Source of the DNA: a virus
Reading direction: 5' to 3' (one strand)
DNA: 64,000 bases
Virus record (IMG/VR): IMGVR_UViG_3300028920_000040
Span: 1-64,000 of that record
Positions 1 through 64,000 of the stretch are shown in pieces. The notes under the pieces were generated by a model that saw only the letters and a program-made list of their open reading frames with translations, was not told the DNA's origin and searched no databases. Position 1 is the stretch's first letter, and each line of letters begins with the position of its first letter. Made by a program: the position numbers and the translations under genes.

Positions 1-1
1 C

Positions 2-3000
2 GATCCTGGTACTAGTACAGTTATTCTTTCTGGATCAGATGAACAAGAGATTCAAGTTGGAAGTCAATATTTTAATGATCTTATTATAGAAAATGAAACC
101 AGTGCTATTACTTTTAAAGACGGATTATCTGTAAGTGGAACATTATCTGCACATGCAGAAGACAGTAATATCAATATACTATTTGATCATTTAGAACCAC
201 ATTATATTAACGAGCTAGATTTTGGTGGTTCTAGTGCAAGTTATGTTATAATAAATTCGACAGTTTCTGGTAATCAATTCGATCTTTCTTCTACGGTTGA
301 TACTACTGTTTGTTATGTGGATGTACAAGATTCTAATTTAAGTGGAGTAACGGTTTCTGCTTATCATTCAATTGATAGTGGAAACAATTCACCTAATTGG
401 ATAATTTCTTCTGCTGGTATACCATCTAATATATCAAGACGGGAAGATGCAAATAATGCGGTAGATGCTTCATCTATTACCATTAATAAACCAACGGGAA
501 CGGTTAATGGTGATGTGATGATAGCTTTTATAGCATGGGAAGATGCTAGTAGAAGCGTTACAGCAGTTCCTAGTGGATGGACTGAAATTGGAGAAATTGA
601 TACTGGAACTTTTGGATATAGTTCGGTATGTAAAGCATACTGGAAAGCGGCTAGTGGTGAGGGAAGTAATTATACATGGTCATTAGATAGTTCAAATGAT
701 ATAAAAGGTAGTATTACTTCATATACTGGTGTTGATAATACTGATCCAATATTAACATCTGCAACATTAGTAAGACAATCCGGTTCGACAACATATACAC
801 CACCTGAAGTTAATATCCCATGTCCTAATGATACTTGGGTAACAATGGTTGATCTTTCTGATGGATTCAATAGTATAAGTGTAGATCACCCCGGATATTA
901 TCAAGTTTATGACGGATTTGGAAATGGTTGTTGTATAAATGTTACAGATACAAATGGAGATGTTACTGGATATACACCAAACAGTATGACTGCTAGTGTG
1001 TCTAAACCTTGGGCGGTATTTACAATAGCATTAAATCCAGGCGAAGTTCCAGAAGAATCAAGTTCTGAATCAAGTGAATCTAGTAGTTCTGAATCAAGCT
1101 CATCATCAGAGAGTTCAAGTTCAGAATCAAGCAGTTCATCTGAGTCTAGCAGTTCAGAGTCTAGTAGTTCTTCGGAATCATCTTCTAGTGAATCTAGTAG
1201 TTCATCCGAATCTAGTTCTTCTGAATCATCGTCAAGCTCTGAATCAAGCTCATCGGAGTCAAGCTCTTCTTCTGAATCATCTAGTTCGGAGTCGAGTTCG
1301 TCTTCTGAAAGTTCAAGTTCGGAATCAAGTAGTTCATCAGAGAGTTCAAGTTCAGAATCAAGCTCAAGTTCAGAGTCTAGTAGTTCATCTGAATCATCCA
1401 GTTCCGAATCAAGCTCATCTAGTGAATCTTCTTCTAGTGAGTCTAGCTCATCATCAGAGTCTAGTAGTTCATCAGAGTCTAGTTCAAGTGAATCATCATC
1501 CTCATCGGAAAGTTCTTCATCAGAGTCTAGCAGTTCGTCTGAATCGAGTTCAAGTGAATCATCATCTAGTTCAGAATCAAGCTCAAGTTCGGAAAGTTCT
1601 TCATCAGAATCAAGTAGTTCTTCTGAAAGTTCAAGCTCAGAATCAAGCTCAAGTTCGGAATCGAGTAGTTCGTCTGAATCATCTAGTAGTGAGTCTAGCT
1701 CATCATCAGAATCAAGCTCAAGTGAATCATCATCTAGTTCGGAATCATCTAGTAGTGAATCTAGTTCCTCGTCCGAGTCAAGCTCGTCTAGTGAATCATC
1801 ATCTAGTGAGTCCAGTTCTTCTTCTGAATCATCTAGTTCCGAATCAAGTTCATCGTCGGAATCGTCATCTAGTTCTGAATCAAGTTCAAGCGAATCGTCA
1901 TCTTCATCCGAGAGTTCATCATCTGAATCAAGCTCATCTTCGGAGTCTAGTTCTTCTGAGTCTAGCAGTTCTTCTGAATCATCTAGTTCCGAATCAAGTT
2001 CATCTTCTGAAAGTTCAAGTTCAGAATCAAGTAGCTCATCTGAATCATCAAGTTCAGAATCTAGTTCATCTAGTGAATCATCATCAAGTTCAGAATCTAG
2101 TTCATCTGAATCAAGTTCAAGTTCAGAATCAAGCAGTTCATCAGAGTCTAGTTCTTCTGAATCAAGCAGTTCTTCGGAGAGTTCAAGTTCAGAGTCTAGT
2201 AGTTCTTCGGAATCTTCTAGCTCTGAATCAAGCAGTTCATCAGAGTCTAGTTCGAGTGAATCTTCATCATCATCAGAGAGTTCATCATCAGAGTCAAGCT
2301 CATCGTCAGAGAGTTCATCTTCCGAATCAAGTTCAAGTTCTGAGTCTAGTTCAAGTTCGGAAAGTTCATCTTCCGAATCAAGTTCAAGTTCAGAGTCTAG
2401 TTCTTCATCAGAGTCTAGCTCAAGTGAATCTTCGTCTAGTTCTGAATCGTCTTCTAGTGAATCTAGTAGCTCATCCGAATCATCTTCAAGCGAGTCTAGT
2501 AGTTCAAGTGAATCATCTAGTTCTGAATCATCTAGTTCAGAGTCAAGCTCAAGTTCGGAATCAAGTTCATCAGAGTCTAGTTCTTCTAGCGAATCAAGCT
2601 CTAGTGAATCTTCTTCGTCATCAGAATCATCTAGTAGTGAATCTAGCAGTTCAGAATCAAGCAGTTCATCAGAGAGTTCTTCATCAGAGTCTAGTTCTAG
2701 TTCAGAATCATCTTCTAGTGAATCAAGTAGTTCATCGGAGTCTAGTTCTTCTGAGTCTAGTAGTTCGTCTGAAAGCTCATCTTCGGAGTCGAGTAGTTCG
2801 TCTGAATCTTCTTCAAGCTCTGAATCAAGCTCAAGCGAGTCTTCATCTTCATCAGAAAGTTCATCTTCGGAGTCTAGTAGTTCATCTGAATCTAGTAGCT
2901 CTGAATCAAGCAGTTCTTCTGAAAGTTCAAGTTCAGAGTCTAGTAGTTCATCAGAAAGTTCATCATCTGAATCATCATCTAGTTCAGAATCAAGCTCGTC

Positions 3001-5350
3001 TTCTGAAAGCTCATCTTCGGAATCTAGTTCTTCTAGTGAGTCTAGCTCATCTTCGGAATCAAGTAGTTCATCCGAATCTAGTTCTTCTGAGTCCAGTTCT
3101 TCATCAGAGAGTTCAAGTTCTGAGTCAAGTAGTTCGTCTGAGTCTAGTTCAAGTTCGGAAAGTTCATCTTCTGAATCAAGCAGTTCATCTGAATCTAGCT
3201 CAAGTGAATCGTCATCTTCATCAGAAAGCTCATCATCAGAGTCTAGTAGTTCTTCTGAGTCTAGTTCTTCTGAGTCATCGTCTAGTTCGGAATCATCTAG
3301 TAGTGAGTCGAGTTCGTCTAGCGAGTCAAGCTCAAGTGAATCATCGTCTTCATCGGAGTCTAGCTCATCATCGGAGTCTAGTAGTTCTGAATCAAGTTCA
3401 AGTTCTGAATCAAGTAGTTCATCAGAGTCTAGCAGTTCGGAGTCTAGTTCATCTTCTGAATCATCTAGTAGTGAATCTAGTAGCTCATCTGAAAGTTCAT
3501 CATCAGAATCAAGCTCAAGTTCAGAATCTAGTTCGTCTGAATCCAGCAGTTCGTCTGAAAGCTCAAATTCTGAATCATCTTCAAGCTCTGAATCGTCAAG
3601 TTCAGAGTCTAGTTCTTCATCAGAGTCAAGCAGTTCAAGTGAATCTAGTTCATCTGAATCAAGCTCATCATCAGAGTCTAGTAGTTCGTCTGAGTCTAGT
3701 TCTTCTGAATCAAGCTCATCGTCAGAGTCTAGTAGTTCGTCTGAAAGCTCGTCTTCTGAATCAAGCTCGTCTTCTGAATCAAGCAGTTCTTCGGAGAGTT
3801 CAAGTTCAGAATCAAGTTCAAGTTCTGAGTCTAGTTCATCGTCAGAGTCATCTAGTTCAGAATCAAGTTCATCAAGTGAATCATCTAGTAGTGAATCTAG
3901 CAGTTCAGAATCAAGCAGTTCATCAGAGAGTTCTTCATCAGAGTCTAGTTCTAGTTCAGAATCATCTTCTAGTGAATCAAGCAGTTCATCAGAGTCTAGT
4001 AGTTCAGAATCAAGCTCTAGTGAGTCTTCATCTAGTTCTGAGTCTAGTAGTAGTGAATCATCATCTAGTTCTGAATCAAGCTCATCCGAATCAAGCAGCT
4101 CAAGTGAATCTAGTAGTTCTGAATCTTCTAGTAGTGAATCAAGCTCATCGTCTGAATCGAGTTCAAGTGAGTCTAGTAGTTCTTCGAAATCTTCTAGTTC
4201 TGAATCAAGTAGTTCTAGTGAGTCTAGCTTAAGTGAGTCTAGTTCATCATCAGAAAGTTCAAGCTCTGAGTCTAGCTCAAGCGAATCAAGTTCTAGTTCA
4301 GAATCATCATCTAGTGAATCTAGTAGTTCTTCGGAATCATCTAGTTCAAAGTCTAGTAGTTCATCTGAAAGTTCATCATCAGAGTCAAGTAGTTCGGAAT
4401 CTAGTTCGTCGTCTGAATCTAGCTTATCAGAATCTTCGTCAAGTAGTGAATCGTCTTCAAGCGAATCAAGTTCTTCATCAGAGTCGAGTTCTTCTGAATC
4501 ATCTAGTAGCGAATCGAGCTCATCATCTGAGTCTTCTTTAAGCGAATCAAGTTCATCTTCGGAGAGTTCATCATCAGAGTCGAGTAGTTCGTCTGAATCA
4601 TCAAGTTCAGAGTCGAGCAGTTCATCGGAAAGCTCTTCTTCTGAGTCTAGTTCGTCTAGTGAATCGTCTTCAAGCGAATCAAGCAGTAGTTCAGAATCAA
4701 GTTCAAGTGAATCGAGTAGTTCGTCAGAGAGTTCAAGTTCAGAGTCTAGCTCATCAAGCGAATCAAGCTCATCAGAGTCAAGTAGTTCATCAGAGTCTAG
4801 TTCGAGTGAATCTAGTAGCTCAAGTGAATCATCTAGTAGTGAGTCTAGTTCTTCTTCTGAATCGTCATTGAGCGAATCATCATCTAGTTCTGAATCTTCT
4901 AGTAGCGAGTCTAGCAGTTCATCAGAAAGTTCAAGTTCAGAATCTAGTTCATCATCATTGTCAAGCTCAAGCGAGTCAAGTAGTTCCTCAGAATCATCAA
5001 GTAGTGAATCTTCTTCTAGTTCTGAATCAAGTAGTTCATCGGAAAGTTCTTCATCCGAATCGAGTTCTAGTTCGGAATCAAGCTCATCAGAGTCAAGCAG
5101 TTCATCGGAAAGTTCTTCATCCGAATCAAGCTCTAGTTCAGAATCGAGTTTAAGCTCATCATCAGAAAGTTCAAGTAGTGAGTCTAGTTCTTCAGTATCA
5201 AGCTCAAGTGAATCAAGTGAATCATCAGAAAGTTCAAGTAGTGAGTCTAGTAGTTCAGTATCAAGCTCAAGTGAATCAAGTGAATCATCAGAAAGTTCAA
5301 GTTCTTCTGTTGTAGTAACATTAAAAAATAGAATAATGATGTTATCATAA
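2..5350 (+). CDS. Serine-rich repeat virion/adhesin protein (5' end outside window)
   Basis: The reading frame is open from the first bases, so the true start lies upstream; the first ATG inside the window (317) is not convincing. Three regions are visible. Bases 2-420 encode a beta-helix-like stretch that ends in a DSGNNSPNW motif, typical of the last coils of adhesin beta-helices. Bases 430-1045 encode a Ser/Thr/Gly-rich beta-sandwich-like domain (INKPTGTVNGD, PSGWTEI). Bases 1051-5310 encode almost only Ser and Glu, as runs of four or five Ser separated by one Glu, with rare Leu, Lys, Asn and Val substitutions. The protein ends in VVVTLKNRIMMLS. No catalytic motif is seen. I infer an extended stalk on the phage particle that may be O-glycosylated by enzymes encoded just downstream. 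The function is unproven. Confidence 0.75.
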   Translation, partial: DPGTSTVILSGSDEQEIQVGSQYFNDLIIENETSAITFKDGLSVSGTLSAHAEDSNINILFDHLEPHYINELDFGGSSASYVIINSTVSGNQFDLSSTVDTTVCYVDVQDSNLSGVTVSAYHSIDSGNNSPNWIISSAGIPSNISRREDANNAVDASSITINKPTGTVNGDVMIAFIAWEDASRSVTAVPSGWTEIGEIDTGTFGYSSVCKAYWKAASGEGSNYTWSLDSSNDIKGSITSYTGVDNTDPILTSATLVRQSGSTTYTPPEVNIPCPNDTWVTMVDLSDGFNSISVDHPGYYQVYDGFGNGCCINVTDTNGDVTGYTPNSMTASVSKPWAVFTIALNPGEVPEESSSESSESSSSESSSSSESSSSESSSSSESSSSESSSSSESSSSESSSSSESSSSESSSSSESSSSESSSSSESSSSESSSSSESSSSESSSSSESSSSESSSSSESSSSSESSSSESSSSSESSSSESSSSSESSSSSESSSSESSSSSESSSSESSSSSESSSSESSSSSESSSSSESSSSESSSSSESSSSESSSSSESSSSSESSSSESSSSSESSSSESSSSSESSSSESSSSSESSSSSESSSSESSSSSESSSSESSSSSESSSSSESSSSESSSSSESSSSESSSSSESSSSESSSSSESSSSESSSSSESSSSESSSSSESSSSESSSSSESSSSSESSSSESSSSSESSSSSESSSSESSSSSESSSSESSSSSESSSSESSSSSESSSSESSSSSESSSSESSSSSESSSSESSSSSESSSSSESSSSESSSSSESSSSSESSSSESSSSSESSSSESSSSSESSSSESSSSSESSSSESSSSESSSSSESSSSESSSSSESSSSESSSSSESSSSESSSSESSSSSESSSSESSSSSESSSSESSSSSESSSSESSSSSESSSSESSSSSESSSSSESSSSESSSSSESSSSESSSSSESSSSESSSSSESSSSESSSSSESSSSESSSSSESSSSSESSSSESSSSSESSSSSESSSSSESSSSESSSSSESSSSESSSSSESSSSSESSSSESSSSSESSSSESSSSSESSSSESSSSSESSSSESSSSSESSSSESSSSSESSSSESSSSSESSSSSESSSSESSSSSESSSSSESSSSESSSSSESSSSESSSSSESSSSESSSSSESSSSESSSSSESSNSESSSSSESSSSESSSSSESSSSSESSSSESSSSSESSSSSESSSSESSSSSESSSSSESSSSESSSSSESSSSSESSSSESSSSSESSSSSESSSSESSSSSESSSSESSSSESSSSSESSSSESSSSSESSSSESSSSSESSSSESSSSESSSSSESSSSESSSSSESSSSESSSSSESSSSESSSSESSSSSESSSSESSSSSKSSSSESSSSSESSLSESSSSSESSSSESSSSESSSSSESSSSESSSSSESSSSKSSSSSESSSSESSSSESSSSSESSLSESSSSSESSSSESSSSSESSSSESSSSESSSSSESSLSESSSSSESSSSESSSSSESSSSESSSSSESSSSESSSSSESSSSESSSSSESSSSESSSSSESSSSESSSSSESSSSESSSSSESSSSESSSSSESSSSESSSSSESSLSESSSSSESSSSESSSSSESSSSESSSSSLSSSSESSSSSESSSSESSSSSESSSSSESSSSESSSSSESSSSESSSSSESSSSESSSSSESSLSSSSESSSSESSSSVSSSSESSESSESSSSESSSSVSSSSESSESSESSSSSVVVTLKNRIMMLS
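2624..2727 (+). repeat. 104-bp direct repeat, copy 1
   Basis: By eye, this segment is identical to 3878-3981. In an array whose synonymous codons are otherwise scrambled, 104 identical bases point to a recent duplication or gene conversion. The two copies start 1,254 bp apart, a multiple of three, so the frame is kept. Confidence 0.85.
3878..3981 (+). repeat. 104-bp direct repeat, copy 2
   Basis: Second copy of the 104-bp segment at 2624-2727. The match starts at GAATCATCTAG and ends at AGTGAATCAAG, after which the copies differ at the next base (T against C). Confidence 0.85.
5161..5302 (+). repeat. 63-bp tandem duplication at the end of the Ser-rich array
   Basis: ATCAGAAAGT recurs at 5161, 5224 and 5287, giving a 63-bp (21-residue) tandem unit present about 2.2 times. 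The first two units differ only at a few bases. The unit introduces Val (SSSSVSSSSE) and closely spaced Glu (ESSESSE), unlike the main array. Confidence 0.85.
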
Positions 5351-5370
5351 ATAATATAAAATTGACAAAG

Positions 5371-5378
5371 TATAAATA
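5371..5378 (+). promoter_or_regulatory. Late promoter -10-like TATAAATA
   Basis: Exact match to the T4 late promoter octamer TATAAATA, 45 bases before the start at 5423. A TTGACA lies at 5362 but is only 3 bases away, so a sigma-70 promoter is not indicated. It would drive the glycan-modification cluster. Confidence 0.55.
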
Positions 5379-5422
5379 AAATATTATTTTAATATGTTAT
5401 ATAAATTGAAAAAGGAGTTTAT

Positions 5423-7129
5423 ATGGAAAGTGAATTGACTTTTAGTACATTTGACAAGATACCTATTCCATTTGAAAAACATTATAAAAATAAATCCTGT
5501 TTTTTAATTTTATCAGGACCTTCATTAAATAAACACGACTTGACGCAATTAAAACAGCCAGGTATAATTACATTTGGTGTAAACAATTCTGTAAAAACAT
5601 TTAGACCTAATTTATGGTCGTGTGTAGACCATCCGTCTAGATTTATGATTAGTATTTGGAAGGACCCAAATATTACTAAATTTGTTCCTTTTTTTAAATC
5701 CAAATCAAATCTTTTTGATAATGCTAATTGGAAACATACTGATTTAAGAGTTATGGATTGTCCCAATGTAATTTATTATCATCGAAACGAACATTTTAAT
5801 GCCGATACATATTTAACAGAAAAAACGGTCAATTGGGGAAATCATAAAAAATATGGTGGAGGCCGTAGTATAATGTTGGCCGCAATAAAAATATGTTATT
5901 TATTGGGATTTAAAAACGTATTTTTACTTGGATGTGATTTTAAAATGGTCGAAGGACAACAAAATTATTCTTGGAATCAAGATAGACATCCAGGCTCAAT
6001 TAAAGGTAATAATAGTACTTATAATAAATTAATAGAAAGATATAAACAGTTACAACCAATTTTTGAGAAAAACGATTTTCATGTTTATAATTGTAATCCC
6101 GATTCACAACTTAAGGTATTTTCTTTTATAGACTATAGTGAAGCCATTTCATTATCTTTAAATGAATTCCCAGATGTTACAACTGAAAAGGCAGAAGGAA
6201 TGTATAATAGGTTTGATGAAGAAAATAGTAAGAAAAAAGAGAAAAAGAAAACAGAAAAGATAGAAAAAGCAATTAAAAAAATTAAGAAAAATGAAAAACC
6301 AATTAGTGGTTCCTGTGGAGTTATTTATTATAATGTGGGCAGAGGAGCAATAGTAAGACTTGCAGTTTCTCTTTCTACATGTGTAAATTATTATCCTAAA
6401 GATAAAATTACAATTTTATCAGACTATGAAGGCTATGATGATTGTAAGAAAATTGCAAATCATTTTGGTGTTAATATAAAAATTATTGAGTTGGAAAAAC
6501 TTAACAGAAAACAAATTCTTTTAAATAAATGTCTAGCTCATAATTATACACCTTATGATAATACAATATTCATCGATTCTGATACAATTATTTTGGGAAA
6601 ATTTGACGAACTTCACGATGAAGCTGACAGAAATGAATTTGTAGTTACACAATTTTCTGATTGGACAACTAAAAGAAGTGTAATTAAAAAGAGAATAAAA
6701 GAATGGAAAGAAATATTTCCTGAGATGATAAAAGAAGCACTTGAGGAAAGACCTTCAGTTAATGTTGGTGTATTTGCTTTTCGTAAAGATAGTGAATTTA
6801 TGAATGCTTGGTTTGACTATGCTAAACATGGTACTCATATGTTTATACCGGACGAACAATGTTGTCACTTATTATTACCAAAATATAAGAATAGTATAGT
6901 ATCTAATGATTATAATACTAGTTGTAAATATGATAAGGTTAAAGATACAACTAAGATACTTCACTTTCATGGAAAAAAACATTGTAGATTGGACGCTAAT
7001 AAAAATTATATAAATAACAGCGATAAATGGTATGCGGAATTTGATAAGATTAGCGAATTAGATTTCGTTAAAAATAACATTGAATTTGATAAACAACTGA
7101 GAAAACATTTACCAGAAAGAGCCATATGA
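5423..7129 (+). CDS. Two-domain glycosyltransferase (MptE/DUF115-like N-terminus, GT-A C-terminus)
   Basis: 568 residues, preceded by AAGGAG. The N-terminal half has an ILSGPSL motif (about 29-35) and a later FGVNNS, resembling the DUF115/6-hydroxymethylpterin pyrophosphokinase MptE-like fold that also occurs in motility accessory factor glycosyltransferases. A Lys/Glu-rich linker (about 270-293) joins it to a second domain beginning CGVIYYNVGRGA. That domain carries the metal- and nucleotide-sugar-binding DxD motif (DSD at 385-387), as in GT8-like enzymes. The domain pair suggests transfer of sugars to a protein or surface glycan. It is the first gene after the Ser-rich protein, which makes that protein a plausible acceptor. 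The acceptor and sugar are inferred, not shown. Confidence 0.7.
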   Translation: MESELTFSTFDKIPIPFEKHYKNKSCFLILSGPSLNKHDLTQLKQPGIITFGVNNSVKTFRPNLWSCVDHPSRFMISIWKDPNITKFVPFFKSKSNLFDNANWKHTDLRVMDCPNVIYYHRNEHFNADTYLTEKTVNWGNHKKYGGGRSIMLAAIKICYLLGFKNVFLLGCDFKMVEGQQNYSWNQDRHPGSIKGNNSTYNKLIERYKQLQPIFEKNDFHVYNCNPDSQLKVFSFIDYSEAISLSLNEFPDVTTEKAEGMYNRFDEENSKKKEKKKTEKIEKAIKKIKKNEKPISGSCGVIYYNVGRGAIVRLAVSLSTCVNYYPKDKITILSDYEGYDDCKKIANHFGVNIKIIELEKLNRKQILLNKCLAHNYTPYDNTIFIDSDTIILGKFDELHDEADRNEFVVTQFSDWTTKRSVIKKRIKEWKEIFPEMIKEALEERPSVNVGVFAFRKDSEFMNAWFDYAKHGTHMFIPDEQCCHLLLPKYKNSIVSNDYNTSCKYDKVKDTTKILHFHGKKHCRLDANKNYINNSDKWYAEFDKISELDFVKNNIEFDKQLRKHLPERAI

Positions 7130-8661
7130 GAAGAAGAAGTTTTACAATAGTCACATCATGTACTCCGGAATATTTAACAAAACTAAAATGGACTATTCCA
7201 ACTTGGAATTTGAAACCCCAGTTTAGAGGAAAGAAATTAATATTATTTCATCATGGGTTTGATAATTTATCTGATTTAGATTTTGTTAAGAACTATTTTG
7301 ATACTAAGTTGATTGAATGGGATATGCCGGAGTATAGTAATGATAGAGAGCTAATGCTTTCGTCTTTTATTTTTGGTTCGGCTAAGCATGTTAAAACTCC
7401 TTATTTTGTAAAGATTGATGTAGATGCTTTTTTTACCACGCCTGATGATGTTTTTGGAAGAAAGGATTTCAGATGTGATGTTGTTGGACATTCGTGGAAA
7501 TATACTAAACCGGGTTATTGGATAAATGATTTAGATAAGTATTACTCCGGACAAGATACAGGCAAGTATGGCAGAACATATCGACATCGCCGCCTCGCCA
7601 GTTTTGGTTGTTTACATAAAACTGAATTTGTTCAGATGTTAGCAAATAAGTTTGGTAACAGACTTCCAGTTCCAAGTCATGATACGGTTGTTTGGTATTT
7701 TGCTGATAAGATGCCAGATAGGAAATGGGGCAGTAAAAAAATTAAAAGAAAGGGATTTACCAATTCTTCAAGGATGGGAAAAATTAAACAACAAGTGTGT
7801 GATACAATTAATGCTTATCCAGATTTCTTTAAAAACAACTTACCAGATTATATTCGACAAGAATTTAACAAAAGAAATTATCCTCAAACAATGATAAAAC
7901 CAGAACTTCCATCAATAGAGATTTGTTATTTTTGTCATAATTTTCAAAGAAGGTTAAATTGGGTTTTATCAAGTATAGTCGAACAGGTCGGTGAAGTGCC
8001 TGATATCATTATTAATATTGCATCATTAGAAAATAATGGTTTACCAACAACAGAAGATTTAGTTAAATATTATTCTGATAATTATGGATTGGTCTTTAAT
8101 CATATTATTTTTAAGGAAAAAAATCAAATAAATTTAAGGGGAATAATTAGAAATATTCAAATAGAAAAATCTAAATGTGATTGGTTACATTTTGCTGATG
8201 CTGATCATTTGTTTCATCCAACATTTTTTAGTGAATTGGGAAAGGTACTAAGGAGTGGAGAGAAAGACGATGGCATCCTTTTTTCTTCCAATAAGATCAC
8301 AACAGATATTGAAGCAACTAATAAAGTCTTTGAGGATAAGGATAAAGCATACTTTCAAGAGAATGTTTTCGATGTTAGTTTCCAAATCCCAATGATTAGG
8401 CATCGGGTTAAAAAGGTTGCTGGTGGTAATATGCAAATTGTCAGTAGAAAAATTATTAATGAGAAGTGTGGTGGAAAATATGTAGACCCATCAGCGAATA
8501 GAGATAGAGGATATTTTTCAAGAAGAGGCGGTACAGCCAGAAGTGATAAACAGTTTAGGAGAATCATCGCAAATCAATATCGTTTGAGATTGCCTACTGT
8601 TATCAACTTGAATCATTATAGAGATAAGGAAGTCGGTCATCATTTGGAAGAACAGCGGTAA
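7126..8661 (+). CDS. Two-domain GT-A glycosyltransferase
   Basis: 511 residues; its ATG overlaps the previous stop (ATGA), so the two genes are probably translationally coupled. The first domain opens with FTIVTSCTPEYL and has FVKIDVDAFF, with DVD at 98-100 as a DxD motif. The second domain starts near residue 264 (IEICYFCHNF) and resembles GT2 enzymes, with FADADHLF and DAD at 358-360. Two DxD sites in one chain suggest a bifunctional enzyme that adds two sugars or alternates linkages. The ending (FSRRGGTARSDKQFRRI, then NLNHYRDKEVGHH) fits a GT-A acceptor-side region. The substrate is unknown. Confidence 0.7.
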   Translation: MRRRSFTIVTSCTPEYLTKLKWTIPTWNLKPQFRGKKLILFHHGFDNLSDLDFVKNYFDTKLIEWDMPEYSNDRELMLSSFIFGSAKHVKTPYFVKIDVDAFFTTPDDVFGRKDFRCDVVGHSWKYTKPGYWINDLDKYYSGQDTGKYGRTYRHRRLASFGCLHKTEFVQMLANKFGNRLPVPSHDTVVWYFADKMPDRKWGSKKIKRKGFTNSSRMGKIKQQVCDTINAYPDFFKNNLPDYIRQEFNKRNYPQTMIKPELPSIEICYFCHNFQRRLNWVLSSIVEQVGEVPDIIINIASLENNGLPTTEDLVKYYSDNYGLVFNHIIFKEKNQINLRGIIRNIQIEKSKCDWLHFADADHLFHPTFFSELGKVLRSGEKDDGILFSSNKITTDIEATNKVFEDKDKAYFQENVFDVSFQIPMIRHRVKKVAGGNMQIVSRKIINEKCGGKYVDPSANRDRGYFSRRGGTARSDKQFRRIIANQYRLRLPTVINLNHYRDKEVGHHLEEQR

Positions 8662-8706
8662 AACTGTAATAAACTGATTGAAAGCCCGCTTAATAGGAGT
8701 ATAGTA

Positions 8707-9345
8707 ATGAGAGTTAATTATTTTGATTTAGGTTTATATACTGCAGTCGAACTAGATTGGATGGTAAATAGTATCCTGCCTTCAATTGGTGTATTGGATT
8801 TTAGAGCCTATGGATTTGAAGCAAATCCAACAATATACCAAAAAGATGTTCAGAAATTTAAATCACATGATAAAGTTGAAATTTTTAATCTTGCAATTTG
8901 TCGGCAAAACACTAAAATCAATTTTTACCTTTCAGACAACCCAGTAAGTCATTCTATTTATTCAACAAAAAAGAATGTTGATGCCAATAAATTTATTGAA
9001 GTTCAAGGTGTAGTTTTTTCTGATTGGATTAAGGAAAATGTCCCAACTTTTAAAAAAGACTTTAACATAATTAAAGCCAATATAGAAGGTGCTGAATGGG
9101 ATTTAATGAATGACTTAAATGATAATGATATGATAAAAAACATTCAAATTTTTTGTGGTCAGTTCAAAGATGTTAAGAAAGTTAAAGAACTCAGAGGCAA
9201 TTTGCGAACATATAGAAATTTTTTCAAAGAAAACAACATTCGAATTGAAAGATTTGCTTCCCATCGTAGACGTAAAAATGCAGACATGAGTTCGATTATA
9301 AAAGAAAAACTTAAAAGTTTTGGCAAAAATAGTTATGAAAAATAA
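8707..9345 (+). CDS. FkbM-family SAM-dependent methyltransferase
   Basis: 212 residues. FDLGLYTAVELDW near the N-terminus is the glycine loop of the methyltransferase fold. YGFEANP (35-41) supplies the acidic residue that usually holds the SAM ribose. IEGAEWD (126-132) matches the conserved FkbM IEGAE signature. FkbM enzymes O-methylate sugars and small molecules. Between glycosyltransferases, this one most likely caps or decorates a glycan. An AGGAG lies 7 bases before the start. The last bases overlap the next gene. Confidence 0.8.
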   Translation: MRVNYFDLGLYTAVELDWMVNSILPSIGVLDFRAYGFEANPTIYQKDVQKFKSHDKVEIFNLAICRQNTKINFYLSDNPVSHSIYSTKKNVDANKFIEVQGVVFSDWIKENVPTFKKDFNIIKANIEGAEWDLMNDLNDNDMIKNIQIFCGQFKDVKKVKELRGNLRTYRNFFKENNIRIERFASHRRRKNADMSSIIKEKLKSFGKNSYEK

Positions 9346-10273
9346 AGGATGCATATTAATTCCAGATTTTAGTGTTTATTGTTTAAATCCCGGAACACTT
9401 TATTGTAGATATGGCGCATATATTCCACTATTTCAACTAATAGAAAAAAATTTGGGATTCAAAAGCATTGTATTAAAAGAAAATAATTTTGAAGAATTAT
9501 ATGATTATGATGTTATCATAACTTTTACATTTCCTTGTAGAGTTAGTTATTCTTTTGAAAAAAATATTTATAAACTTTCTAAGGATGTTAAGATTATTGG
9601 ATATTTTACGGATTTGTTTAATTCTTTGCGTAGAAGAAAATCAAGGTTTAATATTTTAATGGAAAGATGTGATAAAATAGTATATACATATGATGAAGCT
9701 TTTAAAAATAGGTGGCCACAATTTATTGAAAAGGCTGAGTGGGTGCCACAGTTTTTAAGTCTTTCAGATTATGTAAAAAACTTAAAAATAAATGAGAACC
9801 CGATAAATAAGTGTCTTGTATCGGGTCGTACTCGGAGGCGCCACTATCCATTAAGGTCTTTTGTTTCTAAACATTTACGTCAAAATGATAATATAGATTT
9901 TTTAAAACATCCTAAATATATTAAAAATGAAGCTTTGATTAAATATGATTACTTAAATTTTTTACACAAATATCGTTGTTGTTTGTCTAGTTGTTCTGCT
10001 TTTAAATGTGTTGTCCGAAAAAATTTTGAAATACCTTCCACTGGTTCTATTCTATTATCTGACACTTGTGAGGATATGAAGAAATTAGGATTCATTCCAT
10101 CTGTTAATTATGTAGATGTAAATAAAGAAAACTTTGAAAAAAAGGTTAGGGATATATTGAATCATCCAGAAGATTATGAACACATAAGAGAAAATGGAAG
10201 GAAATTTGTTTTGGAGAACCATACAGAGTATCATAGGTTTGAACAGTTAAAAAGGATAATTGAAGAATTATGA
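9335..10273 (+). CDS. CgeB-like glycosyltransferase (GT-B)
   Basis: About 312 residues. A longer frame begins with TTG at 9320, but the ATG at 9335 gives MKNKGCILIPDFSV and is the better start; neither has a strong ribosome site. The second half fits the spore-maturation CgeB/Glyco_trans_1_2 type: a block of the form FEIPSTGSILLSDT, then VDVNKENFEKKVRDILNHPE, then REN-GRKFVLENHT. In this family these residues form the nucleotide-sugar-binding lobe. It overlaps the upstream methyltransferase by 11 bases and the downstream radical SAM gene by 4. Donor and acceptor are unknown. Confidence 0.75.
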   Translation: MKNKGCILIPDFSVYCLNPGTLYCRYGAYIPLFQLIEKNLGFKSIVLKENNFEELYDYDVIITFTFPCRVSYSFEKNIYKLSKDVKIIGYFTDLFNSLRRRKSRFNILMERCDKIVYTYDEAFKNRWPQFIEKAEWVPQFLSLSDYVKNLKINENPINKCLVSGRTRRRHYPLRSFVSKHLRQNDNIDFLKHPKYIKNEALIKYDYLNFLHKYRCCLSSCSAFKCVVRKNFEIPSTGSILLSDTCEDMKKLGFIPSVNYVDVNKENFEKKVRDILNHPEDYEHIRENGRKFVLENHTEYHRFEQLKRIIEEL

Positions 10274-11400
10274 AAATTGATATGCGCCCACCACAATACC
10301 ATTACTTCAATCAGCTAATGGAACATGTGGAAAATAAAGATATTTTCTTTGGTGATAGATTTATCTATCCCAGACAATTTGAAATACATCTTCCAGGCGA
10401 CCATAGGAAGGCTTGTAATCTTCATTGTCCTCACTGTGCTGGTAAGTTGTTTGATAAATCTCTTGGAACTTGGGAAGTAGAGGGACTTGCTTTACTACAT
10501 AAACTTAAAGGCGCAATTCCTTTTCATATCTATGGTGGAGCTTATACAGAACCTTTGATGAACCCATACTATATGTCCTATCTTGCCACTACAAAATATT
10601 ATGGTAATCACTTTGGTATTCATACGAACGGAAGTCTCTTAACAACACTTGAAAAGAAAACTGGATTCTTAACAGAGTTGAATAGAATTTCCACTGACGA
10701 TATTGATTATCTGTCGGTGAGCATTGATGCTGGTTTACCAGAATCTTGGGCAAAGACCAAGGGTACGAAAGAGAATTATTTGTTCAATGATGAAATCATT
10801 AAGGGTCTTGAGTATGCAACAGATATTCGTAAGAGAGTTGGCAAACCGAGTCATGCAATACGGATGTGTTACCTTATATCACACCACAGCGATAATGATG
10901 AAAATTTCAAGGCTATTGTTGAACACGCAAAGAGAATAGGAGTAGACAGTCTCCGTTTTTCAATACCATTTGCTAACTATAATCAATCATTTGACAAGGT
11001 TAGAGAATATAAAAACAACAGAGAACTTCCTGACGATGAAAATTATTATAAAAGGCTACAACAATATCTTTCTAAAAGTAAAGATGAAAGACCATACATT
11101 TTCTATACAGGACCGGAGTTTACAGATATAGATGAGTTTAATTTTAGTCAATGCATTTATGGATATTATCAGATTACTTTTGGTGCTGACGGATATGTAT
11201 ATAAGTGTAGTACAACAGCAACACCGACTGGTAAACAATGCCGGTTGGGAAGAATTACTGCGGATATTGATGAGTTTAGAAAAATGATAGAGAAGAATTA
11301 TAATCCCAATTGGGATGCCCAGAAAAATTGTTTTAATTGTGGTCTTCGTTGTAATAGAATGGGTCTTGAAATTAACAAGGCATATCAGGATATGAAATAA
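10270..11400 (+). CDS. Radical SAM/SPASM-type protein
   Basis: 376 residues. C49-x3-C53-x2-C56 (ACNLHCPHCAG) is the classic radical SAM motif that binds a 4Fe-4S cluster and SAM. IYGGAYTEP and LSVSIDAG are typical radical SAM core strands. The C-terminus has a cysteine set (QCIYGYYQ, YKCSTT, KQCRLG, then NCFNCGLRC) consistent with a SPASM or twitch auxiliary cluster. Such proteins modify peptides or small carbohydrates. The ATGA overlap with the glycosyltransferase and the TAATG overlap with the oxidoreductase place it in the glycan operon. The reaction cannot be told from sequence. It could act on a sugar nucleotide or on a virion protein. Confidence 0.85.
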   Translation: MKIDMRPPQYHYFNQLMEHVENKDIFFGDRFIYPRQFEIHLPGDHRKACNLHCPHCAGKLFDKSLGTWEVEGLALLHKLKGAIPFHIYGGAYTEPLMNPYYMSYLATTKYYGNHFGIHTNGSLLTTLEKKTGFLTELNRISTDDIDYLSVSIDAGLPESWAKTKGTKENYLFNDEIIKGLEYATDIRKRVGKPSHAIRMCYLISHHSDNDENFKAIVEHAKRIGVDSLRFSIPFANYNQSFDKVREYKNNRELPDDENYYKRLQQYLSKSKDERPYIFYTGPEFTDIDEFNFSQCIYGYYQITFGADGYVYKCSTTATPTGKQCRLGRITADIDEFRKMIEKNYNPNWDAQKNCFNCGLRCNRMGLEINKAYQDMK

Positions 11401-12284
11401 TGTCATTAACTGATAAAAGAAATAAAGTCGCTTTGATAGGAAAAGGATATTGGGGAAGCAAGCTTTTGAAGTATATACCAAATCACTTCGATTTGGTTGC
11501 TGTGGCAGATTCTAAAACTGATTTGAAACAGATATGGAGTTCAGATATTGAGTCTGTTATCATAGCGACTCCAATACAGACTCACTATGAACTAACTAAG
11601 GAGGCTCTCCTTGCGGGTAAGAATGTCTATGTTGAGAAGCCTTTAGCGTTAAAGTATGAGCAAGGTATTGAAATTGTAAATATTGCAAGAGAGAAAGGAT
11701 TGAGGCTTGATGTTGAATACACTCAGATGTTCTCAAAAGGTCTTCAATATATACAATCAAAGGATATTGGAGAGATAGAGTTTATTGAAATGTCAACTAA
11801 ACATCTTGGAAGATTCGTGGATTATGATGTTTTTTGGTTGTTGGTATCTCACCACTTATCAGTTCTTCCAATGTTTTTCAGCCTTTTAGATTTGGACTTT
11901 AATTTCAAAAAGTATATGTTTCATAATGGTATTTGTACTACGGGTTCTATTGAATGTTTGAAGAAAGGAACTGACAAGATAAAAGCCAAATTGGACGTAA
12001 GTTTGAATTACTATAAGAAGGAATTTTGTATAAATGTTTATGGTACGAAAGGATTTGCTAAATATGATGCAACAAATCAAATTCCAGTTTCTATAACTTG
12101 GTATGAAAAAAAGCGTTCAGTATTACCAAACGAAATGATTATCGGCGTAGAAAATATAAGATTTGATGAAATGAATAATCTTGAATTATCTATTAAACAT
12201 TTCAAAGATTTGATAGAAGGTAGAGATGTTGACAATCTTGATATAGCTCTTGAAATTACCAGAATTCTTGAAAATGGAGGTTAA
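11400..12284 (+). CDS. Gfo/Idh/MocA-family NAD(P)-dependent sugar oxidoreductase
   Basis: 294 residues; the ATG shares a base with the previous stop. The N-terminal Rossmann fold shows VALIGKGYWGSK, with G14-x-G16-x-x-G19. IIATPIQTHYELTKEALLAGKNVYVEKPLA contains the EKP motif (79-81) that supplies the catalytic Lys of the family. It is slightly shorter than the usual 330-400 residues. Related enzymes oxidise C2, C3 or C4 hydroxyls of nucleotide sugars. Beside glycosyltransferases and a cupin, I infer a role in making an unusual activated sugar. Confidence 0.85.
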   Translation: MSLTDKRNKVALIGKGYWGSKLLKYIPNHFDLVAVADSKTDLKQIWSSDIESVIIATPIQTHYELTKEALLAGKNVYVEKPLALKYEQGIEIVNIAREKGLRLDVEYTQMFSKGLQYIQSKDIGEIEFIEMSTKHLGRFVDYDVFWLLVSHHLSVLPMFFSLLDLDFNFKKYMFHNGICTTGSIECLKKGTDKIKAKLDVSLNYYKKEFCINVYGTKGFAKYDATNQIPVSITWYEKKRSVLPNEMIIGVENIRFDEMNNLELSIKHFKDLIEGRDVDNLDIALEITRILENGG

Positions 12285-12286
12285 TT

Positions 12287-12649
12287 ATGATCAAACAATC
12301 AAAGGTCTGGGGCGAAACAGCTAAAATATTTTCACTTAATAATGTAGAGATACATAGAATTGAAATTGAACCCGGTGGATATTGTAGCGAACATTGCCAC
12401 GAATTTAAATATAATCAATTCTTTATAGAGAGTGGGGAGATAGAAGTTACAATATATAGAGACAACGGCATTGAAGAAACTACAGTTCTTAAACCTTATG
12501 ATCAAACAACAGTTCCACCAAAACTCGTTCATAAATTTAAAGCTAATCGAAAATCAATAGTTTACGAGATTTATTGGGTTGCAATGGAAGGAGAAGATAT
12601 TGTAAGGAGAACTGTTGGTGGAAAAATTACTAATAAGAAAATTAAATAA
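12287..12649 (+). CDS. Cupin-fold protein, mannose-6-phosphate isomerase type II-like
   Basis: 120 residues with GGAGG upstream. The first cupin motif is visible as PGGYCSEHCHEFKYNQFFIE: H36 and H38 with downstream polar residues and G50. The second motif is around VPPKLVHKF. These residues would bind a divalent metal. Small cupins of this type isomerise or epimerise sugars or act as accessory subunits in sugar-nucleotide pathways. The last gene of the glycan block, it follows the oxidoreductase directly, so the two may act in sequence. The exact reaction is unknown. Confidence 0.7.
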   Translation: MIKQSKVWGETAKIFSLNNVEIHRIEIEPGGYCSEHCHEFKYNQFFIESGEIEVTIYRDNGIEETTVLKPYDQTTVPPKLVHKFKANRKSIVYEIYWVAMEGEDIVRRTVGGKITNKKIK

Positions 12650-12663
12650 GATTGTGTGACTTT

Positions 12664-12671
12664 TATAAATA
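12664..12671 (+). promoter_or_regulatory. Late promoter TATAAATA
   Basis: Exact TATAAATA followed by CTTATG, 31 bases before the start at 12703, at the border between the glycan cluster and the head genes. It matches the T4 late promoter recognised by gp55 with gp33/gp45. Confidence 0.65.
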
Positions 12672-12702
12672 CTTATGATAAACATTTTTATAGGAGATTT
12701 TT

Positions 12703-13131
12703 ATGAAAGATGTTAAGGATATTCTTTACGAAACTATCTCTAAAATAAGTGAGAAAAACGATAGTTTGAAGGAAGAAAACGAAAAACTTAAAAAACAATT
12801 ATTGACATTAAAAGAACAGTCTGAAGATGAAAAATCAGATACAGAGCCAACAGAAAATGAAATTATTCAGGCGATTAAAGATTTTCTTATTAAGACTGAA
12901 GAACCAACGGACGAACAAATTCATGGTCTTGCTGAAGAAATTGGTATTGAGCATGAAAAATTAGAAGAAGCAGTTTATAAGATGCTTCGTGATTATATTG
13001 TTGCTGAATCAGAAGAAGAAACCGATCGGGCACCAGTTGATGTACCCGCCTCTGCTGAAACACCAGATACAAATACAGACCTTGATGTTCCAGCAACTAT
13101 TCCTGAACCCAATGCTACTCCAGAGGCATAA
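12703..13131 (+). CDS. Hypothetical acidic coiled-coil protein
   Basis: 142 residues, not recognised. Residues about 10-45 are a heptad-like coiled coil (ISEKNDSLKEENEKLKKQ). The middle (about 50-105) is helical and acidic. The tail is Pro/Thr/Ala-rich and probably disordered (VPASAETPDTN). It has a ribosome site (AGGAG) and a late promoter just upstream, and it starts a block leading directly into the portal gene. This suggests a head-assembly or internal-head role, which is inference from position only. Confidence 0.55.
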   Translation: MKDVKDILYETISKISEKNDSLKEENEKLKKQLLTLKEQSEDEKSDTEPTENEIIQAIKDFLIKTEEPTDEQIHGLAEEIGIEHEKLEEAVYKMLRDYIVAESEEETDRAPVDVPASAETPDTNTDLDVPATIPEPNATPEA

Positions 13132-13133
13132 TA

Positions 13134-13529
13134 ATGATTAAATTTTCTCAATACTATCTTGTAGAAGGAATAGAAGACCTTATTAAAGAAAATGAGGAAA
13201 AAGAAAGTTTGAATAGAGAATTCATTTTAAAGATGATGAACTATTTAGACGGTCTCTTTCCTTCTTATGGTAAATTTGATGGTAGTATTAACAACGAACT
13301 TCAAAAGTATATGAGATCAGGAGAAAACGGTAAAGACATCAGGAGGATCAAAAAAAGAATACATGATATTTTACAAAAGGCAAAAAATAAAATGTTGGGA
13401 AGTATTCAGGCAAAAGTGGAGAAAATCCAAGTGGTACCGAAGGTTAAGAAAAAAGCGTTCGAGCCAGTAGAACCAGTAGAAACAGAGATTGAACAAGAAG
13501 AGGAACTAGATGGCGACGCAACAACATAG
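13134..13529 (+). CDS. Hypothetical protein with possible capsid-targeting N-terminus
   Basis: 131 residues, not recognised. It begins MIKFSQYYLVEGIEDL. LVE (9-11) followed by Gly matches the L/I-x-E cleavage rule of T4-type prohead protease, and the short aromatic leader resembles the capsid-targeting peptides of T4 internal proteins. The rest is helical and charged, with a basic segment (KKRIHDILQKAKNKM) and an acidic tail. It overlaps the next gene by 20 bases. A packaged internal head protein is possible but unproven. Confidence 0.5.
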   Translation: MIKFSQYYLVEGIEDLIKENEEKESLNREFILKMMNYLDGLFPSYGKFDGSINNELQKYMRSGENGKDIRRIKKRIHDILQKAKNKMLGSIQAKVEKIQVVPKVKKKAFEPVEPVETEIEQEEELDGDATT

Positions 13530-13935
13530 AGAAAATATAGATACTATATTAACATATATATTAATTAAGAAGCTTGTTACGCCGATTGTAAGAACAGACG
13601 CATATAAACTCGGACTTGTAAATAATGCAGGTAAAGTACTTCATGAACCGAGTGATCCTAAAGAAAGAGGAGCATTAACTTTACTAGATAAAGTAGTATT
13701 TAAATTGAAAAGGTTATTAGGAGCCAAGTTAACTAATTTGAGTAATTTTTTATATCTACAAACTATATCATCCAATTTTTATAATAAACTAATGGTTAAG
13801 GGCGATATAAGACAAAGAGCAGAGATTAAAAGAATTGTGAAAGACGTTAAAGGAATTAAAGAAAAATATGATAAGTCTATGGACGAAATTATTTGTGCTT
13901 TAATAACAGAAGAGTTACAACAAGGAGAGGAATAA
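13510..13935 (+). CDS. Hypothetical protein upstream of portal
   Basis: 141 residues, not recognised. The start at 13510 lies inside the end of the previous gene and is preceded by GAAGAGGAA. It is mainly helical, basic in the middle and ends in acidic residues (LITEELQQGEE). Its stop is followed at once by the next ATG (TAAATGG), so it is co-translated with the block leading to the portal. Confidence 0.5.
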   Translation: MATQQHRENIDTILTYILIKKLVTPIVRTDAYKLGLVNNAGKVLHEPSDPKERGALTLLDKVVFKLKRLLGAKLTNLSNFLYLQTISSNFYNKLMVKGDIRQRAEIKRIVKDVKGIKEKYDKSMDEIICALITEELQQGEE

Positions 13936-14307
13936 ATGGCAACCCCAGCAGAATTAGATTCTCAGCTTGCACAAAAGAAAGCTGACATGGAAAAAAGAAT
14001 AGCCGCTCTTAAAAAACAAATTGCCGATCTTGAAACAAATTTTGTTAACGAAAAAGAAAGAGTTATGGCACAAAAAGAAAGAATGACAAAAGAATCTGTT
14101 GAAGAAGTAGACGAAGAAACTCAGGCATCTACTACTACAGGAGACATTGCTACATTTGCTCCTAAGATGGGTGGTGGAATGGGTATGACCACCAGATACG
14201 GCGATTTTAAAGAAAAAGGTAAGAAGAAAAAGAAGAAGAAAGAAAAGTCTTCACAAAAGATTGTAACCTATATTGATAGTATATTAAAAGGATTGAAAGG
14301 AGACTAA
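13936..14307 (+). CDS. Hypothetical coiled-coil protein upstream of portal
   Basis: 123 residues, not recognised. Residues about 5-55 are a strong coiled coil (LAQKKADMEKRIAALKKQ). A Gly/Met-rich stretch follows (MGGGMGMTTRYGDF), then a Lys cluster (KEKGKKKKKKKEKSS) and a short C-terminal helix. The upstream ribosome site is GGAGAGG. The mixture resembles small prohead core proteins, but no family can be named. Confidence 0.5.
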   Translation: MATPAELDSQLAQKKADMEKRIAALKKQIADLETNFVNEKERVMAQKERMTKESVEEVDEETQASTTTGDIATFAPKMGGGMGMTTRYGDFKEKGKKKKKKKEKSSQKIVTYIDSILKGLKGD

Positions 14308-14308
14308 G

Positions 14309-16180
14309 ATGAATATTGCAAGTCTTTTTGGATTTAACAAATTTGCAAAGTTTTTTGTTGGTGCTAGAAAAGAAGAAGAGCACCAAGAAAAAGAGGAAAT
14401 GGATAATAGCGTAGGTATTTCTCAGGAAGAAATAGATGCCGCGCGAACTATGTCAACTGCTAACTCTAATAGTTATCAGTACACTGGTGGGTTGACATAT
14501 ATAGGTATCCAGTTCGAACAATACTTTTCCAATAAGGCCGCGAGAATTGTTAAATATCGTGAAATGTCTTTCTTCCCTGAAATTGCAGATTCGATTTATG
14601 CTATTTGTGATGAAGCTATAGTAGATAATCCTGTTGATGGTGATATTGTTAAACTTGATATTAATGTTGAAATGCCAGAACATATTGAAGAAGAAGTAAG
14701 AAAGATTTGGGAATATCTATCTAATGATGTTTTTTCTTTTAATGAAAGAGCATGGGATTTATTTAAGAAATGGCTTGTCGAAGCAGAGTTATATGTAGAA
14801 TTAATTCTTAATGACGAAGGTGATAATATTATAGGTATTAAGATTCTTCCTGCATATACAATGATGCCTATCTATGAAGAAAATAAGATTAGAGGATATG
14901 TACAATCGAAGACTCCTGCCGCTGCAAATACACCTACAAGAGAAGCAGGCGAACAGCAACAACATAATACTGTATTTGATAAAGATCAAGTTTCATATAT
15001 TAATTATGGTTTGTATGGTCATAACTTTTATGATGTAAGAGGATTTCTTGAGTCGAGTATTAGAACATATAATCAACTTAGAAATCTTGAAGACTCATTA
15101 GTTATTTACAGACTTGTACGTGCTCCTGAAAGAAAGATTTGGAATATTGCTGTTGGTAGAATGCCTAAGGGTAAAGCAGAAGAATATATTAGAGGAATGA
15201 TTCAGAGATATAAAAAGAGAATTGTTTATGATAGTGAAACTGGAGCTATGAACTCTGCACAAAATATTCAAGCTCTTACTGAAGACTTTTGGTTTGCAAA
15301 AAATGATCGTGGTGAAGGAACATCGGTTGAAACTATCGGTGGAACTATGAATCTTGGTGAGATTGAAGATGTTAATTATTTTCTCAAGAAATTATATAAA
15401 GGATTAAAACTTCCGAAGTCAAGATGGGAAGACCCTGCATCTAGTATGTATTCGGCTGGCAAGTCTGGAGAAATACAAAGAGAAGAAATTAAATTTGCAA
15501 GGTTTGTTGAAAGACTTCAGAGAAGATTTAAATATGTTATTCTTGAACCTTTCTTAACTCTTCTTAGATTAAGAGGAATTGATGAAAGATATATTGGCGA
15601 TGGAATATATAATCTTAGTTTTAATAAAGCCAATTTGTTCAAGGAATATAAAGAGCTTGAACTTAACGAAGCTAAGTTTGGTCTTCTTGGTTCAATAGAC
15701 AGTTATGTTTACAAACCAGGCGAAAACGATTCTGGATTCTTTTCAAGAGAATTTGTTATGAGAAAATATTTTCAACTTAGTGATGAAGAGTGGAACGAAA
15801 ATATTGAGATGGTTAATGCCGAAAGAGCCCAAGCACAATCTGAAGGAGAAACTGGTGGTGAAGGCGAAGCAGGCGGCGGATTTGGAGAAGAAGAGTTTGG
15901 AGGATTCGGTGGTGGAGAAATTGGCGGCGGCGGAGAATTTGGCGGCGGTGGTGGTACGGAACCAACTCCTGAAACTCCCGAAGCTCCCCCAGCAGAAACC
16001 CCAGCCGAAACGGCTCCGGAGACTGCTCCTGAATCTGTACAGTATAAAAAAGGATATCTCAAGAAAAAGGATACAAATAAAAAGAATAGAGGAGACGGTC
16101 TTGTAAGTTCTTGGAAGCAAGAAGATAAGACTATTAGAGAAAAATATAATCATGGAGATAGAATAATTTCTAAAAAATAG
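14309..16180 (+). CDS. gp20: Portal vertex protein (T4 gp20-like)
   Basis: 623 residues. Segments typical of T4-like portals include the FEQYFSNKAARIVKYREMS region, YAICDEAIVD, YRLVRAPERKIWNI and KLYKGLKLPKSRWED. The portal dodecamer occupies one vertex, starts prohead assembly and is the DNA channel for the terminase. Its place before core, protease, scaffold and capsid genes matches T4 order. It is longer than T4 gp20 (524) because of a C-terminal tail from about residue 510 that is rich in Gly/Glu (EFGGGGG) then Pro/Ala/Glu and ends in a Lys/Arg-rich patch. That tail is probably disordered. GGAG precedes the start. Confidence 0.92.
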   Translation: MNIASLFGFNKFAKFFVGARKEEEHQEKEEMDNSVGISQEEIDAARTMSTANSNSYQYTGGLTYIGIQFEQYFSNKAARIVKYREMSFFPEIADSIYAICDEAIVDNPVDGDIVKLDINVEMPEHIEEEVRKIWEYLSNDVFSFNERAWDLFKKWLVEAELYVELILNDEGDNIIGIKILPAYTMMPIYEENKIRGYVQSKTPAAANTPTREAGEQQQHNTVFDKDQVSYINYGLYGHNFYDVRGFLESSIRTYNQLRNLEDSLVIYRLVRAPERKIWNIAVGRMPKGKAEEYIRGMIQRYKKRIVYDSETGAMNSAQNIQALTEDFWFAKNDRGEGTSVETIGGTMNLGEIEDVNYFLKKLYKGLKLPKSRWEDPASSMYSAGKSGEIQREEIKFARFVERLQRRFKYVILEPFLTLLRLRGIDERYIGDGIYNLSFNKANLFKEYKELELNEAKFGLLGSIDSYVYKPGENDSGFFSREFVMRKYFQLSDEEWNENIEMVNAERAQAQSEGETGGEGEAGGGFGEEEFGGFGGGEIGGGGEFGGGGGTEPTPETPEAPPAETPAETAPETAPESVQYKKGYLKKKDTNKKNRGDGLVSSWKQEDKTIREKYNHGDRIISKK

Positions 16181-16198
16181 AAAAACTTGTATTTAATA

Positions 16199-16206
16199 TA
16201 TAAATA
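16199..16206 (+). promoter_or_regulatory. Late promoter TATAAATA
   Basis: Exact TATAAATAC in the 59-base gap between portal and prohead core genes, 33 bases before the start at 16240. Confidence 0.7.
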
Positions 16207-16239
16207 CTGTTAGGAATGAATTAGACTTAAGGAGGTTTT

Positions 16240-16428
16240 ATGAAGTCTGTTATTAAAAGTGTTCTTGATGGAGATTGGAAGTCTCTGCAAGATCGTTATG
16301 AAAAAGTCGCCGCAGATAAGGTTATGGAAAGAATCAATGATAAAAAGATTGATGTTCTTGCAACCTTAAATAATGTCGAGCGTGAAAAGATGCAAGACAT
16401 GGTTTCTGTATCAGACGAAGAAAAATAA
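16240..16428 (+). CDS. Small prohead core protein (gp67-like)
   Basis: 62 residues with AGGAGG upstream. It starts MKSVIKSVLDGDWKSLQ and continues with a helix ending KVMERINDKKIDVLA. The order IKS...D..., then a short amphipathic helix and a charged end, is like T4 gp67 (PIP), which lies at the same place between portal and protease. In T4 this protein is part of the scaffold core and is degraded by gp21. The long acidic tail of T4 gp67 is absent. Assignment rests mainly on position and weak similarity. Confidence 0.6.
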   Translation: MKSVIKSVLDGDWKSLQDRYEKVAADKVMERINDKKIDVLATLNNVEREKMQDMVSVSDEEK

Positions 16429-16455
16429 TACCTTCGTGAATAGAGGAGGAAATAA

Positions 16456-17124
16456 ATGAAACTCATTAAGGAATATATTAATCCCGGTGAGCTGGAATTG
16501 ATTAAGGAAGAAACAGGCGAAGGTAATAAGAAAGAATGTATTTATAGAATTAAAGGCCCCTTTCTTGCTGCTGAAGTTGAAAACAAAAATGGCCGTATCT
16601 ATCCTCAAGGTATAATCGAAAGAGAAATCCAGAAATTCAATGACGAGAAGATTAAAACAGGTAGAAGTATGGGCGAGCTGGATCATCCAGATAACCCACA
16701 AATTAATTTAGAAAGAGTCTCTCACATTGTTGAATCTCTGGAAATGGTTAAGAATGAAGGTGTCGGTTGTGCCAGATTGATAAATACTCCAATGGGTCGA
16801 ATTGCACAAACACTAGTAAAAGAAGGAGTCATGCTTGGAATGTCAACAAGAGGAGTAGGTTCTCTTGATGGTAAAAGTGTTCAAGAAGATTACTCTCTTA
16901 TTGCTATTGATACAGTTGCTGATCCAAGTTATCAAAATGCTTTCGTTGAGGGAGTATTAGAGAATAGAGAATTCATTATTGGTGAAGATGGAGAAATTAT
17001 TGAAGTTGCTCTTAATAAATTTAAGAAATCTATGGATGAGCATTATAGTGATAAAGAATTATCATCAAAGGCTTTATCTCAGCTTCTTGAATTTGTTGGA
17101 AATATAAAAAGTAAAAATTTGTAA
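16456..17124 (+). CDS. gp21: Prohead maturation protease (T4 gp21-like)
   Basis: 222 residues, strong GAGGAGG site. The family motifs are clear: NGRIYP, then MGELDHPDNP with catalytic His77, then GVMLGMSTRGVGSL with the nucleophile Ser130; Asp152 or Asp156 may complete the site. The fold is shared with herpesvirus assemblins. The enzyme cleaves core, capsid and internal proteins after L/I-x-E and frees space for DNA. It sits exactly between core and scaffold genes as in T4. Confidence 0.93.
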   Translation: MKLIKEYINPGELELIKEETGEGNKKECIYRIKGPFLAAEVENKNGRIYPQGIIEREIQKFNDEKIKTGRSMGELDHPDNPQINLERVSHIVESLEMVKNEGVGCARLINTPMGRIAQTLVKEGVMLGMSTRGVGSLDGKSVQEDYSLIAIDTVADPSYQNAFVEGVLENREFIIGEDGEIIEVALNKFKKSMDEHYSDKELSSKALSQLLEFVGNIKSKNL

Positions 17125-17137
17125 AAAAACTTTAAAA

Positions 17138-17158
17138 TTTATAAGCCAAACTTATAAA
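17138..17158 (+). repeat. Inverted repeat overlapping a late promoter
   Basis: TTTATAAG, five-base loop CCAAA, then CTTATAAA: a perfect 8-bp stem. The right arm contains most of the TATAAATA at 17153. The mirrored left arm reads TATAAATT on the minus strand, a 7-of-8 match to the same promoter. Confidence 0.75.
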
Positions 17159-17160
17159 TA
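17153..17160 (+). promoter_or_regulatory. Late promoter TATAAATA
   Basis: Exact TATAAATAC, 35 bases before the scaffold start at 17196, inside an inverted repeat. It would drive scaffold and major capsid expression. Confidence 0.7.
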
Positions 17161-17195
17161 CTTTATGATCAATACATTAGATAGGAGGACATCGT

Positions 17196-17993
17196 ATGAA
17201 CAAAAAGATCACCGAAAAGATCAAGGAAATTCTGACCCCAGAAGACCTTGAGGCCTTTGAGGGCGCGGTGGAGTCATTGATCTCCGAAAGAACGGCTTTG
17301 GTCGAAGAAGAGCTTAAGAACAAGTATGATGAAATTGCTGAAGAATATGTTCAAAAGCGTCTCGCCGAAGAAATCGAAAAGGAGAAAGCATCTCTTGTCG
17401 AAAGTTACGATCAGAAGCTCAGCGCACTTGAAAAGAAGGTTGTCAATAAACTTGATAGCTTTATGGATCATGTGATAACAGAGCAAATCTCTGACGAAAC
17501 TATCGAAAAGATTGCTATCAATGAGACTCTACAGCCGATCGTTAATGGCATTAAGAAACTTTATGAAGATAATCATATTGCTATTGATGCAGACGGTTCC
17601 AATGTTATTAAAGAGAAGGAAGAAAAGATTTCTGATCTGGAAAAGAAACTTTCCGAATCCATTGCGAAAGGAATGGAAACTGAAGAAAGACTTGAAAAGA
17701 CAGCAGTATTTCTTCTTATCTCCGAAAAGACTGAAGGAATGGTCAAGTCTCAAAAAGACAGAGTCGTAAAAATGTTTAGAGATAAACCTTTTGAAGAAGT
17801 CGAAGACAAAATCGAAACTTTCATTGAAATGGTCAAAGAAAGTAGAGAAAAACCAATTAAAGAAAACAAGGAAACTAAGAAAATCGATGAGATTCTAACT
17901 GAAGATGATGGAACAGTGGAAGAAAAGCCAGTGATCCAGGAAGAGGCTGACGAAGCACCTTCTACTGCAGTCAGAGCTAACGCTTTTCTATAA
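17196..17993 (+). CDS. gp22: Prohead scaffold protein (T4 gp22-like)
   Basis: 265 residues, nearly all charged helix and coiled coil (VEEELKNKYDEIAEEYVQKR, then KEEKISDLEKKLSESI), as expected for a scaffold. It is the same length class as T4 gp22 (269). Near the C-terminus PVIQEEADEA contains I-Q-E (247-249), a good gp21 cleavage site, and LTED offers another. Scaffold proteins fill the prohead and are destroyed during maturation. AGGAGG and a late promoter precede it. Codons become richer in C/G-ending forms here than upstream, in line with high expression. Confidence 0.9.
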   Translation: MNKKITEKIKEILTPEDLEAFEGAVESLISERTALVEEELKNKYDEIAEEYVQKRLAEEIEKEKASLVESYDQKLSALEKKVVNKLDSFMDHVITEQISDETIEKIAINETLQPIVNGIKKLYEDNHIAIDADGSNVIKEKEEKISDLEKKLSESIAKGMETEERLEKTAVFLLISEKTEGMVKSQKDRVVKMFRDKPFEEVEDKIETFIEMVKESREKPIKENKETKKIDEILTEDDGTVEEKPVIQEEADEAPSTAVRANAFL

Positions 17994-18036
17994 GATTCCC
18001 TGTCGCAATTTTAGTGAATGAATAGAGGAGGAAACT

Positions 18037-19356
18037 ATGAATAAAAAAGAAATTGTGAGGAAATGGGAAGCTGCTGAAGGCAAGATGTCCATTAAGGACA
18101 TTAAAGATGTCTATGTCAAGGAAAACCTTGCACAGCTCCTTGAGAACCAAGAACAGAAGGATTGGAATGGTAATGACCTCTTTCTGGCAGAAGCCAGTCA
18201 GGGCGCAGTGAATACCGGTACCCTTGGTGGTACGACAGATGGTTCCAGCGATCCACAGTCATACATTTTCCGTCCCGTTGCTCTGGCTCTCGTTAGACGT
18301 ACATTCCCTGACCTCTTCGCTAACAAGGTCGTCGGTGTTCAGGCACTTTCGACTCCAGTTGGTCTTGCATACGCTTTGCGTGTCAAGTACAACGATGATA
18401 GTGGAAATGAGGCGGCTTGGGACGTCGTCGATTATTATGGTGGATACACTGGTAGCCAGGTCGGAACTTCTGGCGCCCTTAAGCAGGTTTCTGCTAATGG
18501 TATCTACGACACTTCTGCAACTGGTGCTGACACTAGTGCGGCTGAAGGTTGGACAATTGCTAACGCATGTACGTCCGCTAACACCGGTGCTACTGGCTGT
18601 GGTTCTTATCCTGAACTTAAGCTTGTCATTGATCAGATTGCAGTAACCGCCAAGACAAGAAAGCTAGCAGCTAGCTTCTCGCTTGAAGCCGCTCAGGACG
18701 TTAAGGCCATGCACGGTGTCGATATCGAACGTGAAATGGTTAACTTCCTGCAGTATGAGATTACGGCCGAACTCGACCGTGAGCTTCTTGCAAGAATGAA
18801 GACCGCTGCTGTTGATACTGCTAATGGTGGTGTAAGCATCAGCCCTATCGATCTGACAGGTAGCGGAACTGGTATTGACGGTCGTTGGAGTGGTGAGAAG
18901 TACATGAATGTTGTTGCTTCCATCGTCCATCAGGCTAACCAGATCGCAATCTCCACTCGTAGGGGTGCTGGTAACTTTGTGGTTGTGTCTCCTGCCATCG
19001 CTTCGATGCTCCAGGCGGCTGGTCACCAGTTTGTCCAGTACAAGTCGGCTGTCAATCCTTCTACTGTCATGGCTGCCATCGGCAAGCTTAACGGCACTCT
19101 TGATGTGTACCGTGATCAGTATGCAAGAACTGACTATGCTCTTGTTGGTTACAAGGGTCCTGGTATTTCGGACTGTGGAGTTATCTTCAGCCCTTATATC
19201 ATGGGTCTTACCAATAGGGCTATTGAGCCTTCTGATTTTACTCCAAGGATCGGCGTTATGTCCAGATATGCAATCACCGATACATTGCTCGGTGCTGGTC
19301 GTTACTACCGTCAGATTCCTTTCACCAATGTTAACAAGGTTATCGCTGGTGCGTAA
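18037..19356 (+). CDS. gp23: Major capsid protein (T4 gp23-like)
   Basis: 439 residues, shorter than T4 gp23 (521). It has GAGGAGG upstream. The N-terminal region is helical and contains FLAEASQG: L50-A51-E52 followed by Ala fits the prohead protease site that removes the N-terminus of gp23 (after Glu65 in T4). The body carries motifs common in T4-like capsids: FRPVALALVRRTFPDLFANK, FSLEAAQDVKAMHG, ITAELDRELL, STRRGAGNFVVVSP and IGVMSRYAITD. It assembles the hexamers of the shell. Codon use is clearly more GC-rich than most of the window, as expected for the most abundant protein. A hairpin terminator follows. Confidence 0.95.
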   Translation: MNKKEIVRKWEAAEGKMSIKDIKDVYVKENLAQLLENQEQKDWNGNDLFLAEASQGAVNTGTLGGTTDGSSDPQSYIFRPVALALVRRTFPDLFANKVVGVQALSTPVGLAYALRVKYNDDSGNEAAWDVVDYYGGYTGSQVGTSGALKQVSANGIYDTSATGADTSAAEGWTIANACTSANTGATGCGSYPELKLVIDQIAVTAKTRKLAASFSLEAAQDVKAMHGVDIEREMVNFLQYEITAELDRELLARMKTAAVDTANGGVSISPIDLTGSGTGIDGRWSGEKYMNVVASIVHQANQIAISTRRGAGNFVVVSPAIASMLQAAGHQFVQYKSAVNPSTVMAAIGKLNGTLDVYRDQYARTDYALVGYKGPGISDCGVIFSPYIMGLTNRAIEPSDFTPRIGVMSRYAITDTLLGAGRYYRQIPFTNVNKVIAGA

Positions 19357-19377
19357 TTGGTAGTAGAATTACGAATT

Positions 19378-19408
19378 AAAGGGTGGGTTTTTAACTCACC
19401 CTTTTTTT
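19378..19408 (+). terminator. Rho-independent terminator after major capsid gene
   Basis: AAAGGGTGGG pairs with CTCACCCTTT (one G-T pair) around a TTTTTAA loop and is followed by a run of seven T. It lies 21 bases after the capsid stop and would end the scaffold-capsid transcript. Confidence 0.9.
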
Positions 19409-19428
19409 ACGCCCATACTTGATTAAAA

Positions 19429-19436
19429 TATAAATA
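19429..19436 (+). promoter_or_regulatory. Late promoter TATAAATA
   Basis: Exact match 20 bases after the capsid terminator and 43 bases before the start at 19480, restarting transcription. Confidence 0.65.
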
Positions 19437-19479
19437 GTTATGTAGAAATTTGTTTTGATTTGTTTGTAGGAGGTTTATT

Positions 19480-19794
19480 ATGTTAGTCGCAAACAAAGCT
19501 GGATATACTATTTCATTTGTTGAAAATGGTAGAAAATATGTTATTCCTTTTGACAGAAGACCTTATGAGGTACCTGACTCGACCTTGGGAAAATATGGAG
19601 AACTGTTTCATATTATAGTACCACCAAAGCCGAATCCATTACCAAAGGCTGTAGAAAAAACTCCTGAACCAGTTGAAGTTAAGATAGAAGAATCAAAACC
19701 AAAAAAGAAAACAAAGCCCCTTAAGGGCGTTAAAATAAAAAAGAAAAAGAGAGAAGAACTTAGAAAAAGAAAGAAGTGTACATACGGCACTTGA
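19480..19794 (+). CDS. Hypothetical small basic protein
   Basis: 104 residues, not recognised. Residues 1-45 form a compact beta-type segment (MLVANKAGYTISFVENGRKY, then FDRRPYEVPDS). A Pro-rich linker (IIVPPKPNPLPKAVEK) leads to a very basic C-terminus (KPKKKTKPLKGVKIKKKKRE). It has AGGAGG and its own late promoter. The position just after the capsid gene suggests a head-related or DNA-contacting protein, which is inference. Confidence 0.55.
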   Translation: MLVANKAGYTISFVENGRKYVIPFDRRPYEVPDSTLGKYGELFHIIVPPKPNPLPKAVEKTPEPVEVKIEESKPKKKTKPLKGVKIKKKKREELRKRKKCTYGT

Positions 19795-19802
19795 TAGATA
19801 TT

Positions 19803-19810
19803 TATAAATA
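19803..19810 (+). promoter_or_regulatory. Late promoter TATAAATA
   Basis: Exact TATAAATAC, 21 bases before the neck protein start at 19832 and next to its AGGAGG site. Confidence 0.65.
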
Positions 19811-19831
19811 CAGCTATAGGAGGATGTTTCT

Positions 19832-20608
19832 ATGGCAAAGATCACAACATTAGAGGGCATGAGAAATTACTGCAAGCTTATGCTTGGTATGCCTGTAATT
19901 AATGTAGAAATTGATGATACACAATTCAATCAGATTATAGAAGATTCTGTACAGGATTTTACAAGATATAATTATGATGAAGGCAGTTATATGGATTATA
20001 TTATCTTCACGGCTTCGGCTGGTGTAGATTCATATCCAGCATCTGCATATCCACAACTTGCGGAAATTAAAGACATATATGATTTTTCTGTTTCGTTTGG
20101 ATTGGATGGAATCAATACACTTTTTAGTCCTACTCACTTATTACTTTTTGATCAGTATGTGAACAGAGGAAATTATCCAGGCGGCCCGGGTACTGGCACA
20201 GGAACATTTCCTGCTAATACAGGAATGGTATTAACAGGGTATCAAATAGCAATGATGTATTTAGAAGAAATTAAAAATTCATTTGCAAAGATGTATCATG
20301 CAGATTGGATACCGGGAAGGGAAGTACTACGAATAGTACCAACACCATCAGAAAATATAACTGGACTTTTAGTTGTATATAAAAGAGAATATGCTACTCA
20401 TTTATATAATCATCCACTAGTAAAGAAACTTTGCGTTGCAAGATGTAGAATACAAATGGGATGGCATCTTAATAAGTATGGTGCAACACTACCAGACGGA
20501 ATTTCAATTAATGCGGGCGAAATGGTTGCTAAAGGCGAAAAAGATGAAGAAGCAGCTATGGAAAATATTAGATTAGAAAGCTCGCCAATAGATTTTTATA
20601 TTGCATAG
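19832..20608 (+). CDS. gp13: Neck/head completion protein (T4 gp13-like)
   Basis: 258 residues. The opening MAKITTLEGMRNYCKLMLGM, then PVINVEIDDTQFNQIIEDSVQDF, resembles the conserved N-terminus of neck proteins in T4-like cyanophages (a short helix, a Cys-Leu-Gly-Pro-type turn, then VNVDDDQ and a helix with paired acids). It is a little shorter than T4 gp13 (309). Such proteins form the head-tail connector that closes the packaged head. Its position between capsid and gp15/terminase genes supports this. gp14 is the alternative. Confidence 0.7.
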   Translation: MAKITTLEGMRNYCKLMLGMPVINVEIDDTQFNQIIEDSVQDFTRYNYDEGSYMDYIIFTASAGVDSYPASAYPQLAEIKDIYDFSVSFGLDGINTLFSPTHLLLFDQYVNRGNYPGGPGTGTGTFPANTGMVLTGYQIAMMYLEEIKNSFAKMYHADWIPGREVLRIVPTPSENITGLLVVYKREYATHLYNHPLVKKLCVARCRIQMGWHLNKYGATLPDGISINAGEMVAKGEKDEEAAMENIRLESSPIDFYIA

Positions 20609-20617
20609 GAGAAAAAA

Positions 20618-20992
20618 ATGAAAAACAGACTAACAGAAGCAGCGAATCGTTTTCTTGGTGAAGAAGATTTAGGAGAACCTTCTACGATTGATTTTCAGCA
20701 GGAATTTTTTAATACTGGTCTTTCAGTTGAAAAAGGATTAACAGAAGATCAAGTCGATTCCGATCAACTCATCGAGGGTATGAAAGTTGAAATGGAACAT
20801 ACCACTAACGAAGACATTGCAAAGAAGATTGCTCTTGATCATCTTGCAGAAAATCCAAAGTATTATGATTACTTGAAAGAAATGGAAGAAAAGATGGAAA
20901 AAAGTTCTGATGATAAACCAGAAGAAGGTAGTGTTCCTGACAACGCAGTTGATATCGATATGGAAGAACCATCGGAGGAAGACGAAGAATAA
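20618..20992 (+). CDS. Hypothetical protein, DUF5661-like, possible capsid-targeting N-terminus
   Basis: 124 residues with GGAG upstream. The segment GMKVEMEHTTNEDIAKKIAL, then DHLAENPKYYDYL, matches a small phage domain I recall as DUF5661; its function is unknown. The N-terminus MKNRLTEAANRFLGEED contains L-T-E (5-7) before Ala and L-G-E (13-15), both of prohead protease type, and is very like the start of the protein at 57924. The C-terminus is acidic. It may be an internal head protein. Confidence 0.6.
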   Translation: MKNRLTEAANRFLGEEDLGEPSTIDFQQEFFNTGLSVEKGLTEDQVDSDQLIEGMKVEMEHTTNEDIAKKIALDHLAENPKYYDYLKEMEEKMEKSSDDKPEEGSVPDNAVDIDMEEPSEEDEE

Positions 20993-21501
20993 TGTCAATT
21001 CTTAACGAGATTGAAAAATATTTTAAAGACAAAGAAGTCTTTGTTGATATGGATGGTGTGCTTACAGATTTTGATAAGCATTTTGAAACTCTCGGATTTG
21101 GTACAGTAGAAGAGGCAGAAGAAGAAACTCATAAGAGAGTGTGGAGACTTGTTAAAGATCACGGTAATAAGGAATTTTGGAGTAAGATGCCTTGGATACA
21201 CAATGGCAAAAAACTTTGGGACATTGTTAAACAATATAATCCAACTATATTAAGCTCTCCTATTAAAGATAAAAGTTGCTACGAAGGAAAGAGAGAGTGG
21301 GTAGAAAGAGAACTTGGTCCTAGAGTTAAAGTTATTCTTAGATCTGATAAAGAATCTTTGGCGCATCCAAATGCATTACTAATCGATGACAGATCAAAAA
21401 ATATTATCAATTGGAAACTTAAAGGCGGAGTGGGTATTAAACATAAAGATAATGATTTGGAATCTACTATTAATCAACTTAAAAAGTTTATCGAGGAATA
21501 A
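20992..21501 (+). CDS. HAD-family 5'(3')-deoxyribonucleotidase-like protein
   Basis: 169 residues; its start overlaps the previous stop by one base. VFVDMDGVLTDFD has the HAD nucleophile pair D19 and D21. TILSSPI gives the second-motif Ser, and NALLIDDRSKN gives the acidic pair of the last motif. Size and the DGVLTDF signature fit the 5'(3')-deoxyribonucleotidase (NT5C) group, which dephosphorylates deoxynucleoside monophosphates. A nucleotide-pool or phosphatase role is likely. It is an odd guest among head-neck genes. Confidence 0.75.
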   Translation: MSILNEIEKYFKDKEVFVDMDGVLTDFDKHFETLGFGTVEEAEEETHKRVWRLVKDHGNKEFWSKMPWIHNGKKLWDIVKQYNPTILSSPIKDKSCYEGKREWVERELGPRVKVILRSDKESLAHPNALLIDDRSKNIINWKLKGGVGIKHKDNDLESTINQLKKFIEE

Positions 21502-22419
21502 ATGGAACAATATTATTATCCAGAAACTATAAAAAATATTACAATTGCTCTTCTTGATATGTTTGATGGCCTTGAAATTAAGAAGTATGATGTAAGCGGT
21601 ACTCTTGTAGAATCTAGAAATGTAACTCTTACATTCGGCCCTACTGATAAAATACGAAAAGATAGAATAGAAAATCATTATTATGATACTAGTGGCACGG
21701 GCCGAGAAACTCAAGTTTACGAATCCGGTCGAAGATATTATCCTTTACTTCCAAGAATGGCTTTAGTTCTTGGTGATATTTCTTATGATCCAAATAGAGC
21801 ATATGGAGTAAACGAGTGGAGATATTGGTTTGCTGAAACTTTAGAACTTAGTGGAACACATGATATAAACGAAGTTCTAAGAGACTATCAACCAACTCCA
21901 TATACTCTTGGTTATACATTAAATATAATGTCCGATTCTTTAGATTACTTTGCTCAAATAATGGAAAATATTCTTCCATACTTTAATCCAAAATTAATGT
22001 TAAGAGTAAAAGAATTTTCTTTTCTTAATATAGAAAGAGATTTACCAGTTTCTATTTTATCTATTACTCCAGAAATGGTTGATGATATGGATGAAAATGA
22101 AACCAAATATACTAATGCAACGATAGCAATTCAAGTCGAAGCATTTATGTATAGACCATTTGAATATAGTAAAATTATTAAATATATTCATTCGAAGTAT
22201 CTTGTTGCAACAGACGCAGGATCAGTATCAGCAGCAACAACTTCTGCTGGTTTACTTTCTGCATCTAGATATGATACTTCGGGCGTTAGTACATCCGGTG
22301 GAGAAATTGATACAAGCGCATTTCCACCATCAGGTTCATATAATATTAGTGGTAGCTTTGCAGGCGATCCACCAGAAACATATTATTATTTCACCAGCGC
22401 AGACCCTTATGATAACTAG
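21502..22419 (+). CDS. gp15: Tail terminator / sheath stabiliser (T4 gp15-like)
   Basis: 305 residues against 272 in T4. The block YQPTPYTLGYTLNIM, followed by DYFAQIMENILPYFNPKL, aligns closely with T4 gp15 (YNPSPIKMIYELSIF, then QIVEQILPYFQPHF). VQVEAFMYRP also fits. gp15 forms the hexameric ring that caps the completed tail and joins it to the neck. It is followed by gp16 and gp17 as in T4. The last 60 residues are Ser/Thr/Gly-rich and have no T4 counterpart. The start follows the previous stop at once, after CGAGGA. Confidence 0.85.
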   Translation: MEQYYYPETIKNITIALLDMFDGLEIKKYDVSGTLVESRNVTLTFGPTDKIRKDRIENHYYDTSGTGRETQVYESGRRYYPLLPRMALVLGDISYDPNRAYGVNEWRYWFAETLELSGTHDINEVLRDYQPTPYTLGYTLNIMSDSLDYFAQIMENILPYFNPKLMLRVKEFSFLNIERDLPVSILSITPEMVDDMDENETKYTNATIAIQVEAFMYRPFEYSKIIKYIHSKYLVATDAGSVSAATTSAGLLSASRYDTSGVSTSGGEIDTSAFPPSGSYNISGSFAGDPPETYYYFTSADPYDN

Positions 22420-22428
22420 GAGTAAATT

Positions 22429-22935
22429 ATGTCTGAATTGGACGGAACATTTGATAAGTTGAATGATAAGTTTAATACTTCTTTTACAACAAGCTCATCA
22501 GAGATTGATAAAATAGAAGAAGAAATTCAAGAAATTGAAGATAAGAAAAATGAACTTATTGTTCGTAGTAATAAGACTGATCTTGTTATTAAAGATCAAG
22601 ATTATTTAGAAGAAGAAATCAAAGAACTTATTGATAATTCTAAAACTGTTCTTCAAAAACTTCAAAATGATATTAAAATTGGAAGTCCTGCAAGAATGTA
22701 TGAAGTCTATGCAGAACTACTTAACTCAGTTTTAAATCAATATAAAGAACTTAGAGAATTAAATAAGATGATTGAAAGTATGAAAATTATGTCTGGAGCA
22801 GGATTTAGACCATCAGTTGAAGAAAAAGATAACAAAATTTCTCTTACCTCTGATCAACTTATCGATGTTGTAAATAAAGCCAAAAAAAATAGCCAACTTA
22901 ATGCTATCGATGCTAGTTTTGAAATAGAAGAATAA
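22429..22935 (+). CDS. gp16: Terminase small subunit (T4 gp16-like)
   Basis: 168 residues with AGGAG upstream. It is almost entirely helical with a central coiled coil. The segment IGSPARMYEVYAELLNSVLN corresponds to the SPRHMEVFATLM region of T4 gp16, and the size is the same (164 in T4). The small subunit forms a ring that regulates the large subunit and recognises DNA. It lies immediately before the large subunit gene. Confidence 0.85.
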   Translation: MSELDGTFDKLNDKFNTSFTTSSSEIDKIEEEIQEIEDKKNELIVRSNKTDLVIKDQDYLEEEIKELIDNSKTVLQKLQNDIKIGSPARMYEVYAELLNSVLNQYKELRELNKMIESMKIMSGAGFRPSVEEKDNKISLTSDQLIDVVNKAKKNSQLNAIDASFEIEE

Positions 22936-22948
22936 GGCAAGTAATATT

Positions 22949-24526
22949 ATGTATATGGGAAACGCATCTTTGCGTAAAGCCGGAGAAGAAATTGAATATA
23001 CTCCTGAAATGCTTCAAGAATATGTCCGGTGCAAAGAAGATATAATTTATTTTGCAGAAAAATATTTTTATATAATTACTATTGATGAAGGAAAAATATT
23101 AATAAATCTTTATAATTTTCAAAAGAAAATTTTAAAAGCATGTATTGATCCTCCAGACCATAGAAATTATCTCATAACAATGATGCCTCGCCAGCAAGGA
23201 AAGACTACAACATTCTCTATATATTTTCTTTGGTATATTTTATTTCATAGAGATAAGACAGTTGCTCTCTTAGCAAACAAACAATCAACAGCCATTGAAA
23301 TATTAGATAGAGTAAAAACTGCATATCAAAATCTTCCTCTTTGGTTACAGCAAGGAATTGCTGATGCAGGATGGAATCAAAAATCAATTTCATTAGAAAA
23401 CGGTTCAAGAATTATTGCAGAAAGTACTTCATCAGATGCTATTTCCGGCTGGACGATTTCTCTTTTGTACTTGGATGAGTTTGCAAAAGTTCCAAGACAC
23501 GTTGCAGAAGATTTTATTACATCGACATATCCTGTTATTTCCAGCGGACAAACTTCTAAAATTATGATTGTCAGTACTCCTGTCGGATTAAATCACTTTT
23601 ATGAATTTTGGATTAAAGCAGTAAGAGGTCAAAATAACTTTTATCCTATTAAAGTTGGATGGTGGGAAAAACCAGGAAGGGATAAGGAATGGAAGAAGAA
23701 GACAGAAGCGGATATTGGAAAGCTTCGTTTTGCACAAGAGTATGGTTGCAAATTTCTTGGTAGTTCTTCTACTCTTATTGATTCTGATATACTTGAACAA
23801 ATTGAACTTAAAGACCCAATTGATACTAAATGGACTGGACTGTTTAATATTTATGAGGAACCAAAGTCAGGTGCAGTTTATGTATTAGGAGTGGATACAG
23901 GCAAGGGAGTCGGCCGAGATTATTCAGTTATTCAGGTATTAAAAATAGTTAGTAGTACTGAAATATATCAAGTTGCTGTATATAGAAATAATCAAATTTC
24001 TCCTCAGGATTTTGCACAGGTATGTATTTCAGTATCAGAATTTTATAATAATGCTCAAATGATGGTAGAAAATAATGATATTGGCCAGACAGTATGTGAT
24101 ACAATTTGGTATGAATATGAGTGTGATAGATTATTAAATTTTGATACTGATGTTAATAAGATAAGAAAGAATCTTGAGCTTGGAATTAGGAGTACTAGAA
24201 AGACAAAACTTCAGGCAAATGTATTACTTAAAAATTATATGGAAAAAGAATGGTTATCGATTTGTGACCAGAGAACTGTTTATGAATTAAGCAGATATGA
24301 AGAAGTAAGACCAAATGTATTTAATGCAGGGCGAGACGATCACGACGATTGTGTTACATCTCTTTTATGGGCATTATTTTATGTAAATACTCCTTATTAT
24401 GAGGGATTTGATATGGGTAACAAGACGATAGACACTAAATACAGGATAGATAATGACGAAGAGGATGATTCTATTTATGATGAGCCTCCTCCAGTTGTTT
24501 TTGATGGTGAAGAGTATTATTATTAA
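22949..24526 (+). CDS. gp17: Terminase large subunit (T4 gp17-like)
   Basis: 525 residues. The ATPase domain has Walker A PRQQGKTTT (RQQGKT at 81-86) and Walker B LLYLDEF (D176-E177). The RNase H-type nuclease domain has VLGVDTGKG (D316), an acidic VENNDIG and the final metal ligands in GRDDHDDCVTSLLWALF (463-467). It is shorter than T4 gp17 (610), mainly through the N- and C-termini. It packages DNA into the prohead and cuts it. An in-frame ATG lies two codons downstream and could be the true start. Confidence 0.96.
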   Translation: MYMGNASLRKAGEEIEYTPEMLQEYVRCKEDIIYFAEKYFYIITIDEGKILINLYNFQKKILKACIDPPDHRNYLITMMPRQQGKTTTFSIYFLWYILFHRDKTVALLANKQSTAIEILDRVKTAYQNLPLWLQQGIADAGWNQKSISLENGSRIIAESTSSDAISGWTISLLYLDEFAKVPRHVAEDFITSTYPVISSGQTSKIMIVSTPVGLNHFYEFWIKAVRGQNNFYPIKVGWWEKPGRDKEWKKKTEADIGKLRFAQEYGCKFLGSSSTLIDSDILEQIELKDPIDTKWTGLFNIYEEPKSGAVYVLGVDTGKGVGRDYSVIQVLKIVSSTEIYQVAVYRNNQISPQDFAQVCISVSEFYNNAQMMVENNDIGQTVCDTIWYEYECDRLLNFDTDVNKIRKNLELGIRSTRKTKLQANVLLKNYMEKEWLSICDQRTVYELSRYEEVRPNVFNAGRDDHDDCVTSLLWALFYVNTPYYEGFDMGNKTIDTKYRIDNDEEDDSIYDEPPPVVFDGEEYYY

Positions 24527-24531
24527 TCAAT

Positions 24532-24539
24532 TATAAATA
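24532..24539 (+). promoter_or_regulatory. Late promoter TATAAATA (distal)
   Basis: Exact octamer 6 bases after the terminase stop. A second copy lies 23 bases downstream, so the sheath gene appears to have paired late promoters. Confidence 0.5.
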
Positions 24540-24554
24540 ATTGTGATTAAAATA

Positions 24555-24562
24555 TATAAATA
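24555..24562 (+). promoter_or_regulatory. Late promoter TATAAATA (proximal)
   Basis: Exact TATAAATACT, 59 bases before the sheath start at 24622. The following TACT context matches most other late promoters in this window better than the distal copy does. Confidence 0.65.
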
Positions 24563-24621
24563 CTAATGATAAGTTTTGACTTATAGAAAAATATATAGAT
24601 ACCAATTAGAGGAGGTATAAA

Positions 24622-26508
24622 ATGCCAAGAGTTTTTAAGACACCGGGTGTTTATAGGGAAGAAATTGATCTTTCTGAAATTCTAATTCCTGGAGGCATTT
24701 CTGACGGTGGAGTAGTACTTAGAGCTAAAAAAGGTCCTATTAACAGACCAGTTCTTATTTCAAACGATAAAGAATTTGTAGAAACATTTGGTGAACCTAT
24801 CTATGTTTCTGGAACGGGAACAAGCACAACTCTTCAAAAGTTAACTCCCGAGTGGGGTTATGGAGCATATGCCGCTCTTGAATTTCTTAAAGAATCTTCA
24901 ACTCTTTATGTTGTAAGAGACTATGATTCAGACAACGATGTTTATGCTGAAGTTGCTTATGAAACAGATTTGAGTGTAGATACTTCCGCATATAAAACAA
25001 GTGCGTTAGATTATTCTATTACTGTTTCTGCAGGAACAAGACCATCTGGAGTTATAGATAGAGTAGATAGAATTTATTCTATTGATACTGCTTCTGAAAA
25101 TATGAGCACGCAAGAACTTCTTGTTGCCGCTCTTGGTCCTGGTACGGATGGAAATGATATTGCTGTTACTATTGAACCATTTAGTATTTCTGCTGATTGG
25201 AAGTTTACTTATGATGGATATCCAACATCTTCTGATGCCGCTTCTGCATCATTAAGTGTGGCAGAAATGGTAACATATTATCCTATTGGTGTCAACGTAT
25301 TTAAGATGAATGTATATACTAAACCTAGTACTGCAAACTGGTCTGACTATTATACTTTATCTGGTGACCAAGCAAATAATAGACTTAGAATTTCTCCTGT
25401 AGAAACATTCTATGGAAGTTTAACTTCACAAGTGGACGGAAATAATAATCAGCTTTATATTGAAGATGTTGTTAATGGAAATTCACAATACATTTATGTA
25501 AAGACTAAACTTGGAGCATCAACGAGATTTACCCCTTTTACATCTGAGGCTCAAGCTTCAAATCTTCCAGTTAAAGAAGATTCTAACGGAACGGAATATG
25601 TCGATTATCAAATGCTCGGAGAACTTTCCGGTGGTGTTGCTCCTATTCCAAATGAAACGGCTCTTACTTCTACAACTAACTGGGACCTCTTTGAAAACAG
25701 AGAAGAAGTAAATGTTGGAATTCTGATTTGTCCTACATACAAAACCGCAGTTAAGCAAGAAGTTGCCAGAGTCACTGCAAAGAGACTTGACTGTATTGCC
25801 GTTGTGCAGGCCGCTGATCTAACTAAAGAAACGACAACTAATGTTCTTGATCAAGAAGAATATGGATATCAGTCGCCTTCATATGTGGCAATATACGCAG
25901 GATATGCCAAGGTCTATGATAAGTACAATGATAAGTTTGTATTTCTACCTAACGCAATCTTTGGTGCTTCCTTGATGGCAAGAACTGATAGAATTGCAAA
26001 TCCTTGGGATGCTCCTGCTGGTATAGACAGAGGAACTCTTTCTGTTCTTGATCAGAGAAAGATTTGGACAAGTGTTGATATTGGAAAGCTTTACGAAAAA
26101 AATATTAATACAACAAAATTTCATAGAGGTGTCGGTCATGTAATGTGGGGACAGAAGACTGCTCAAATGAAAGCTTCTGCTCTTGATAGAATCAATGTTA
26201 GAAGAAATCTTCTTTACATTGAAAATAATGTGGAACCGGCTCTTGTCCAGTTCATCTTTGAGAACAACACATCAAAGACAAGATTGAGAGTATTCTCTCT
26301 TGTTGATAGCTTCCTTGCTGGTGTACAAGCTGGTGGTGGATTAACAGCTTATCAGGTTGTTGTTGATGAAAGTAATAATACTGCTGATGTTATCGACGCT
26401 AACCAGATGATCGTTGATATTTATGTACAGCCTGTTAGAGCAATTGAGTTCATCCAGTTGAGAACTATTATAACAAGAACTGGAGTTAGTTTCGAACAGA
26501 TAGTGTAA
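24622..26508 (+). CDS. gp18: Tail sheath protein (T4 gp18-like)
   Basis: 628 residues (T4 gp18 has 659), GAGGAGG upstream. The N-terminus MPRVFKTPGVYREEIDLS and the ISDGGVVLRAKKGPIN motif are the conserved sheath start. The C-terminal core has DRGTLSVLDQRKIWTSVDIG, KLYEKNINTTKFHRGVGHVM, WGQKTAQM and NVRRNLLYIENNVEPAL, the standard sheath subdomain whose arms link neighbours. It ends RTGVSFEQIV. It forms the contractile outer tube. It sits directly after terminase, as in T4. Confidence 0.95.
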   Translation: MPRVFKTPGVYREEIDLSEILIPGGISDGGVVLRAKKGPINRPVLISNDKEFVETFGEPIYVSGTGTSTTLQKLTPEWGYGAYAALEFLKESSTLYVVRDYDSDNDVYAEVAYETDLSVDTSAYKTSALDYSITVSAGTRPSGVIDRVDRIYSIDTASENMSTQELLVAALGPGTDGNDIAVTIEPFSISADWKFTYDGYPTSSDAASASLSVAEMVTYYPIGVNVFKMNVYTKPSTANWSDYYTLSGDQANNRLRISPVETFYGSLTSQVDGNNNQLYIEDVVNGNSQYIYVKTKLGASTRFTPFTSEAQASNLPVKEDSNGTEYVDYQMLGELSGGVAPIPNETALTSTTNWDLFENREEVNVGILICPTYKTAVKQEVARVTAKRLDCIAVVQAADLTKETTTNVLDQEEYGYQSPSYVAIYAGYAKVYDKYNDKFVFLPNAIFGASLMARTDRIANPWDAPAGIDRGTLSVLDQRKIWTSVDIGKLYEKNINTTKFHRGVGHVMWGQKTAQMKASALDRINVRRNLLYIENNVEPALVQFIFENNTSKTRLRVFSLVDSFLAGVQAGGGLTAYQVVVDESNNTADVIDANQMIVDIYVQPVRAIEFIQLRTIITRTGVSFEQIV

Positions 26509-26515
26509 TAAAATA

Positions 26516-26563
26516 ATGGGGGACAGCGGCGACGGTCGTTTCCTGAAACCTTATTGAGTAAGG
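26516..26563 (+). other. GC-rich structured leader before the HNH gene
   Basis: A short GC-rich island in an AT-rich gap. It holds a 13-codon reading frame starting ATG at 26516 (MGDSGDGRFLKPY) and ending TGA. It also holds two small hairpins: GTTT/AAAC at 26538-26549 and CCTTA/TAAGG with loop TTGAG at 26549-26563. No T-run follows, so a simple terminator is not indicated. It could be a leader arriving with the endonuclease gene or a regulatory RNA element. Function unknown. Confidence 0.4.
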
Positions 26564-26585
26564 ATTACCCTATTTTAAAATACTT

Positions 26586-26903
26586 ATGAATTTAAGATAT
26601 AGAATTTGGTCCGCAATATCGAATAATATTAAGTCGTATCGCACAAAAAATTTGATTGGATGTTCTTTAAATAATCTTAAAAATCGTTTACAAAAAACAG
26701 CAATTATGAATGGATATAAAGATTTTGATATAAATAATTATGACGGGAAGAAGTATCATATAGATCATATAATTCCATGTTCTATATTTGATTTGAGTAA
26801 AGAAGAGGAACAACGAAAATGTTTTCACTGGAGCAATTTACAAATATTGGAGGCTAGTGAAAACTTGAAGAAAAATAAAAAGAATATTTTTCAAGGAGAT
26901 TAA
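26586..26903 (+). CDS. HNH homing endonuclease, free-standing
   Basis: 105 residues. The HNH core is clear: YHIDHIIPCSIFDL (H58, D60, H61), then CFHWSNLQILEASENLKKNK with N84 and N93. This is the compact HNH type common as free-standing mobile endonucleases in T4-like phages. It would nick or cut intronless alleles and spread its own gene. It is wedged between sheath and tube genes, which are normally adjacent, and has no good ribosome site within 15 bases; AGTAAGG lies about 23 bases upstream. The sheath reading frame is complete, so no intron is implied. Confidence 0.85.
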   Translation: MNLRYRIWSAISNNIKSYRTKNLIGCSLNNLKNRLQKTAIMNGYKDFDINNYDGKKYHIDHIIPCSIFDLSKEEEQRKCFHWSNLQILEASENLKKNKKNIFQGD

Positions 26904-26905
26904 AT

Positions 26906-27478
26906 ATGCCTGATTTCACCATCGAGGGCCGCGCTAAAAACATTCCTGATGTACAGAGAACTTTTCTCTGGGAACTATCAGTACCGGATATTGGCTCTAT
27001 TGTCGATAATGAAATTACCGAAGAAGGTTTGGTAATTAGATGCCGTAATGCTGTTCTTCCAGAAAGAGGAATAGATATTATTACAAGTAACTTTATGGGC
27101 ATGGAGCAAGTCTTTGCCGGTAAACCAACGTTTCCACATACGTTTACAACAACGATCGAAGAAACGGAAGACCAGAAAGTTACAAAAGCATTTTATGCTT
27201 GGAGGCAAAAGATATTTGATGCCGAGCCTGGAGCAATTACAGGCGGAGTTTCTAAGGTAGCTAGAAAAAGAAATGTTGCTGGTTTTTCAGGATATGCAAC
27301 AGATGTTTATATGATTCCATATAAGTACAACGGCGAACCATTGGATAGAGTATTCAGATTCATTAACTGTTGGCCAGCTACTGTTGGTGAAGTATCAATG
27401 TCATATACTGATAATGCCGCGGTTCAATATTCAGTTACTTTTGAATACGATTATTGGGTTCTTGAGAAAGCACAATAA
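26906..27478 (+). CDS. gp19: Tail tube protein (T4 gp19-like)
   Basis: 190 residues (T4 gp19 has 163), with CAAGGAG upstream. It contains a beta-rich tube fold with KNIPDVQRTFLWELSVPDIG, IRCRNAVLPERGIDIITSNF, FHTFTTTIEETED-like strand segments and FINCWPATVGEVSMSYTDNA, VQYSVTFEYDYW. The last two blocks are the conserved C-terminal part of gp19-type tubes. It polymerises inside the sheath and carries DNA. It follows the sheath gene as in T4 apart from the inserted endonuclease. Confidence 0.9.
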   Translation: MPDFTIEGRAKNIPDVQRTFLWELSVPDIGSIVDNEITEEGLVIRCRNAVLPERGIDIITSNFMGMEQVFAGKPTFPHTFTTTIEETEDQKVTKAFYAWRQKIFDAEPGAITGGVSKVARKRNVAGFSGYATDVYMIPYKYNGEPLDRVFRFINCWPATVGEVSMSYTDNAAVQYSVTFEYDYWVLEKAQ

Positions 27479-27503
27479 TTTCCTCATAAGATGATAAATA
27501 TAT

Positions 27504-27554
27504 TAAGAGAGGGCGATGTACCAAAACTAGCTCTCTCTTATTTAAAATTTTTTT
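27504..27554 (+). terminator. Rho-independent terminator after tail tube gene
   Basis: TAAGAGAGGGC (27504-27514) pairs with GCTCTCTCTTA (27530-27540) over 11 positions with one G-T pair and a 15-base loop. It is followed by TTTAAAA and a seven-T run. It would limit tube-sheath mRNA from reading into the baseplate genes. Confidence 0.85.
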
Positions 27555-27577
27555 AACACATAACAGGAAAAGACAAT

Positions 27578-28207
27578 ATGCCTGTAGGACTGAATAGTGT
27601 TGAGTTGTTTCAATACTTTAGACTTCCAGAGCAACTTTTCGGAAAGTCGATACAACCAGCATGGAGATTCTATGCGACGTTTATAGATAATCCTTTTAAA
27701 AGTAATGCTACTCGTAACGAAATCGGACCTATGCCTGTTATAAGGTCTTATCATATAACAAGTATATCACTTCCAGAATATGCTTTTGCATCACAAGTTA
27801 TGATGTATGGACAAGTACCAAGAACGTTTCCAACAATAGATCATCGTGGATTTGCATTTGATGTTACATTTGAAGAAGATGAAAATGGAACAATTGCATT
27901 TTTTATTAATTGGTTACAAAGATCAATTATTGATGAGGAAGGATATTATAGAAATCCATTAAATAATAGAGTAGGTAATTTTGTCGTTGAAGTACAAGAT
28001 AAAAATGGTCTTCCAGTTATGTATTATTGGTTTGAAAATATATACTTTTTAAATGCTACTGGAGCATCATATAGTTATGAAGAAAACAGTCAGGTTAAGA
28101 GAACGATAACTTTTGGTGTGGATTTAGTAAAACATATATTTACTAAATATGCAGGAATAAACGCCGGGCAAAAATTTGTTACAAATAGATTGACAGGAAA
28201 TCTGTAA
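27578..28207 (+). CDS. Tail-tube-like baseplate protein (gp54/gp19-like fold)
   Basis: 209 residues. Strands and motifs resemble the tube fold: YHITSISLPEYAF, FPTIDHRGFAFDVTFEEDENG, FFINWLQRSIIDEEGYYRN, then VEVQDKNGLPVMYYWFENIY and a closing strand RTITFGVDLV. In T4 the baseplate tube-initiators gp54 and gp48 are structural relatives of gp19. Here a gp48-like gene lies downstream, so this could be the gp54 counterpart. AGGAAAAGAC precedes the start. Confidence 0.55.
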   Translation: MPVGLNSVELFQYFRLPEQLFGKSIQPAWRFYATFIDNPFKSNATRNEIGPMPVIRSYHITSISLPEYAFASQVMMYGQVPRTFPTIDHRGFAFDVTFEEDENGTIAFFINWLQRSIIDEEGYYRNPLNNRVGNFVVEVQDKNGLPVMYYWFENIYFLNATGASYSYEENSQVKRTITFGVDLVKHIFTKYAGINAGQKFVTNRLTGNL

Positions 28208-28236
28208 ATATAATTTATATAACAAGGAGAATGTAA

Positions 28237-29172
28237 ATGAAAATGGTTGATGTGAATGAAGAAGAACAAGTTCAAAAAAATGTTGAACCAGTTGTAGACC
28301 AAGCAACTGCAGATCAAGAAATTATTCAAAAGACAGTAGAAGCACTTCAGAGAGAGTCTGTTGATAAGGCAAAAGAAAATAGTCCAAAAATGTCTGAAGT
28401 CGTTCCTCCAGAACCAAAATCAAAAGAAAATACTGGAGACACCGGACCTAATTTTTGGCCTATTCAGGGACTTCCTTCAAAAGGAAGATTATACCCAAAA
28501 GGAACTGAAATATTGGGAAGACCTTTAAAAGTAATTGAGGTTAAAAAACTTTCTGGTTTGAATGAGAATAATGCTGATTATATAATTAATGATATTCTTA
28601 AAAGAACTATTAAGGGAGTTTCATTGGATGATATGTTTATTGCTGATAAACTTTTTATTGTTTTTTGGCTAAGAGCAAATACATTTAGAGAAAGTGGATA
28701 TGTAGTCGACTTTACATGTTCGAAGTGTGAAAAAGAATCAAAATTTCATTTCGAATTAGATAATCTTGAGATTCAATATTTGGATGATGAATTTAATCCT
28801 AATAATATACTTAAACTCAAGAATAAAGATACGATTAAAATTAATTTTCTAACTGTTGGTGATACAATGAAGATCAATAGATTTGTAGAAATTAATTCAA
28901 ATACAATAAGTGATATTGATGAAGAGTTGCTTGGTTTGGCGGCAATGATTCAATCTATTAATGGTGAAGAAAATAATAGCCTTTTATCAAAGTACAATTA
29001 TGTTTTAGGAATGGAGCCAACCGATTTCGCATATATTTCAAGTTATATTGAAAAATATGGTATGGGTATTAAACCATATGTAAATGTAAAATGTACGAAT
29101 TGTGGAGGTATATCCCCGACGGGGATTTCGTTTCGCGGCGACTTCTTTCTTCCCTCGTATCAATTTGAATGA
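28237..29172 (+). CDS. gp26: T4_baseplate (gp26-like) tail protein, zero-frame product
   Basis: 311 residues with AAGGAG upstream. After a variable N-terminus comes LPSKGRLYPKGTEILGRPLK, the hallmark of the T4_baseplate family that includes T4 gp26, then DIL-KRTIKGVSLDDMFIADK and FWLRANTFRESGYVVDF. Two Cys pairs (CSKC and CTNC) suggest a zinc site. The frame stops at 29172 just after FFLPSYQFE. Homologues I remember continue past the FFLP point into a helical segment, and such a segment is encoded in the +1 frame here (to 29383). A frameshift probably joins them. In T4, gp26 acts in hub assembly; the place before the tape measure suggests tail-assembly chaperoning. Confidence 0.75.
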   Translation: MKMVDVNEEEQVQKNVEPVVDQATADQEIIQKTVEALQRESVDKAKENSPKMSEVVPPEPKSKENTGDTGPNFWPIQGLPSKGRLYPKGTEILGRPLKVIEVKKLSGLNENNADYIINDILKRTIKGVSLDDMFIADKLFIVFWLRANTFRESGYVVDFTCSKCEKESKFHFELDNLEIQYLDDEFNPNNILKLKNKDTIKINFLTVGDTMKINRFVEINSNTISDIDEELLGLAAMIQSINGEENNSLLSKYNYVLGMEPTDFAYISSYIEKYGMGIKPYVNVKCTNCGGISPTGISFRGDFFLPSYQFE

Positions 29173-29383
29173 TATTCTTGAATTAGAGTTTGAAATGTCA
29201 TATGCAATAAAGATTCCTTTTGATTACGATCAAAAAGAATATTATGAATTTTTATGGTTATATGAGAGGTTAGCTACTCAAAAAATAAGAGAACAAGAAC
29301 AACAAAACGAAGGTAGCGGACAAACTAATTTAGCGAACCACTTAGTAAATCCGATGCAAGGAGTAAGAAATGGCAGAAGATAA
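29090..29383 (+). CDS. +1-frame extension of the gp26-like protein (probable frameshift product)
   Basis: This frame is open from 29090 (after a TAA at 29087) to the stop at 29383 and lacks a convincing start: GTG at 29102 and ATG at 29195 both have poor ribosome sites. From about 29155 it reads RINLNDILELEFEMSYAIK, then EYYEFLWLYERLATQKI, a helical segment of the kind that normally follows the FFLP point in the gp26 family. A +1 shift at CCC-T (29152-29155) would give GDFFLP-RINLNDI and a fusion of about 380 residues. It overlaps the tape-measure start. Separate translation from 29195 is the alternative. Confidence 0.6.
   Translation, partial: NVRIVEVYPRRGFRFAATSFFPRINLNDILELEFEMSYAIKIPFDYDQKEYYEFLWLYERLATQKIREQEQQNEGSGQTNLANHLVNPMQGVRNGRR
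29112..29126 (+). promoter_or_regulatory. GC-rich hairpin upstream of the putative slip site
   Basis: ATCCCC, loop GAC, GGGGAT: a perfect 6-bp stem in an otherwise AT-rich gene, ending 25 bases before the CCC-T site. It may be a frameshift stimulator or a chance element. Confidence 0.45.
29152..29155 (+). promoter_or_regulatory. Putative +1 ribosomal frameshift site CCC-T
   Basis: In the zero frame the codons are CTT CCC TCG. A Pro-tRNA on CCC could re-pair with CCT one base forward and continue in the frame that runs to 29383. CCC-T is a known type of +1 slip site. The joined protein reads smoothly across this point. Confidence 0.5.
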
Positions 29384-31337
29384 TGGCATAAATAATCCAT
29401 TTCTACAATCTAAGTTTATAAAAAATCTTTTTGAGCAAAAGAACGGACAAGAGAATAAGTCACAAAAGACTGCCGAGCAGACTCTTGCTGAACTTAAAAC
29501 TCTTAATAAGCATGTAGTTGAAAATACTAAAATGCTTGTTAAGATGGGTACTAGTAAGGCAGGTTCGGCTAGTACAGCACAATCTAAAACAGAACAATTT
29601 TTTGCAAAGAAAGAAGACCCTAATAAAAAAATTAATAAGAATCTTGATGAAATTGAAGCATTAATGGCAGAAAGCAATAAACTTGCAAAAGAAAAGAAAA
29701 AGGGCAGTATTGATTGGATGAAAGGTATGGCAATGATCATGGGTCTTGGTGGTCTTGCCGGTTGGTTCTTTACAGGAAAAACAGAATTTTTACATTCTGC
29801 CGCTAAAGGACTTCTTAAATATTCTCCGTTTAAATTTATAATTAAAGCTTTTGATGGTGCATTTGCTAAAGCGATACCTTGGATAGGAAAAGGATTTAAA
29901 AAGATATTAACTATGGGTCCTTTGAAGAAGATGTGGCCAAAACTTGGAAAAGGATTATTAAATGTTTTTAAACCAGTTATAGGTTTGGCTAAAGGAATTG
30001 GAAAAATATTTAAACCTCTCGGTAAAATATTTGGAAAGACTGGAATGAAAGCTACAACTAAGACAGGCGGAAAATCATTCTTAAAAAAGGTTCCGTTTAT
30101 TGGTGGTTTAATAGGTCTCTTTTTTGGAATTCAGAGATTTAAGAAAGGAGATATTTTTGGTGGAATATTAGAAATTGCTTCTGGTCTTACTTCTATGATA
30201 CCTGTTCCTGTTCTTGGTACTGCTCTTGGAATAGGTATAGATTTATTTCTTCTTAGTAGAGATTTCAAAAAAAGTTTTGGTGGAGAAAAAAAACCCAAAC
30301 CTATTAGAAAGAAAGGTAAAATTAAGTGGGAGAATTTAAAATGGATTCCGGGCGTTGGTATTTTCGCTGGTATAATGTCTGGTATAAGTAAATGGAAATC
30401 TGGTGATAAGAAAGGTGCATTAGGCGAAATTGCATCTGGAATTATATCTGTTGTTCCTGGTGCTGGTTTATTATTAAATGGTGTCATGGGTTTAATAGGA
30501 ATGTTTTCAGGAAAAGACGCAAAAGAAAAAGCCGGCGAAACAATGAGTAAAATCGGAGATGCTTTAAAAAATCCTGCGGCTGCGGCTAAAGCAATCGCTG
30601 GTGGTGCAATGGGAGCAGCGAAGAAAGGAGCTAAAGCAATAGGAGGAATTGCTAAAGACCCAATTGGAGCGGCCAAATCATTGTTTAAAAAAACCAAATC
30701 AAAATTTTCGCCGGGAAAAATAATGGGAGGATTAAAATCTTTCTTCTGGTCACCGGGCGAAGAAGTTCCAGGTATTTTATTAGGAAATGAAAATGTTGAT
30801 ATATCTGGTATGAATCCTGATGTATGGAATAATTTTACAGCAATGGCATCAGAATATAAAGCACAGACTGGAGATAGTATTCAAGTTAATTCTGCATATA
30901 GAGACCCAGAATTACAGAAAAAATTATATGAGGCAGACCCAACTAAAGCCGCTCCACCAGGATCATCTTTGCATAATTATGGATATGCAATTGATATGCA
31001 AACGACTGATGCGAATGCATTAGATAGATTAGGATTATTTGATAAGTATGGTTTTTGGCGTCCCGGTCTTAATTGGAAAAGAAAAGAAACTTGGCATGTA
31101 GAACCAAAAGGAATTGATAGAACTGCCGTTAAACATATACAAGCAGATAGTCCAAGTGGTGATCCATTACCTGGTATTCATATACCACCAGATAAGACAA
31201 AGACAAATGTTCCAGAAATTCAACTTTCTCCATCGACAATAGATGCATTGGCGGCTAGTATGAGAAATGCAATGAAGGGATCAGTAAATATACCACAGGC
31301 CCCATCAATGCCAATAGCAACAGGAGCAAGAGACTAA
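29370..31337 (+). CDS. Tape measure protein with C-terminal M15 peptidase domain (gp29 position)
   Basis: 655 residues, GGAG upstream, overlapping the previous frame. The N-terminus is helical and charged (about 1-115). A long central part has repeated Gly/Lys-rich hydrophobic segments (GMAMIMGLGGLAGWFF, FIGGLIGLFFGIQRFKKGD, VPVLGTALGIGIDLFLL), typical of tape measures. The C-terminal domain shows NSAYRDPELQKKLY, SSLHNYGYAIDMQ (H535, D542) and WHVEP (H576), the Zn ligands of VanY-type D-Ala-D-Ala carboxypeptidases. It probably sets tail length and digests peptidoglycan at DNA entry. T4 gp29 (590) lacks such a peptidase. It precedes gp48 as gp29 does in T4. Confidence 0.82.
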   Translation: MAEDNGINNPFLQSKFIKNLFEQKNGQENKSQKTAEQTLAELKTLNKHVVENTKMLVKMGTSKAGSASTAQSKTEQFFAKKEDPNKKINKNLDEIEALMAESNKLAKEKKKGSIDWMKGMAMIMGLGGLAGWFFTGKTEFLHSAAKGLLKYSPFKFIIKAFDGAFAKAIPWIGKGFKKILTMGPLKKMWPKLGKGLLNVFKPVIGLAKGIGKIFKPLGKIFGKTGMKATTKTGGKSFLKKVPFIGGLIGLFFGIQRFKKGDIFGGILEIASGLTSMIPVPVLGTALGIGIDLFLLSRDFKKSFGGEKKPKPIRKKGKIKWENLKWIPGVGIFAGIMSGISKWKSGDKKGALGEIASGIISVVPGAGLLLNGVMGLIGMFSGKDAKEKAGETMSKIGDALKNPAAAAKAIAGGAMGAAKKGAKAIGGIAKDPIGAAKSLFKKTKSKFSPGKIMGGLKSFFWSPGEEVPGILLGNENVDISGMNPDVWNNFTAMASEYKAQTGDSIQVNSAYRDPELQKKLYEADPTKAAPPGSSLHNYGYAIDMQTTDANALDRLGLFDKYGFWRPGLNWKRKETWHVEPKGIDRTAVKHIQADSPSGDPLPGIHIPPDKTKTNVPEIQLSPSTIDALAASMRNAMKGSVNIPQAPSMPIATGARD

Positions 31338-31338
31338 T

Positions 31339-32388
31339 ATGGGATTTACATTAGGAGCTTTAGATAAATCAGTTTTTACAAAAGATGCTTATAAGGCGGC
31401 TATAGAAGGTAATGGTCAAGGAACAGGATATTCTGTTATTACAATAAAGCCTGGAGCAAGACTTGGAACGGAAAATAACGATCCTCCTATTACAGGAGTT
31501 ATTGAAGATATGCCGGCGATTAGTCTTCAAGCTAGTTGGGAACAAATGGGTCTTCCTTTTGGACAGGTTCCTGCTGTACAACTTGTAGAAAAAGCAATGA
31601 ATTTCGTTAGCACTACTGCAAAATATGCTGGTGGAGCTCCATTAGGAGCCGCTTATAAAAGCAGAAAGATTTATTCTGGTGGTAGTTATTTAAATATAGA
31701 TACTAAAATAAAAATCGTTGATTGGTCAGGATCATCCGATCCAATTCTTGCGTCTGCTTTACTTTCTTATTATGTTTTACCAAGTGATATTCTTAGAACA
31801 GGTGAAAAAGCTAAAGGTCTTGGAACAAAATTAATACAAGGCGGTGTTGAATTAGCAGGAGACGCTAAAGAAAAAATTGAATCTACTTTTAGAGAAAAAA
31901 TTGCAGAACTTCAACAAAAGAAAGATGATAAAGGAAATTTAATTCCAGCAGCAAAAACTGCGGAAGCAACGGAAGGAATAGTTAAAAAATCTCTTAAATT
32001 TGCATCTGATACTTCAGACACACTACATACATTTTCTGATCTTGAAACCGTTAAATCAACAGGAGAACAATTAAGTAGAAATTTAATAGAAGGAGCTGAT
32101 GATTTATTTACATTGAGAAGTGCTCCAACCCCGGTTGAAGTTCGTATTGGTCAGTTTTTTTATCATACAGATATGGTAATCGAAAGTATAACATGTAACT
32201 TTTCTAAACAAATGACAAAATATGGTCCTCTATGGGTAGATATAGATTTAAAATTATCAAGCAGAAGACATATTGTTAGTCTTGAAGATTTAGGATTAAA
32301 ATTACCATATTCAGAAAAGAGAGTTACTTTTAAATCGGCCGAAGCGGCTATTGCACCAAGAGGCCCGACATTTAATCAAGGATTTTAA
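31339..32388 (+). CDS. gp48: Baseplate tail tube cap (T4 gp48-like)
   Basis: 349 residues (T4 gp48 has 364). The C-terminal third has PTPVEVRIGQFFYHTDMVIE, SITCNFSKQMTKYGPLWVDI and DLKLSSRRHIVS, a pattern shared with gp48: a beta-strand pair with the tube fold and a final SSRR. DWSGSSDPILASALLSYYVLP also fits. A Lys/Glu-rich helical insert lies about 175-245. gp48 sits on the hub and starts tube growth. It directly follows the tape measure and shares its operon. Confidence 0.8.
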   Translation: MGFTLGALDKSVFTKDAYKAAIEGNGQGTGYSVITIKPGARLGTENNDPPITGVIEDMPAISLQASWEQMGLPFGQVPAVQLVEKAMNFVSTTAKYAGGAPLGAAYKSRKIYSGGSYLNIDTKIKIVDWSGSSDPILASALLSYYVLPSDILRTGEKAKGLGTKLIQGGVELAGDAKEKIESTFREKIAELQQKKDDKGNLIPAAKTAEATEGIVKKSLKFASDTSDTLHTFSDLETVKSTGEQLSRNLIEGADDLFTLRSAPTPVEVRIGQFFYHTDMVIESITCNFSKQMTKYGPLWVDIDLKLSSRRHIVSLEDLGLKLPYSEKRVTFKSAEAAIAPRGPTFNQGF

Positions 32389-32390
32389 AA

Positions 32391-32717
32391 ATGGCACTTT
32401 TTAATAGAACGCTTTTTTATGAAAAAGAAACAATAGATAATATTTTAGAAAACGATTTAGTAAGAAATCATTTTGATCTTTTTAAAATTAAAAGACCAAC
32501 AACTTTTTTTACTGTTTCTAGAAGTTATATACAACGTCCCGATCTTTTATCTTTGAAATTATATGGAAATACTCAATATTGGTGGATCGTTGCTAGGTTT
32601 AATCAAATAGATGACTTTTGGAACGATTTAAATGTTGGTGATGTTATAAGAGTCCCAAATAAAGAAGATATAGAAGATTGGTATTTAGAGGTTAAAGCTT
32701 CTTTAAATAGGGGATAA
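32391..32717 (+). CDS. gp53: Baseplate wedge protein (T4 gp53-like)
   Basis: 108 residues, shorter than T4 gp53 (196). It matches the gp53 family core: VSRSYIQRPDLLSLKLYGNT, QYWWIVARFNQIDDFWNDLN, VGDVIRVPNKEDI. The paired Trp and the closing IxVP resemble a LysM-like fold. It helps join wedges around the hub. Only two bases separate it from the gp48-like stop. Confidence 0.85.
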   Translation: MALFNRTLFYEKETIDNILENDLVRNHFDLFKIKRPTTFFTVSRSYIQRPDLLSLKLYGNTQYWWIVARFNQIDDFWNDLNVGDVIRVPNKEDIEDWYLEVKASLNRG

Positions 32718-32718
32718 T

Positions 32719-33924
32719 ATGTCCATTGGTCAACCAGCAGGACAACAATTTTATTGTAAAGTCAGAATTAAAGATAACGATTTTCCTTCTCCTAATATAG
32801 TAAGTATTAATATAAGAGAATGGGCAGTCGATATTCTTCCTCGTTTAGAACTTACTATGTATGAGGATGGTTTTCTTATTGAATCATTTCCACTAGAAGA
32901 TAACGAAGAAATATTTGTGACTCTTGCCAGACAAGAAGATTCTGAAAATAGAATAGAATTGACTTTTAATTTACTTGACTATGCAGTAGCACAAGCTGGT
33001 GATGGCGATAAAGCAAAACTCGTAACAATTACAGGATATCTTAAAAATAATGGAATTTTTAAATCTAAAAGTAGAAGATTTAAAAACAATAGCTCGATTG
33101 ATATTTTTAGAAGAATTGCTAGAGAAGAAGGAATCAAATTTAAAAATCCAAGAAATGTTAAAACTAAAGATAATATGACTTGGTATCAGGCAGGACTAAC
33201 TAACTATCAATTCATTCGTCACGTTCTTCAAAGAGCCAATGTAATAAATGATATTCCTTTCTTTTATGCAAATGTTGAAAATGAGTTTGTATTTACAAGT
33301 CTCGTTAAAGAAATGAAGAAAAAAGAATCTCGTATTGCAAAATATAATGTAGATAAATCTGAATACTTAGTTGAAGATAATAATGATAAGGATAAAACTA
33401 TATACTATAATTCTTATGATATAGTTAATGCTTCAGGATATATAAACAGAAAAATTGCATATGGAGCATCATATAGTTATTACGATTTAAGAAAAAATAA
33501 TGACGGAGAATATAATGATATTGACTTGATGACACAACTATCATTTAGAAATAAAGATTTAGTTGGAAAATCATCATATGATGGAAGAGGATGTTTTGGA
33601 GCATTTAATGATAATCTTTATAGTGAAAATTTTTATAAAGCAATGGTTAGAAATTGTCTTCTTAAACAAAACTTTTTTGCTTTTTCAATATCTATTAGTG
33701 TAAATGCTATAAATGATATTCGTTTATTTGATAAAATAAATTTGTCTTTTCCAACAGTGCTTCCAAATGGAACTGTAAATAATGAAGTAATGTCAGGAGA
33801 ATATTTAGTTGGTGGAATAGTTCATAGTGTTGCTGCGGGTGGTATATATACTAAACTGGTATCATTACATAGAAACGGAATGAATAGATCATCTAGTGTT
33901 AGATTTCCAATGGTGGATAGTTAA
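32719..33924 (+). CDS. Baseplate hub protein (gp27 / gpD-like)
   Basis: 401 residues with GGGG upstream. The layout is that of hub proteins: an N-terminal beta-barrel (FYCKVRIKDNDFPSPNIVSI, then WAVDILPRLELTMYEDG), a second barrel (LVTITGYLKNNGIFKSKSRR), the segment IDIFRRIAREEGIKFKNP and TWYQAGLTNYQFIRHVLQRA, which is typical of phage late-control D proteins, and a C-terminal barrel. Such trimers hold the central spike. The next gene is the gp5-like OB-fold spike, as expected. Confidence 0.75.
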   Translation: MSIGQPAGQQFYCKVRIKDNDFPSPNIVSINIREWAVDILPRLELTMYEDGFLIESFPLEDNEEIFVTLARQEDSENRIELTFNLLDYAVAQAGDGDKAKLVTITGYLKNNGIFKSKSRRFKNNSSIDIFRRIAREEGIKFKNPRNVKTKDNMTWYQAGLTNYQFIRHVLQRANVINDIPFFYANVENEFVFTSLVKEMKKKESRIAKYNVDKSEYLVEDNNDKDKTIYYNSYDIVNASGYINRKIAYGASYSYYDLRKNNDGEYNDIDLMTQLSFRNKDLVGKSSYDGRGCFGAFNDNLYSENFYKAMVRNCLLKQNFFAFSISISVNAINDIRLFDKINLSFPTVLPNGTVNNEVMSGEYLVGGIVHSVAAGGIYTKLVSLHRNGMNRSSSVRFPMVDS

Positions 33925-33925
33925 T

Positions 33926-34639
33926 ATGAAAGAAGAAGACCTTAATATTCGAAAAACAATTGCTCAGGATATTACAAAGACCTTAAAAAATTTTCTTGAT
34001 GAAAATCTACCTGGTTCTTATGATAATAGTTATGTTGGTAAAGTAGTCAATAATAAAGACCCAGAGAAAATAGGTCGCTGTAAGATCAGAGTTTATGGTG
34101 TGTTTGGGGATGAGGTACCAGATAGGGATTTACCTTGGGCAACACCAGACTTTACGTTCGTTGGAAGTAAAAAAGGATCGTTTATTGTACCTCCTGAAGA
34201 TACAATAGTTAAGGTTTATTTTGATAATGGAGAACTGTATCTTCCTAAGTACAGTACTAAGATCGTTGATAAGAGCAATCTTCCTAGTGAGAGATTGAAA
34301 AATTATCCTGATAATATGGTTTTCTTTGAAACAGACGAGGGAGACTTCTTTACGATAAATAGAAAGACAGGGTTTGTTAAATTTTATCATGGAAGATCAA
34401 AGAGTTTTGTGACGATTGATAAATTGGGAAATATGATAATAGACGTGGAGGGATCGCCAATAGGAACAATTACAATTAATGCAAAGACTAAAGTAGAAGT
34501 AAATTCTCCATTAGTCACTATTCCTCATACTGCATTAGGTACAGTTGTACCAGACCCAACCGGAGGTCCTTTTAATTGTCTATTACTTGATCCTGTAACT
34601 GGAGCTGTACACCAAGGAACGGATAATTTTAATACTTAA
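33926..34639 (+). CDS. gp5: Central spike protein, OB-fold (gp5-like, no lysozyme domain)
   Basis: 237 residues from ATG 33926; a longer frame from GTG 33896 is rejected because it overlaps the hub gene without a ribosome site. The OB-fold is clear: YVGKVVNNKDPEKIGRCKIR, VYGVFGDEVPDRDLPWATPD, then SFIVPPEDTIVKVYFDNGE. This is the gp5 N-terminal domain. A beta-strand stalk follows (GDFFTINRKTGFVKFYHG, DKLGNMIIDVEG). Unlike T4 gp5 no lysozyme domain lies between them. Cell-wall cleavage was probably moved to the tape measure. Confidence 0.82.
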   Translation: MKEEDLNIRKTIAQDITKTLKNFLDENLPGSYDNSYVGKVVNNKDPEKIGRCKIRVYGVFGDEVPDRDLPWATPDFTFVGSKKGSFIVPPEDTIVKVYFDNGELYLPKYSTKIVDKSNLPSERLKNYPDNMVFFETDEGDFFTINRKTGFVKFYHGRSKSFVTIDKLGNMIIDVEGSPIGTITINAKTKVEVNSPLVTIPHTALGTVVPDPTGGPFNCLLLDPVTGAVHQGTDNFNT

Positions 34640-34641
34640 AT

Positions 34642-37600
34642 ATGGCAATTAATAGAAGAATAAACAAACAAGATATTTGGACAGTCGTACAAATTTTTAA
34701 AAGGAACTTAGTAGATCAAAGTTCCGAAAAATTTATAGGACTTGATGCAGGTAATCTTAGAAGACAAGGAGTTCCTGAACAACAAATTGTTGGTACTTCT
34801 GCCAGCTTCTTTACGCCTTATTACGAGTCTGATGGTGCATATACAAATATTGCTTCTGCCGCTCCTCTTGAAGTATTAGCCGACCAGTTATTACAAGAAT
34901 GGACAGATTATATTCTTACCTCTGCTGATCTTATTCAGATTTATGTTGTAGATAGTCAACTAGAACAACTTGCTCTTTATTCTACTTCAGGAGTTAAAAG
35001 AGGCGACTTATGCATGAGAACTGATATCAGTGCTTCTTATGTAGCATTGAATAGAAGTGCGAGTGCAATGGACGATTGGCAAATCTTTCCTCAATGGTAT
35101 CACGACGATCGTTATTATACACAAGAACAAATCGATGCAATGTTTTCATCTAGTGGTACTGGAGGAAGTTTTACATTTAGAGGATTATGGGATACTCCAT
35201 CTAGTTATAATTCTCAAGGTGGAAAAGGAGTTCGTGTTAATACTGCCGAAACAGGACTTGAGTTTTATGAAATAACCTCAGCGGCATCTACGTCTAGTGT
35301 ATCTGCATTTACACAATTAAGTGATACACCATCAAATTATTCGGGAGAAGGTGGTAAGGGAGTACGAGTTAATACTGGAGAAAATGCTCTTGAGTTTTAT
35401 GTTTTATCTGCTGGTACTACTGATGAAAAGGTTGCTGTCGATTCTGGTGCTACACCGGGATATCTTGGCGCAACTTCTGCTGATGGTGTATTGAGAACTA
35501 GCGATCCAATGACATATAATGATGGTGGTGATTATGTAACTCTTGGTGTAGATAAATCGAAAATTAATTTATCTGATCTTGGTACTTCTGCACATACTCA
35601 TGTTGAAGCTGATATTACAGACTTGACTCATTATACTACTGCCGATTGGAATACAGATTTTGGTAATGCATCATTAAGCGGAATTGGTACTTCTGCACAT
35701 ATGCATTCGACGAGTGATATTATTGGATACTCCGACTCATGGACTTCTGTTAGTGGAAATTATTATACAAAGACAAGTGCTGATAATACATTCGCACCAA
35801 TAGTACATACTCATATATTTTCTGCTTTTACTGGACTATCAGATACACCATCGAGTTATTCTGGACAGACTGGCAAAGGATTGCGTGTTAATGGTGGAGA
35901 AACGGGATTAGAATTTTATACTCCAGTTACAGATACAGATGAAAAGGTTGCTGTTGTTAGTAGTGCGACTGCTGGTTATTTAGGAAATACAAGTGCTGAT
36001 GGAGTATTAAGAACTGCGGAACCATTAACATATAATGATGGTGGAGACTATATTACTATTGGTCTTAACAAGTCTGGAATCAATCTTTCTGATCTTGGAT
36101 CGTCTGCACACACTCATAGTGCAAGTGATATAACTCAAAATGGAACCCCATATTATATTCCAAGATATGATATATCCGGAACACAATTTGAAGATAGTAG
36201 TATTTCTACAAATGCGGCCGGAAATGTGTGTATAGGAGGAATAACATATACTGATATATTAACTATAGTAGACGGTAATTATCAAGGTACAGTATATGTT
36301 ACACAACAGAATAGTGCAACATACGATACTCAAAATACTTGTACATATAGACAACAAATTTATAATGAAACTCCTGCAATGAAATCTGCAATGGAGTTGA
36401 ATTCTAGATTAAACTTTAATACGCCAGGCAATGAGAATAGTACAGTATGGATCAATGTACTTGCTGGTGGTAGCCCATTAAATATTTTACAATTAGAATA
36501 TTCAAGCGCAAAAGCATTAATTACGGCTAGTAGTTATTTGAATATTAGTTCAATTGATAACTTAATTGCGGCTTCTAATGCTTATCTTGTTTCAGATAGT
36601 GGCGAAGTTAAATATAAAACGGCTGCACAAGTATTATCGGACATAGGTGCCGCTTCAGTTTCGGCAGTTGTTAGTGGAACTGGAACAATAAATTATATAC
36701 CTAAATGGAATTCTTCTACTGGATTAACCGATAGTAATGCATATGATAGTGGTTCAAAATTTATATTTGAAGAACCAATTGGGGTTGTTTCTACAGTTCA
36801 ACCACAAATTCAGCTTATATATACGAGTGGTTCAAGATTTGCAAATCTTGGTGTAGACTCTACTGGTCTTTTAACTTTTAGTGCAGCAGGAACAAATCCA
36901 AGATTTAAGTTTGAAAATAATATTGGTATTGGTGTAACTCCAAGTAATACACATCAAATCTATACTCGTGGTGCCTCTGCTCCACAATTAAAGTTTGAAT
37001 ATGATATTAATAACTTTTTTACTGTTTCCATTTCTAGTTTAGGATTTATTACATTTGATGCCCAGGGAGCAGGAACGACTGGATTTCAATTTAGTGATCC
37101 TCTTACATTGACATCGGTAGCTAATGCTACTTCAAATACAAATAAATTTTTGGTATTAGATTCTAATATTGTTAAGTACAGAACCTCGGCAGAAATGTTG
37201 AGTGATATTGGTGCTGCTTCTGTTACTGCTTTAAGTGGAGAAGCAAATACGGCATCCAATCAGGGTGGCGCCAATGAATTATTTATTCAAAAAACTGGAG
37301 ACGATTTAGAATTTAGAACATTATCGGCCGGTCCTGGTGTGAGTATTATAAGTGGTACTAATGTATTAACTTTCTCTGCTGATGTTAGTGCTTCTGAAAT
37401 TGCTGGTACTCCAAACTACTATGCTAGGTTCAATGGTACCGGAGACAATGTTGAAGACTCAATGTTAGTAGATGATGGGTCACAAACATTATCGGCTTAT
37501 GCAAAAATAGTGTTCCCATATGGTATCATTAACGCAAAAACAAGCGATTCGTGGTTTGATATTTTTCAAAATACAGAAGACGGTTCAGATACTAAAGCAA

Positions 37601-40600
37601 CTAGAATTGGTGGCGGTGGTGATGTTTCATCCAATCGTGGGGCTTATATTGCTTTATATGGAAATGAACGAGCAACTCTTAGTGGTGATCTTCAATTAGT
37701 TCCGGGCACTGCTGGTAATATTAAAATGGAAGGCATCGATGCTGGTGATGATTCATATACAGGAATTCTTATTATTGATTCCACAACTGTCCAACGTAGA
37801 AGCACTACACAATTAGCGAGTGATATTGAAGGAAGTATTGATCATACTGCATTGAGTAATTTGAATAGTTCAAGTTATTATCATCTTACATCAGCGAATC
37901 ATAATACATTAACAAATGGTTTATTAGCTGATAGTTTACATCATCATGATGGTTTGTGGGAATCAGATAATGGTCAACAAAAAGTATATGTTACTAGTAA
38001 TGGATGGGTTGGTATTGGAGCCAATGGAATTCAAAACGCACAATTATATGTTTATAGAAATTATATTAATGCTACAACATCTTATGGAATATACGAAGAT
38101 ACCGAAATTAATATAACAGAAGATGGTACATATTATAATATTGGAATTTATACCGATCCAACAACAATAATATCGGCTGGAGTTACAGATAGTGGATATT
38201 TAATTGGTACCAGAACATATGCTTTAAGAAATAGTTCTGCTGATAATGGAACTTTAAATACTTTATATGGTTTGGAAATGGCATATGGTCATTATACTGG
38301 TGCTGGAACATCAGCCCAAACAAATACAGCATACGGAATTTATATAAGACCATTTCAAGATGCTGGAAATATTACAACAAGATATGGATTGGCAATTGAT
38401 ACACCAACTGGAAGTAATGTAGAAAACGAATGGGGAATTTATGTCGCTGATGATGCTCCAAACTATTTTGCTGGTACTATAAAAATTAATACTATTGATA
38501 GTGCAAGTGCTGATTATGATAAGATACTTGTTTCAAATGGTGGAATAATAGAATATAGAACTGGTGCAGAAGTATTAAGCGACATTGGTGCCGCTCATAC
38601 ATCTGCTCTTTATACTTCTGCTGATTGGTACACCGAATTTGGTAATGCTTCATTAAGTCAAATTGGAACATCTGCTCATACTCACGTTGAAGCAGATATA
38701 ACTGATCTTACTCATTATACTAGTGCTAATTTCTATAATGATTTAGGAACAGCATCATTAAGCGATTTGGGATCAAGTGCCCATAATCATGTAAAATCAG
38801 AAATTACAGATTTTGGAAATTATGTTTCAGCAACAGCTTTAACAGGAACACAATATCGCATACCAAGGTTCGCCACCACATCAACTTTAGAAAACTCTCC
38901 AATTTACACAGATTCTAATAACAATGCCGTTGGTATTAATGTTAATGCTCAATGGACATCATCTTATCATTGGTATCTTAATGTTGAAACGGATATGGAT
39001 GTTCCTTCGGATGATACTTTGTATGTAATAGGACAATCTGTTTCAGATGGTTCAATTTCTATTCCATCAAGTGCTACAAATTCTGGTTATTTAATGGGTG
39101 TACAGTCATCTATGTTGATAGATGATGCTGAATTTGAAGGAACAATAGGTAGTGTTTATGGAGCAAGAATTGATGCAGGAACATATACTTCGGCTGTTTC
39201 TGGCACAATTGATGGTGTTTATGGTATTAGAATAAGAATATTTAAAGGGGATAATGCAACTCATAATAGTTCATATGGAATATATCAAGAGTCAGATTAT
39301 GATAGTGTTGTAAACTATTTTGAAGATTCAATAGGAATCGGTATTATACCACAATATTCTTTAGATGTTTCAGGAACATTAATAAGATTTCAAAGATCAA
39401 CTAAAGATTTATATATTAATCCTAATTATGGTGATGCTAATAATTATGCCGCTATTTATACCAAGTCTGATGAAAACATGGCACTAAGACTTGGGGCAAC
39501 TGAAAATGTTAATCAATTAGTTCTTAATACAAATGGTAATGTTGGTGTTGGTGCTGATCCATCAACACAAGCACATTTCTATGTTGCTGATACCACATTA
39601 AATATTTCAGCCGATTATTTTCCAATTTATTTTTATCATGTAAAAACAGATGGTGCATCCGATGAAAATACAGATTTATGGGGAATAAGAAATGATTTAA
39701 GATATAATCAATCATCTGGAATACTTGGTAACACAATAGTTAATTATAATTATTTTTCACATACAAATGGAGAAATTGGAACATCAGCGGTTGCAAGATA
39801 TCTTTATGGTCTTGATTATAAAGCATCATTACTTGGAGGTATAATTCATGGTGGAGTTCAAGGTACCCGTGGTGAAATCGATCAGGGTAGTGGACATATA
39901 ATTGAATCAGATGTAAGAGCAATTGGAGCTATTGTTTATGGTGGAGGACAAATTGATAGTCATGTTTATGGTGTAAGAGCAGAAGCTAGACTAGAAGCTA
40001 CTGGTTCTTGGGGTGGTACGGCTTATGGTGCATATAATTATGTTAATTTAGATGGTGGAACTGTTGGTGGTAATGTAGTTGGAACAAAATCATATGTAAA
40101 TCAAGTATCGGGAAATGATGTTAATAATAATATTTTTGGATCAGATGTAGAATTACATCTTTCTGGTACTTCTGTTGATGTTTATGGTCATCGTGATGTA
40201 ATATCAGTATTAGATAATTGTAATATATCTGACGATGTTTATGGAAAATATACTCGTATTAATTTGGAGTCTGGTAGTACTGTAGATGGTGTATTTGGAA
40301 ATTATATATTTCTTAATCAAGATGGTGGTACGATTAATACAAACGCATATGCGTTATGGGTAGAAGCTGATATGGATGGAACCGTTGGTTCTACAACGCT
40401 TGGTCGTTTTTATGCCAATAGTAACATAGATTATGGTGTGACAGTAAGAGGCGACATTGGCACACATTTTCAGCTTGAATATGATGGCTCCAATTACATG
40501 AATATCAAAATGGCTTTTAATGGAGCTACTACTTTTGATGCTGTTGGTAATGGAGCCATATTCAACTTTTTAGATCCTTTGTTTATTGATTCTGGAATTT

Positions 40601-42681
40601 ATGTTGGTGGAGAAAATGCTTTTCCATCCTCTGCCTACGATAGTTATGCGGTGATATTAAGAACGGCAGGTGCCGGTTTGGCTCCATTCGATCAAGCAGG
40701 ATCATTAGTATATAGACCAAGATTGAGCAACACCGCAGGAAGAAGTAACCATTACTTTTATACCGGAGCAACACCGTCATTGAGGTTTGAAATCGAAGAA
40801 GACGGTGATATTGATATTTATGGAGATTCTGGGCAATATGTTTGGTTTGATTCGGGGTATGAGAGTGTTGGAATTGGAATCGCCGCACAATCTGATACAT
40901 CGTTGGATGTATATCGTAATGTAGCAACATCAGTCACTCGTGGGTATGCAAGTGAAGCGAAGGTTGAACTGAATACCGGTGCTGATGTGTCTGATAAAAT
41001 AGCGGCATTTCGTGGTATTCTCGTACTCAATGATGGAGTTGTGAACGATGATGCCTACATATATTGGGGAAATTTTGATCACAATTCTAGCGCAACAATT
41101 GTTGGTGACGCCTATTTGTCATTTTTAAAGGCAAGTCTTGATGCAGATATTGGCGGCGATTTTTATGGTAGCTATATAGATATTGATCAGGGCGCAGGAA
41201 CCGTTTCTGGTAATGCTACGGGTCTTTATGTGCGGACTGATTTTGATGGTAATATTAGTGGTACTACTCGTCTGGGTTATTTTTATGGTAATAGTAATAC
41301 AGACATTGGTTTAGAAATTCGTGGGGCTATGAACGAAGCTTCATCGCTTCGTATATCAAGAAGTGATTCAGATTATGGAGATTTATATTGTAGTTCTGAT
41401 GGTAATTTATTTATGTATTCAACTGGTGGATATAATGGAGCAGGAAACACTTCATTTACTCCAGCAGCTCCTTGGCATGTTCACAAAGTAACATCTGCCA
41501 CTTCGGCTGTTCAAGAATTACTTAGACTTAGAGCAGATAGCGCAGGAGTAGCAACATCAGGTTTTGGAGCGGCTATAGCTTTTCATCTTGATAGTCCGGC
41601 TTATGCTGACGATTTTCAAACTGGTAGAATTGAAAATGTAATGACTAGTGTTAGTGGTACCGCATATTCAATGTATTTTAAAGTTTGGAATGCTCCTAAT
41701 TTTGATACTGCACTTTCACTTTATAATCCTCAAGGAGGAGTAACACAATCTTATGGTTCTGTTGGTATAAAATCAACTCCACAAGGACAGGCAATACATA
41801 TAGAAAGATATGGTGGATCGGATAGTTGGCAACTTGGTGTTGATACAGGTGTATTTACAGCTGGCGATTTTAATTTTAGTCAAAATGGTACTGATAGAAT
41901 AATATTTAAGAAAAGTGGATCGTTACAATTAAATACAATAAGTGCGGCTACAACTGATACAGATAAATTCTTAGTTTCTGATTCTGGTATAGTTAAGTTT
42001 AGAACGGGAGCAGAAGTATTAAGTGATATTGGCGCACAAGCTTCAGATGATGATTTGACAGCTTTGGCTGGTTTAACAGGAACAGGATTTGCAGTTAGAA
42101 CAGGAACAAATACATGGAATCAAAGAACTTTACAAACATCTGGAGATGCTATTGGAATAACATATGCAGATGGTGTTGCTAGTAATCCTGTTTTCTTTTT
42201 AGATATTGGTGGTGGAAGCACTCAAGTAGCTTCTGGAGATCATAATCATAATTCTACTTATGCAAATATTAGTCATACACATTCTTTTTTATATGATAAT
42301 GGTGTTGGAACCAAATTTGCTAATGCCATTACTATACCAACTTCGGCTGAAATTGAATTAGTAGGATCATCAGCTTTAAACATACCATCAATGCAGGGAG
42401 GTGCTGGTGGTAATCCAATTAACGGTATATTAATTATTAATACAACTAATCCAACAGGAGCATCTGGTTGGTATGGTATGATAAAATGTCATGGTAATTC
42501 AAATAATAATGAAATATGGATTGACGGTGGTGGATTGGCAATTTCAGATACAGCTTTAAAATTATGCGTATATAATAAATATGCTGGTTCATATCCAACA
42601 AATTATAATACTATATATATTAAAAATAATACTGGATTAAGTGTTACACTTACGTTAATGTGGATTGGTGTAATATTTTAA
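34642..42681 (+). CDS. Giant tail fibre protein
   Basis: 2,679 residues. The N-terminus (MAINRRINKQDIWTVVQIFK) is probably the baseplate-binding part. Three copies of a module of the form LSDTPSSYSGQ-GKGxRVN-ETGLEFY occur in the first 430 residues. Then come LSDLGTSAHTHVEADITDL modules with His-rich turns as in T4 long fibres, and several copies of KYRTSAEMLSDIGAAS. The middle is beta-helix-like, with VYGVRAEAR, GTKSYVNQ and YGKYTRINLESG repeats of YG, G and N. It ends with NTGLSVTLTLMWIGVIF. It likely binds the host surface. The ribosome site is weak, so coupling to the spike gene is likely. Confidence 0.85.
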   Translation: MAINRRINKQDIWTVVQIFKRNLVDQSSEKFIGLDAGNLRRQGVPEQQIVGTSASFFTPYYESDGAYTNIASAAPLEVLADQLLQEWTDYILTSADLIQIYVVDSQLEQLALYSTSGVKRGDLCMRTDISASYVALNRSASAMDDWQIFPQWYHDDRYYTQEQIDAMFSSSGTGGSFTFRGLWDTPSSYNSQGGKGVRVNTAETGLEFYEITSAASTSSVSAFTQLSDTPSNYSGEGGKGVRVNTGENALEFYVLSAGTTDEKVAVDSGATPGYLGATSADGVLRTSDPMTYNDGGDYVTLGVDKSKINLSDLGTSAHTHVEADITDLTHYTTADWNTDFGNASLSGIGTSAHMHSTSDIIGYSDSWTSVSGNYYTKTSADNTFAPIVHTHIFSAFTGLSDTPSSYSGQTGKGLRVNGGETGLEFYTPVTDTDEKVAVVSSATAGYLGNTSADGVLRTAEPLTYNDGGDYITIGLNKSGINLSDLGSSAHTHSASDITQNGTPYYIPRYDISGTQFEDSSISTNAAGNVCIGGITYTDILTIVDGNYQGTVYVTQQNSATYDTQNTCTYRQQIYNETPAMKSAMELNSRLNFNTPGNENSTVWINVLAGGSPLNILQLEYSSAKALITASSYLNISSIDNLIAASNAYLVSDSGEVKYKTAAQVLSDIGAASVSAVVSGTGTINYIPKWNSSTGLTDSNAYDSGSKFIFEEPIGVVSTVQPQIQLIYTSGSRFANLGVDSTGLLTFSAAGTNPRFKFENNIGIGVTPSNTHQIYTRGASAPQLKFEYDINNFFTVSISSLGFITFDAQGAGTTGFQFSDPLTLTSVANATSNTNKFLVLDSNIVKYRTSAEMLSDIGAASVTALSGEANTASNQGGANELFIQKTGDDLEFRTLSAGPGVSIISGTNVLTFSADVSASEIAGTPNYYARFNGTGDNVEDSMLVDDGSQTLSAYAKIVFPYGIINAKTSDSWFDIFQNTEDGSDTKATRIGGGGDVSSNRGAYIALYGNERATLSGDLQLVPGTAGNIKMEGIDAGDDSYTGILIIDSTTVQRRSTTQLASDIEGSIDHTALSNLNSSSYYHLTSANHNTLTNGLLADSLHHHDGLWESDNGQQKVYVTSNGWVGIGANGIQNAQLYVYRNYINATTSYGIYEDTEINITEDGTYYNIGIYTDPTTIISAGVTDSGYLIGTRTYALRNSSADNGTLNTLYGLEMAYGHYTGAGTSAQTNTAYGIYIRPFQDAGNITTRYGLAIDTPTGSNVENEWGIYVADDAPNYFAGTIKINTIDSASADYDKILVSNGGIIEYRTGAEVLSDIGAAHTSALYTSADWYTEFGNASLSQIGTSAHTHVEADITDLTHYTSANFYNDLGTASLSDLGSSAHNHVKSEITDFGNYVSATALTGTQYRIPRFATTSTLENSPIYTDSNNNAVGINVNAQWTSSYHWYLNVETDMDVPSDDTLYVIGQSVSDGSISIPSSATNSGYLMGVQSSMLIDDAEFEGTIGSVYGARIDAGTYTSAVSGTIDGVYGIRIRIFKGDNATHNSSYGIYQESDYDSVVNYFEDSIGIGIIPQYSLDVSGTLIRFQRSTKDLYINPNYGDANNYAAIYTKSDENMALRLGATENVNQLVLNTNGNVGVGADPSTQAHFYVADTTLNISADYFPIYFYHVKTDGASDENTDLWGIRNDLRYNQSSGILGNTIVNYNYFSHTNGEIGTSAVARYLYGLDYKASLLGGIIHGGVQGTRGEIDQGSGHIIESDVRAIGAIVYGGGQIDSHVYGVRAEARLEATGSWGGTAYGAYNYVNLDGGTVGGNVVGTKSYVNQVSGNDVNNNIFGSDVELHLSGTSVDVYGHRDVISVLDNCNISDDVYGKYTRINLESGSTVDGVFGNYIFLNQDGGTINTNAYALWVEADMDGTVGSTTLGRFYANSNIDYGVTVRGDIGTHFQLEYDGSNYMNIKMAFNGATTFDAVGNGAIFNFLDPLFIDSGIYVGGENAFPSSAYDSYAVILRTAGAGLAPFDQAGSLVYRPRLSNTAGRSNHYFYTGATPSLRFEIEEDGDIDIYGDSGQYVWFDSGYESVGIGIAAQSDTSLDVYRNVATSVTRGYASEAKVELNTGADVSDKIAAFRGILVLNDGVVNDDAYIYWGNFDHNSSATIVGDAYLSFLKASLDADIGGDFYGSYIDIDQGAGTVSGNATGLYVRTDFDGNISGTTRLGYFYGNSNTDIGLEIRGAMNEASSLRISRSDSDYGDLYCSSDGNLFMYSTGGYNGAGNTSFTPAAPWHVHKVTSATSAVQELLRLRADSAGVATSGFGAAIAFHLDSPAYADDFQTGRIENVMTSVSGTAYSMYFKVWNAPNFDTALSLYNPQGGVTQSYGSVGIKSTPQGQAIHIERYGGSDSWQLGVDTGVFTAGDFNFSQNGTDRIIFKKSGSLQLNTISAATTDTDKFLVSDSGIVKFRTGAEVLSDIGAQASDDDLTALAGLTGTGFAVRTGTNTWNQRTLQTSGDAIGITYADGVASNPVFFLDIGGGSTQVASGDHNHNSTYANISHTHSFLYDNGVGTKFANAITIPTSAEIELVGSSALNIPSMQGGAGGNPINGILIINTTNPTGASGWYGMIKCHGNSNNNEIWIDGGGLAISDTALKLCVYNKYAGSYPTNYNTIYIKNNTGLSVTLTLMWIGVIF

Positions 42682-42682
42682 T

Positions 42683-43138
42683 ATGAAAACAATAACTATT
42701 ATAATAGAAGGAACAGAATCTTTATATCCTAAATGTAAAGATGTTATTATTATACCGGATGAAAAAGGAGCAGATTCAAAAAGAAAAGCAGTATTAAAAG
42801 ACCTTTATCTTATGGATTATCTAGCTGAACATTCTGACGTTTTATATCACGATGCAGATTGTAGAGTCTATAAAAAGATATATAAATTTCTAGAGGGTAA
42901 AAAAATAGCATGTGGGAAGACTATAAATGTATTTGATTCCTTCTTGGTATATAGTAATGATACAAGATTTTGGCAAAGACTTAAGAAAGAATATATTAAG
43001 TTTAATTATGAAATACACGGTCCTATATATGGATTTTTAAGTAAATTATTGCGTAGAAAGGATTTAGTCAAAATTCCAAAAAATATGTATAAACATAGAA
43101 TGAGAACATATAAGAGTCTAACACGAAATAAAATATAA
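42683..43138 (+). CDS. Small GT-A-like protein coupled to the fibre gene
   Basis: 151 residues. It starts one base after the fibre stop and has no visible ribosome site, so it is probably read by coupling. SDVLYHDADCRVYKKIYKFL contains a DxD motif (D57, D59) in the usual GT-A context, with a hydrophobic strand before it. DSFLVYSNDTRFWQRLKKEY is like the acceptor-side part of sugar transferases. It is short for a full enzyme (usually 200 or more), so it may be a minimal or degenerate glycosyltransferase. A role in modifying the fibre is inferred from position. Confidence 0.5.
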   Translation: MKTITIIIEGTESLYPKCKDVIIIPDEKGADSKRKAVLKDLYLMDYLAEHSDVLYHDADCRVYKKIYKFLEGKKIACGKTINVFDSFLVYSNDTRFWQRLKKEYIKFNYEIHGPIYGFLSKLLRRKDLVKIPKNMYKHRMRTYKSLTRNKI

Positions 43139-43141
43139 ATA
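43134..43141 (+). promoter_or_regulatory. Late promoter TATAAATA
   Basis: Exact octamer overlapping the end of the glycosyltransferase-like gene, 37 bases before the start at 43178; restarts transcription for gp25 and gp6. Confidence 0.6.
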
Positions 43142-43158
43142 ATTAACGTATAACACTT

Positions 43159-43174
43159 AAGCCTCAGGAGGTTT
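43159..43174 (+). promoter_or_regulatory. Hairpin covering the ribosome-binding site
   Basis: AAGCCTC and GAGGTTT can pair around a short loop. The right arm contains the AGGAGG that serves the ATG at 43178, so the stem could hide the ribosome site. Confidence 0.45.
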
Positions 43175-43177
43175 GAT

Positions 43178-43654
43178 ATGAAAAACGTAGAGATGATTCA
43201 GTTGGTACAGGTAATTGACAAAGTACTTCCGGTTTCTAAGAAGGTCAAATTTAACTATTTGTTGAACAAGAACAAGAGACTTATCGATGAAGAACAGAAG
43301 ACACTTGCCGAGATATCTAAGCCAAGTGACAAGATTGTTGAATTCGAAACAAAGAGACTTGAACTTTGTAGAACTCATTGTACTAAAGATGACGATGGAA
43401 ATCCGGTTTTAAACAAAGATACAAATAGGTTTGAAGGATTAGACAAGAGCGCAAAGTTTAAGAAGGCATTTGAAAAATTAGCTAAAGAATATGATGAAGC
43501 AATCAAAGAAAACCAGGAAAAAATGAACCAGTATGACGAACTTCTTCAGGAAGAATCTAAAGTAGAACTTGTAAAGATTCCTATTGATATTGTTCCTGAC
43601 GACGTTATTGCTGGAAACGATTTAGCAATATTAATGGAAATTATAGAGGAGTAA
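43178..43654 (+). CDS. Hypothetical helical protein upstream of gp25
   Basis: 158 residues, not firmly recognised. It is mostly helical: KFNYLLNKNKRLIDEEQKTL, then ELCRTHCTKDDDGNPVLNKD, then FEKLAKEYDEAIKENQEKMN and a C-terminal LVKIPIDIVPDDVI-AGNDL. The central ...HCTKDDDGNPV... turn is reminiscent of DUF1617-like phage proteins, a weak link. It is co-transcribed with gp25 and gp6, one base before gp25. A tail or baseplate assembly role is inferred. Confidence 0.5.
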   Translation: MKNVEMIQLVQVIDKVLPVSKKVKFNYLLNKNKRLIDEEQKTLAEISKPSDKIVEFETKRLELCRTHCTKDDDGNPVLNKDTNRFEGLDKSAKFKKAFEKLAKEYDEAIKENQEKMNQYDELLQEESKVELVKIPIDIVPDDVIAGNDLAILMEIIEE

Positions 43655-43655
43655 T

Positions 43656-44042
43656 ATGGCAGTAAACAGAGAATTCGCCGATAGATGGGCATATGACATT
43701 TCTCAAAATGTTATATCCAAAGGAGAAATATGGGATGTCGATGTACTTAATCAATCGATAGAACTTATTCTCGGCACTGTCTATGGTGAAAGGCTGTTTA
43801 ATACCTCCTTTGGTTGTGGTCTTCAATTAAGAATTTTTGAATCTATGACTCCTGAAGCTGGCGAGGATATTCTCAATGAGATTGCTCGCCAGCTTAAATT
43901 GTGGGAGGATCGAATCATAGTATTGGAAGATGAAATGAGACTCAACTTTAATGGAGATAGTAATTCTATTACTATAACAATACCATATATTATAAGAGAT
44001 CGAAATCTTAGATCGGTTTTTAAGAAAAAGATAATCACATAG
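43656..44042 (+). CDS. gp25: Baseplate wedge protein (T4 gp25-like)
   Basis: 128 residues (T4 gp25 has 132). IELILGTVYGERLFNTSFGC, GLQLRIFESM is the conserved gp25/GPW core, followed by WEDRIIVLEDEM and a final strand pair. gp25 links wedges to the hub and sheath and is conserved in contractile tails. GAGGAG precedes the start, and gp6 follows as in other contractile systems (gpW-gpJ). Confidence 0.93.
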   Translation: MAVNREFADRWAYDISQNVISKGEIWDVDVLNQSIELILGTVYGERLFNTSFGCGLQLRIFESMTPEAGEDILNEIARQLKLWEDRIIVLEDEMRLNFNGDSNSITITIPYIIRDRNLRSVFKKKIIT

Positions 44043-44053
44043 CGGAGAGTTAG

Positions 44054-46636
44054 ATGGCTACTAATAACTTTTTAAAGTACTCTGGAATGACATATTCAGA
44101 GCTGATCAGTCAGATTAATGACAGACTATTGGCGGATAGTAGATTTGATAACTTCAGAGAATCAGCAATTGCACAAATGCTCATAGAGATTTTTGCTGGT
44201 GCTACTGATATTGTTAATTACTATCTAGATAGAAGAGCAGAAGAATGTTACTTTGATACGGCAAGACTTAGAAGTTCTGCCATACTTCTGTCCCGTCAAC
44301 TGGGCTATGTTGTAACGAGGGCGGTTCCTGCGTCTACAACTATAAAAACAAAAATTGCTGGTGACCTATCTACTCTATCAACACCAATAACTTCAGGAGA
44401 TAAACTTCAAGTTCCTGTTCACTCCGTTTTTAGTTATAATGGAAACGACTATATTTTAAAACAGACTTTTACTCATACATTTACCCAATCAGAAGTTGAT
44501 AATATTACTGTTCTCGGCGAAAATTTTGAGTTGGAAATTTCAACTGATGATAATGGAAATACAATATCTTTAGCTCAAGGAGAACTTAAAGAAAAAGTTA
44601 TTGATGGAAGCACAAATCCTTCCGTAGGTCAAATTTTTCAGGTATATAAAATTGAAGACGATACGTTTAGTAATATATATGGAACCAGTGATTATGATAT
44701 TCCGACGACAAGAGTTTGGGTAGGAAATAATAAAACAAACGCAACAGAATATGATATTGATAGAAGATCATTAATTAACTGGGAATCATTAGAAAGTCTA
44801 GCTGCAGGAACTTCTAAAGATGTATGTGTGATTAGAACTTCAACCGACGAAGATGTAGAAATTCTTTTTGGTGATAATCAATATGCAAGTGTTGGTGCGG
44901 CTACAAATCAAGACAATATTTTTATTCAGTATCTATCTACAGTTGGTTCTAAAGCAAATGAGGTTGGAGTCATTGGTCAGCAGATAGAATATGAAGGACA
45001 GATATTAGATCAGAATGGTCAGGACATAACCGAATTTATTACTTTTGAGTTTGTTACTAATATTACTGGTGGAGCAGATATGGAAAGTCTTGATTCAATC
45101 AAGAATAATGCTCCTGCAATTTATTATTCACTTGATAGACTTGTAACTAAAACAGACTATATTGCATATTTAAAATCATTAACAACTCCAATTAATATTC
45201 AGAATGCACTTGCTTGGGGCGAACAAGAAGAAGTTTTAAAACTTACAAACGGAGATGGTGTTATTGAAAAACTTTTTAATGTTGTTATGTTTAGTTGTCT
45301 TGGAGAATTATATAATATAAGCGTATCAGAATATTTTCCATATACTCAAGGAAATGGATTAGAAAATGTCGTCCTCGACGCGGATTTTGATGAAGATGCA
45401 ATTAATGCTCAAAGTTATTTCAATTTATATATTAGACAGGATGTAGTAAAACAATTAAACAGATATGAGGTTAGTGCATCATATTGGTGGTTAGCAAGTA
45501 GTAATCCAAGTACAAATGTGGGATCATATTATGAAGGGCAATATGGAGACTCTGCTGTATTAGAATTTGATTATACTTCAGATACTGCAGGAATAGGTTT
45601 GTCTGCTTCTGCAACATCGACTGTTGATATGACAACTCCTTCTTATAGTACATTTAATACTGTATCAGGAACTATGACTCAATATGCGACCGATCTTACA
45701 ACTGCTCTTACAGCAGTAACAGATAATAGAGGAGACTCCACAGCACAAAATTCAAATTATGGAAGTCCTGCATTTCCAGGAATAGAATGTACATATAATT
45801 CAATAGAAAACAGATTGGAAATTAGAACTGCAAACAGTGATGTTTGTTATATTTCAAATATAAGATATTCATCCGCAACAAATAATATTGCTTCTGATAC
45901 TGGTCTTAGTGCAAAATCAATGCAGAAGTTATACGAACAGACTTTTGAAGATATTAGTGATAATACATTAACGGTTATTAATAGTATTCAAGAAAGAAGT
46001 CAGGTAACAACAAGAGCAGTTTATATAAGTCCTATTATTCATAACCTTGTTGTTAGTGGAACTGTCTATGTTAATAATCTTTATGATAGAGAATCGTTAA
46101 GAACTGAATTAAATAATGATGTTTATGAATGGTTAAACATCAATGCAGATTTTAATGAAGATATTTATAAATCAAATATTATAGAAATTATTGAAGATAG
46201 TCCGGGTATAAGAAATGTCGATATGAACTTTGGTGCAGTAGCATTAACTCCTCCTGCAGGATATAGTACTTTTTCCACGGCGGCTATAGTTTCAGAAATT
46301 GATTCTTGGCCAGTTGTATCTGATAGATCAAGTATTGAAACTATTTTTATTGCTTATGTTAATTCTATAACTACTAATCCAACAGTAACTTCTGGGGGAG
46401 AAAGATGGTTCTTAGAAACTTGGGCAAAGGGATTTTATGATACATTGGTCGCACAAGGATATACAAGCTTTGCAGATAGTACTGCATTTATTAATTTAGT
46501 TACTGCAGTACATAAAGATTTTTCTGTTCAAATTAAAAATAGTTTAATTGATTCACAAGGTAATATTACAAACTATACAATTGGAAACGAAATTGTTAAA
46601 CTCACCATTACACTAAGTTATGTGTATGCGACGTAA
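44054..46636 (+). CDS. gp6: Baseplate wedge protein (T4 gp6-like)
   Basis: 860 residues, longer than T4 gp6 (660). The N-terminus FLKYSGMTYSELISQINDRL, IAQMLIEIFAGATDIVNYYL, DRRAEECYFDTARLRSSAIL is typical of gp6/gpJ. DVEILFGDNQYASVGA and LDSIKNNAPAIYYSLDRLVT, KTDYIAYLKS form the conserved middle. The region about 475-610 is an Asp/Ser/Thr-rich insertion with no T4 equivalent. gp6 dimers form the inner ring of the baseplate. GGAG precedes the start. Confidence 0.9.
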   Translation: MATNNFLKYSGMTYSELISQINDRLLADSRFDNFRESAIAQMLIEIFAGATDIVNYYLDRRAEECYFDTARLRSSAILLSRQLGYVVTRAVPASTTIKTKIAGDLSTLSTPITSGDKLQVPVHSVFSYNGNDYILKQTFTHTFTQSEVDNITVLGENFELEISTDDNGNTISLAQGELKEKVIDGSTNPSVGQIFQVYKIEDDTFSNIYGTSDYDIPTTRVWVGNNKTNATEYDIDRRSLINWESLESLAAGTSKDVCVIRTSTDEDVEILFGDNQYASVGAATNQDNIFIQYLSTVGSKANEVGVIGQQIEYEGQILDQNGQDITEFITFEFVTNITGGADMESLDSIKNNAPAIYYSLDRLVTKTDYIAYLKSLTTPINIQNALAWGEQEEVLKLTNGDGVIEKLFNVVMFSCLGELYNISVSEYFPYTQGNGLENVVLDADFDEDAINAQSYFNLYIRQDVVKQLNRYEVSASYWWLASSNPSTNVGSYYEGQYGDSAVLEFDYTSDTAGIGLSASATSTVDMTTPSYSTFNTVSGTMTQYATDLTTALTAVTDNRGDSTAQNSNYGSPAFPGIECTYNSIENRLEIRTANSDVCYISNIRYSSATNNIASDTGLSAKSMQKLYEQTFEDISDNTLTVINSIQERSQVTTRAVYISPIIHNLVVSGTVYVNNLYDRESLRTELNNDVYEWLNINADFNEDIYKSNIIEIIEDSPGIRNVDMNFGAVALTPPAGYSTFSTAAIVSEIDSWPVVSDRSSIETIFIAYVNSITTNPTVTSGGERWFLETWAKGFYDTLVAQGYTSFADSTAFINLVTAVHKDFSVQIKNSLIDSQGNITNYTIGNEIVKLTITLSYVYAT

Positions 46637-46643
46637 ATAAATT

Positions 46644-48977
46644 ATGGCATATTGGGTAGACATAAATAACTCTTATTCATCGACTGGTGCTGGTACTAGT
46701 GTATCTCCATTTAGTTGGTCTCAATTCATAACTGATTTAGCAGATGCTTCTTTAAGTACTAGAACATATTATGTATCTGGTACTAGAACATTATCAACCA
46801 ATACAACTATAACAATTGACTCTATTGATACGTCTACTACAGGCGCATCAGTCGTTACTATTAATGATTGGGATGGCGAGCCTTGGAGAATTATAGGAGA
46901 TGCTAGTGTAGGAATTATTAATATTAATTCTTCTTATGTTAGATATCTTTATTTGCGCGGAGGTATGATCCAAGGAACTAAAAGTGGATTTTTCTCCACT
47001 ATATATTGTGCATCTACTCCATCTTCTTTTTGCGATGTTACAATCGATTCGATGTGGATTAATTTTTATACTTCATTTGTAATTCGTAATTATGATGATG
47101 TATATGTTTATAATAGTTTACTTAGTGATACTAATCAAGGATTGGTTGGTTCTAATCCAGGATCGTTTGGAGTTTATAATAGCGATACCGCAACAATAAG
47201 AAATACTATATTGGCAATAGGAGCATTTAGTGCTCCAGATTCGACAAATACATTAGACAATGTTGTTTCTACAAGAGTGGCTTTTCCTATTACAATAGGA
47301 TCATCTATTGATACAAGTAGTTCTGTTCAACTTGATTGGGAATCAGACCCAATTGTTTCATCTGCGGTAAATTTATTAAGCGCTTCTAATATAAGTTATC
47401 TTACATCCTCTTTTGATGGAATATCTGCAACTGGAAATGCATCACCCGCATTATCATATACATGGTTTGATGGAACAAGAGATGGAGTCGGAGCACTTTA
47501 TTTTCCAACGATTACAGTAAGTGCTTCTGCTACTCCTTCATCTGCCGCCGCGGGTGATACTATAACGATTGATATAAATGATGTTTTTACAGAATTTAGT
47601 GCTTCGAGTGCAACATTTAATTTTGGCGATTCAACAAGTACGACTGTAAATGAACCATCAGCAACTCATGTTTATTCTGCTGTTGATGATTATAGTGTTA
47701 CTGTTTCTGTTCTTTCTAAGAATGAATGGTATAGTTCTGTATCTGATGCTATAACAGTTTCTATATCTGCTGGTGATGCATCGGCGACATTTGAATTTTT
47801 AGATTCTGATACTTCTGCAGTAACAACTTCTGCTGAAACATATACTGACGTTTTAATGTCAGCAACAATAGTTAGTGGTGATGTTGTTTCTTATATAATG
47901 GACTGGGGAGATGGTACATCTTCTACATATACAGGATCAGACCCGATAAGTACTATTCCAGTATTAACACACCAATATATTTCATCGGGAAGTCTTACAG
48001 GAACAATTAGTGTTAATAATAGAAATCCTTTTAATAAAAGTTTAAATACATATATTAGAACTCCGACGACATATTATGTAGATATTAATAATTCATATAC
48101 TTCTTCAGGTAATGGATTATTAGCAACCCCATTAAATTATTCTCAATTCAAGACTACAATTGAGGATGGTGGAGATGGAGAATTTGGAGATATATTTAAA
48201 TTAAAGGGATATAGAGAATTAACATATGGTACGGATTTTGTTAATAGTTTAATATTAATAGCCGATCCAACTCTTTCGTTTGTAATTGATGCTTGGGATT
48301 TATCTGCATATGGTCCTTGGATGATCTCGCCGGAAATTTATCCGGGCGCATTAACATCAATATTGTCATTTAAGAACAGTACTCTTAAAAATGGAATTTT
48401 ATATAATAGAGTTTACTTTGATAATAGAGGAGTTATTTTTTATCTTTCTTCAATGAAAGATACTTTCGTTGTTAATCAAGGAACAAATAGTAGAATTATT
48501 CTTTCTCCAAGTACACAATTAAGCGGTACTCCTATTAGTGGGTGTGATATTATTGGTTCGACATTATATTGTGAAAATGGATATAGAGATAATGCAGATC
48601 AAGCATACGATATAAATCTTACTGACTCTGTATTTGTTGGATTTGAAAATCAAGTTAGTGGAACATATTTTACTAGTGCAACAGTAAATATAACTAACAG
48701 TACTTTTACAGACGATGCTTCTTCATTATTATCAGGATTTAATATTGGTACGAGCGCGAGTTCACAATATGGATGGACTGCTCCAACAGATTATCCGTTT
48801 ACTCCTACTAATGAAGCATATGGACAATCACTAGATTGGCTATTACTAAATAAAAGAGCTTTAAGACCATTCTCTGGAATTACAACTCCTCCAAATCCTG
48901 GTGATGGATATGATACATATCCGGGTTATACAACTGGATTATTTGGAAATTCTAGAAAAGACTATGAGGCACCATAA
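46644..48977 (+). CDS. Modular adhesin-like structural protein with PKD domains
   Basis: 777 residues. A module beginning YWVDINNSYSSTGAG-TSVSPF occurs at the N-terminus and again near 478 (YYVDINNSYTSSGNG). It precedes a beta-helix-like region rich in Asn, Ser and Thr. Between the copies lie two PKD-like beta-sandwich domains with FNFGDSTSTT (about 326-335) and DWGDGTSST (420-428). It ends YTTGLFGNSRKDYEAP. Related modules occur in the proteins at 49606 and 51334. Likely an exposed baseplate or fibre protein binding carbohydrates or other proteins. There is no clear ribosome site; the start lies 8 bases after gp6. Confidence 0.7.
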   Translation: MAYWVDINNSYSSTGAGTSVSPFSWSQFITDLADASLSTRTYYVSGTRTLSTNTTITIDSIDTSTTGASVVTINDWDGEPWRIIGDASVGIININSSYVRYLYLRGGMIQGTKSGFFSTIYCASTPSSFCDVTIDSMWINFYTSFVIRNYDDVYVYNSLLSDTNQGLVGSNPGSFGVYNSDTATIRNTILAIGAFSAPDSTNTLDNVVSTRVAFPITIGSSIDTSSSVQLDWESDPIVSSAVNLLSASNISYLTSSFDGISATGNASPALSYTWFDGTRDGVGALYFPTITVSASATPSSAAAGDTITIDINDVFTEFSASSATFNFGDSTSTTVNEPSATHVYSAVDDYSVTVSVLSKNEWYSSVSDAITVSISAGDASATFEFLDSDTSAVTTSAETYTDVLMSATIVSGDVVSYIMDWGDGTSSTYTGSDPISTIPVLTHQYISSGSLTGTISVNNRNPFNKSLNTYIRTPTTYYVDINNSYTSSGNGLLATPLNYSQFKTTIEDGGDGEFGDIFKLKGYRELTYGTDFVNSLILIADPTLSFVIDAWDLSAYGPWMISPEIYPGALTSILSFKNSTLKNGILYNRVYFDNRGVIFYLSSMKDTFVVNQGTNSRIILSPSTQLSGTPISGCDIIGSTLYCENGYRDNADQAYDINLTDSVFVGFENQVSGTYFTSATVNITNSTFTDDASSLLSGFNIGTSASSQYGWTAPTDYPFTPTNEAYGQSLDWLLLNKRALRPFSGITTPPNPGDGYDTYPGYTTGLFGNSRKDYEAP

Positions 48978-49609
48978 TGAATTTTTTGCAGATTTGGATT
49001 GGTAAGAAACCTAATAAGAAAATTTTAAAATGTATGGAAACAGTTATTGATAAAGTAACTGATAATGATACTTATACATTGATATCAAATAAAAATTTTC
49101 TTAGTAAAATTAAGACAACAAATATAGATTGGATAAATATAGAAGAATATGAATTTAAAATGATGAAGTCGAATAAAATTATTAAAATGATAATAGAATT
49201 TTGTAGATTAAATGATAATCATTTTTATAGATCGTGTAGATCAGATTTAATAAGACTTTGGGAAGCTTCTCGTAAAAATAATTTATTTTATCTTGATACT
49301 GATGTAGAATTAAAAAAGATACCAGATTTTATTAATAATAAAATACCTTATATAGCAGGAATAAAAAGAAAAAGAAAAATTAAAAAAGATTATTTTATAA
49401 TATACAATAATAATAATAAGAAATTTTTTAAAGAACTTCTTAGTGAAATTGTTAATCAATGTTATTATCCTAGAAGAAAACGTCTTATTAGATGCGAAAT
49501 TAATAGAATGTGGATATATAATAAATTACAATATAAAGACAAAACAATGATTATAGACAATATTAATTTTAAACATTTAAATATGTATCAACAACGGAAA
49601 GATAAATGA
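48977..49609 (+). CDS. Glycosyltransferase with DXD sugar-binding region (GT32-like)
   Basis: 210 residues. The start shares a base with the preceding adhesin stop (TAATG) and the end overlaps the next adhesin gene (ATGA). MNFLQIWIGKKPNKKILKCM is the typical IWIG start. CRSDLIRLWEASRKNNLFYL followed by DTDV (107-110) is the Gly_transf_sug signature, with DxD for the metal and nucleotide sugar. Locked between two adhesin genes by overlaps, it probably glycosylates one or both. Low GC and very many Asn/Lys codons set it apart from its neighbours. Confidence 0.8.
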   Translation: MNFLQIWIGKKPNKKILKCMETVIDKVTDNDTYTLISNKNFLSKIKTTNIDWINIEEYEFKMMKSNKIIKMIIEFCRLNDNHFYRSCRSDLIRLWEASRKNNLFYLDTDVELKKIPDFINNKIPYIAGIKRKRKIKKDYFIIYNNNNKKFFKELLSEIVNQCYYPRRKRLIRCEINRMWIYNKLQYKDKTMIIDNINFKHLNMYQQRKDK

Positions 49610-51333
49610 GTACATATTATTCAAATATAGATAATAGTTATAATACTACAAGCGGCGACGGTACTTTAGGCGATCCTTGGAATAAAGATCAACTTGAAGA
49701 TTTTTTTGATAAAGATTTATCTGCTAATCCTGGTGTATCTGTTTCGGATGGTGATATTATAAAATTAAGAGGAGAATGGATTGAACCAACGGGCAATGCT
49801 GTTTTATATACTGATGTTTCTGCTATTGACTTTACTATTGAGGCGTGGGATTTAGAAACATATGGTCCTTGGAAAATAGCAGGAGAAACGCCGTCCGACA
49901 GTGTGCGCATGTATATGTCTACTGATTTCATCTCCCCAGCAGTTAGTGGTACTGTTACAATTAAAGATGGTGTTATTCGAGGCCCAGAAATTGATGTAAT
50001 TACTCCACACATTATTATCGATTATATTATCAAAAATACAATATTTATAAATAATTTTAATATTCAGAAAGATAATACAATTGGAGGACAAGATTATATT
50101 TACGGCTGTACTTTTAGTAATGTCCCAGAAATTAATATGGTTAATTATAATGAGTCGGATAATATTATAAACTTTAACGATTCTGTTTTTTATAATAGTA
50201 TTGTATATAGTGGTGGTGATTATAATACTATGAATTATAATAGTTGTACTTTTTCTGGAACATCCGCAGATATTTTTAATGGTATAGATACTTCTGCAAT
50301 AAATATTTCATCATGTAATTTTGAATGGGTACCATCTACAACTATGCCATCTTTTAATAATATAACAATTGCTAATAAAGAAGCGTTAAGTTGTATGAAA
50401 ATGGGATTAGAATATTCTGTCAATCCAAGAAGAGGAATATGGACAACATTAAAGTCGCTGCCTTTTACATATGGAGATGATTATCCATATGGATTATTTG
50501 GATATAATAGACTTGGTCCCGGCGCATTATATTTTGGTGATGGGATGTATGTTGATTTAAGTGCCTCTGTCTCGGGAACTGGAACATCAGCTTCGCCATT
50601 TAATGGTACGGAAGTTCAAGAATTATATAATGGTACTATAGTATATTCGTGGGCCAATGGAGTTCATCCAAGAGATATTATAATTTTAAGAGGCAGTTTA
50701 GATCAGCCAACTAACATTGATTTTAATAAAGAATATACAAATATTTCGATGGCACCATGGGATTATGATTTATACGGACCGTGGAGAATGAAATCGGACG
50801 CGTCAATTCTTCTTGGTCCGACCGATTTCGGCGACGATACCCGGGGCGATTGTATAATTATAGGGGCTATTTTAAGTGCCGCTAATACTATATCTATAGG
50901 ATATGCTAATATAGCAAATGTATTTTTTAATGCAACAGATGCTACGTATGCTGTATCCATGTGGGGCAATACTCAAGTTCGTGGTATAAGTGGATGTACT
51001 ATTTTTACTAATGGAACTGTAATTAGTTTTAGTCATCATAGCGCAGGAGAAACCAATTGGATTTTTAAGGATACTATAATAGAAGGAGTATTAGATAATA
51101 ATGGGGTTATTTGTAATGTTTCTGCCGATAATATGGTGACAGATTCGGCCGATGCTAATTATTTTTCAGCAGCGGCTACACCTGTTACAACATATGTTGA
51201 AACAGGGGATGTAGAATACGGATGGACTCCTTTTACTGTTCCTGCCTGGGACGATCCAAAAGAATCATATTCATACCAATCACTAACATCCGGCGCGAGC
51301 TCGATATCAATTTCTGGTTCAGGAGAATGGTAA
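49606..51333 (+). CDS. Modular adhesin-like structural protein, beta-helix
   Basis: 575 residues with GGAAAG upstream. Two copies of the module seen at 46644 are present: STYYSNIDNSYNTTSGDGTL at the N-terminus and GMYVDLSASVSGTGTSASPF near 307. Each is followed by GDIIKLRG or RDIIILRG and the block AWDLETYGPWKIAGE or PWDYDLYGPWRMKSD, then beta-helix-like coils. Between them is YPYGLFGYNRLGPGALYFGD, which recurs in modified form in the next protein. Probably a surface-exposed baseplate or fibre component. Confidence 0.7.
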   Translation: MSTYYSNIDNSYNTTSGDGTLGDPWNKDQLEDFFDKDLSANPGVSVSDGDIIKLRGEWIEPTGNAVLYTDVSAIDFTIEAWDLETYGPWKIAGETPSDSVRMYMSTDFISPAVSGTVTIKDGVIRGPEIDVITPHIIIDYIIKNTIFINNFNIQKDNTIGGQDYIYGCTFSNVPEINMVNYNESDNIINFNDSVFYNSIVYSGGDYNTMNYNSCTFSGTSADIFNGIDTSAINISSCNFEWVPSTTMPSFNNITIANKEALSCMKMGLEYSVNPRRGIWTTLKSLPFTYGDDYPYGLFGYNRLGPGALYFGDGMYVDLSASVSGTGTSASPFNGTEVQELYNGTIVYSWANGVHPRDIIILRGSLDQPTNIDFNKEYTNISMAPWDYDLYGPWRMKSDASILLGPTDFGDDTRGDCIIIGAILSAANTISIGYANIANVFFNATDATYAVSMWGNTQVRGISGCTIFTNGTVISFSHHSAGETNWIFKDTIIEGVLDNNGVICNVSADNMVTDSADANYFSAAATPVTTYVETGDVEYGWTPFTVPAWDDPKESYSYQSLTSGASSISISGSGEW

Positions 51334-51852
51334 ATGTCTTATTATAGTACTGGATTATGGGGAGAACCTAGAATTGGTGTAGGCGCGTTCTATTTTGATG
51401 CGTCTAGTACTGGTCATATTGGTGCATTCTACTTTGGTGACATAGAGGTTAATTTAAGCGCCGACGTTGCAGAGATAACTGTAACAGGATTAGAACCAAC
51501 GATAACTGCTGTTATTTCAACTCCTGCAACTGTTACTCCTCCTCCTGCATTAATAATAGTCACTGGAAATATTCCTGCACAAATAATTGCAATAAAATAT
51601 CTTGCAGTAGATTTTGTTGGAGTGCCTGTAAGAGGACCATCACCATTAGTCGTAAGATTTACAGCAACTACGACTTTAGATGGAGAGACTGCTTCTCTAT
51701 ATAATATAACTGGATATCGTTGGTATTTTGATTATGATAATTACCCAGCAGTTTATGAAACATCGACAACGAATGTGATTGAACATACATATACTGGAAC
51801 ATACGCACAAAAATTTACAGTAAAATGTTGTGTAGAATTAGAACTTAAGTAG
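51334..51852 (+). CDS. Small adhesin-like protein with PKD-like domain
   Basis: 172 residues, starting directly after the previous stop with GGAG upstream. Residues 1-40 (YYSTGLWGEPRIGVGAFYFD, then HIGAFYFGDIEVNLSA) match the GLFG-x-x-R-x-G-x-GALYF module of the two preceding proteins, duplicated. The C-terminus has GYRWYFDYDNYP and NVIEHTYTGTYAQKFTVKCC, a PKD-like beta-sandwich. It could be a free-standing tip or cap domain of the same fibre system, or the product of a split of a longer gene. Confidence 0.65.
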   Translation: MSYYSTGLWGEPRIGVGAFYFDASSTGHIGAFYFGDIEVNLSADVAEITVTGLEPTITAVISTPATVTPPPALIIVTGNIPAQIIAIKYLAVDFVGVPVRGPSPLVVRFTATTTLDGETASLYNITGYRWYFDYDNYPAVYETSTTNVIEHTYTGTYAQKFTVKCCVELELK

Positions 51853-51861
51853 GAGATAATA

Positions 51862-52836
51862 ATGTCTGATCTTTCTGCATGTAAATCAAGAGAAGAATAT
51901 ATTAGTCTTTGCGGACCTGATGTAACCAGGTACGGCGACGATCGTTATATTAATCTTGTAGATTATCTTCCACTATATTTAAAAGGTTCTGATGTTGAAA
52001 CATTTACTCAATTCTTTCAAGATTTTCTTAATGAAATGTTTGATGGTGTTGGTGGATCGAGTATTTCTTCTACTGATCTTGATGTGACTACAACATATGG
52101 TGCCAGCGGAACCATGAGTGGATCATATACTTTTGATAGTAGTGCAATGCCTACAAGTGCTTCAGAAGTACAAGAATATGATATATCAGCATCAACTGTT
52201 GATAAAATATCTATACTTGAAAAAGTAAAGAGATTAACAGAGCTTCATGATCCTGATTTAATTGATATAGAGTATATACAATTTTTTGCAAAGAATTTAG
52301 GATATAATATTAATTTGACAAGAGATCAAATTGGAGTTGGTTCTGATGTAGGAAATTTAGCAACTCTTGATCCGACAGCATGTTCAGCAACAGATCAAAG
52401 TAAATATCTTAGATTTATGGTTAGAAATTTACCTAATTGGTATAAGATTAAGTCGACTAATAATGCAGTAAAGATAATGCTTTATTCGTTTGGGCTTATT
52501 GGAGATATAGTAGAATACTATACAAATCAATATAACACAAATGGAAATTGGGTATTGGATTATGATGGAAGCCTTACTGATATTCCAAATGATTATTTCC
52601 CAACTCCTCACTTTGCCGTAGTTGTTAATGTAGATGAAAGTGCGAATATTTCTTTAGATGCGGCTAGGAGAGAAAAAATTCTTGCCGCTATTGAATCAAT
52701 AAGACCTATTAATACAGTTTTTGAACAGTTGTCTGCATATATGTTAAGGACTATTACATTATATGCTGGATTAGTCACTAGGTTTAATAAGTATATTAAA
52801 ATAACCTCAAATGGTTATTCGGACTATTGGGTATAG
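51862..52836 (+). CDS. Baseplate wedge protein (gpI / gp7 C-terminal-like)
   Basis: 324 residues with AGGAG upstream. YINLVDYLPLYLKGSDVETF, TQFFQDFLNEMFDG at the start, then VKRLTELHDPDLIDIEYIQF, FAKNLGYNI, and RFMVRNLPNWYKIKSTNNAV, KIMLYSFGLIG match tail protein I of P2-type baseplates, which corresponds to part of T4 gp7. FAVVVNVDE and IESIRPINTVFEQL complete the pattern. It follows gp25 and gp6 in the same order as gpW-gpJ-gpI, although adhesin genes are inserted between. Confidence 0.75.
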   Translation: MSDLSACKSREEYISLCGPDVTRYGDDRYINLVDYLPLYLKGSDVETFTQFFQDFLNEMFDGVGGSSISSTDLDVTTTYGASGTMSGSYTFDSSAMPTSASEVQEYDISASTVDKISILEKVKRLTELHDPDLIDIEYIQFFAKNLGYNINLTRDQIGVGSDVGNLATLDPTACSATDQSKYLRFMVRNLPNWYKIKSTNNAVKIMLYSFGLIGDIVEYYTNQYNTNGNWVLDYDGSLTDIPNDYFPTPHFAVVVNVDESANISLDAARREKILAAIESIRPINTVFEQLSAYMLRTITLYAGLVTRFNKYIKITSNGYSDYWV

Positions 52837-52842
52837 TCTTAT

Positions 52843-52850
52843 TATAAATA
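52843..52850 (+). promoter_or_regulatory. Late promoter TATAAATA
   Basis: Exact octamer 36 bases before the start at 52886, in the 49-base gap after the wedge protein. Confidence 0.6.
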
Positions 52851-52885
52851 ATTAAGATAGAACCAAATACAAGGAGATAGATAGA

Positions 52886-55375
52886 ATGCCTAACACTGTT
52901 GTTACCTCAGCCGGACTTGATTATATTACATGTGCTTCCGATGTAGGAACACTCATTGCAATTAAGTACTTTGTTCCTGTTTATGACTACCGATACGATC
53001 CTGAAGTCATAACGAGTGGGGCATACTCCGCCGTGTCTGATGAAGTAGAGGGTCTTAGTGCGCCCGTTGGTGAAATTATTTGGAATACATCTGCGGATGA
53101 TGGATATGCACTTCTACAAAATGCTATTTTATCTGCTGGTGATCCTCCGGTTGGAGATTTGGTTACTAATCATCCTTGGAATAACTGGCCAGGAGAAGGT
53201 GTCAACACATATAATGGCGTGCCTCTATCAGATAGTTATGTTGGCGATTCTATTTCTATGAGTGGTGCTAATAACTTCGTAGTAGAAAATATTCAATCTT
53301 CTGCCGGTAATAATGATCCTTATACTGCTACTAATGATAAGTTTTTCCCAGTTACAGATTATTATCCTGTAACAAGTGGTGGAAATATTCGCGGATCGTG
53401 GAAATGTAGACTTGGTAAAACTATTGGTAAATGTAAATTCAATAAGGTTGCTCTTTATGTTACAGCATTTATAAATGGTGTTCAGACAAGCGATCCTCCT
53501 GTTTTCTTTGCAGAAGCGTCAATAGATTCTCCTATTGTTAAAACCGACTTAGCACAACAGGGATATGATGATGTTGTCATGGATGTGCAGATAGATATAC
53601 AATCTGTTACATCCGCATTTGATAGTGTATTCTTTTCTACTTCAGGAGACTATTGGAGCAGAAGTCCCGACGGTTCTCTTTATTATCCTGAAAAGATTGG
53701 TGTTGGAAGTTTTGAAGGCGGATTAGAAAACCCACAGGCAACAGCACATCTTAGAAGAACAAGAAGTACTTCGGGTATTCCTCAAGTAAGAATAGATGAA
53801 GATTATGATTATTATGCAACAATTGATGTAAGTGATTATGCATTTGCGGCGAATAAACTAACATTTCTTGATATTAATTTAGAGAATGCTAATTCAGGAA
53901 CTTCTGCACTTAAAAATTTAGGAGCAATAAGACCAGATATAGATGCTTATTATTATTTGGGATATGATATTGGTGCTACTACTCCAACTAGAAGATGGCG
54001 CGGCGCATATTTTTCACATACAATAAATGTTGGTGATGGAGATGGTGCTTCAAATAGAGTATTAATTAGTTCGGCGTCTGGTGTTACATTGTATAATGGT
54101 ACTGATAATAATCTTAATTTTGTTGGTGGCGATCTTTATAGAGATGAAACAGAACTTCTTACATATACAAGAAGCAGTAGTACGTCTGGAAAAGATGTAT
54201 GGGCTATTGCTGGAGTAGATGAGACAGGAACATGGTATGATAATATTTCTCATAATGAAATATTAAGTGCGGCTACTGGTACTTCACCAACTGCGGCAAC
54301 ATATAAAGGAAGATTTAATAAGTATGCTTCATTAAATATGTTAGCTCGTAATGGAGCAAATGTTTATGGATATATTAATGTCGATTCTAGAGGAACTCCA
54401 GATGTAGGAACTACGCAGTTTGATCAGGGGCTTGTAATGTCTAATCAAAATGCATTGGTATTAATAGGAGGATTATCAGGAAATATTGGTACGACACTTA
54501 TAGTTGATAAAATTAACAACGGGCTTCCTAATGTATTTGATCCATATTTAAAAACAGATGCTAGACTTGATCTTATATCTAGAACCATTTATACATATGG
54601 AAATATTATTCCTTGGTCAACTTCGGCCCATGATATTGGAAGCCAATCTAGAGTTTATAATAATATTTATGCGAATAGTATTGGTACTGTTTCTAAAAAG
54701 ATTTCTAGTATATATGGAAATATAGTATATGGAGAAAAAATTTCTACTAACACAACATTTACATTAAATCCTTATTATACAGATACAGATGGTTTTTATG
54801 AATTAAGTAGAGGAGTACCGAACGGATATTGGTCTTATTTACCAAATCTTTCATATACTGCAGGTAGTACTATCTTTGGGTCTGAGGCAATAGGACTTCC
54901 GTCAATTGATGGAACAGCAAATCTTACAGTTGGAGAAGATAATCCTTCTATGAGTGATTTGGGACAGGTTTTCAAGAAATTTAAGGTTTATGATTTTAAA
55001 TATACATTTTTAGGAAAAACAATAATATTGTCATTTACTATTTACGTAGAGTTTCAAGAAAATAGTAATCCATTAAACGATATTGGAGGATCATCACTTG
55101 AATCATTTTTTCCATTTAATATAACATTTGATCCAACACATGCTGGTACACTAAATGCAGAAACATATGAAAGTTATGAAAGTCAAGTATGTAGTAATGG
55201 AAACTACAGTATTGAAACTCCTATATTTATTGGAGCATCGACTCCTACTTCAGAAGAAAATAAAATTATTTTTAAAGTATATAGTGAGGCATTAGTAACT
55301 GGTGGTGGATTTGGAGAAACTCCAGATGATCAAGGAAGTTATCTAAAATTTAATCTTATTCGTCAATTAAGATAA
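52886..55375 (+). CDS. Tail fibre / baseplate-associated structural protein
   Basis: 829 residues with AAGGAG upstream. The N-terminus MPNTVVTSAGLDYITCASDV, GTLIAIKYFVPVYDYRYDP resembles the start of P2 gpH-type fibres (DUF3751-like), which attach next to gpI. The middle has beta-rich fibre repeats (RVLISSASGVTLYNGTDNN), and SRVYNNIYANSIGTVSKKIS resembles tail fibre coils that report symmetry-related strands. The C-terminal third looks globular (PFNITFDPTHAGTLN). Its position after the gpI-like gene supports a fibre role. Confidence 0.65.
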   Translation: MPNTVVTSAGLDYITCASDVGTLIAIKYFVPVYDYRYDPEVITSGAYSAVSDEVEGLSAPVGEIIWNTSADDGYALLQNAILSAGDPPVGDLVTNHPWNNWPGEGVNTYNGVPLSDSYVGDSISMSGANNFVVENIQSSAGNNDPYTATNDKFFPVTDYYPVTSGGNIRGSWKCRLGKTIGKCKFNKVALYVTAFINGVQTSDPPVFFAEASIDSPIVKTDLAQQGYDDVVMDVQIDIQSVTSAFDSVFFSTSGDYWSRSPDGSLYYPEKIGVGSFEGGLENPQATAHLRRTRSTSGIPQVRIDEDYDYYATIDVSDYAFAANKLTFLDINLENANSGTSALKNLGAIRPDIDAYYYLGYDIGATTPTRRWRGAYFSHTINVGDGDGASNRVLISSASGVTLYNGTDNNLNFVGGDLYRDETELLTYTRSSSTSGKDVWAIAGVDETGTWYDNISHNEILSAATGTSPTAATYKGRFNKYASLNMLARNGANVYGYINVDSRGTPDVGTTQFDQGLVMSNQNALVLIGGLSGNIGTTLIVDKINNGLPNVFDPYLKTDARLDLISRTIYTYGNIIPWSTSAHDIGSQSRVYNNIYANSIGTVSKKISSIYGNIVYGEKISTNTTFTLNPYYTDTDGFYELSRGVPNGYWSYLPNLSYTAGSTIFGSEAIGLPSIDGTANLTVGEDNPSMSDLGQVFKKFKVYDFKYTFLGKTIILSFTIYVEFQENSNPLNDIGGSSLESFFPFNITFDPTHAGTLNAETYESYESQVCSNGNYSIETPIFIGASTPTSEENKIIFKVYSEALVTGGGFGETPDDQGSYLKFNLIRQLR

Positions 55376-55387
55376 TTGGAGTAATAA

Positions 55388-55918
55388 ATGTCTTTCAACT
55401 TTAACACTTTTCATTCAGATCGTTGGACTGCTACTTTCAGTAACATCCCCGGTCTTAATAATTTAAAGGAAATGCAATACTTTGATAACTTTGTTAAGAG
55501 TGTTGTTATTCCTGATTATAATGCAGTCGAAATATTTTCTGACTGGAATGGATTTAGAGTTAGACATCCTACTCCAAAAAGAAATGAAGACCTTTCTCAA
55601 ATACAATTTGAATTCAAACTTGCAGAGAATTTAAGAAATTATTTTGCATTTTTTAATTGGATGAGAAATATTAAATATGGTAATATGACAACAGACGACG
55701 AATTGTTTAGAAAATTTACAATAAAAACAATTGGTCTAAATATACTTGATAATCAAAAAAGAGAAGTGTCTAGATTAATATTTACACAATGTTTTCTTTT
55801 AACATTAAGTTCATTATCTCTTTCGACTGGTGAAAGTGAAGAAATTAGTTTTACCGCAAACTTTAGTTATGAAGAGGTAAATTACGAAGATAGAGAAGGA
55901 ATCTGTACACAAAGTTAA
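55388..55918 (+). CDS. Tube-fold-like tail protein
   Basis: 176 residues with TTGGAG upstream. WTATFSNIPGLNNLKEMQYF, VKSVVIPDYNAVEIF, QIQFEFKLAENLRNYFAFFN, WMRNIKYG and SLSTGESEEISFTANFSYEE resemble the strands of tail-tube-fold proteins: an early beta-hairpin, a mid helix with W, and a closing strand. It could be a third tube-like or baseplate protein, or a minor tail protein. No residues allow a firm name. Confidence 0.5.
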   Translation: MSFNFNTFHSDRWTATFSNIPGLNNLKEMQYFDNFVKSVVIPDYNAVEIFSDWNGFRVRHPTPKRNEDLSQIQFEFKLAENLRNYFAFFNWMRNIKYGNMTTDDELFRKFTIKTIGLNILDNQKREVSRLIFTQCFLLTLSSLSLSTGESEEISFTANFSYEEVNYEDREGICTQS

Positions 55919-55959
55919 AATAATAAATAGAGATATAGCTAGCGTTGAGGAGGATTGAA

Positions 55960-56343
55960 ATGGAAGAATTGAAACTACTTGAAATTAAGCCACTTGTAGA
56001 TATAAAGATAATAAAAGAATCTTTAAACAGAATGGGAATCGCTAATAAGAAAAAGAGAGTATTATACCCTTCATGTTATTTGTATGAGAGAGAGAATGAA
56101 TTTTTTCTGGTACACTTTAAGGAGATGTTTCTTTTAACAAGAGAAAATGCTTATAATTCAATATGTGAAGACGATATTTTAAGGAAAAATGCTATTGCTT
56201 TTTGCCTTAAAAATTGGAATTTAATAGAAGTAAATGATGAAGATATTGAACCACACAATAAAATGGTGTTCGTTCTTCCGTTTAGTGAAAAGAAAAATTG
56301 GATCGTAAGCCACAAATTTAACACAAGGACTATAAATAGTTAA
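55960..56343 (+). CDS. regA: RegA translational repressor
   Basis: 127 residues from ATG 55960; a TTG at 55945 lies inside its own GAGGAGG site and is rejected. The core LNRMGIANKKKRVLYPSCYL, YERENEFFLVHFKEMFLL matches T4 RegA (122 residues), which has LTRMGIANNKDKVLYQSCHI and VHFKEML at the same places. The later DDILRKNAIAFCLKNWNLIE block also fits. RegA binds early mRNAs at their start regions and blocks translation, including its own. Finding it directly after tail genes is unusual; in T4 it lies among replication genes. Confidence 0.92.
   Translation: MEELKLLEIKPLVDIKIIKESLNRMGIANKKKRVLYPSCYLYERENEFFLVHFKEMFLLTRENAYNSICEDDILRKNAIAFCLKNWNLIEVNDEDIEPHNKMVFVLPFSEKKNWIVSHKFNTRTINS
56331..56338 (+). 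promoter_or_regulatory. Late promoter-like TATAAATA at end of regA
   Basis: Exact octamer within the last codons of regA, 18 bases before the start at 56357. It sits in a small palindrome, ACTATAAATAGT. Confidence 0.5.
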
Positions 56344-56356
56344 TAAGGAATAGATT

Positions 56357-56500
56357 ATGTTGAACGAGGATATTGAATACGATGAAAAATCTATGTCTAT
56401 GATGGATGAAAACGATCTTGAAGATTTTAGTGATTTCGAAGATTATTTTGGAATTGCTGATAATAGTGAAGAAGAAAATATAGAAGAACTTAATTTCTAA
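56357..56500 (+). CDS. Hypothetical 47-residue acidic protein
   Basis: A 48-codon frame from ATG 56357 to TAA 56500, with AAGGA eight bases upstream. It is very acidic and Phe-containing (MMDENDLEDFSDFEDYFG). The ending EEENIEELNF suggests a short linear peptide that binds a basic partner, perhaps RNA polymerase or a DNA-binding protein. That is a guess. Codon use and spacing fit the neighbouring genes, so I regard it as real. Confidence 0.55.
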   Translation: MLNEDIEYDEKSMSMMDENDLEDFSDFEDYFGIADNSEEENIEELNF

Positions 56501-56519
56501 TAACACAAGGAGAATTGTT

Positions 56520-57911
56520 ATGTCATTTGGATTTCTGGAATACCTAAAAGACTATCAAAACGAGGATGTCGATGGCGTCCAGAAGATTCTTGATGATAAG
56601 TACGAAAAGACTTACGAAATCATCAAGGAAGCCTTCTATGGTGATTTTGTTTCTAAGAACGAAGCTATCGATAAGATCAAGGAAGAATTTGTATCAAAAG
56701 ATGCACCAAAGAAAATTGATAAGGAATTTATCAAGGAAAATATGGATTACATCATTGAGCAAGTGAATGATCTTGACGAAGGCGAGATTCGTATTATTAT
56801 TAATAATGACGTTAATAAGGGTAAGAACGGTCCTGCGGCTCCGGTCATGGCTCCCGCAAATGTTGCCGTTATGCCTGATATGTCCGGTGACATAGAATAC
56901 GAATGTGATGAAAAAGGTAAGAAAGGCCCCGGCAGACCTAAGAAAAAAATTGTTGATGAAAAGAAAGAAGAAGAAGAAGTCGACGAGGCTTGTAGTAAAA
57001 AGAATAAGAAAGACAAGAAAGAAAAGATAGAAGAAGAAGCAGAGGCTCTTGAAGAGGCTAAGAAGAAGAAAAAGAAGAAGAAGAAAGAAGAAGAGCCAGA
57101 GGAAGAAGAAGTAACTGATATCGACGACGCAGATGCTGAGACTGCTGAAGAAGAAACTCCAGAGGAAGAAAATTCCGATGAAGATGCTTCGGAAGAGGAA
57201 GAAGAAAAGGCTGAAGACGAAGAAGAAGAAACCGACGAGGCTCCTGAAGGTTCTGAATCCGATGAAGAAGACAAAGAAGATTTCGATATGAGTATTGACG
57301 ATCTTGATTTGTATATGGACCCAGAAGAACTTGCTGGTGAAGAAAAGGGAGAAAAAGAGGAAGAGGAAGAAGAAGAAAAAGCAGACGAGCCTGAAGAAGA
57401 AGAAACTGAAGGCGAGGACGAGGAAGAAGAAACTGAAGGCGAGGACGAGGAAGAAGAAACTGAAGGCGAGGAAGAAGATACTGAGGACGAGGAAGAAGAC
57501 GAAGACGGCAAAAAGAAAAAGAAAAAGAAGAAAAAGAAGAAAGCCGATGCCGATGATGAAGAGGCTGAAGACGACGATGCAATAGAAGACTTCGAAGAGT
57601 CTGACGAAGTCAAGTTTGAAAAGTATCTTGAAAAAAAAAAGTTAACGGAGTCTGAAATTAAAGTTCAGGATATTTTTGCAGACAATGATGATATAAAAGA
57701 TTATCTCATGGATATAACTGAAGGCGATTATGATAGTATTGAATGGGGAGATTCTGAAATCGAATATGATGGAGAAGTCTTAGCCAGAAAATTAACTAAA
57801 GAAGAAGTTAAAGAAATATTATCTAAAGACGATGATCTTTCTGCGAAAGTATCATCTGCAATAGAAAATGCAGACGATCCAGATAATCCAGAACCTTGGT
57901 ATGTCAAATAA
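56520..57911 (+). CDS. Very acidic low-complexity protein
   Basis: 463 residues with AAGGAG upstream, not recognised. The N-terminus (about 1-95) is an ordered helical domain (FLEYLKDYQNEDVDGVQKIL, EKTYEIIKEAFYGDF). Residues about 140-360 are Glu/Asp-rich with Lys blocks (KKKKKKKKEEEPEEEE) and contain a 27-bp tandem repeat. The C-terminus (about 365-463) is ordered again (VKFEKYLEKKKLTESEIKVQ, EYDGEVLARKLTKEEV). The mix resembles T4 head-core proteins, which have long acidic stretches, or a histone- or DNA-mimic-like protein. The function is unknown. Confidence 0.6.
   Translation: MSFGFLEYLKDYQNEDVDGVQKILDDKYEKTYEIIKEAFYGDFVSKNEAIDKIKEEFVSKDAPKKIDKEFIKENMDYIIEQVNDLDEGEIRIIINNDVNKGKNGPAAPVMAPANVAVMPDMSGDIEYECDEKGKKGPGRPKKKIVDEKKEEEEVDEACSKKNKKDKKEKIEEEAEALEEAKKKKKKKKKEEEPEEEEVTDIDDADAETAEEETPEEENSDEDASEEEEEKAEDEEEETDEAPEGSESDEEDKEDFDMSIDDLDLYMDPEELAGEEKGEKEEEEEEEKADEPEEEETEGEDEEEETEGEDEEEETEGEEEDTEDEEEDEDGKKKKKKKKKKKADADDEEAEDDDAIEDFEESDEVKFEKYLEKKKLTESEIKVQDIFADNDDIKDYLMDITEGDYDSIEWGDSEIEYDGEVLARKLTKEEVKEILSKDDDLSAKVSSAIENADDPDNPEPWYVK
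57405..57470 (+). repeat. 27-bp tandem repeat in the acidic gene
   Basis: The unit ACTGAAGGCGAGGACGAGG, extended by AAGAAGAA, occurs at 57405 and 57432, and a truncated third unit starts at 57459. It encodes TEGEDEEEE. The region is almost free of pyrimidines on the + strand. Confidence 0.85.
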
Positions 57912-57923
57912 AAGGAGAAATAA

Positions 57924-58202
57924 ATGATAGAAAAAGAAATGGATAAAAAACAACTTCAAGAAGCTAATCGTTTTCTTAGCATGGATGAAGTCTATCAGAT
58001 GGACGATGAAGGTGAAATTGCCGTTGAGACTGCAAAAGAAACCATTTCAAGATTTCTTGCCAACTCCATAGTGAATGGTGCTCTTGAGAAGCAGATTAAG
58101 AAAGACGATCCTAGTCTTGATAGAGATCAGGTTGATTTCGTTATGACGGAGATTAGAAGTATTACGAAGAAGATCGATAAGCTTTTTATGAAGATTGATT
58201 AA
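57924..58202 (+). CDS. Hypothetical small protein with possible capsid-targeting N-terminus
   Basis: 92 residues with AAAGGAG upstream, not recognised. It begins MIEKEMDKKQLQEANRFLSM. L-Q-E (11-13) before Ala fits the prohead protease rule, and QLQEANRFL closely resembles RLTEAANRFL in the protein at 20618. The rest is helical (SIVNGALEKQIKKDDPSL, then TEIRSITKKIDKLFMKID). It may be a packaged internal protein. Confidence 0.5.
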   Translation: MIEKEMDKKQLQEANRFLSMDEVYQMDDEGEIAVETAKETISRFLANSIVNGALEKQIKKDDPSLDRDQVDFVMTEIRSITKKIDKLFMKID

Positions 58203-58211
58203 GGAGATAGT

Positions 58212-59486
58212 ATGAGATTTGCTTCTTATTACTATTTAAGAGAGGATACACGTCCTCTCTTTTTATTAGAAGGGGGTGCTTACGGGCACCTGACACATCC
58301 CTTCGAAGATATTGATCTTACATTTGAAGATGTTAAAAAGATGATCAAAGCAGGTCTTCGCGGTGAGTTAAAAACTACACAAGAAAAAACAGACGGGCAA
58401 AATTTACTTGTAACATGGAAAGACGGCCGTCTTCACGCCGCTAGAAATAAAGGACATCTTAGAAACTTTGGTAGAGATTCTTTAACAAGAGAAGAATTAG
58501 AAAGTTTCTTTGAAGGAAGAGGCGCAATTAAAGATGCTTTTTCTTTTGCAATGCGCGATCTTGAAAATGCTCTCAATGCACTACCAGACGAAAAGACAGA
58601 CGAAATGTTTGGTAATGGTAAAAAGTTTATGTCTATTGAGATCATTTATCCTGAAACAGAAAATGTTATTCCTTATGAAACAGAAATGATTATTCCTCAT
58701 GGTTTAATAGAATTTGATGAAGAGGGAAATTCTATTTCAGAAGATAAAGAATCTGCAAGAGAATTATTTAAAACAATACAGAAGACAAATGCAGACATAC
58801 AAAAGACATTTAAGCTTCGCCCTCCACATGATATTGAAGGACTTAAGGTTGTAAGGTCCGATGATACAGAAAAACAATTATTTGATATAATAAATAAACG
58901 TATTGCAAAATTTGGTCTTTCTGATAAGGATACTATTGGAAGATATGTAGAAGAATATTTTGAAAAGATAATAGAAGAAAAAGCAGATAGTTTTGATTAT
59001 GATATTCCAAGACATGTTGCAAACGAAATAGTAACAAGATGGGCTAGAAACGATAAGTCATATGGAATCTCTCAAATCAAAAAAGATATAGATAATAAAG
59101 AATTTAAAGAGTGGTTCTCCGCAAATGATAAACATGCTGGTGAAGAAGTTAATAATTCTTTATATTGGCTTAAGAAAATCTTTAGAATATTTGGTGTTGA
59201 GTTGTTAAAGAATATGACAAAATTCTTGGCATTAAATCCTCAAGATGCTTCTAAAAAGATTAAGGAAAAGTTAGATAAAGAAATTGAAGAAATTAAATCT
59301 AGTAATGATGAAGGAGCTATAAAGAAGCTTGAAGCTCTTTTGAAAAAATTAGATGATATTGGTGGTTTTGATTCTGTAATTCCTACTGAAGGAATAACAT
59401 TCTTTTATAATGGCAAACTTTATAAAATTACTGGTGGATTTGGTCCTATTAATCAAATTCTTGGAATAAGGAAGTTTGCAAGATGA
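58212..59486 (+). CDS. Nucleotidyltransferase of RNA/DNA-ligase type (DUF6267-like)
   Basis: 424 residues with AAGGAG upstream. QEKTDGQNLLVTWKDGRLHA has KxDG (K59, D61, G62), the adenylation motif I of ligases and capping enzymes. RNKGHLRNF, MSIEIIYPETENVI and IEGLKVVRSD could be the later motifs of that fold. The C-terminal half is helical and lacks a recognisable ligase add-on. It may seal or modify RNA or DNA ends; substrate unknown. The N-terminus MRFASYYYLREDTR and FLLEGG contain L-R-E (9-11) and L-L-E (18-20), prohead-protease-like sites. The enzyme could therefore be packaged and injected. Confidence 0.65.
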   Translation: MRFASYYYLREDTRPLFLLEGGAYGHLTHPFEDIDLTFEDVKKMIKAGLRGELKTTQEKTDGQNLLVTWKDGRLHAARNKGHLRNFGRDSLTREELESFFEGRGAIKDAFSFAMRDLENALNALPDEKTDEMFGNGKKFMSIEIIYPETENVIPYETEMIIPHGLIEFDEEGNSISEDKESARELFKTIQKTNADIQKTFKLRPPHDIEGLKVVRSDDTEKQLFDIINKRIAKFGLSDKDTIGRYVEEYFEKIIEEKADSFDYDIPRHVANEIVTRWARNDKSYGISQIKKDIDNKEFKEWFSANDKHAGEEVNNSLYWLKKIFRIFGVELLKNMTKFLALNPQDASKKIKEKLDKEIEEIKSSNDEGAIKKLEALLKKLDDIGGFDSVIPTEGITFFYNGKLYKITGGFGPINQILGIRKFAR

Positions 59487-59941
59487 CAATTTTAGAAAAC
59501 GTACAATTAATACTTGATAAGAAAAATGATCCTTTAAGAGACGATGGTATCATAGAAATTCGTGGTAAAAATATAATTGATGATGAAAATCTTGATTATA
59601 AAAAACTTGGAGGAAATGTTTCTTTCGATCCAATTGAAATAAAGTTTCTTGAAAAAGAATATCATTTTAAGCCAATAAAAATAGGTAAATCTTTTGCTGA
59701 ATGGGTTTGGTCAGACGAAGAAAACAAAAAAACGATTGTAAGAGTTACTAAAAAAAGTTGGAAAGGAAAGTCTGGAAAATACATATATGATGTATCTCAA
59801 TCCGGATCAGTTGAAAAGTGGCAAGATAAACATAAGAATAAGTTTCTTAGTGTAGATAGAGATGTATTTTCAACTCCATTTGATGAACCTAGTAAAAACG
59901 CATTTAGAAAATTTTTAAATACAGTAGGAATATTTGAATGA
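59483..59941 (+). CDS. Hypothetical protein between two nucleotidyltransferases
   Basis: 152 residues, not recognised. Its ATG overlaps the previous stop (ATGA) and its end overlaps the next start. It is alpha/beta and basic in the middle (VWSDEENKKTIVRVTKKSWK, then GKSGKYIYDVSQSGSVEKW). Overlaps on both sides suggest it works with the ligase-like and NMNAT-like enzymes, perhaps as an accessory subunit, but nothing in it proves this. Confidence 0.5.
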   Translation: MTILENVQLILDKKNDPLRDDGIIEIRGKNIIDDENLDYKKLGGNVSFDPIEIKFLEKEYHFKPIKIGKSFAEWVWSDEENKKTIVRVTKKSWKGKSGKYIYDVSQSGSVEKWQDKHKNKFLSVDRDVFSTPFDEPSKNAFRKFLNTVGIFE

Positions 59942-60528
59942 AATTTCAAAAGTTTTATGAATCAAAAAAGAAAACTCCTGTAGTAGTATTTGCAGGACGT
60001 TTTCAGCCTTTTCATGTCGGTCATAAAGAAACTTATGATAATTTAGTTGAAAAGTTTGGAAAGGATAATGTTTATATAGCAACTTCTAATAAAGTAGAAT
60101 TGCCAAAATCTCCTTTTAGATTTGCTGAAAAAAGAAAAATTATAAGGAAGATGTTTAAGATTCCTTCTGATAAAATAGTTCAGGTTAAAAATCCATATGC
60201 TCCTTTAGAAGTATTAGAAAAATATCCTAAAAATTCTGCATATGTTGCTGTTGTTGGAAAGAAAGATGCTGATCGATTGATGAAGGGCAAATATTTTGAT
60301 ATGTATAAGGACGATATTCCCCTTGATAAATACGAAGATAAAGGTTATATTTACGTGGCTCCACAAAATACAAAGTTCTTTAATGGAAAGCGTATCACAG
60401 GAACTCTTGTAAGAGAGGTATTGAAGGATGGTTCAGCCGAAGATAAGATGGATTTATTTAATGAACTATATCCAAAATTTAATCAGGAAATATTTGATTT
60501 AGTAATAAATAAAATTAGAGGAGAATAG
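59938..60528 (+). CDS. NMNAT/cytidylyltransferase-fold nucleotidyltransferase
   Basis: 196 residues. VVVFAGRFQPFHVGHKETYD contains the GRFQPFHxGH signature (H26, H29) of the nicotinamide-nucleotide adenylyltransferase/NadM group. KRITGTLVREVL near the end is the matching (I/S)-T/G-x-(I/V)-R motif. Such enzymes join AMP or CMP to a phosphorylated substrate, often to make NAD. Phages carry relatives that rebuild NAD after host defence depletes it. Whether this enzyme uses NMN is not shown. Start MKFQKFYESKK also has a short aromatic leader. It overlaps the previous gene by ATGA. Confidence 0.75.
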   Translation: MKFQKFYESKKKTPVVVFAGRFQPFHVGHKETYDNLVEKFGKDNVYIATSNKVELPKSPFRFAEKRKIIRKMFKIPSDKIVQVKNPYAPLEVLEKYPKNSAYVAVVGKKDADRLMKGKYFDMYKDDIPLDKYEDKGYIYVAPQNTKFFNGKRITGTLVREVLKDGSAEDKMDLFNELYPKFNQEIFDLVINKIRGE

Positions 60529-60529
60529 A

Positions 60530-61018
60530 ATGAGTTTCAAGGATTATTTCAGAAAGAAAATAGACGAAGTTAAATTAGGAAATATGTTTCCTGTTAGAAA
60601 AATTCCTGTTGACTTTAAGCAGTGGCAATACCCAAAGGAACACAAAACTCTTCCTTTTAATGACCATGAAATTTCTGTTATAAGGGAAATAATCAATCGA
60701 AGCGAAGATACTGTATATCCTGTTAATATAATGGTTTCAAAAGATAAGACGACTATTTTACTTCAATGGGAAGAGTATATGGACCCAGCTTCAGGAAATT
60801 CTGGAGCTTTATATAAAATTGATGGTGGAGATAAAAAATATTATTGGGCATCATTTCAAAGACCTGAAGAAATGGGTTGGGGACAAGAAACCGATCCTGA
60901 AAGGTCTACTTCAAAAGACGATATAAAAAATTATAGCTTCTCTCCTGAAAAGGAAGACGATATTCTTAAACTTCGTAAGCTTATAGTCATTCATGCAAGG
61001 CCTGGAAGAAATATATAA
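60530..61018 (+). CDS. Hypothetical protein
   Basis: 162 residues with AGGAGA upstream, not recognised. The N-terminus MSFKDYFRKKIDEVKLGNMF has I-D-E (11-13), a prohead-protease-type site. The rest is alpha/beta with many Trp, Tyr and Pro (VDFKQWQYPKEHKTLPFNDH, LLQWEEYMDPASGNSGALYK). It follows the NMNAT-like gene after one base, so it shares the operon. Confidence 0.5.
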   Translation: MSFKDYFRKKIDEVKLGNMFPVRKIPVDFKQWQYPKEHKTLPFNDHEISVIREIINRSEDTVYPVNIMVSKDKTTILLQWEEYMDPASGNSGALYKIDGGDKKYYWASFQRPEEMGWGQETDPERSTSKDDIKNYSFSPEKEDDILKLRKLIVIHARPGRNI

Positions 61019-61031
61019 TTCATTGACAAAT

Positions 61032-61262
61032 ATGATAAAAAATATTATTTTTAATGTAAAGAAGTGTTTTCATTTAACATTTTTAATGTTAATATTTTCT
61101 GCATTTTTAAAATGCGGACCTGTTATGACTTATTATACTTCTAACGAAAAAGAAATAGGAAATATACAGTACTTTCCAGAATTTGACAAAGTATTAGATA
61201 CAACGATATATAATAGTGGTGAAAATAAAATATACGGAGTTAGATACAGAATTAAAAAATAA
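61032..61262 (+). CDS. Small membrane or exported protein
   Basis: 76 residues from ATG 61032; an upstream ATG at 60993 overlaps the previous gene and is also possible. MIKNIIFNVKKCFHLTFLML then IFSAFLKCG has a basic start, a hydrophobic stretch of about 16 residues and a Cys, suggesting a signal anchor or an atypical lipoprotein; the residues before Cys (FLK) do not fit a normal lipobox. The remainder (about 45 residues) would be outside the membrane. The ribosome site is poor. It could be a spanin-like or superinfection-exclusion protein, but evidence is thin. Confidence 0.4.
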   Translation: MIKNIIFNVKKCFHLTFLMLIFSAFLKCGPVMTYYTSNEKEIGNIQYFPEFDKVLDTTIYNSGENKIYGVRYRIKK

Positions 61263-61287
61263 TAATTGAAATATTGAAGGAAAGTAT

Positions 61288-62076
61288 ATGATCAGAATAA
61301 TTTCTGGTTGGTCAAATCCCGGCGGATCGACCACCGCATTTATTAACCTCACAAACGCACTTAATGAAGTAGGATACGAAACTATATTTTGCGGTCCTCA
61401 TAATTGGCATTTAAACAAATGTCGTGCTGAACAAACTGTTCCCGGTACTAAACTTAAAATACACAAAGACGATTCCTTAATTATTCATTTCATGAATAAA
61501 TTTCAAGTCAGACCTCCTGTTAAAAAATTTATATTAAGTTCTCATGAACAAGATATACTTCCTATTAAAAATCTCAATTATAAAATATTTGATAAAATTC
61601 ATTTTGTAAGTACTCATCAAAAAGAATATCATGATGTAGACCATCCTCATTTTATATTACCAAATATATTGGACGATCTTAAACCAGGTAATAAACCAAA
61701 TAGCAAGGTCGGCGGCATCATAGGATCAATAGATGGAAATAAAAGAGTACATCAATCGATTAGAAATGCATTAAAAGATGGTTGTGAGAAGGTACTTATC
61801 TTTGGTAATATATCCGATCCTTGGTATTGGCAGAATAAAGTAAAGTGTTTAATTGATGGAAGCAAAGTTGTTTATTGTGGATATGTAGATGATAAACAAA
61901 AAATATATAATATGATAACAGATGTATATCATTCTTCTAAACTTGAAACATGGGGATATATTAAGGGAGAATGCAAACTTACAAATACAAATTATCATGG
62001 AAATAATTCGACTAATGGATATTGGGAAATGGATAAAGAAAAAATAATTGATTCTTGGACAAAGGAGCTGGCATGA
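61288..62076 (+). CDS. GT-B glycosyltransferase (GT4-like)
   Basis: 262 residues with AAGGAAAG upstream. IRIISGWSNPGGSTTAFINL, TNALNEVGYETIFCGPHNW is the usual GT4 N-terminal loop with GG-S/T. The second domain begins around GGIIGSIDGNKRVHQSIRNA, then KVLIFGNISDPWYWQNKVKC, and KVVYCGYVDDKQKIYNMITD contains the nucleotide-binding strand and helix. ETWGYIKGECKLTNTNY would be the donor site region. It is short for GT4, and the final part differs from the usual GxxxxE. First gene of the second glycosyltransferase cluster. Confidence 0.7.
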   Translation: MIRIISGWSNPGGSTTAFINLTNALNEVGYETIFCGPHNWHLNKCRAEQTVPGTKLKIHKDDSLIIHFMNKFQVRPPVKKFILSSHEQDILPIKNLNYKIFDKIHFVSTHQKEYHDVDHPHFILPNILDDLKPGNKPNSKVGGIIGSIDGNKRVHQSIRNALKDGCEKVLIFGNISDPWYWQNKVKCLIDGSKVVYCGYVDDKQKIYNMITDVYHSSKLETWGYIKGECKLTNTNYHGNNSTNGYWEMDKEKIIDSWTKELA

Positions 62077-62804
62077 TAAGAATTCTTACCACTTTTTATA
62101 ATTCAGAATTATATTTTCCAAAAACGGTTATTAGTTTAAGAAATCAAACTATTAAAGATTGGAAATGTTATGTTACAGACGATATGTCTTCAAGAAGAGC
62201 CAGAACATTTTTAGAATCTACTGTTGGATGGGATGATAAATTTGAAATTATTTATAATGATAAAAAAATGTGGCAGTCTGGAAATTATTGGCAAGTTTTA
62301 CAGAAAGAAGAAATAGATGATAATGATATTTGTATAACACTTGATGGCGACGATTGGTTTCCGGACAATAAAGTTCTTGAAAGAGTGTTGAAGTATTATG
62401 AAGATAATAATACTTGGATGACATTTGGACAGTTTCTTTATTATGATAAGGGCGGAAAAACAAGAATGGGATTTTCTAGAAAACCAAATCTGTTTTCAGA
62501 AGCACGTAGACTTCCTTGGACATCTACTCATCTTAGAACATTTAAAGCTTTTCTATATAGAAAAGTTGATAAAAAAGATTTGATTGATCCATCGACAGGA
62601 TGTTTTTGGCAAATGGCAGGAGATGTTGTAACATTTAGTCCGATGCTAGAAATGGCTGGTGAAGACAGAGTTAAATATTATAACGATATTAATTATGTAT
62701 ATAATGTTGAGACAGATATGAATGAGTTTAAAACTGATCTTGGACTGTCTACTAGAATAACTAGAGACATTGCAAATATGAAAAAATATGAAAGGATTGA
62801 ATAA
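62073..62804 (+). CDS. GT2-family glycosyltransferase
   Basis: 243 residues from ATG 62073, which has AAAGGAG; an upstream in-frame TTG (62055) is rejected. MIRILTTFYNSELYFPKTVI, SLRNQTIKDWKCYVTDDMSS is a standard GT2 N-terminus. ICITLDGDDWFPDN contains the DGDD metal site (91-94). The later FSRKPNLFSEARRLPWTSTH, LRTFKAFLYRKV is the acceptor-side loop. The start overlaps the previous stop (ATGATAA). Probably elongates a glycan together with its neighbours. Confidence 0.85.
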   Translation: MIRILTTFYNSELYFPKTVISLRNQTIKDWKCYVTDDMSSRRARTFLESTVGWDDKFEIIYNDKKMWQSGNYWQVLQKEEIDDNDICITLDGDDWFPDNKVLERVLKYYEDNNTWMTFGQFLYYDKGGKTRMGFSRKPNLFSEARRLPWTSTHLRTFKAFLYRKVDKKDLIDPSTGCFWQMAGDVVTFSPMLEMAGEDRVKYYNDINYVYNVETDMNEFKTDLGLSTRITRDIANMKKYERIE

Positions 62805-62845
62805 TGATTGATAGTTTAATTTTTTCAAAGAAGGAAAGAAAATAA
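62804..62845 (+). pseudogene. Truncated start of a glycosyltransferase gene (gene fragment)
   Basis: The 13-codon frame MIDSLIFSKKERK ends at TAA 62845. Its start is nearly the same as that of the gene at 63660 (MKIDCLIFSKDRACQLDLLL). DNA identity is also high (TTTAATTTTTTCNAA in both). I read it as the 5' remnant of a paralogue, left by recombination, which now only supplies the AAGGAA ribosome site for 62847. It could also be a short upstream peptide. Confidence 0.55.
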
Positions 62846-62846
62846 T

Positions 62847-63650
62847 ATGATTAGGGATGAAATATTTGATATAAGAATTTCAGATAACAATTGTGAAGTT
62901 GTTTATGTCAATAGAATTATTGATAATATAATTAGTTTGAGTGATTTAAATAAGTTAAAAGAATATAAATTCATTGTTACAGATTGTTTAACGGAGATTG
63001 ATAAAAATTCAGAAAAAATAATTGTTATATTGACTGGAGATGAACATTATAGAAATCCTAATTATTTAAATCGTGTCCATTCTGTGTTTAAAAATTATGT
63101 ATATAACGAACAAGATAATTTATTTGCTATTCCATTAGGATATAATAAATATCAATTAGATATACCACACAAACCAATTTCTGAAAGAAAAATAGATGTG
63201 TTTTTTTCTGGACAAGTTAAAATATTTAATAGATACGATTTAATGAATACATTTAGTAATCCATCTACATTACAATGCTATAATAATTTTATCAATAGGA
63301 CAAATGGTTTTCGTCAAGGATTATCTCCTAAAGATTATTCAAATACAATGATGAACTCAAAAATAGCATTATGTCCAGATGGTAATATAAGTTCAGAAAC
63401 TTTTAGATTTTTTGAAGCAATGAGATATGGTTGTGTGGTAGTGACAACTAAAAAGCCAAAAAATTATATTTACGAAAATATGCCAGCTATAGTAATTGAT
63501 AATTGGGAAAGTAGTGTTGAAATAATAAAAGATTTGCTTCAAGATGAAGATAGAATGTTAAATTTAAGTAATAAGTCTTTACGATATTGGAATGATATTT
63601 GTTCTGAGAAATCTGTAGCTAAATTTATACTATCAAAAATTAAATTTTGA
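62847..63650 (+). CDS. Exostosin-like glycosyltransferase (GT47-like)
   Basis: 267 residues. RKIDVFFSGQVKIFNRYDLM, then MMNSKIALCPDGNISSETFR, FFEAMRYGCVVVTTKKPK matches the exostosin-type catalytic region, in which S/E-x-x-R-x-x-E-A-x-x-x-G-C-x-P-V contacts the donor. The N-terminal part is more divergent (VVYVNRIIDNIISLSDLNKL). Likely GT-B. It is the third enzyme of the second cluster. Confidence 0.75.
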   Translation: MIRDEIFDIRISDNNCEVVYVNRIIDNIISLSDLNKLKEYKFIVTDCLTEIDKNSEKIIVILTGDEHYRNPNYLNRVHSVFKNYVYNEQDNLFAIPLGYNKYQLDIPHKPISERKIDVFFSGQVKIFNRYDLMNTFSNPSTLQCYNNFINRTNGFRQGLSPKDYSNTMMNSKIALCPDGNISSETFRFFEAMRYGCVVVTTKKPKNYIYENMPAIVIDNWESSVEIIKDLLQDEDRMLNLSNKSLRYWNDICSEKSVAKFILSKIKF

Positions 63651-63659
63651 GGAGCTTCT

Positions 63660-64000
63660 ATGAAAATCGATTGTTTAATTTTTTCCAAAGACAGAGCTTG
63701 TCAATTAGATTTATTATTAAGAAGCATTAAGGATAATTTTGAAGAAATACATCCTATCATTTTGTTTAAACAAACGAATGAAAATTACAAGCTTGGATAT
63801 GAGAAAGTCAATTCTTATCATTCTGGTTATGAATGGATTGAAGAAGAATCTTTTGTTCCTGATTTAAGAAAAATTGTTTCTACATTTAGAAATCAATTTT
63901 TTTTGGTCTTAGTTGATGATGAAATTGTAATAAGAGATTATCCTATTAAGAATGCTATGTATGCATTAGAATTAAATAACGATCTTCATTGTGTTTCATT
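63660..64000 (+). CDS. GT-A glycosyltransferase, 3' end outside window
   Basis: 113 codons are visible with GAGGAG upstream. MKIDCLIFSKDRACQLDLLL, RSIKDNF resembles the start of GT2-like enzymes, and FFLVLVDDEIVIRDY has DDE (86-88) as the metal-binding motif. It has no stop before the window end. It is related to the fragment at 62804. Confidence 0.65.
   Translation, partial: MKIDCLIFSKDRACQLDLLLRSIKDNFEEIHPIILFKQTNENYKLGYEKVNSYHSGYEWIEEESFVPDLRKIVSTFRNQFFLVLVDDEIVIRDYPIKNAMYALELNNDLHCVS

Follow-up and report, generated by a model that had tools for sequence, protein, structure and literature searches.

A probable O-glycosylation cassette beside a serine-rich stalk gene in a T4-like phage

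The window analysed here covers the first 64 kb of a virus record of 123,835 bp. It encodes a serine-rich stalk of great length directly upstream of seven genes that include three glycosyltransferases. One of these, a two-part enzyme (GT1), recurs next to Ser-rich virion proteins in several phages of unrelated lineages, which argues that the enzymes probably put sugar on the stalk. The explanation that we favour as probable is that the stalk belongs to a virion fibre, and that the phage carries its own cassette for O-glycosylating the stalk serines before the particle is assembled.

The serine/glutamate stalk and its neighbouring genes

The stalk lies within ORF 2..5350 (+), whose 5' end is missing, as the record starts inside it. 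A first-pass annotation of this DNA had described a Ser/Glu stalk of about 1,400 residues, and this description is accurate: the repeat runs for 1,419 aa from nt 1052 and is composed of 1,153 Ser, 255 Glu and 11 other residues (81% Ser), with Ser runs between single Glu residues of length 5 in 131 cases and of length 4 in 117. Each of the six Ser codons occurs, with a usage broadly similar to that in the window's other genes, and the longest exact DNA repeat is 104 nt. Thus, the mixed, gene-like codon use marks this as a repeat at the protein level, rather than a simple DNA repeat or slippage tract. Chance is excluded as well, as 60-aa windows contain at most 38% Ser throughout 39 control phage loci (637 kb). 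A further frame that looks Ser-rich, at 56747-57613 (-), was discarded because it runs antisense to a Glu/Lys-rich gene (56520-57911); such antisense frames are an artefact to beware of in scans for Ser-rich proteins.

The non-repeat N-terminal part shares 32% identity, across 137 aa, with the N-terminal region of a Ser-rich protein in contig L007, gives weak matches only against PHROG, and returned nothing from a PDB sequence search. Neither this region nor GT1 found a match by tblastn against 50,697 annotated phages. At its other end, the stalk protein finishes in a short tail (VVVTLKNRIMMLS). The corresponding motif, LNNR[IV]M[MV]L[SN] (LKNRIMMLS in the window), also ends the Ser-rich stalks of L028, L007 and L030, and a different tail, VGRG[IM]YRGI.RG, ends those of L078 and L079. 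When the exact pattern of the C-terminal motif was searched across viral contigs, it returned two known relatives and two unrelated chance matches.

The stop of the stalk ORF is separated by 72 nt from the start of GT1, the first of seven genes on the same strand that lead into a T4-like structural module (Table 1); the portal gene of this module confirms that the record is a phage. The neighbours previously listed for the stalk (three glycosyltransferases, an FkbM methyltransferase, a radical SAM protein, a sugar oxidoreductase and a cupin) are all recovered by Pfam or PHROG, with GT1 and GT2 falling below the Pfam cutoffs in the window (GT1, MptE-like PF01973 at 4e-7 and a PHROG sialyltransferase at 6e-12; GT2, PF00535 at 9e-4) and supported by family profiles and relatives. 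Homologues in L006 are 67% identical to GT3 and 82% identical to the radical SAM protein. A radical SAM domain is found in the cassettes of the window, L007, L100 and L107 and, judging from sequence, in others; no radical SAM gene was seen in the cassette of L047. Radical SAM, methyltransferase or sulfotransferase functions are present in several cassettes, not in all.

Table 1. Features of the stalk locus (window coordinates)
Feature	Position	Strand	Basis or comment
Non-repeat N-terminal part of stalk protein	2..1051	+	incomplete, contig begins here
Ser/Glu stalk, (S4-5 E)n, 1,419 aa	1052..5308	+	composition count
Short basic/hydrophobic C-terminal tail, ...LKNRIMMLS	5309..5350	+	motif comparison with other contigs
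GT1: N-half Maf/CstII (GT42)-like (MptE-like), C-half glycogenin/GT8-like with DxD; cassette marker	5423..7129	+	Pfam, PHROG, model
GT2: GT-A-like N-half, family-2 glycosyltransferase C-half	7126..8661	+	Pfam, family profile
FkbM-type methyltransferase	8707..9345	+	PF05050 2e-5
GT3: Glyco_trans_1_2 (GT-B) glycosyltransferase	9320..10273	+	PF13524 5e-12
Radical SAM protein	10270..11400	+	PF04055 4e-7
GFO_IDH_MocA sugar oxidoreductase	11400..12284	+	Pfam 3e-16
Cupin_2 protein, kept in cassette of relatives	12287..12649	+	Pfam 7e-8
Portal protein, first of T4-like head/tail module	14309..16180	+	PHROG portal 2e-107

Because GT1 is split into two separate ORFs in L031, L032 and L047, its halves were aligned separately (A6, GT1-N; A7, GT1-C). 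A structure model of GT1-N from eight sequences (pLDDT 68.7, pTM 0.76) matched the Maf structure 5MU5 first in the PDB and CstII next, though modestly, with E of about 0.015 (above 0.001), probabilities of 0.80-0.91 and TM scores of about 0.4 (0.39 for 5MU5). PF01973 matches GT1-N above the cutoff in L047 and below it in the window. GT1-C matches a glycogenin profile (E 1.5e-4 to 3e-3) in the DxD region only, where D94xD96 is invariant across eight sequences. A full-length GT1 model from three sequences was unusable (pLDDT 35), a PDB sequence search with GT1-N found nothing, and GTDB genomes contained no GT1 relatives.

The acceptor of CstII is lipooligosaccharide, not protein, and enzymes of the Maf/CstII fold are known to use CMP-sugars as donors. 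The GT1-N gene of L107 overlaps one for a cytidylyltransferase (PF02348 3e-27), and cytidylyltransferases score above the cutoff in 5 of 16 searched records, namely L107 and four with the gene elsewhere in the record. Such genes would be expected if the GT1 donor were CMP-activated, and the sugar donor is possibly a CMP-activated keto-sugar.

Serine-rich proteins in virus particles of related phages

To place the stalk, we retrieved relatives of the portal, GT1, cupin and gp14 from viral contigs. In L013, a Ser stalk runs straight into a C-terminal T4 gp14 neck domain (PF11649 2e-8; PHROG head closure 9e-15), and L086 encodes a second stalk-gp14 fusion (ORF and profile match). Stand-alone Ser stalks are encoded near gp14 in L007, L075, L078 and L079. 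Elsewhere, the Ser-rich carrier is a different protein: the tail sheath in L031 (2e-8), a head-tail adaptor in L103 (2e-5), a structural or baseplate-type protein in L100 (best match 2.5e-31 to an unnamed family; baseplate wedge 4e-20) and a structural protein in L104 (3e-19); that of L047 is an unassigned protein, encoded about 12 kb from a major head protein gene. These fusions and carriers in relatives give good support to the earlier view of the stalk as a virion component. The window protein itself is probably part of the virus particle, judging from homology, the shared C-terminal tail and gene position.

Where the start of a stalk protein is visible, its head domain is Laminin_G_3 (L006 and L079) or BclA_C-like (L007), and these domains appear to be swappable among relatives. 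Because gp14 itself takes the place of the tail in the fusions, we infer that the C-terminal tail serves to dock the stalk at the neck. No gp14 gene was found in the window's record, where it probably lies beyond the contig start, so the attachment site of the window stalk is proposed by analogy.

Two further protein sets were noted in the record. N-termini of the form M-x(0-2)-F-x(1-2)-[YF]...[LI]xE (e.g. MSFKDYLKKKLNE) begin 13 of 191 forward ORFs, versus 0.6 expected from shuffled N-termini; these ORFs are at window positions 58212-61018 and 13134, and at record positions 78970-94813 (L003, L004). The sequence is similar to capsid-targeting leaders of the T4 type that include a prohead-protease site, and the ORFs that carry it would then make up a large group of head proteins that are internal and possibly injected. 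Record positions 79341-87206 and 113180-114496 (L003, L004, L005) encode six or more paralogous proteins, each about 380-465 aa long, that share an FGMESIY..PKDKEQQLFDFYAL-type sequence.

Association of the enzyme pair with serine-rich proteins

How regularly do these enzymes accompany Ser-rich proteins? With the cupin as bait, 42 loci were collected. A Ser-rich ORF is present in 8 of the 9 that also carry GT1 and GT2 (the window included), and in 0 of the 33 without the GT1/GT2/cupin triad. The cupin was rejected as a cassette marker, since 33 loci have it without the GT pair or Ser-rich proteins. A scan with A6 (GT1-N) gave 16 loci. Both GT1 halves are present in 13 contigs from about seven lineages, counting the window and excluding L105, which is cut off by the contig end; a Ser-rich ORF lies inside the fetched locus in 12 of them, and in 0 of 3 loci with A6 only. 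Compared with matched controls, the difference is 12/13 versus 0/36 (Fisher p ~1e-10), or 7/8 versus 0/36 when T4-like contigs are counted once (p ~2e-7); both p-values presume independent observations, which incomplete contigs and common descent only partly allow. The contigs are mostly partial and the lineages were grouped by inspection; GT1-N identity of about 32-55% between lineages argues for real divergence. The richest 60-aa window reaches 60-92% Ser in 11 of 12 fetched cassette loci and 30% in L101, against the control ceiling given above. A second control set, obtained through a GDP-fucose-synthase-like gene, comprised only two loci (0/2 Ser-rich), and whole-record Ser patterns were dropped as a count, being too permissive.

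The two kinds of gene are also close together. From the stop of the Ser-rich ORF to the glycosyltransferase start on the same strand is 17 nt in L007, about 2-20 nt in L030, 42 nt in L031, 20 nt in L104 and 40 nt in L100, so that, with the window, six contigs from several lineages have a Ser-rich ORF ending within 72 nt of a cassette glycosyltransferase. The recurrence of Ser-rich proteins with these enzymes in other phages, for which the first-pass annotation had proposed a search, is found.

There are exceptions in both directions. In L101, the GT1 pair is present with no Ser-rich ORF in 20 kb. Conversely, the 65-kb contig G009 (L079) encodes a LamG domain and Ser stalk beside gp14 and portal, and has no match to the GT1-N or GT2 profiles, PF00535, PF05050 or PF13524. 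A stalk can therefore occur without the cassette, unless the enzymes are off the contig or host-encoded. Together, these cases point to a one-sided dependence, in which the cassette nearly always accompanies Ser-rich proteins and Ser-rich stalks also occur alone. A GT2 of the cassette family, followed by a radical-SAM-like ORF, was also seen at L093 3515-4905, with no Ser-rich protein in 10.8 kb.

Under the explanation that we favour, ORF 2..5350 would encode a virion fibre made of a head domain (incomplete in the window; lectin-like LamG or BclA_C-like jelly-roll in relatives), the stalk and a short C-terminal docking tail, through which it would probably attach at or near the neck. GT1, with its Maf/CstII-like and glycogenin/GT8-like transferases, would add sugar to stalk serines in the cytoplasm of the infected cell, and GT2 and GT3 would lengthen it. 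The methyltransferase, oxidoreductase, cupin and radical SAM enzymes may make or decorate the sugar, and glycosylation would precede incorporation of the stalk into the particle. The earlier claim that the stalk is glycosylated by its own neighbours gains from the 12/13 versus 0/36 association and from the GT1-N fold, while glycosylation itself, serine as the acceptor, the donor, the order of steps and a benefit to the phage (stiffening, protease resistance and concealment of the particle had been offered as candidates) are what we infer from the genes.

The record also contains a second glycan cluster, which extends from window position 61288 to 64000 and on to record position 72264 (L003 1-8264) and adjoins a 1,532-aa fibre-like ORF. 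It includes GT2, GT47/RXYLT1-like, GT10-like, FkbM, Glyco_transf_15 (4e-29), GDP-sugar epimerase-type, DegT and NUDIX genes, as well as at least one Pfam-supported sulfotransferase and two more by similarity or inspection. Thus, not every sugar gene need serve the stalk, and this cluster may well act elsewhere, for example on the host surface. Within the tail-fibre genes, two small ORFs (window 42683-43138 and 48977-49609) look glycosyltransferase-like by eye, with DxD-like motifs; the second has no supporting Pfam match.

The stalk-adjacent enzymes could themselves alter LPS or capsule on the surface of the host, for example to exclude other phages, with adjacency to the stalk reflecting a shared variable region. 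This role has been proposed for the cell-surface sugar genes of T4-like cyanophages such as P-SSM2 (PMC9602691). The second cluster (61.3-72.3 kb), with its sulfotransferases, GDP-sugar enzymes and GT10-type transferase, would fit such a role, as would the stalk without a cassette in G009. Nevertheless, we consider this unlikely for the stalk-adjacent genes, since it leaves unexplained both the 12/13 versus 0/36 association and the short gaps in several lineages, and offers no account of why differing Ser-rich virion proteins lie beside the same enzymes.

Less likely still, the stalk could be an unmodified, disordered acidic linker, and the adjoining enzymes unrelated to it. A Ser/Glu repeat can by itself take the form of an extended polyelectrolyte, and no member of the searched cassette families accompanies the stalk of G009, but the association again speaks against this idea. 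We give very little weight to a non-sugar modification of the stalk serines, such as phosphorylation at Ser-x-x-Glu-like sites or radical-SAM chemistry: a Glu every 5-6 residues does put most serines near an acidic residue, and radical SAM domains occur in at least four cassettes, yet no kinase was matched with confidence, three of the seven genes are glycosyltransferases, and the L047 cassette does without a visible radical SAM gene. Finally, action of the glycosyltransferases on phage DNA, which is known for other phage enzymes (PMC12619734), is hardly credible here, as no hydroxymethyl-nucleotide synthesis gene was noticed on reading the record's ORF lists and linkage to Ser-rich virion proteins would have no reason.

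We see an even chance that the cassette is a mobile O-glycosylation system common to unrelated phages and serving Ser-rich segments grafted onto any exposed virion protein (neck fibre, gp14, tail sheath, head-tail adaptor), which would be the phage equivalent of mucin-like or SRR glycoprotein coats, initiated by an enzyme of its own (Maf/CstII-like plus glycogenin-like). Few phages are known to have glycosylated virions. If tied to Ser-rich segments in this way, the cassette (GT1 pair, often GT2, cupin, methyltransferase, radical SAM) would allow virion glycosylation to be predicted from environmental phage sequence, the Ser-rich repeats of phage structural proteins would gain a probable function, and a compact cytoplasmic Ser O-glycosylation system would become available for study in E. 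coli.

Comparison with known glycosylation systems

Cyanophages P-SSM2 and S-SSM7 carry clusters of cell-surface sugar genes that were proposed to act on the host surface (PMC9602691). The present locus is similar in having many sugar genes in a T4-like phage, but no link to Ser-rich virion proteins is described in PMC9602691, and a narrow literature search found none between phage Ser-rich structural proteins and such a cassette. Maf enzymes, according to PMC4065374 and PMC3426422, O-glycosylate Ser/Thr of flagellin, a filament protein, before its export, and the first match of the GT1-N model was to an enzyme of this kind. However, the score is weak (E 0.015, TM 0.39), GT1 includes a fused GT8-like domain, and no flagellin is involved. 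According to Freeman et al. 2023, as cited in PMC12619734, mycobacteriophage capsid and tail-tube proteins have glycans attached to their C-termini. Here, by contrast, the candidate acceptor is a Ser/Glu stalk of 1,419 aa whose glycosylation is predicted; in terms of the mycobacteriophage work as summarized there, the stalk and cassette appear to extend virion glycosylation.

The closest parallel in layout is with the SRR adhesin loci of Gram-positive bacteria (GspB/Fap1/SRRP with GtfA/GtfB and SecA2/Y2; PMC6973325). In both, a long Ser-rich stalk is flanked by a binding domain on one side and a short C-terminal end on the other, and several glycosyltransferases and sugar-tailoring genes adjoin; the very long Ser-rich repeat region typical of SRR proteins is present in the window (81% Ser). 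The differences are the S4-5E repeat, the virion-protein carriers and the Maf/CstII-like plus glycogenin/GT8-like enzyme pair. There is no LPXTG wall anchor, the window protein ending in ...VVVTLKNRIMMLS and its relatives in LNNR[IV]M[MV]L[SN] or VGRG..YRG. By inspection and Pfam, the proteins of L006, L007 and L079 have no long signal peptide or AST region and start directly with a LamG or BclA_C-like domain, and no gene of the cluster belongs by Pfam to the GtfA/GtfB pair or to SecA2/SecY2/Asp. Of the earlier suggestion that this is a phage version of an SRR locus, then, the similar layout holds and the proposed role is supported, whereas the LPXTG anchor, the Gtf-type signature and, in relatives, the secretion signal are missing. 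With anchor, priming pair and signal features absent where tested, the stalk and its cassette are, on sequence grounds, best regarded not as a member of the SRR loci, but as their functional analogue.
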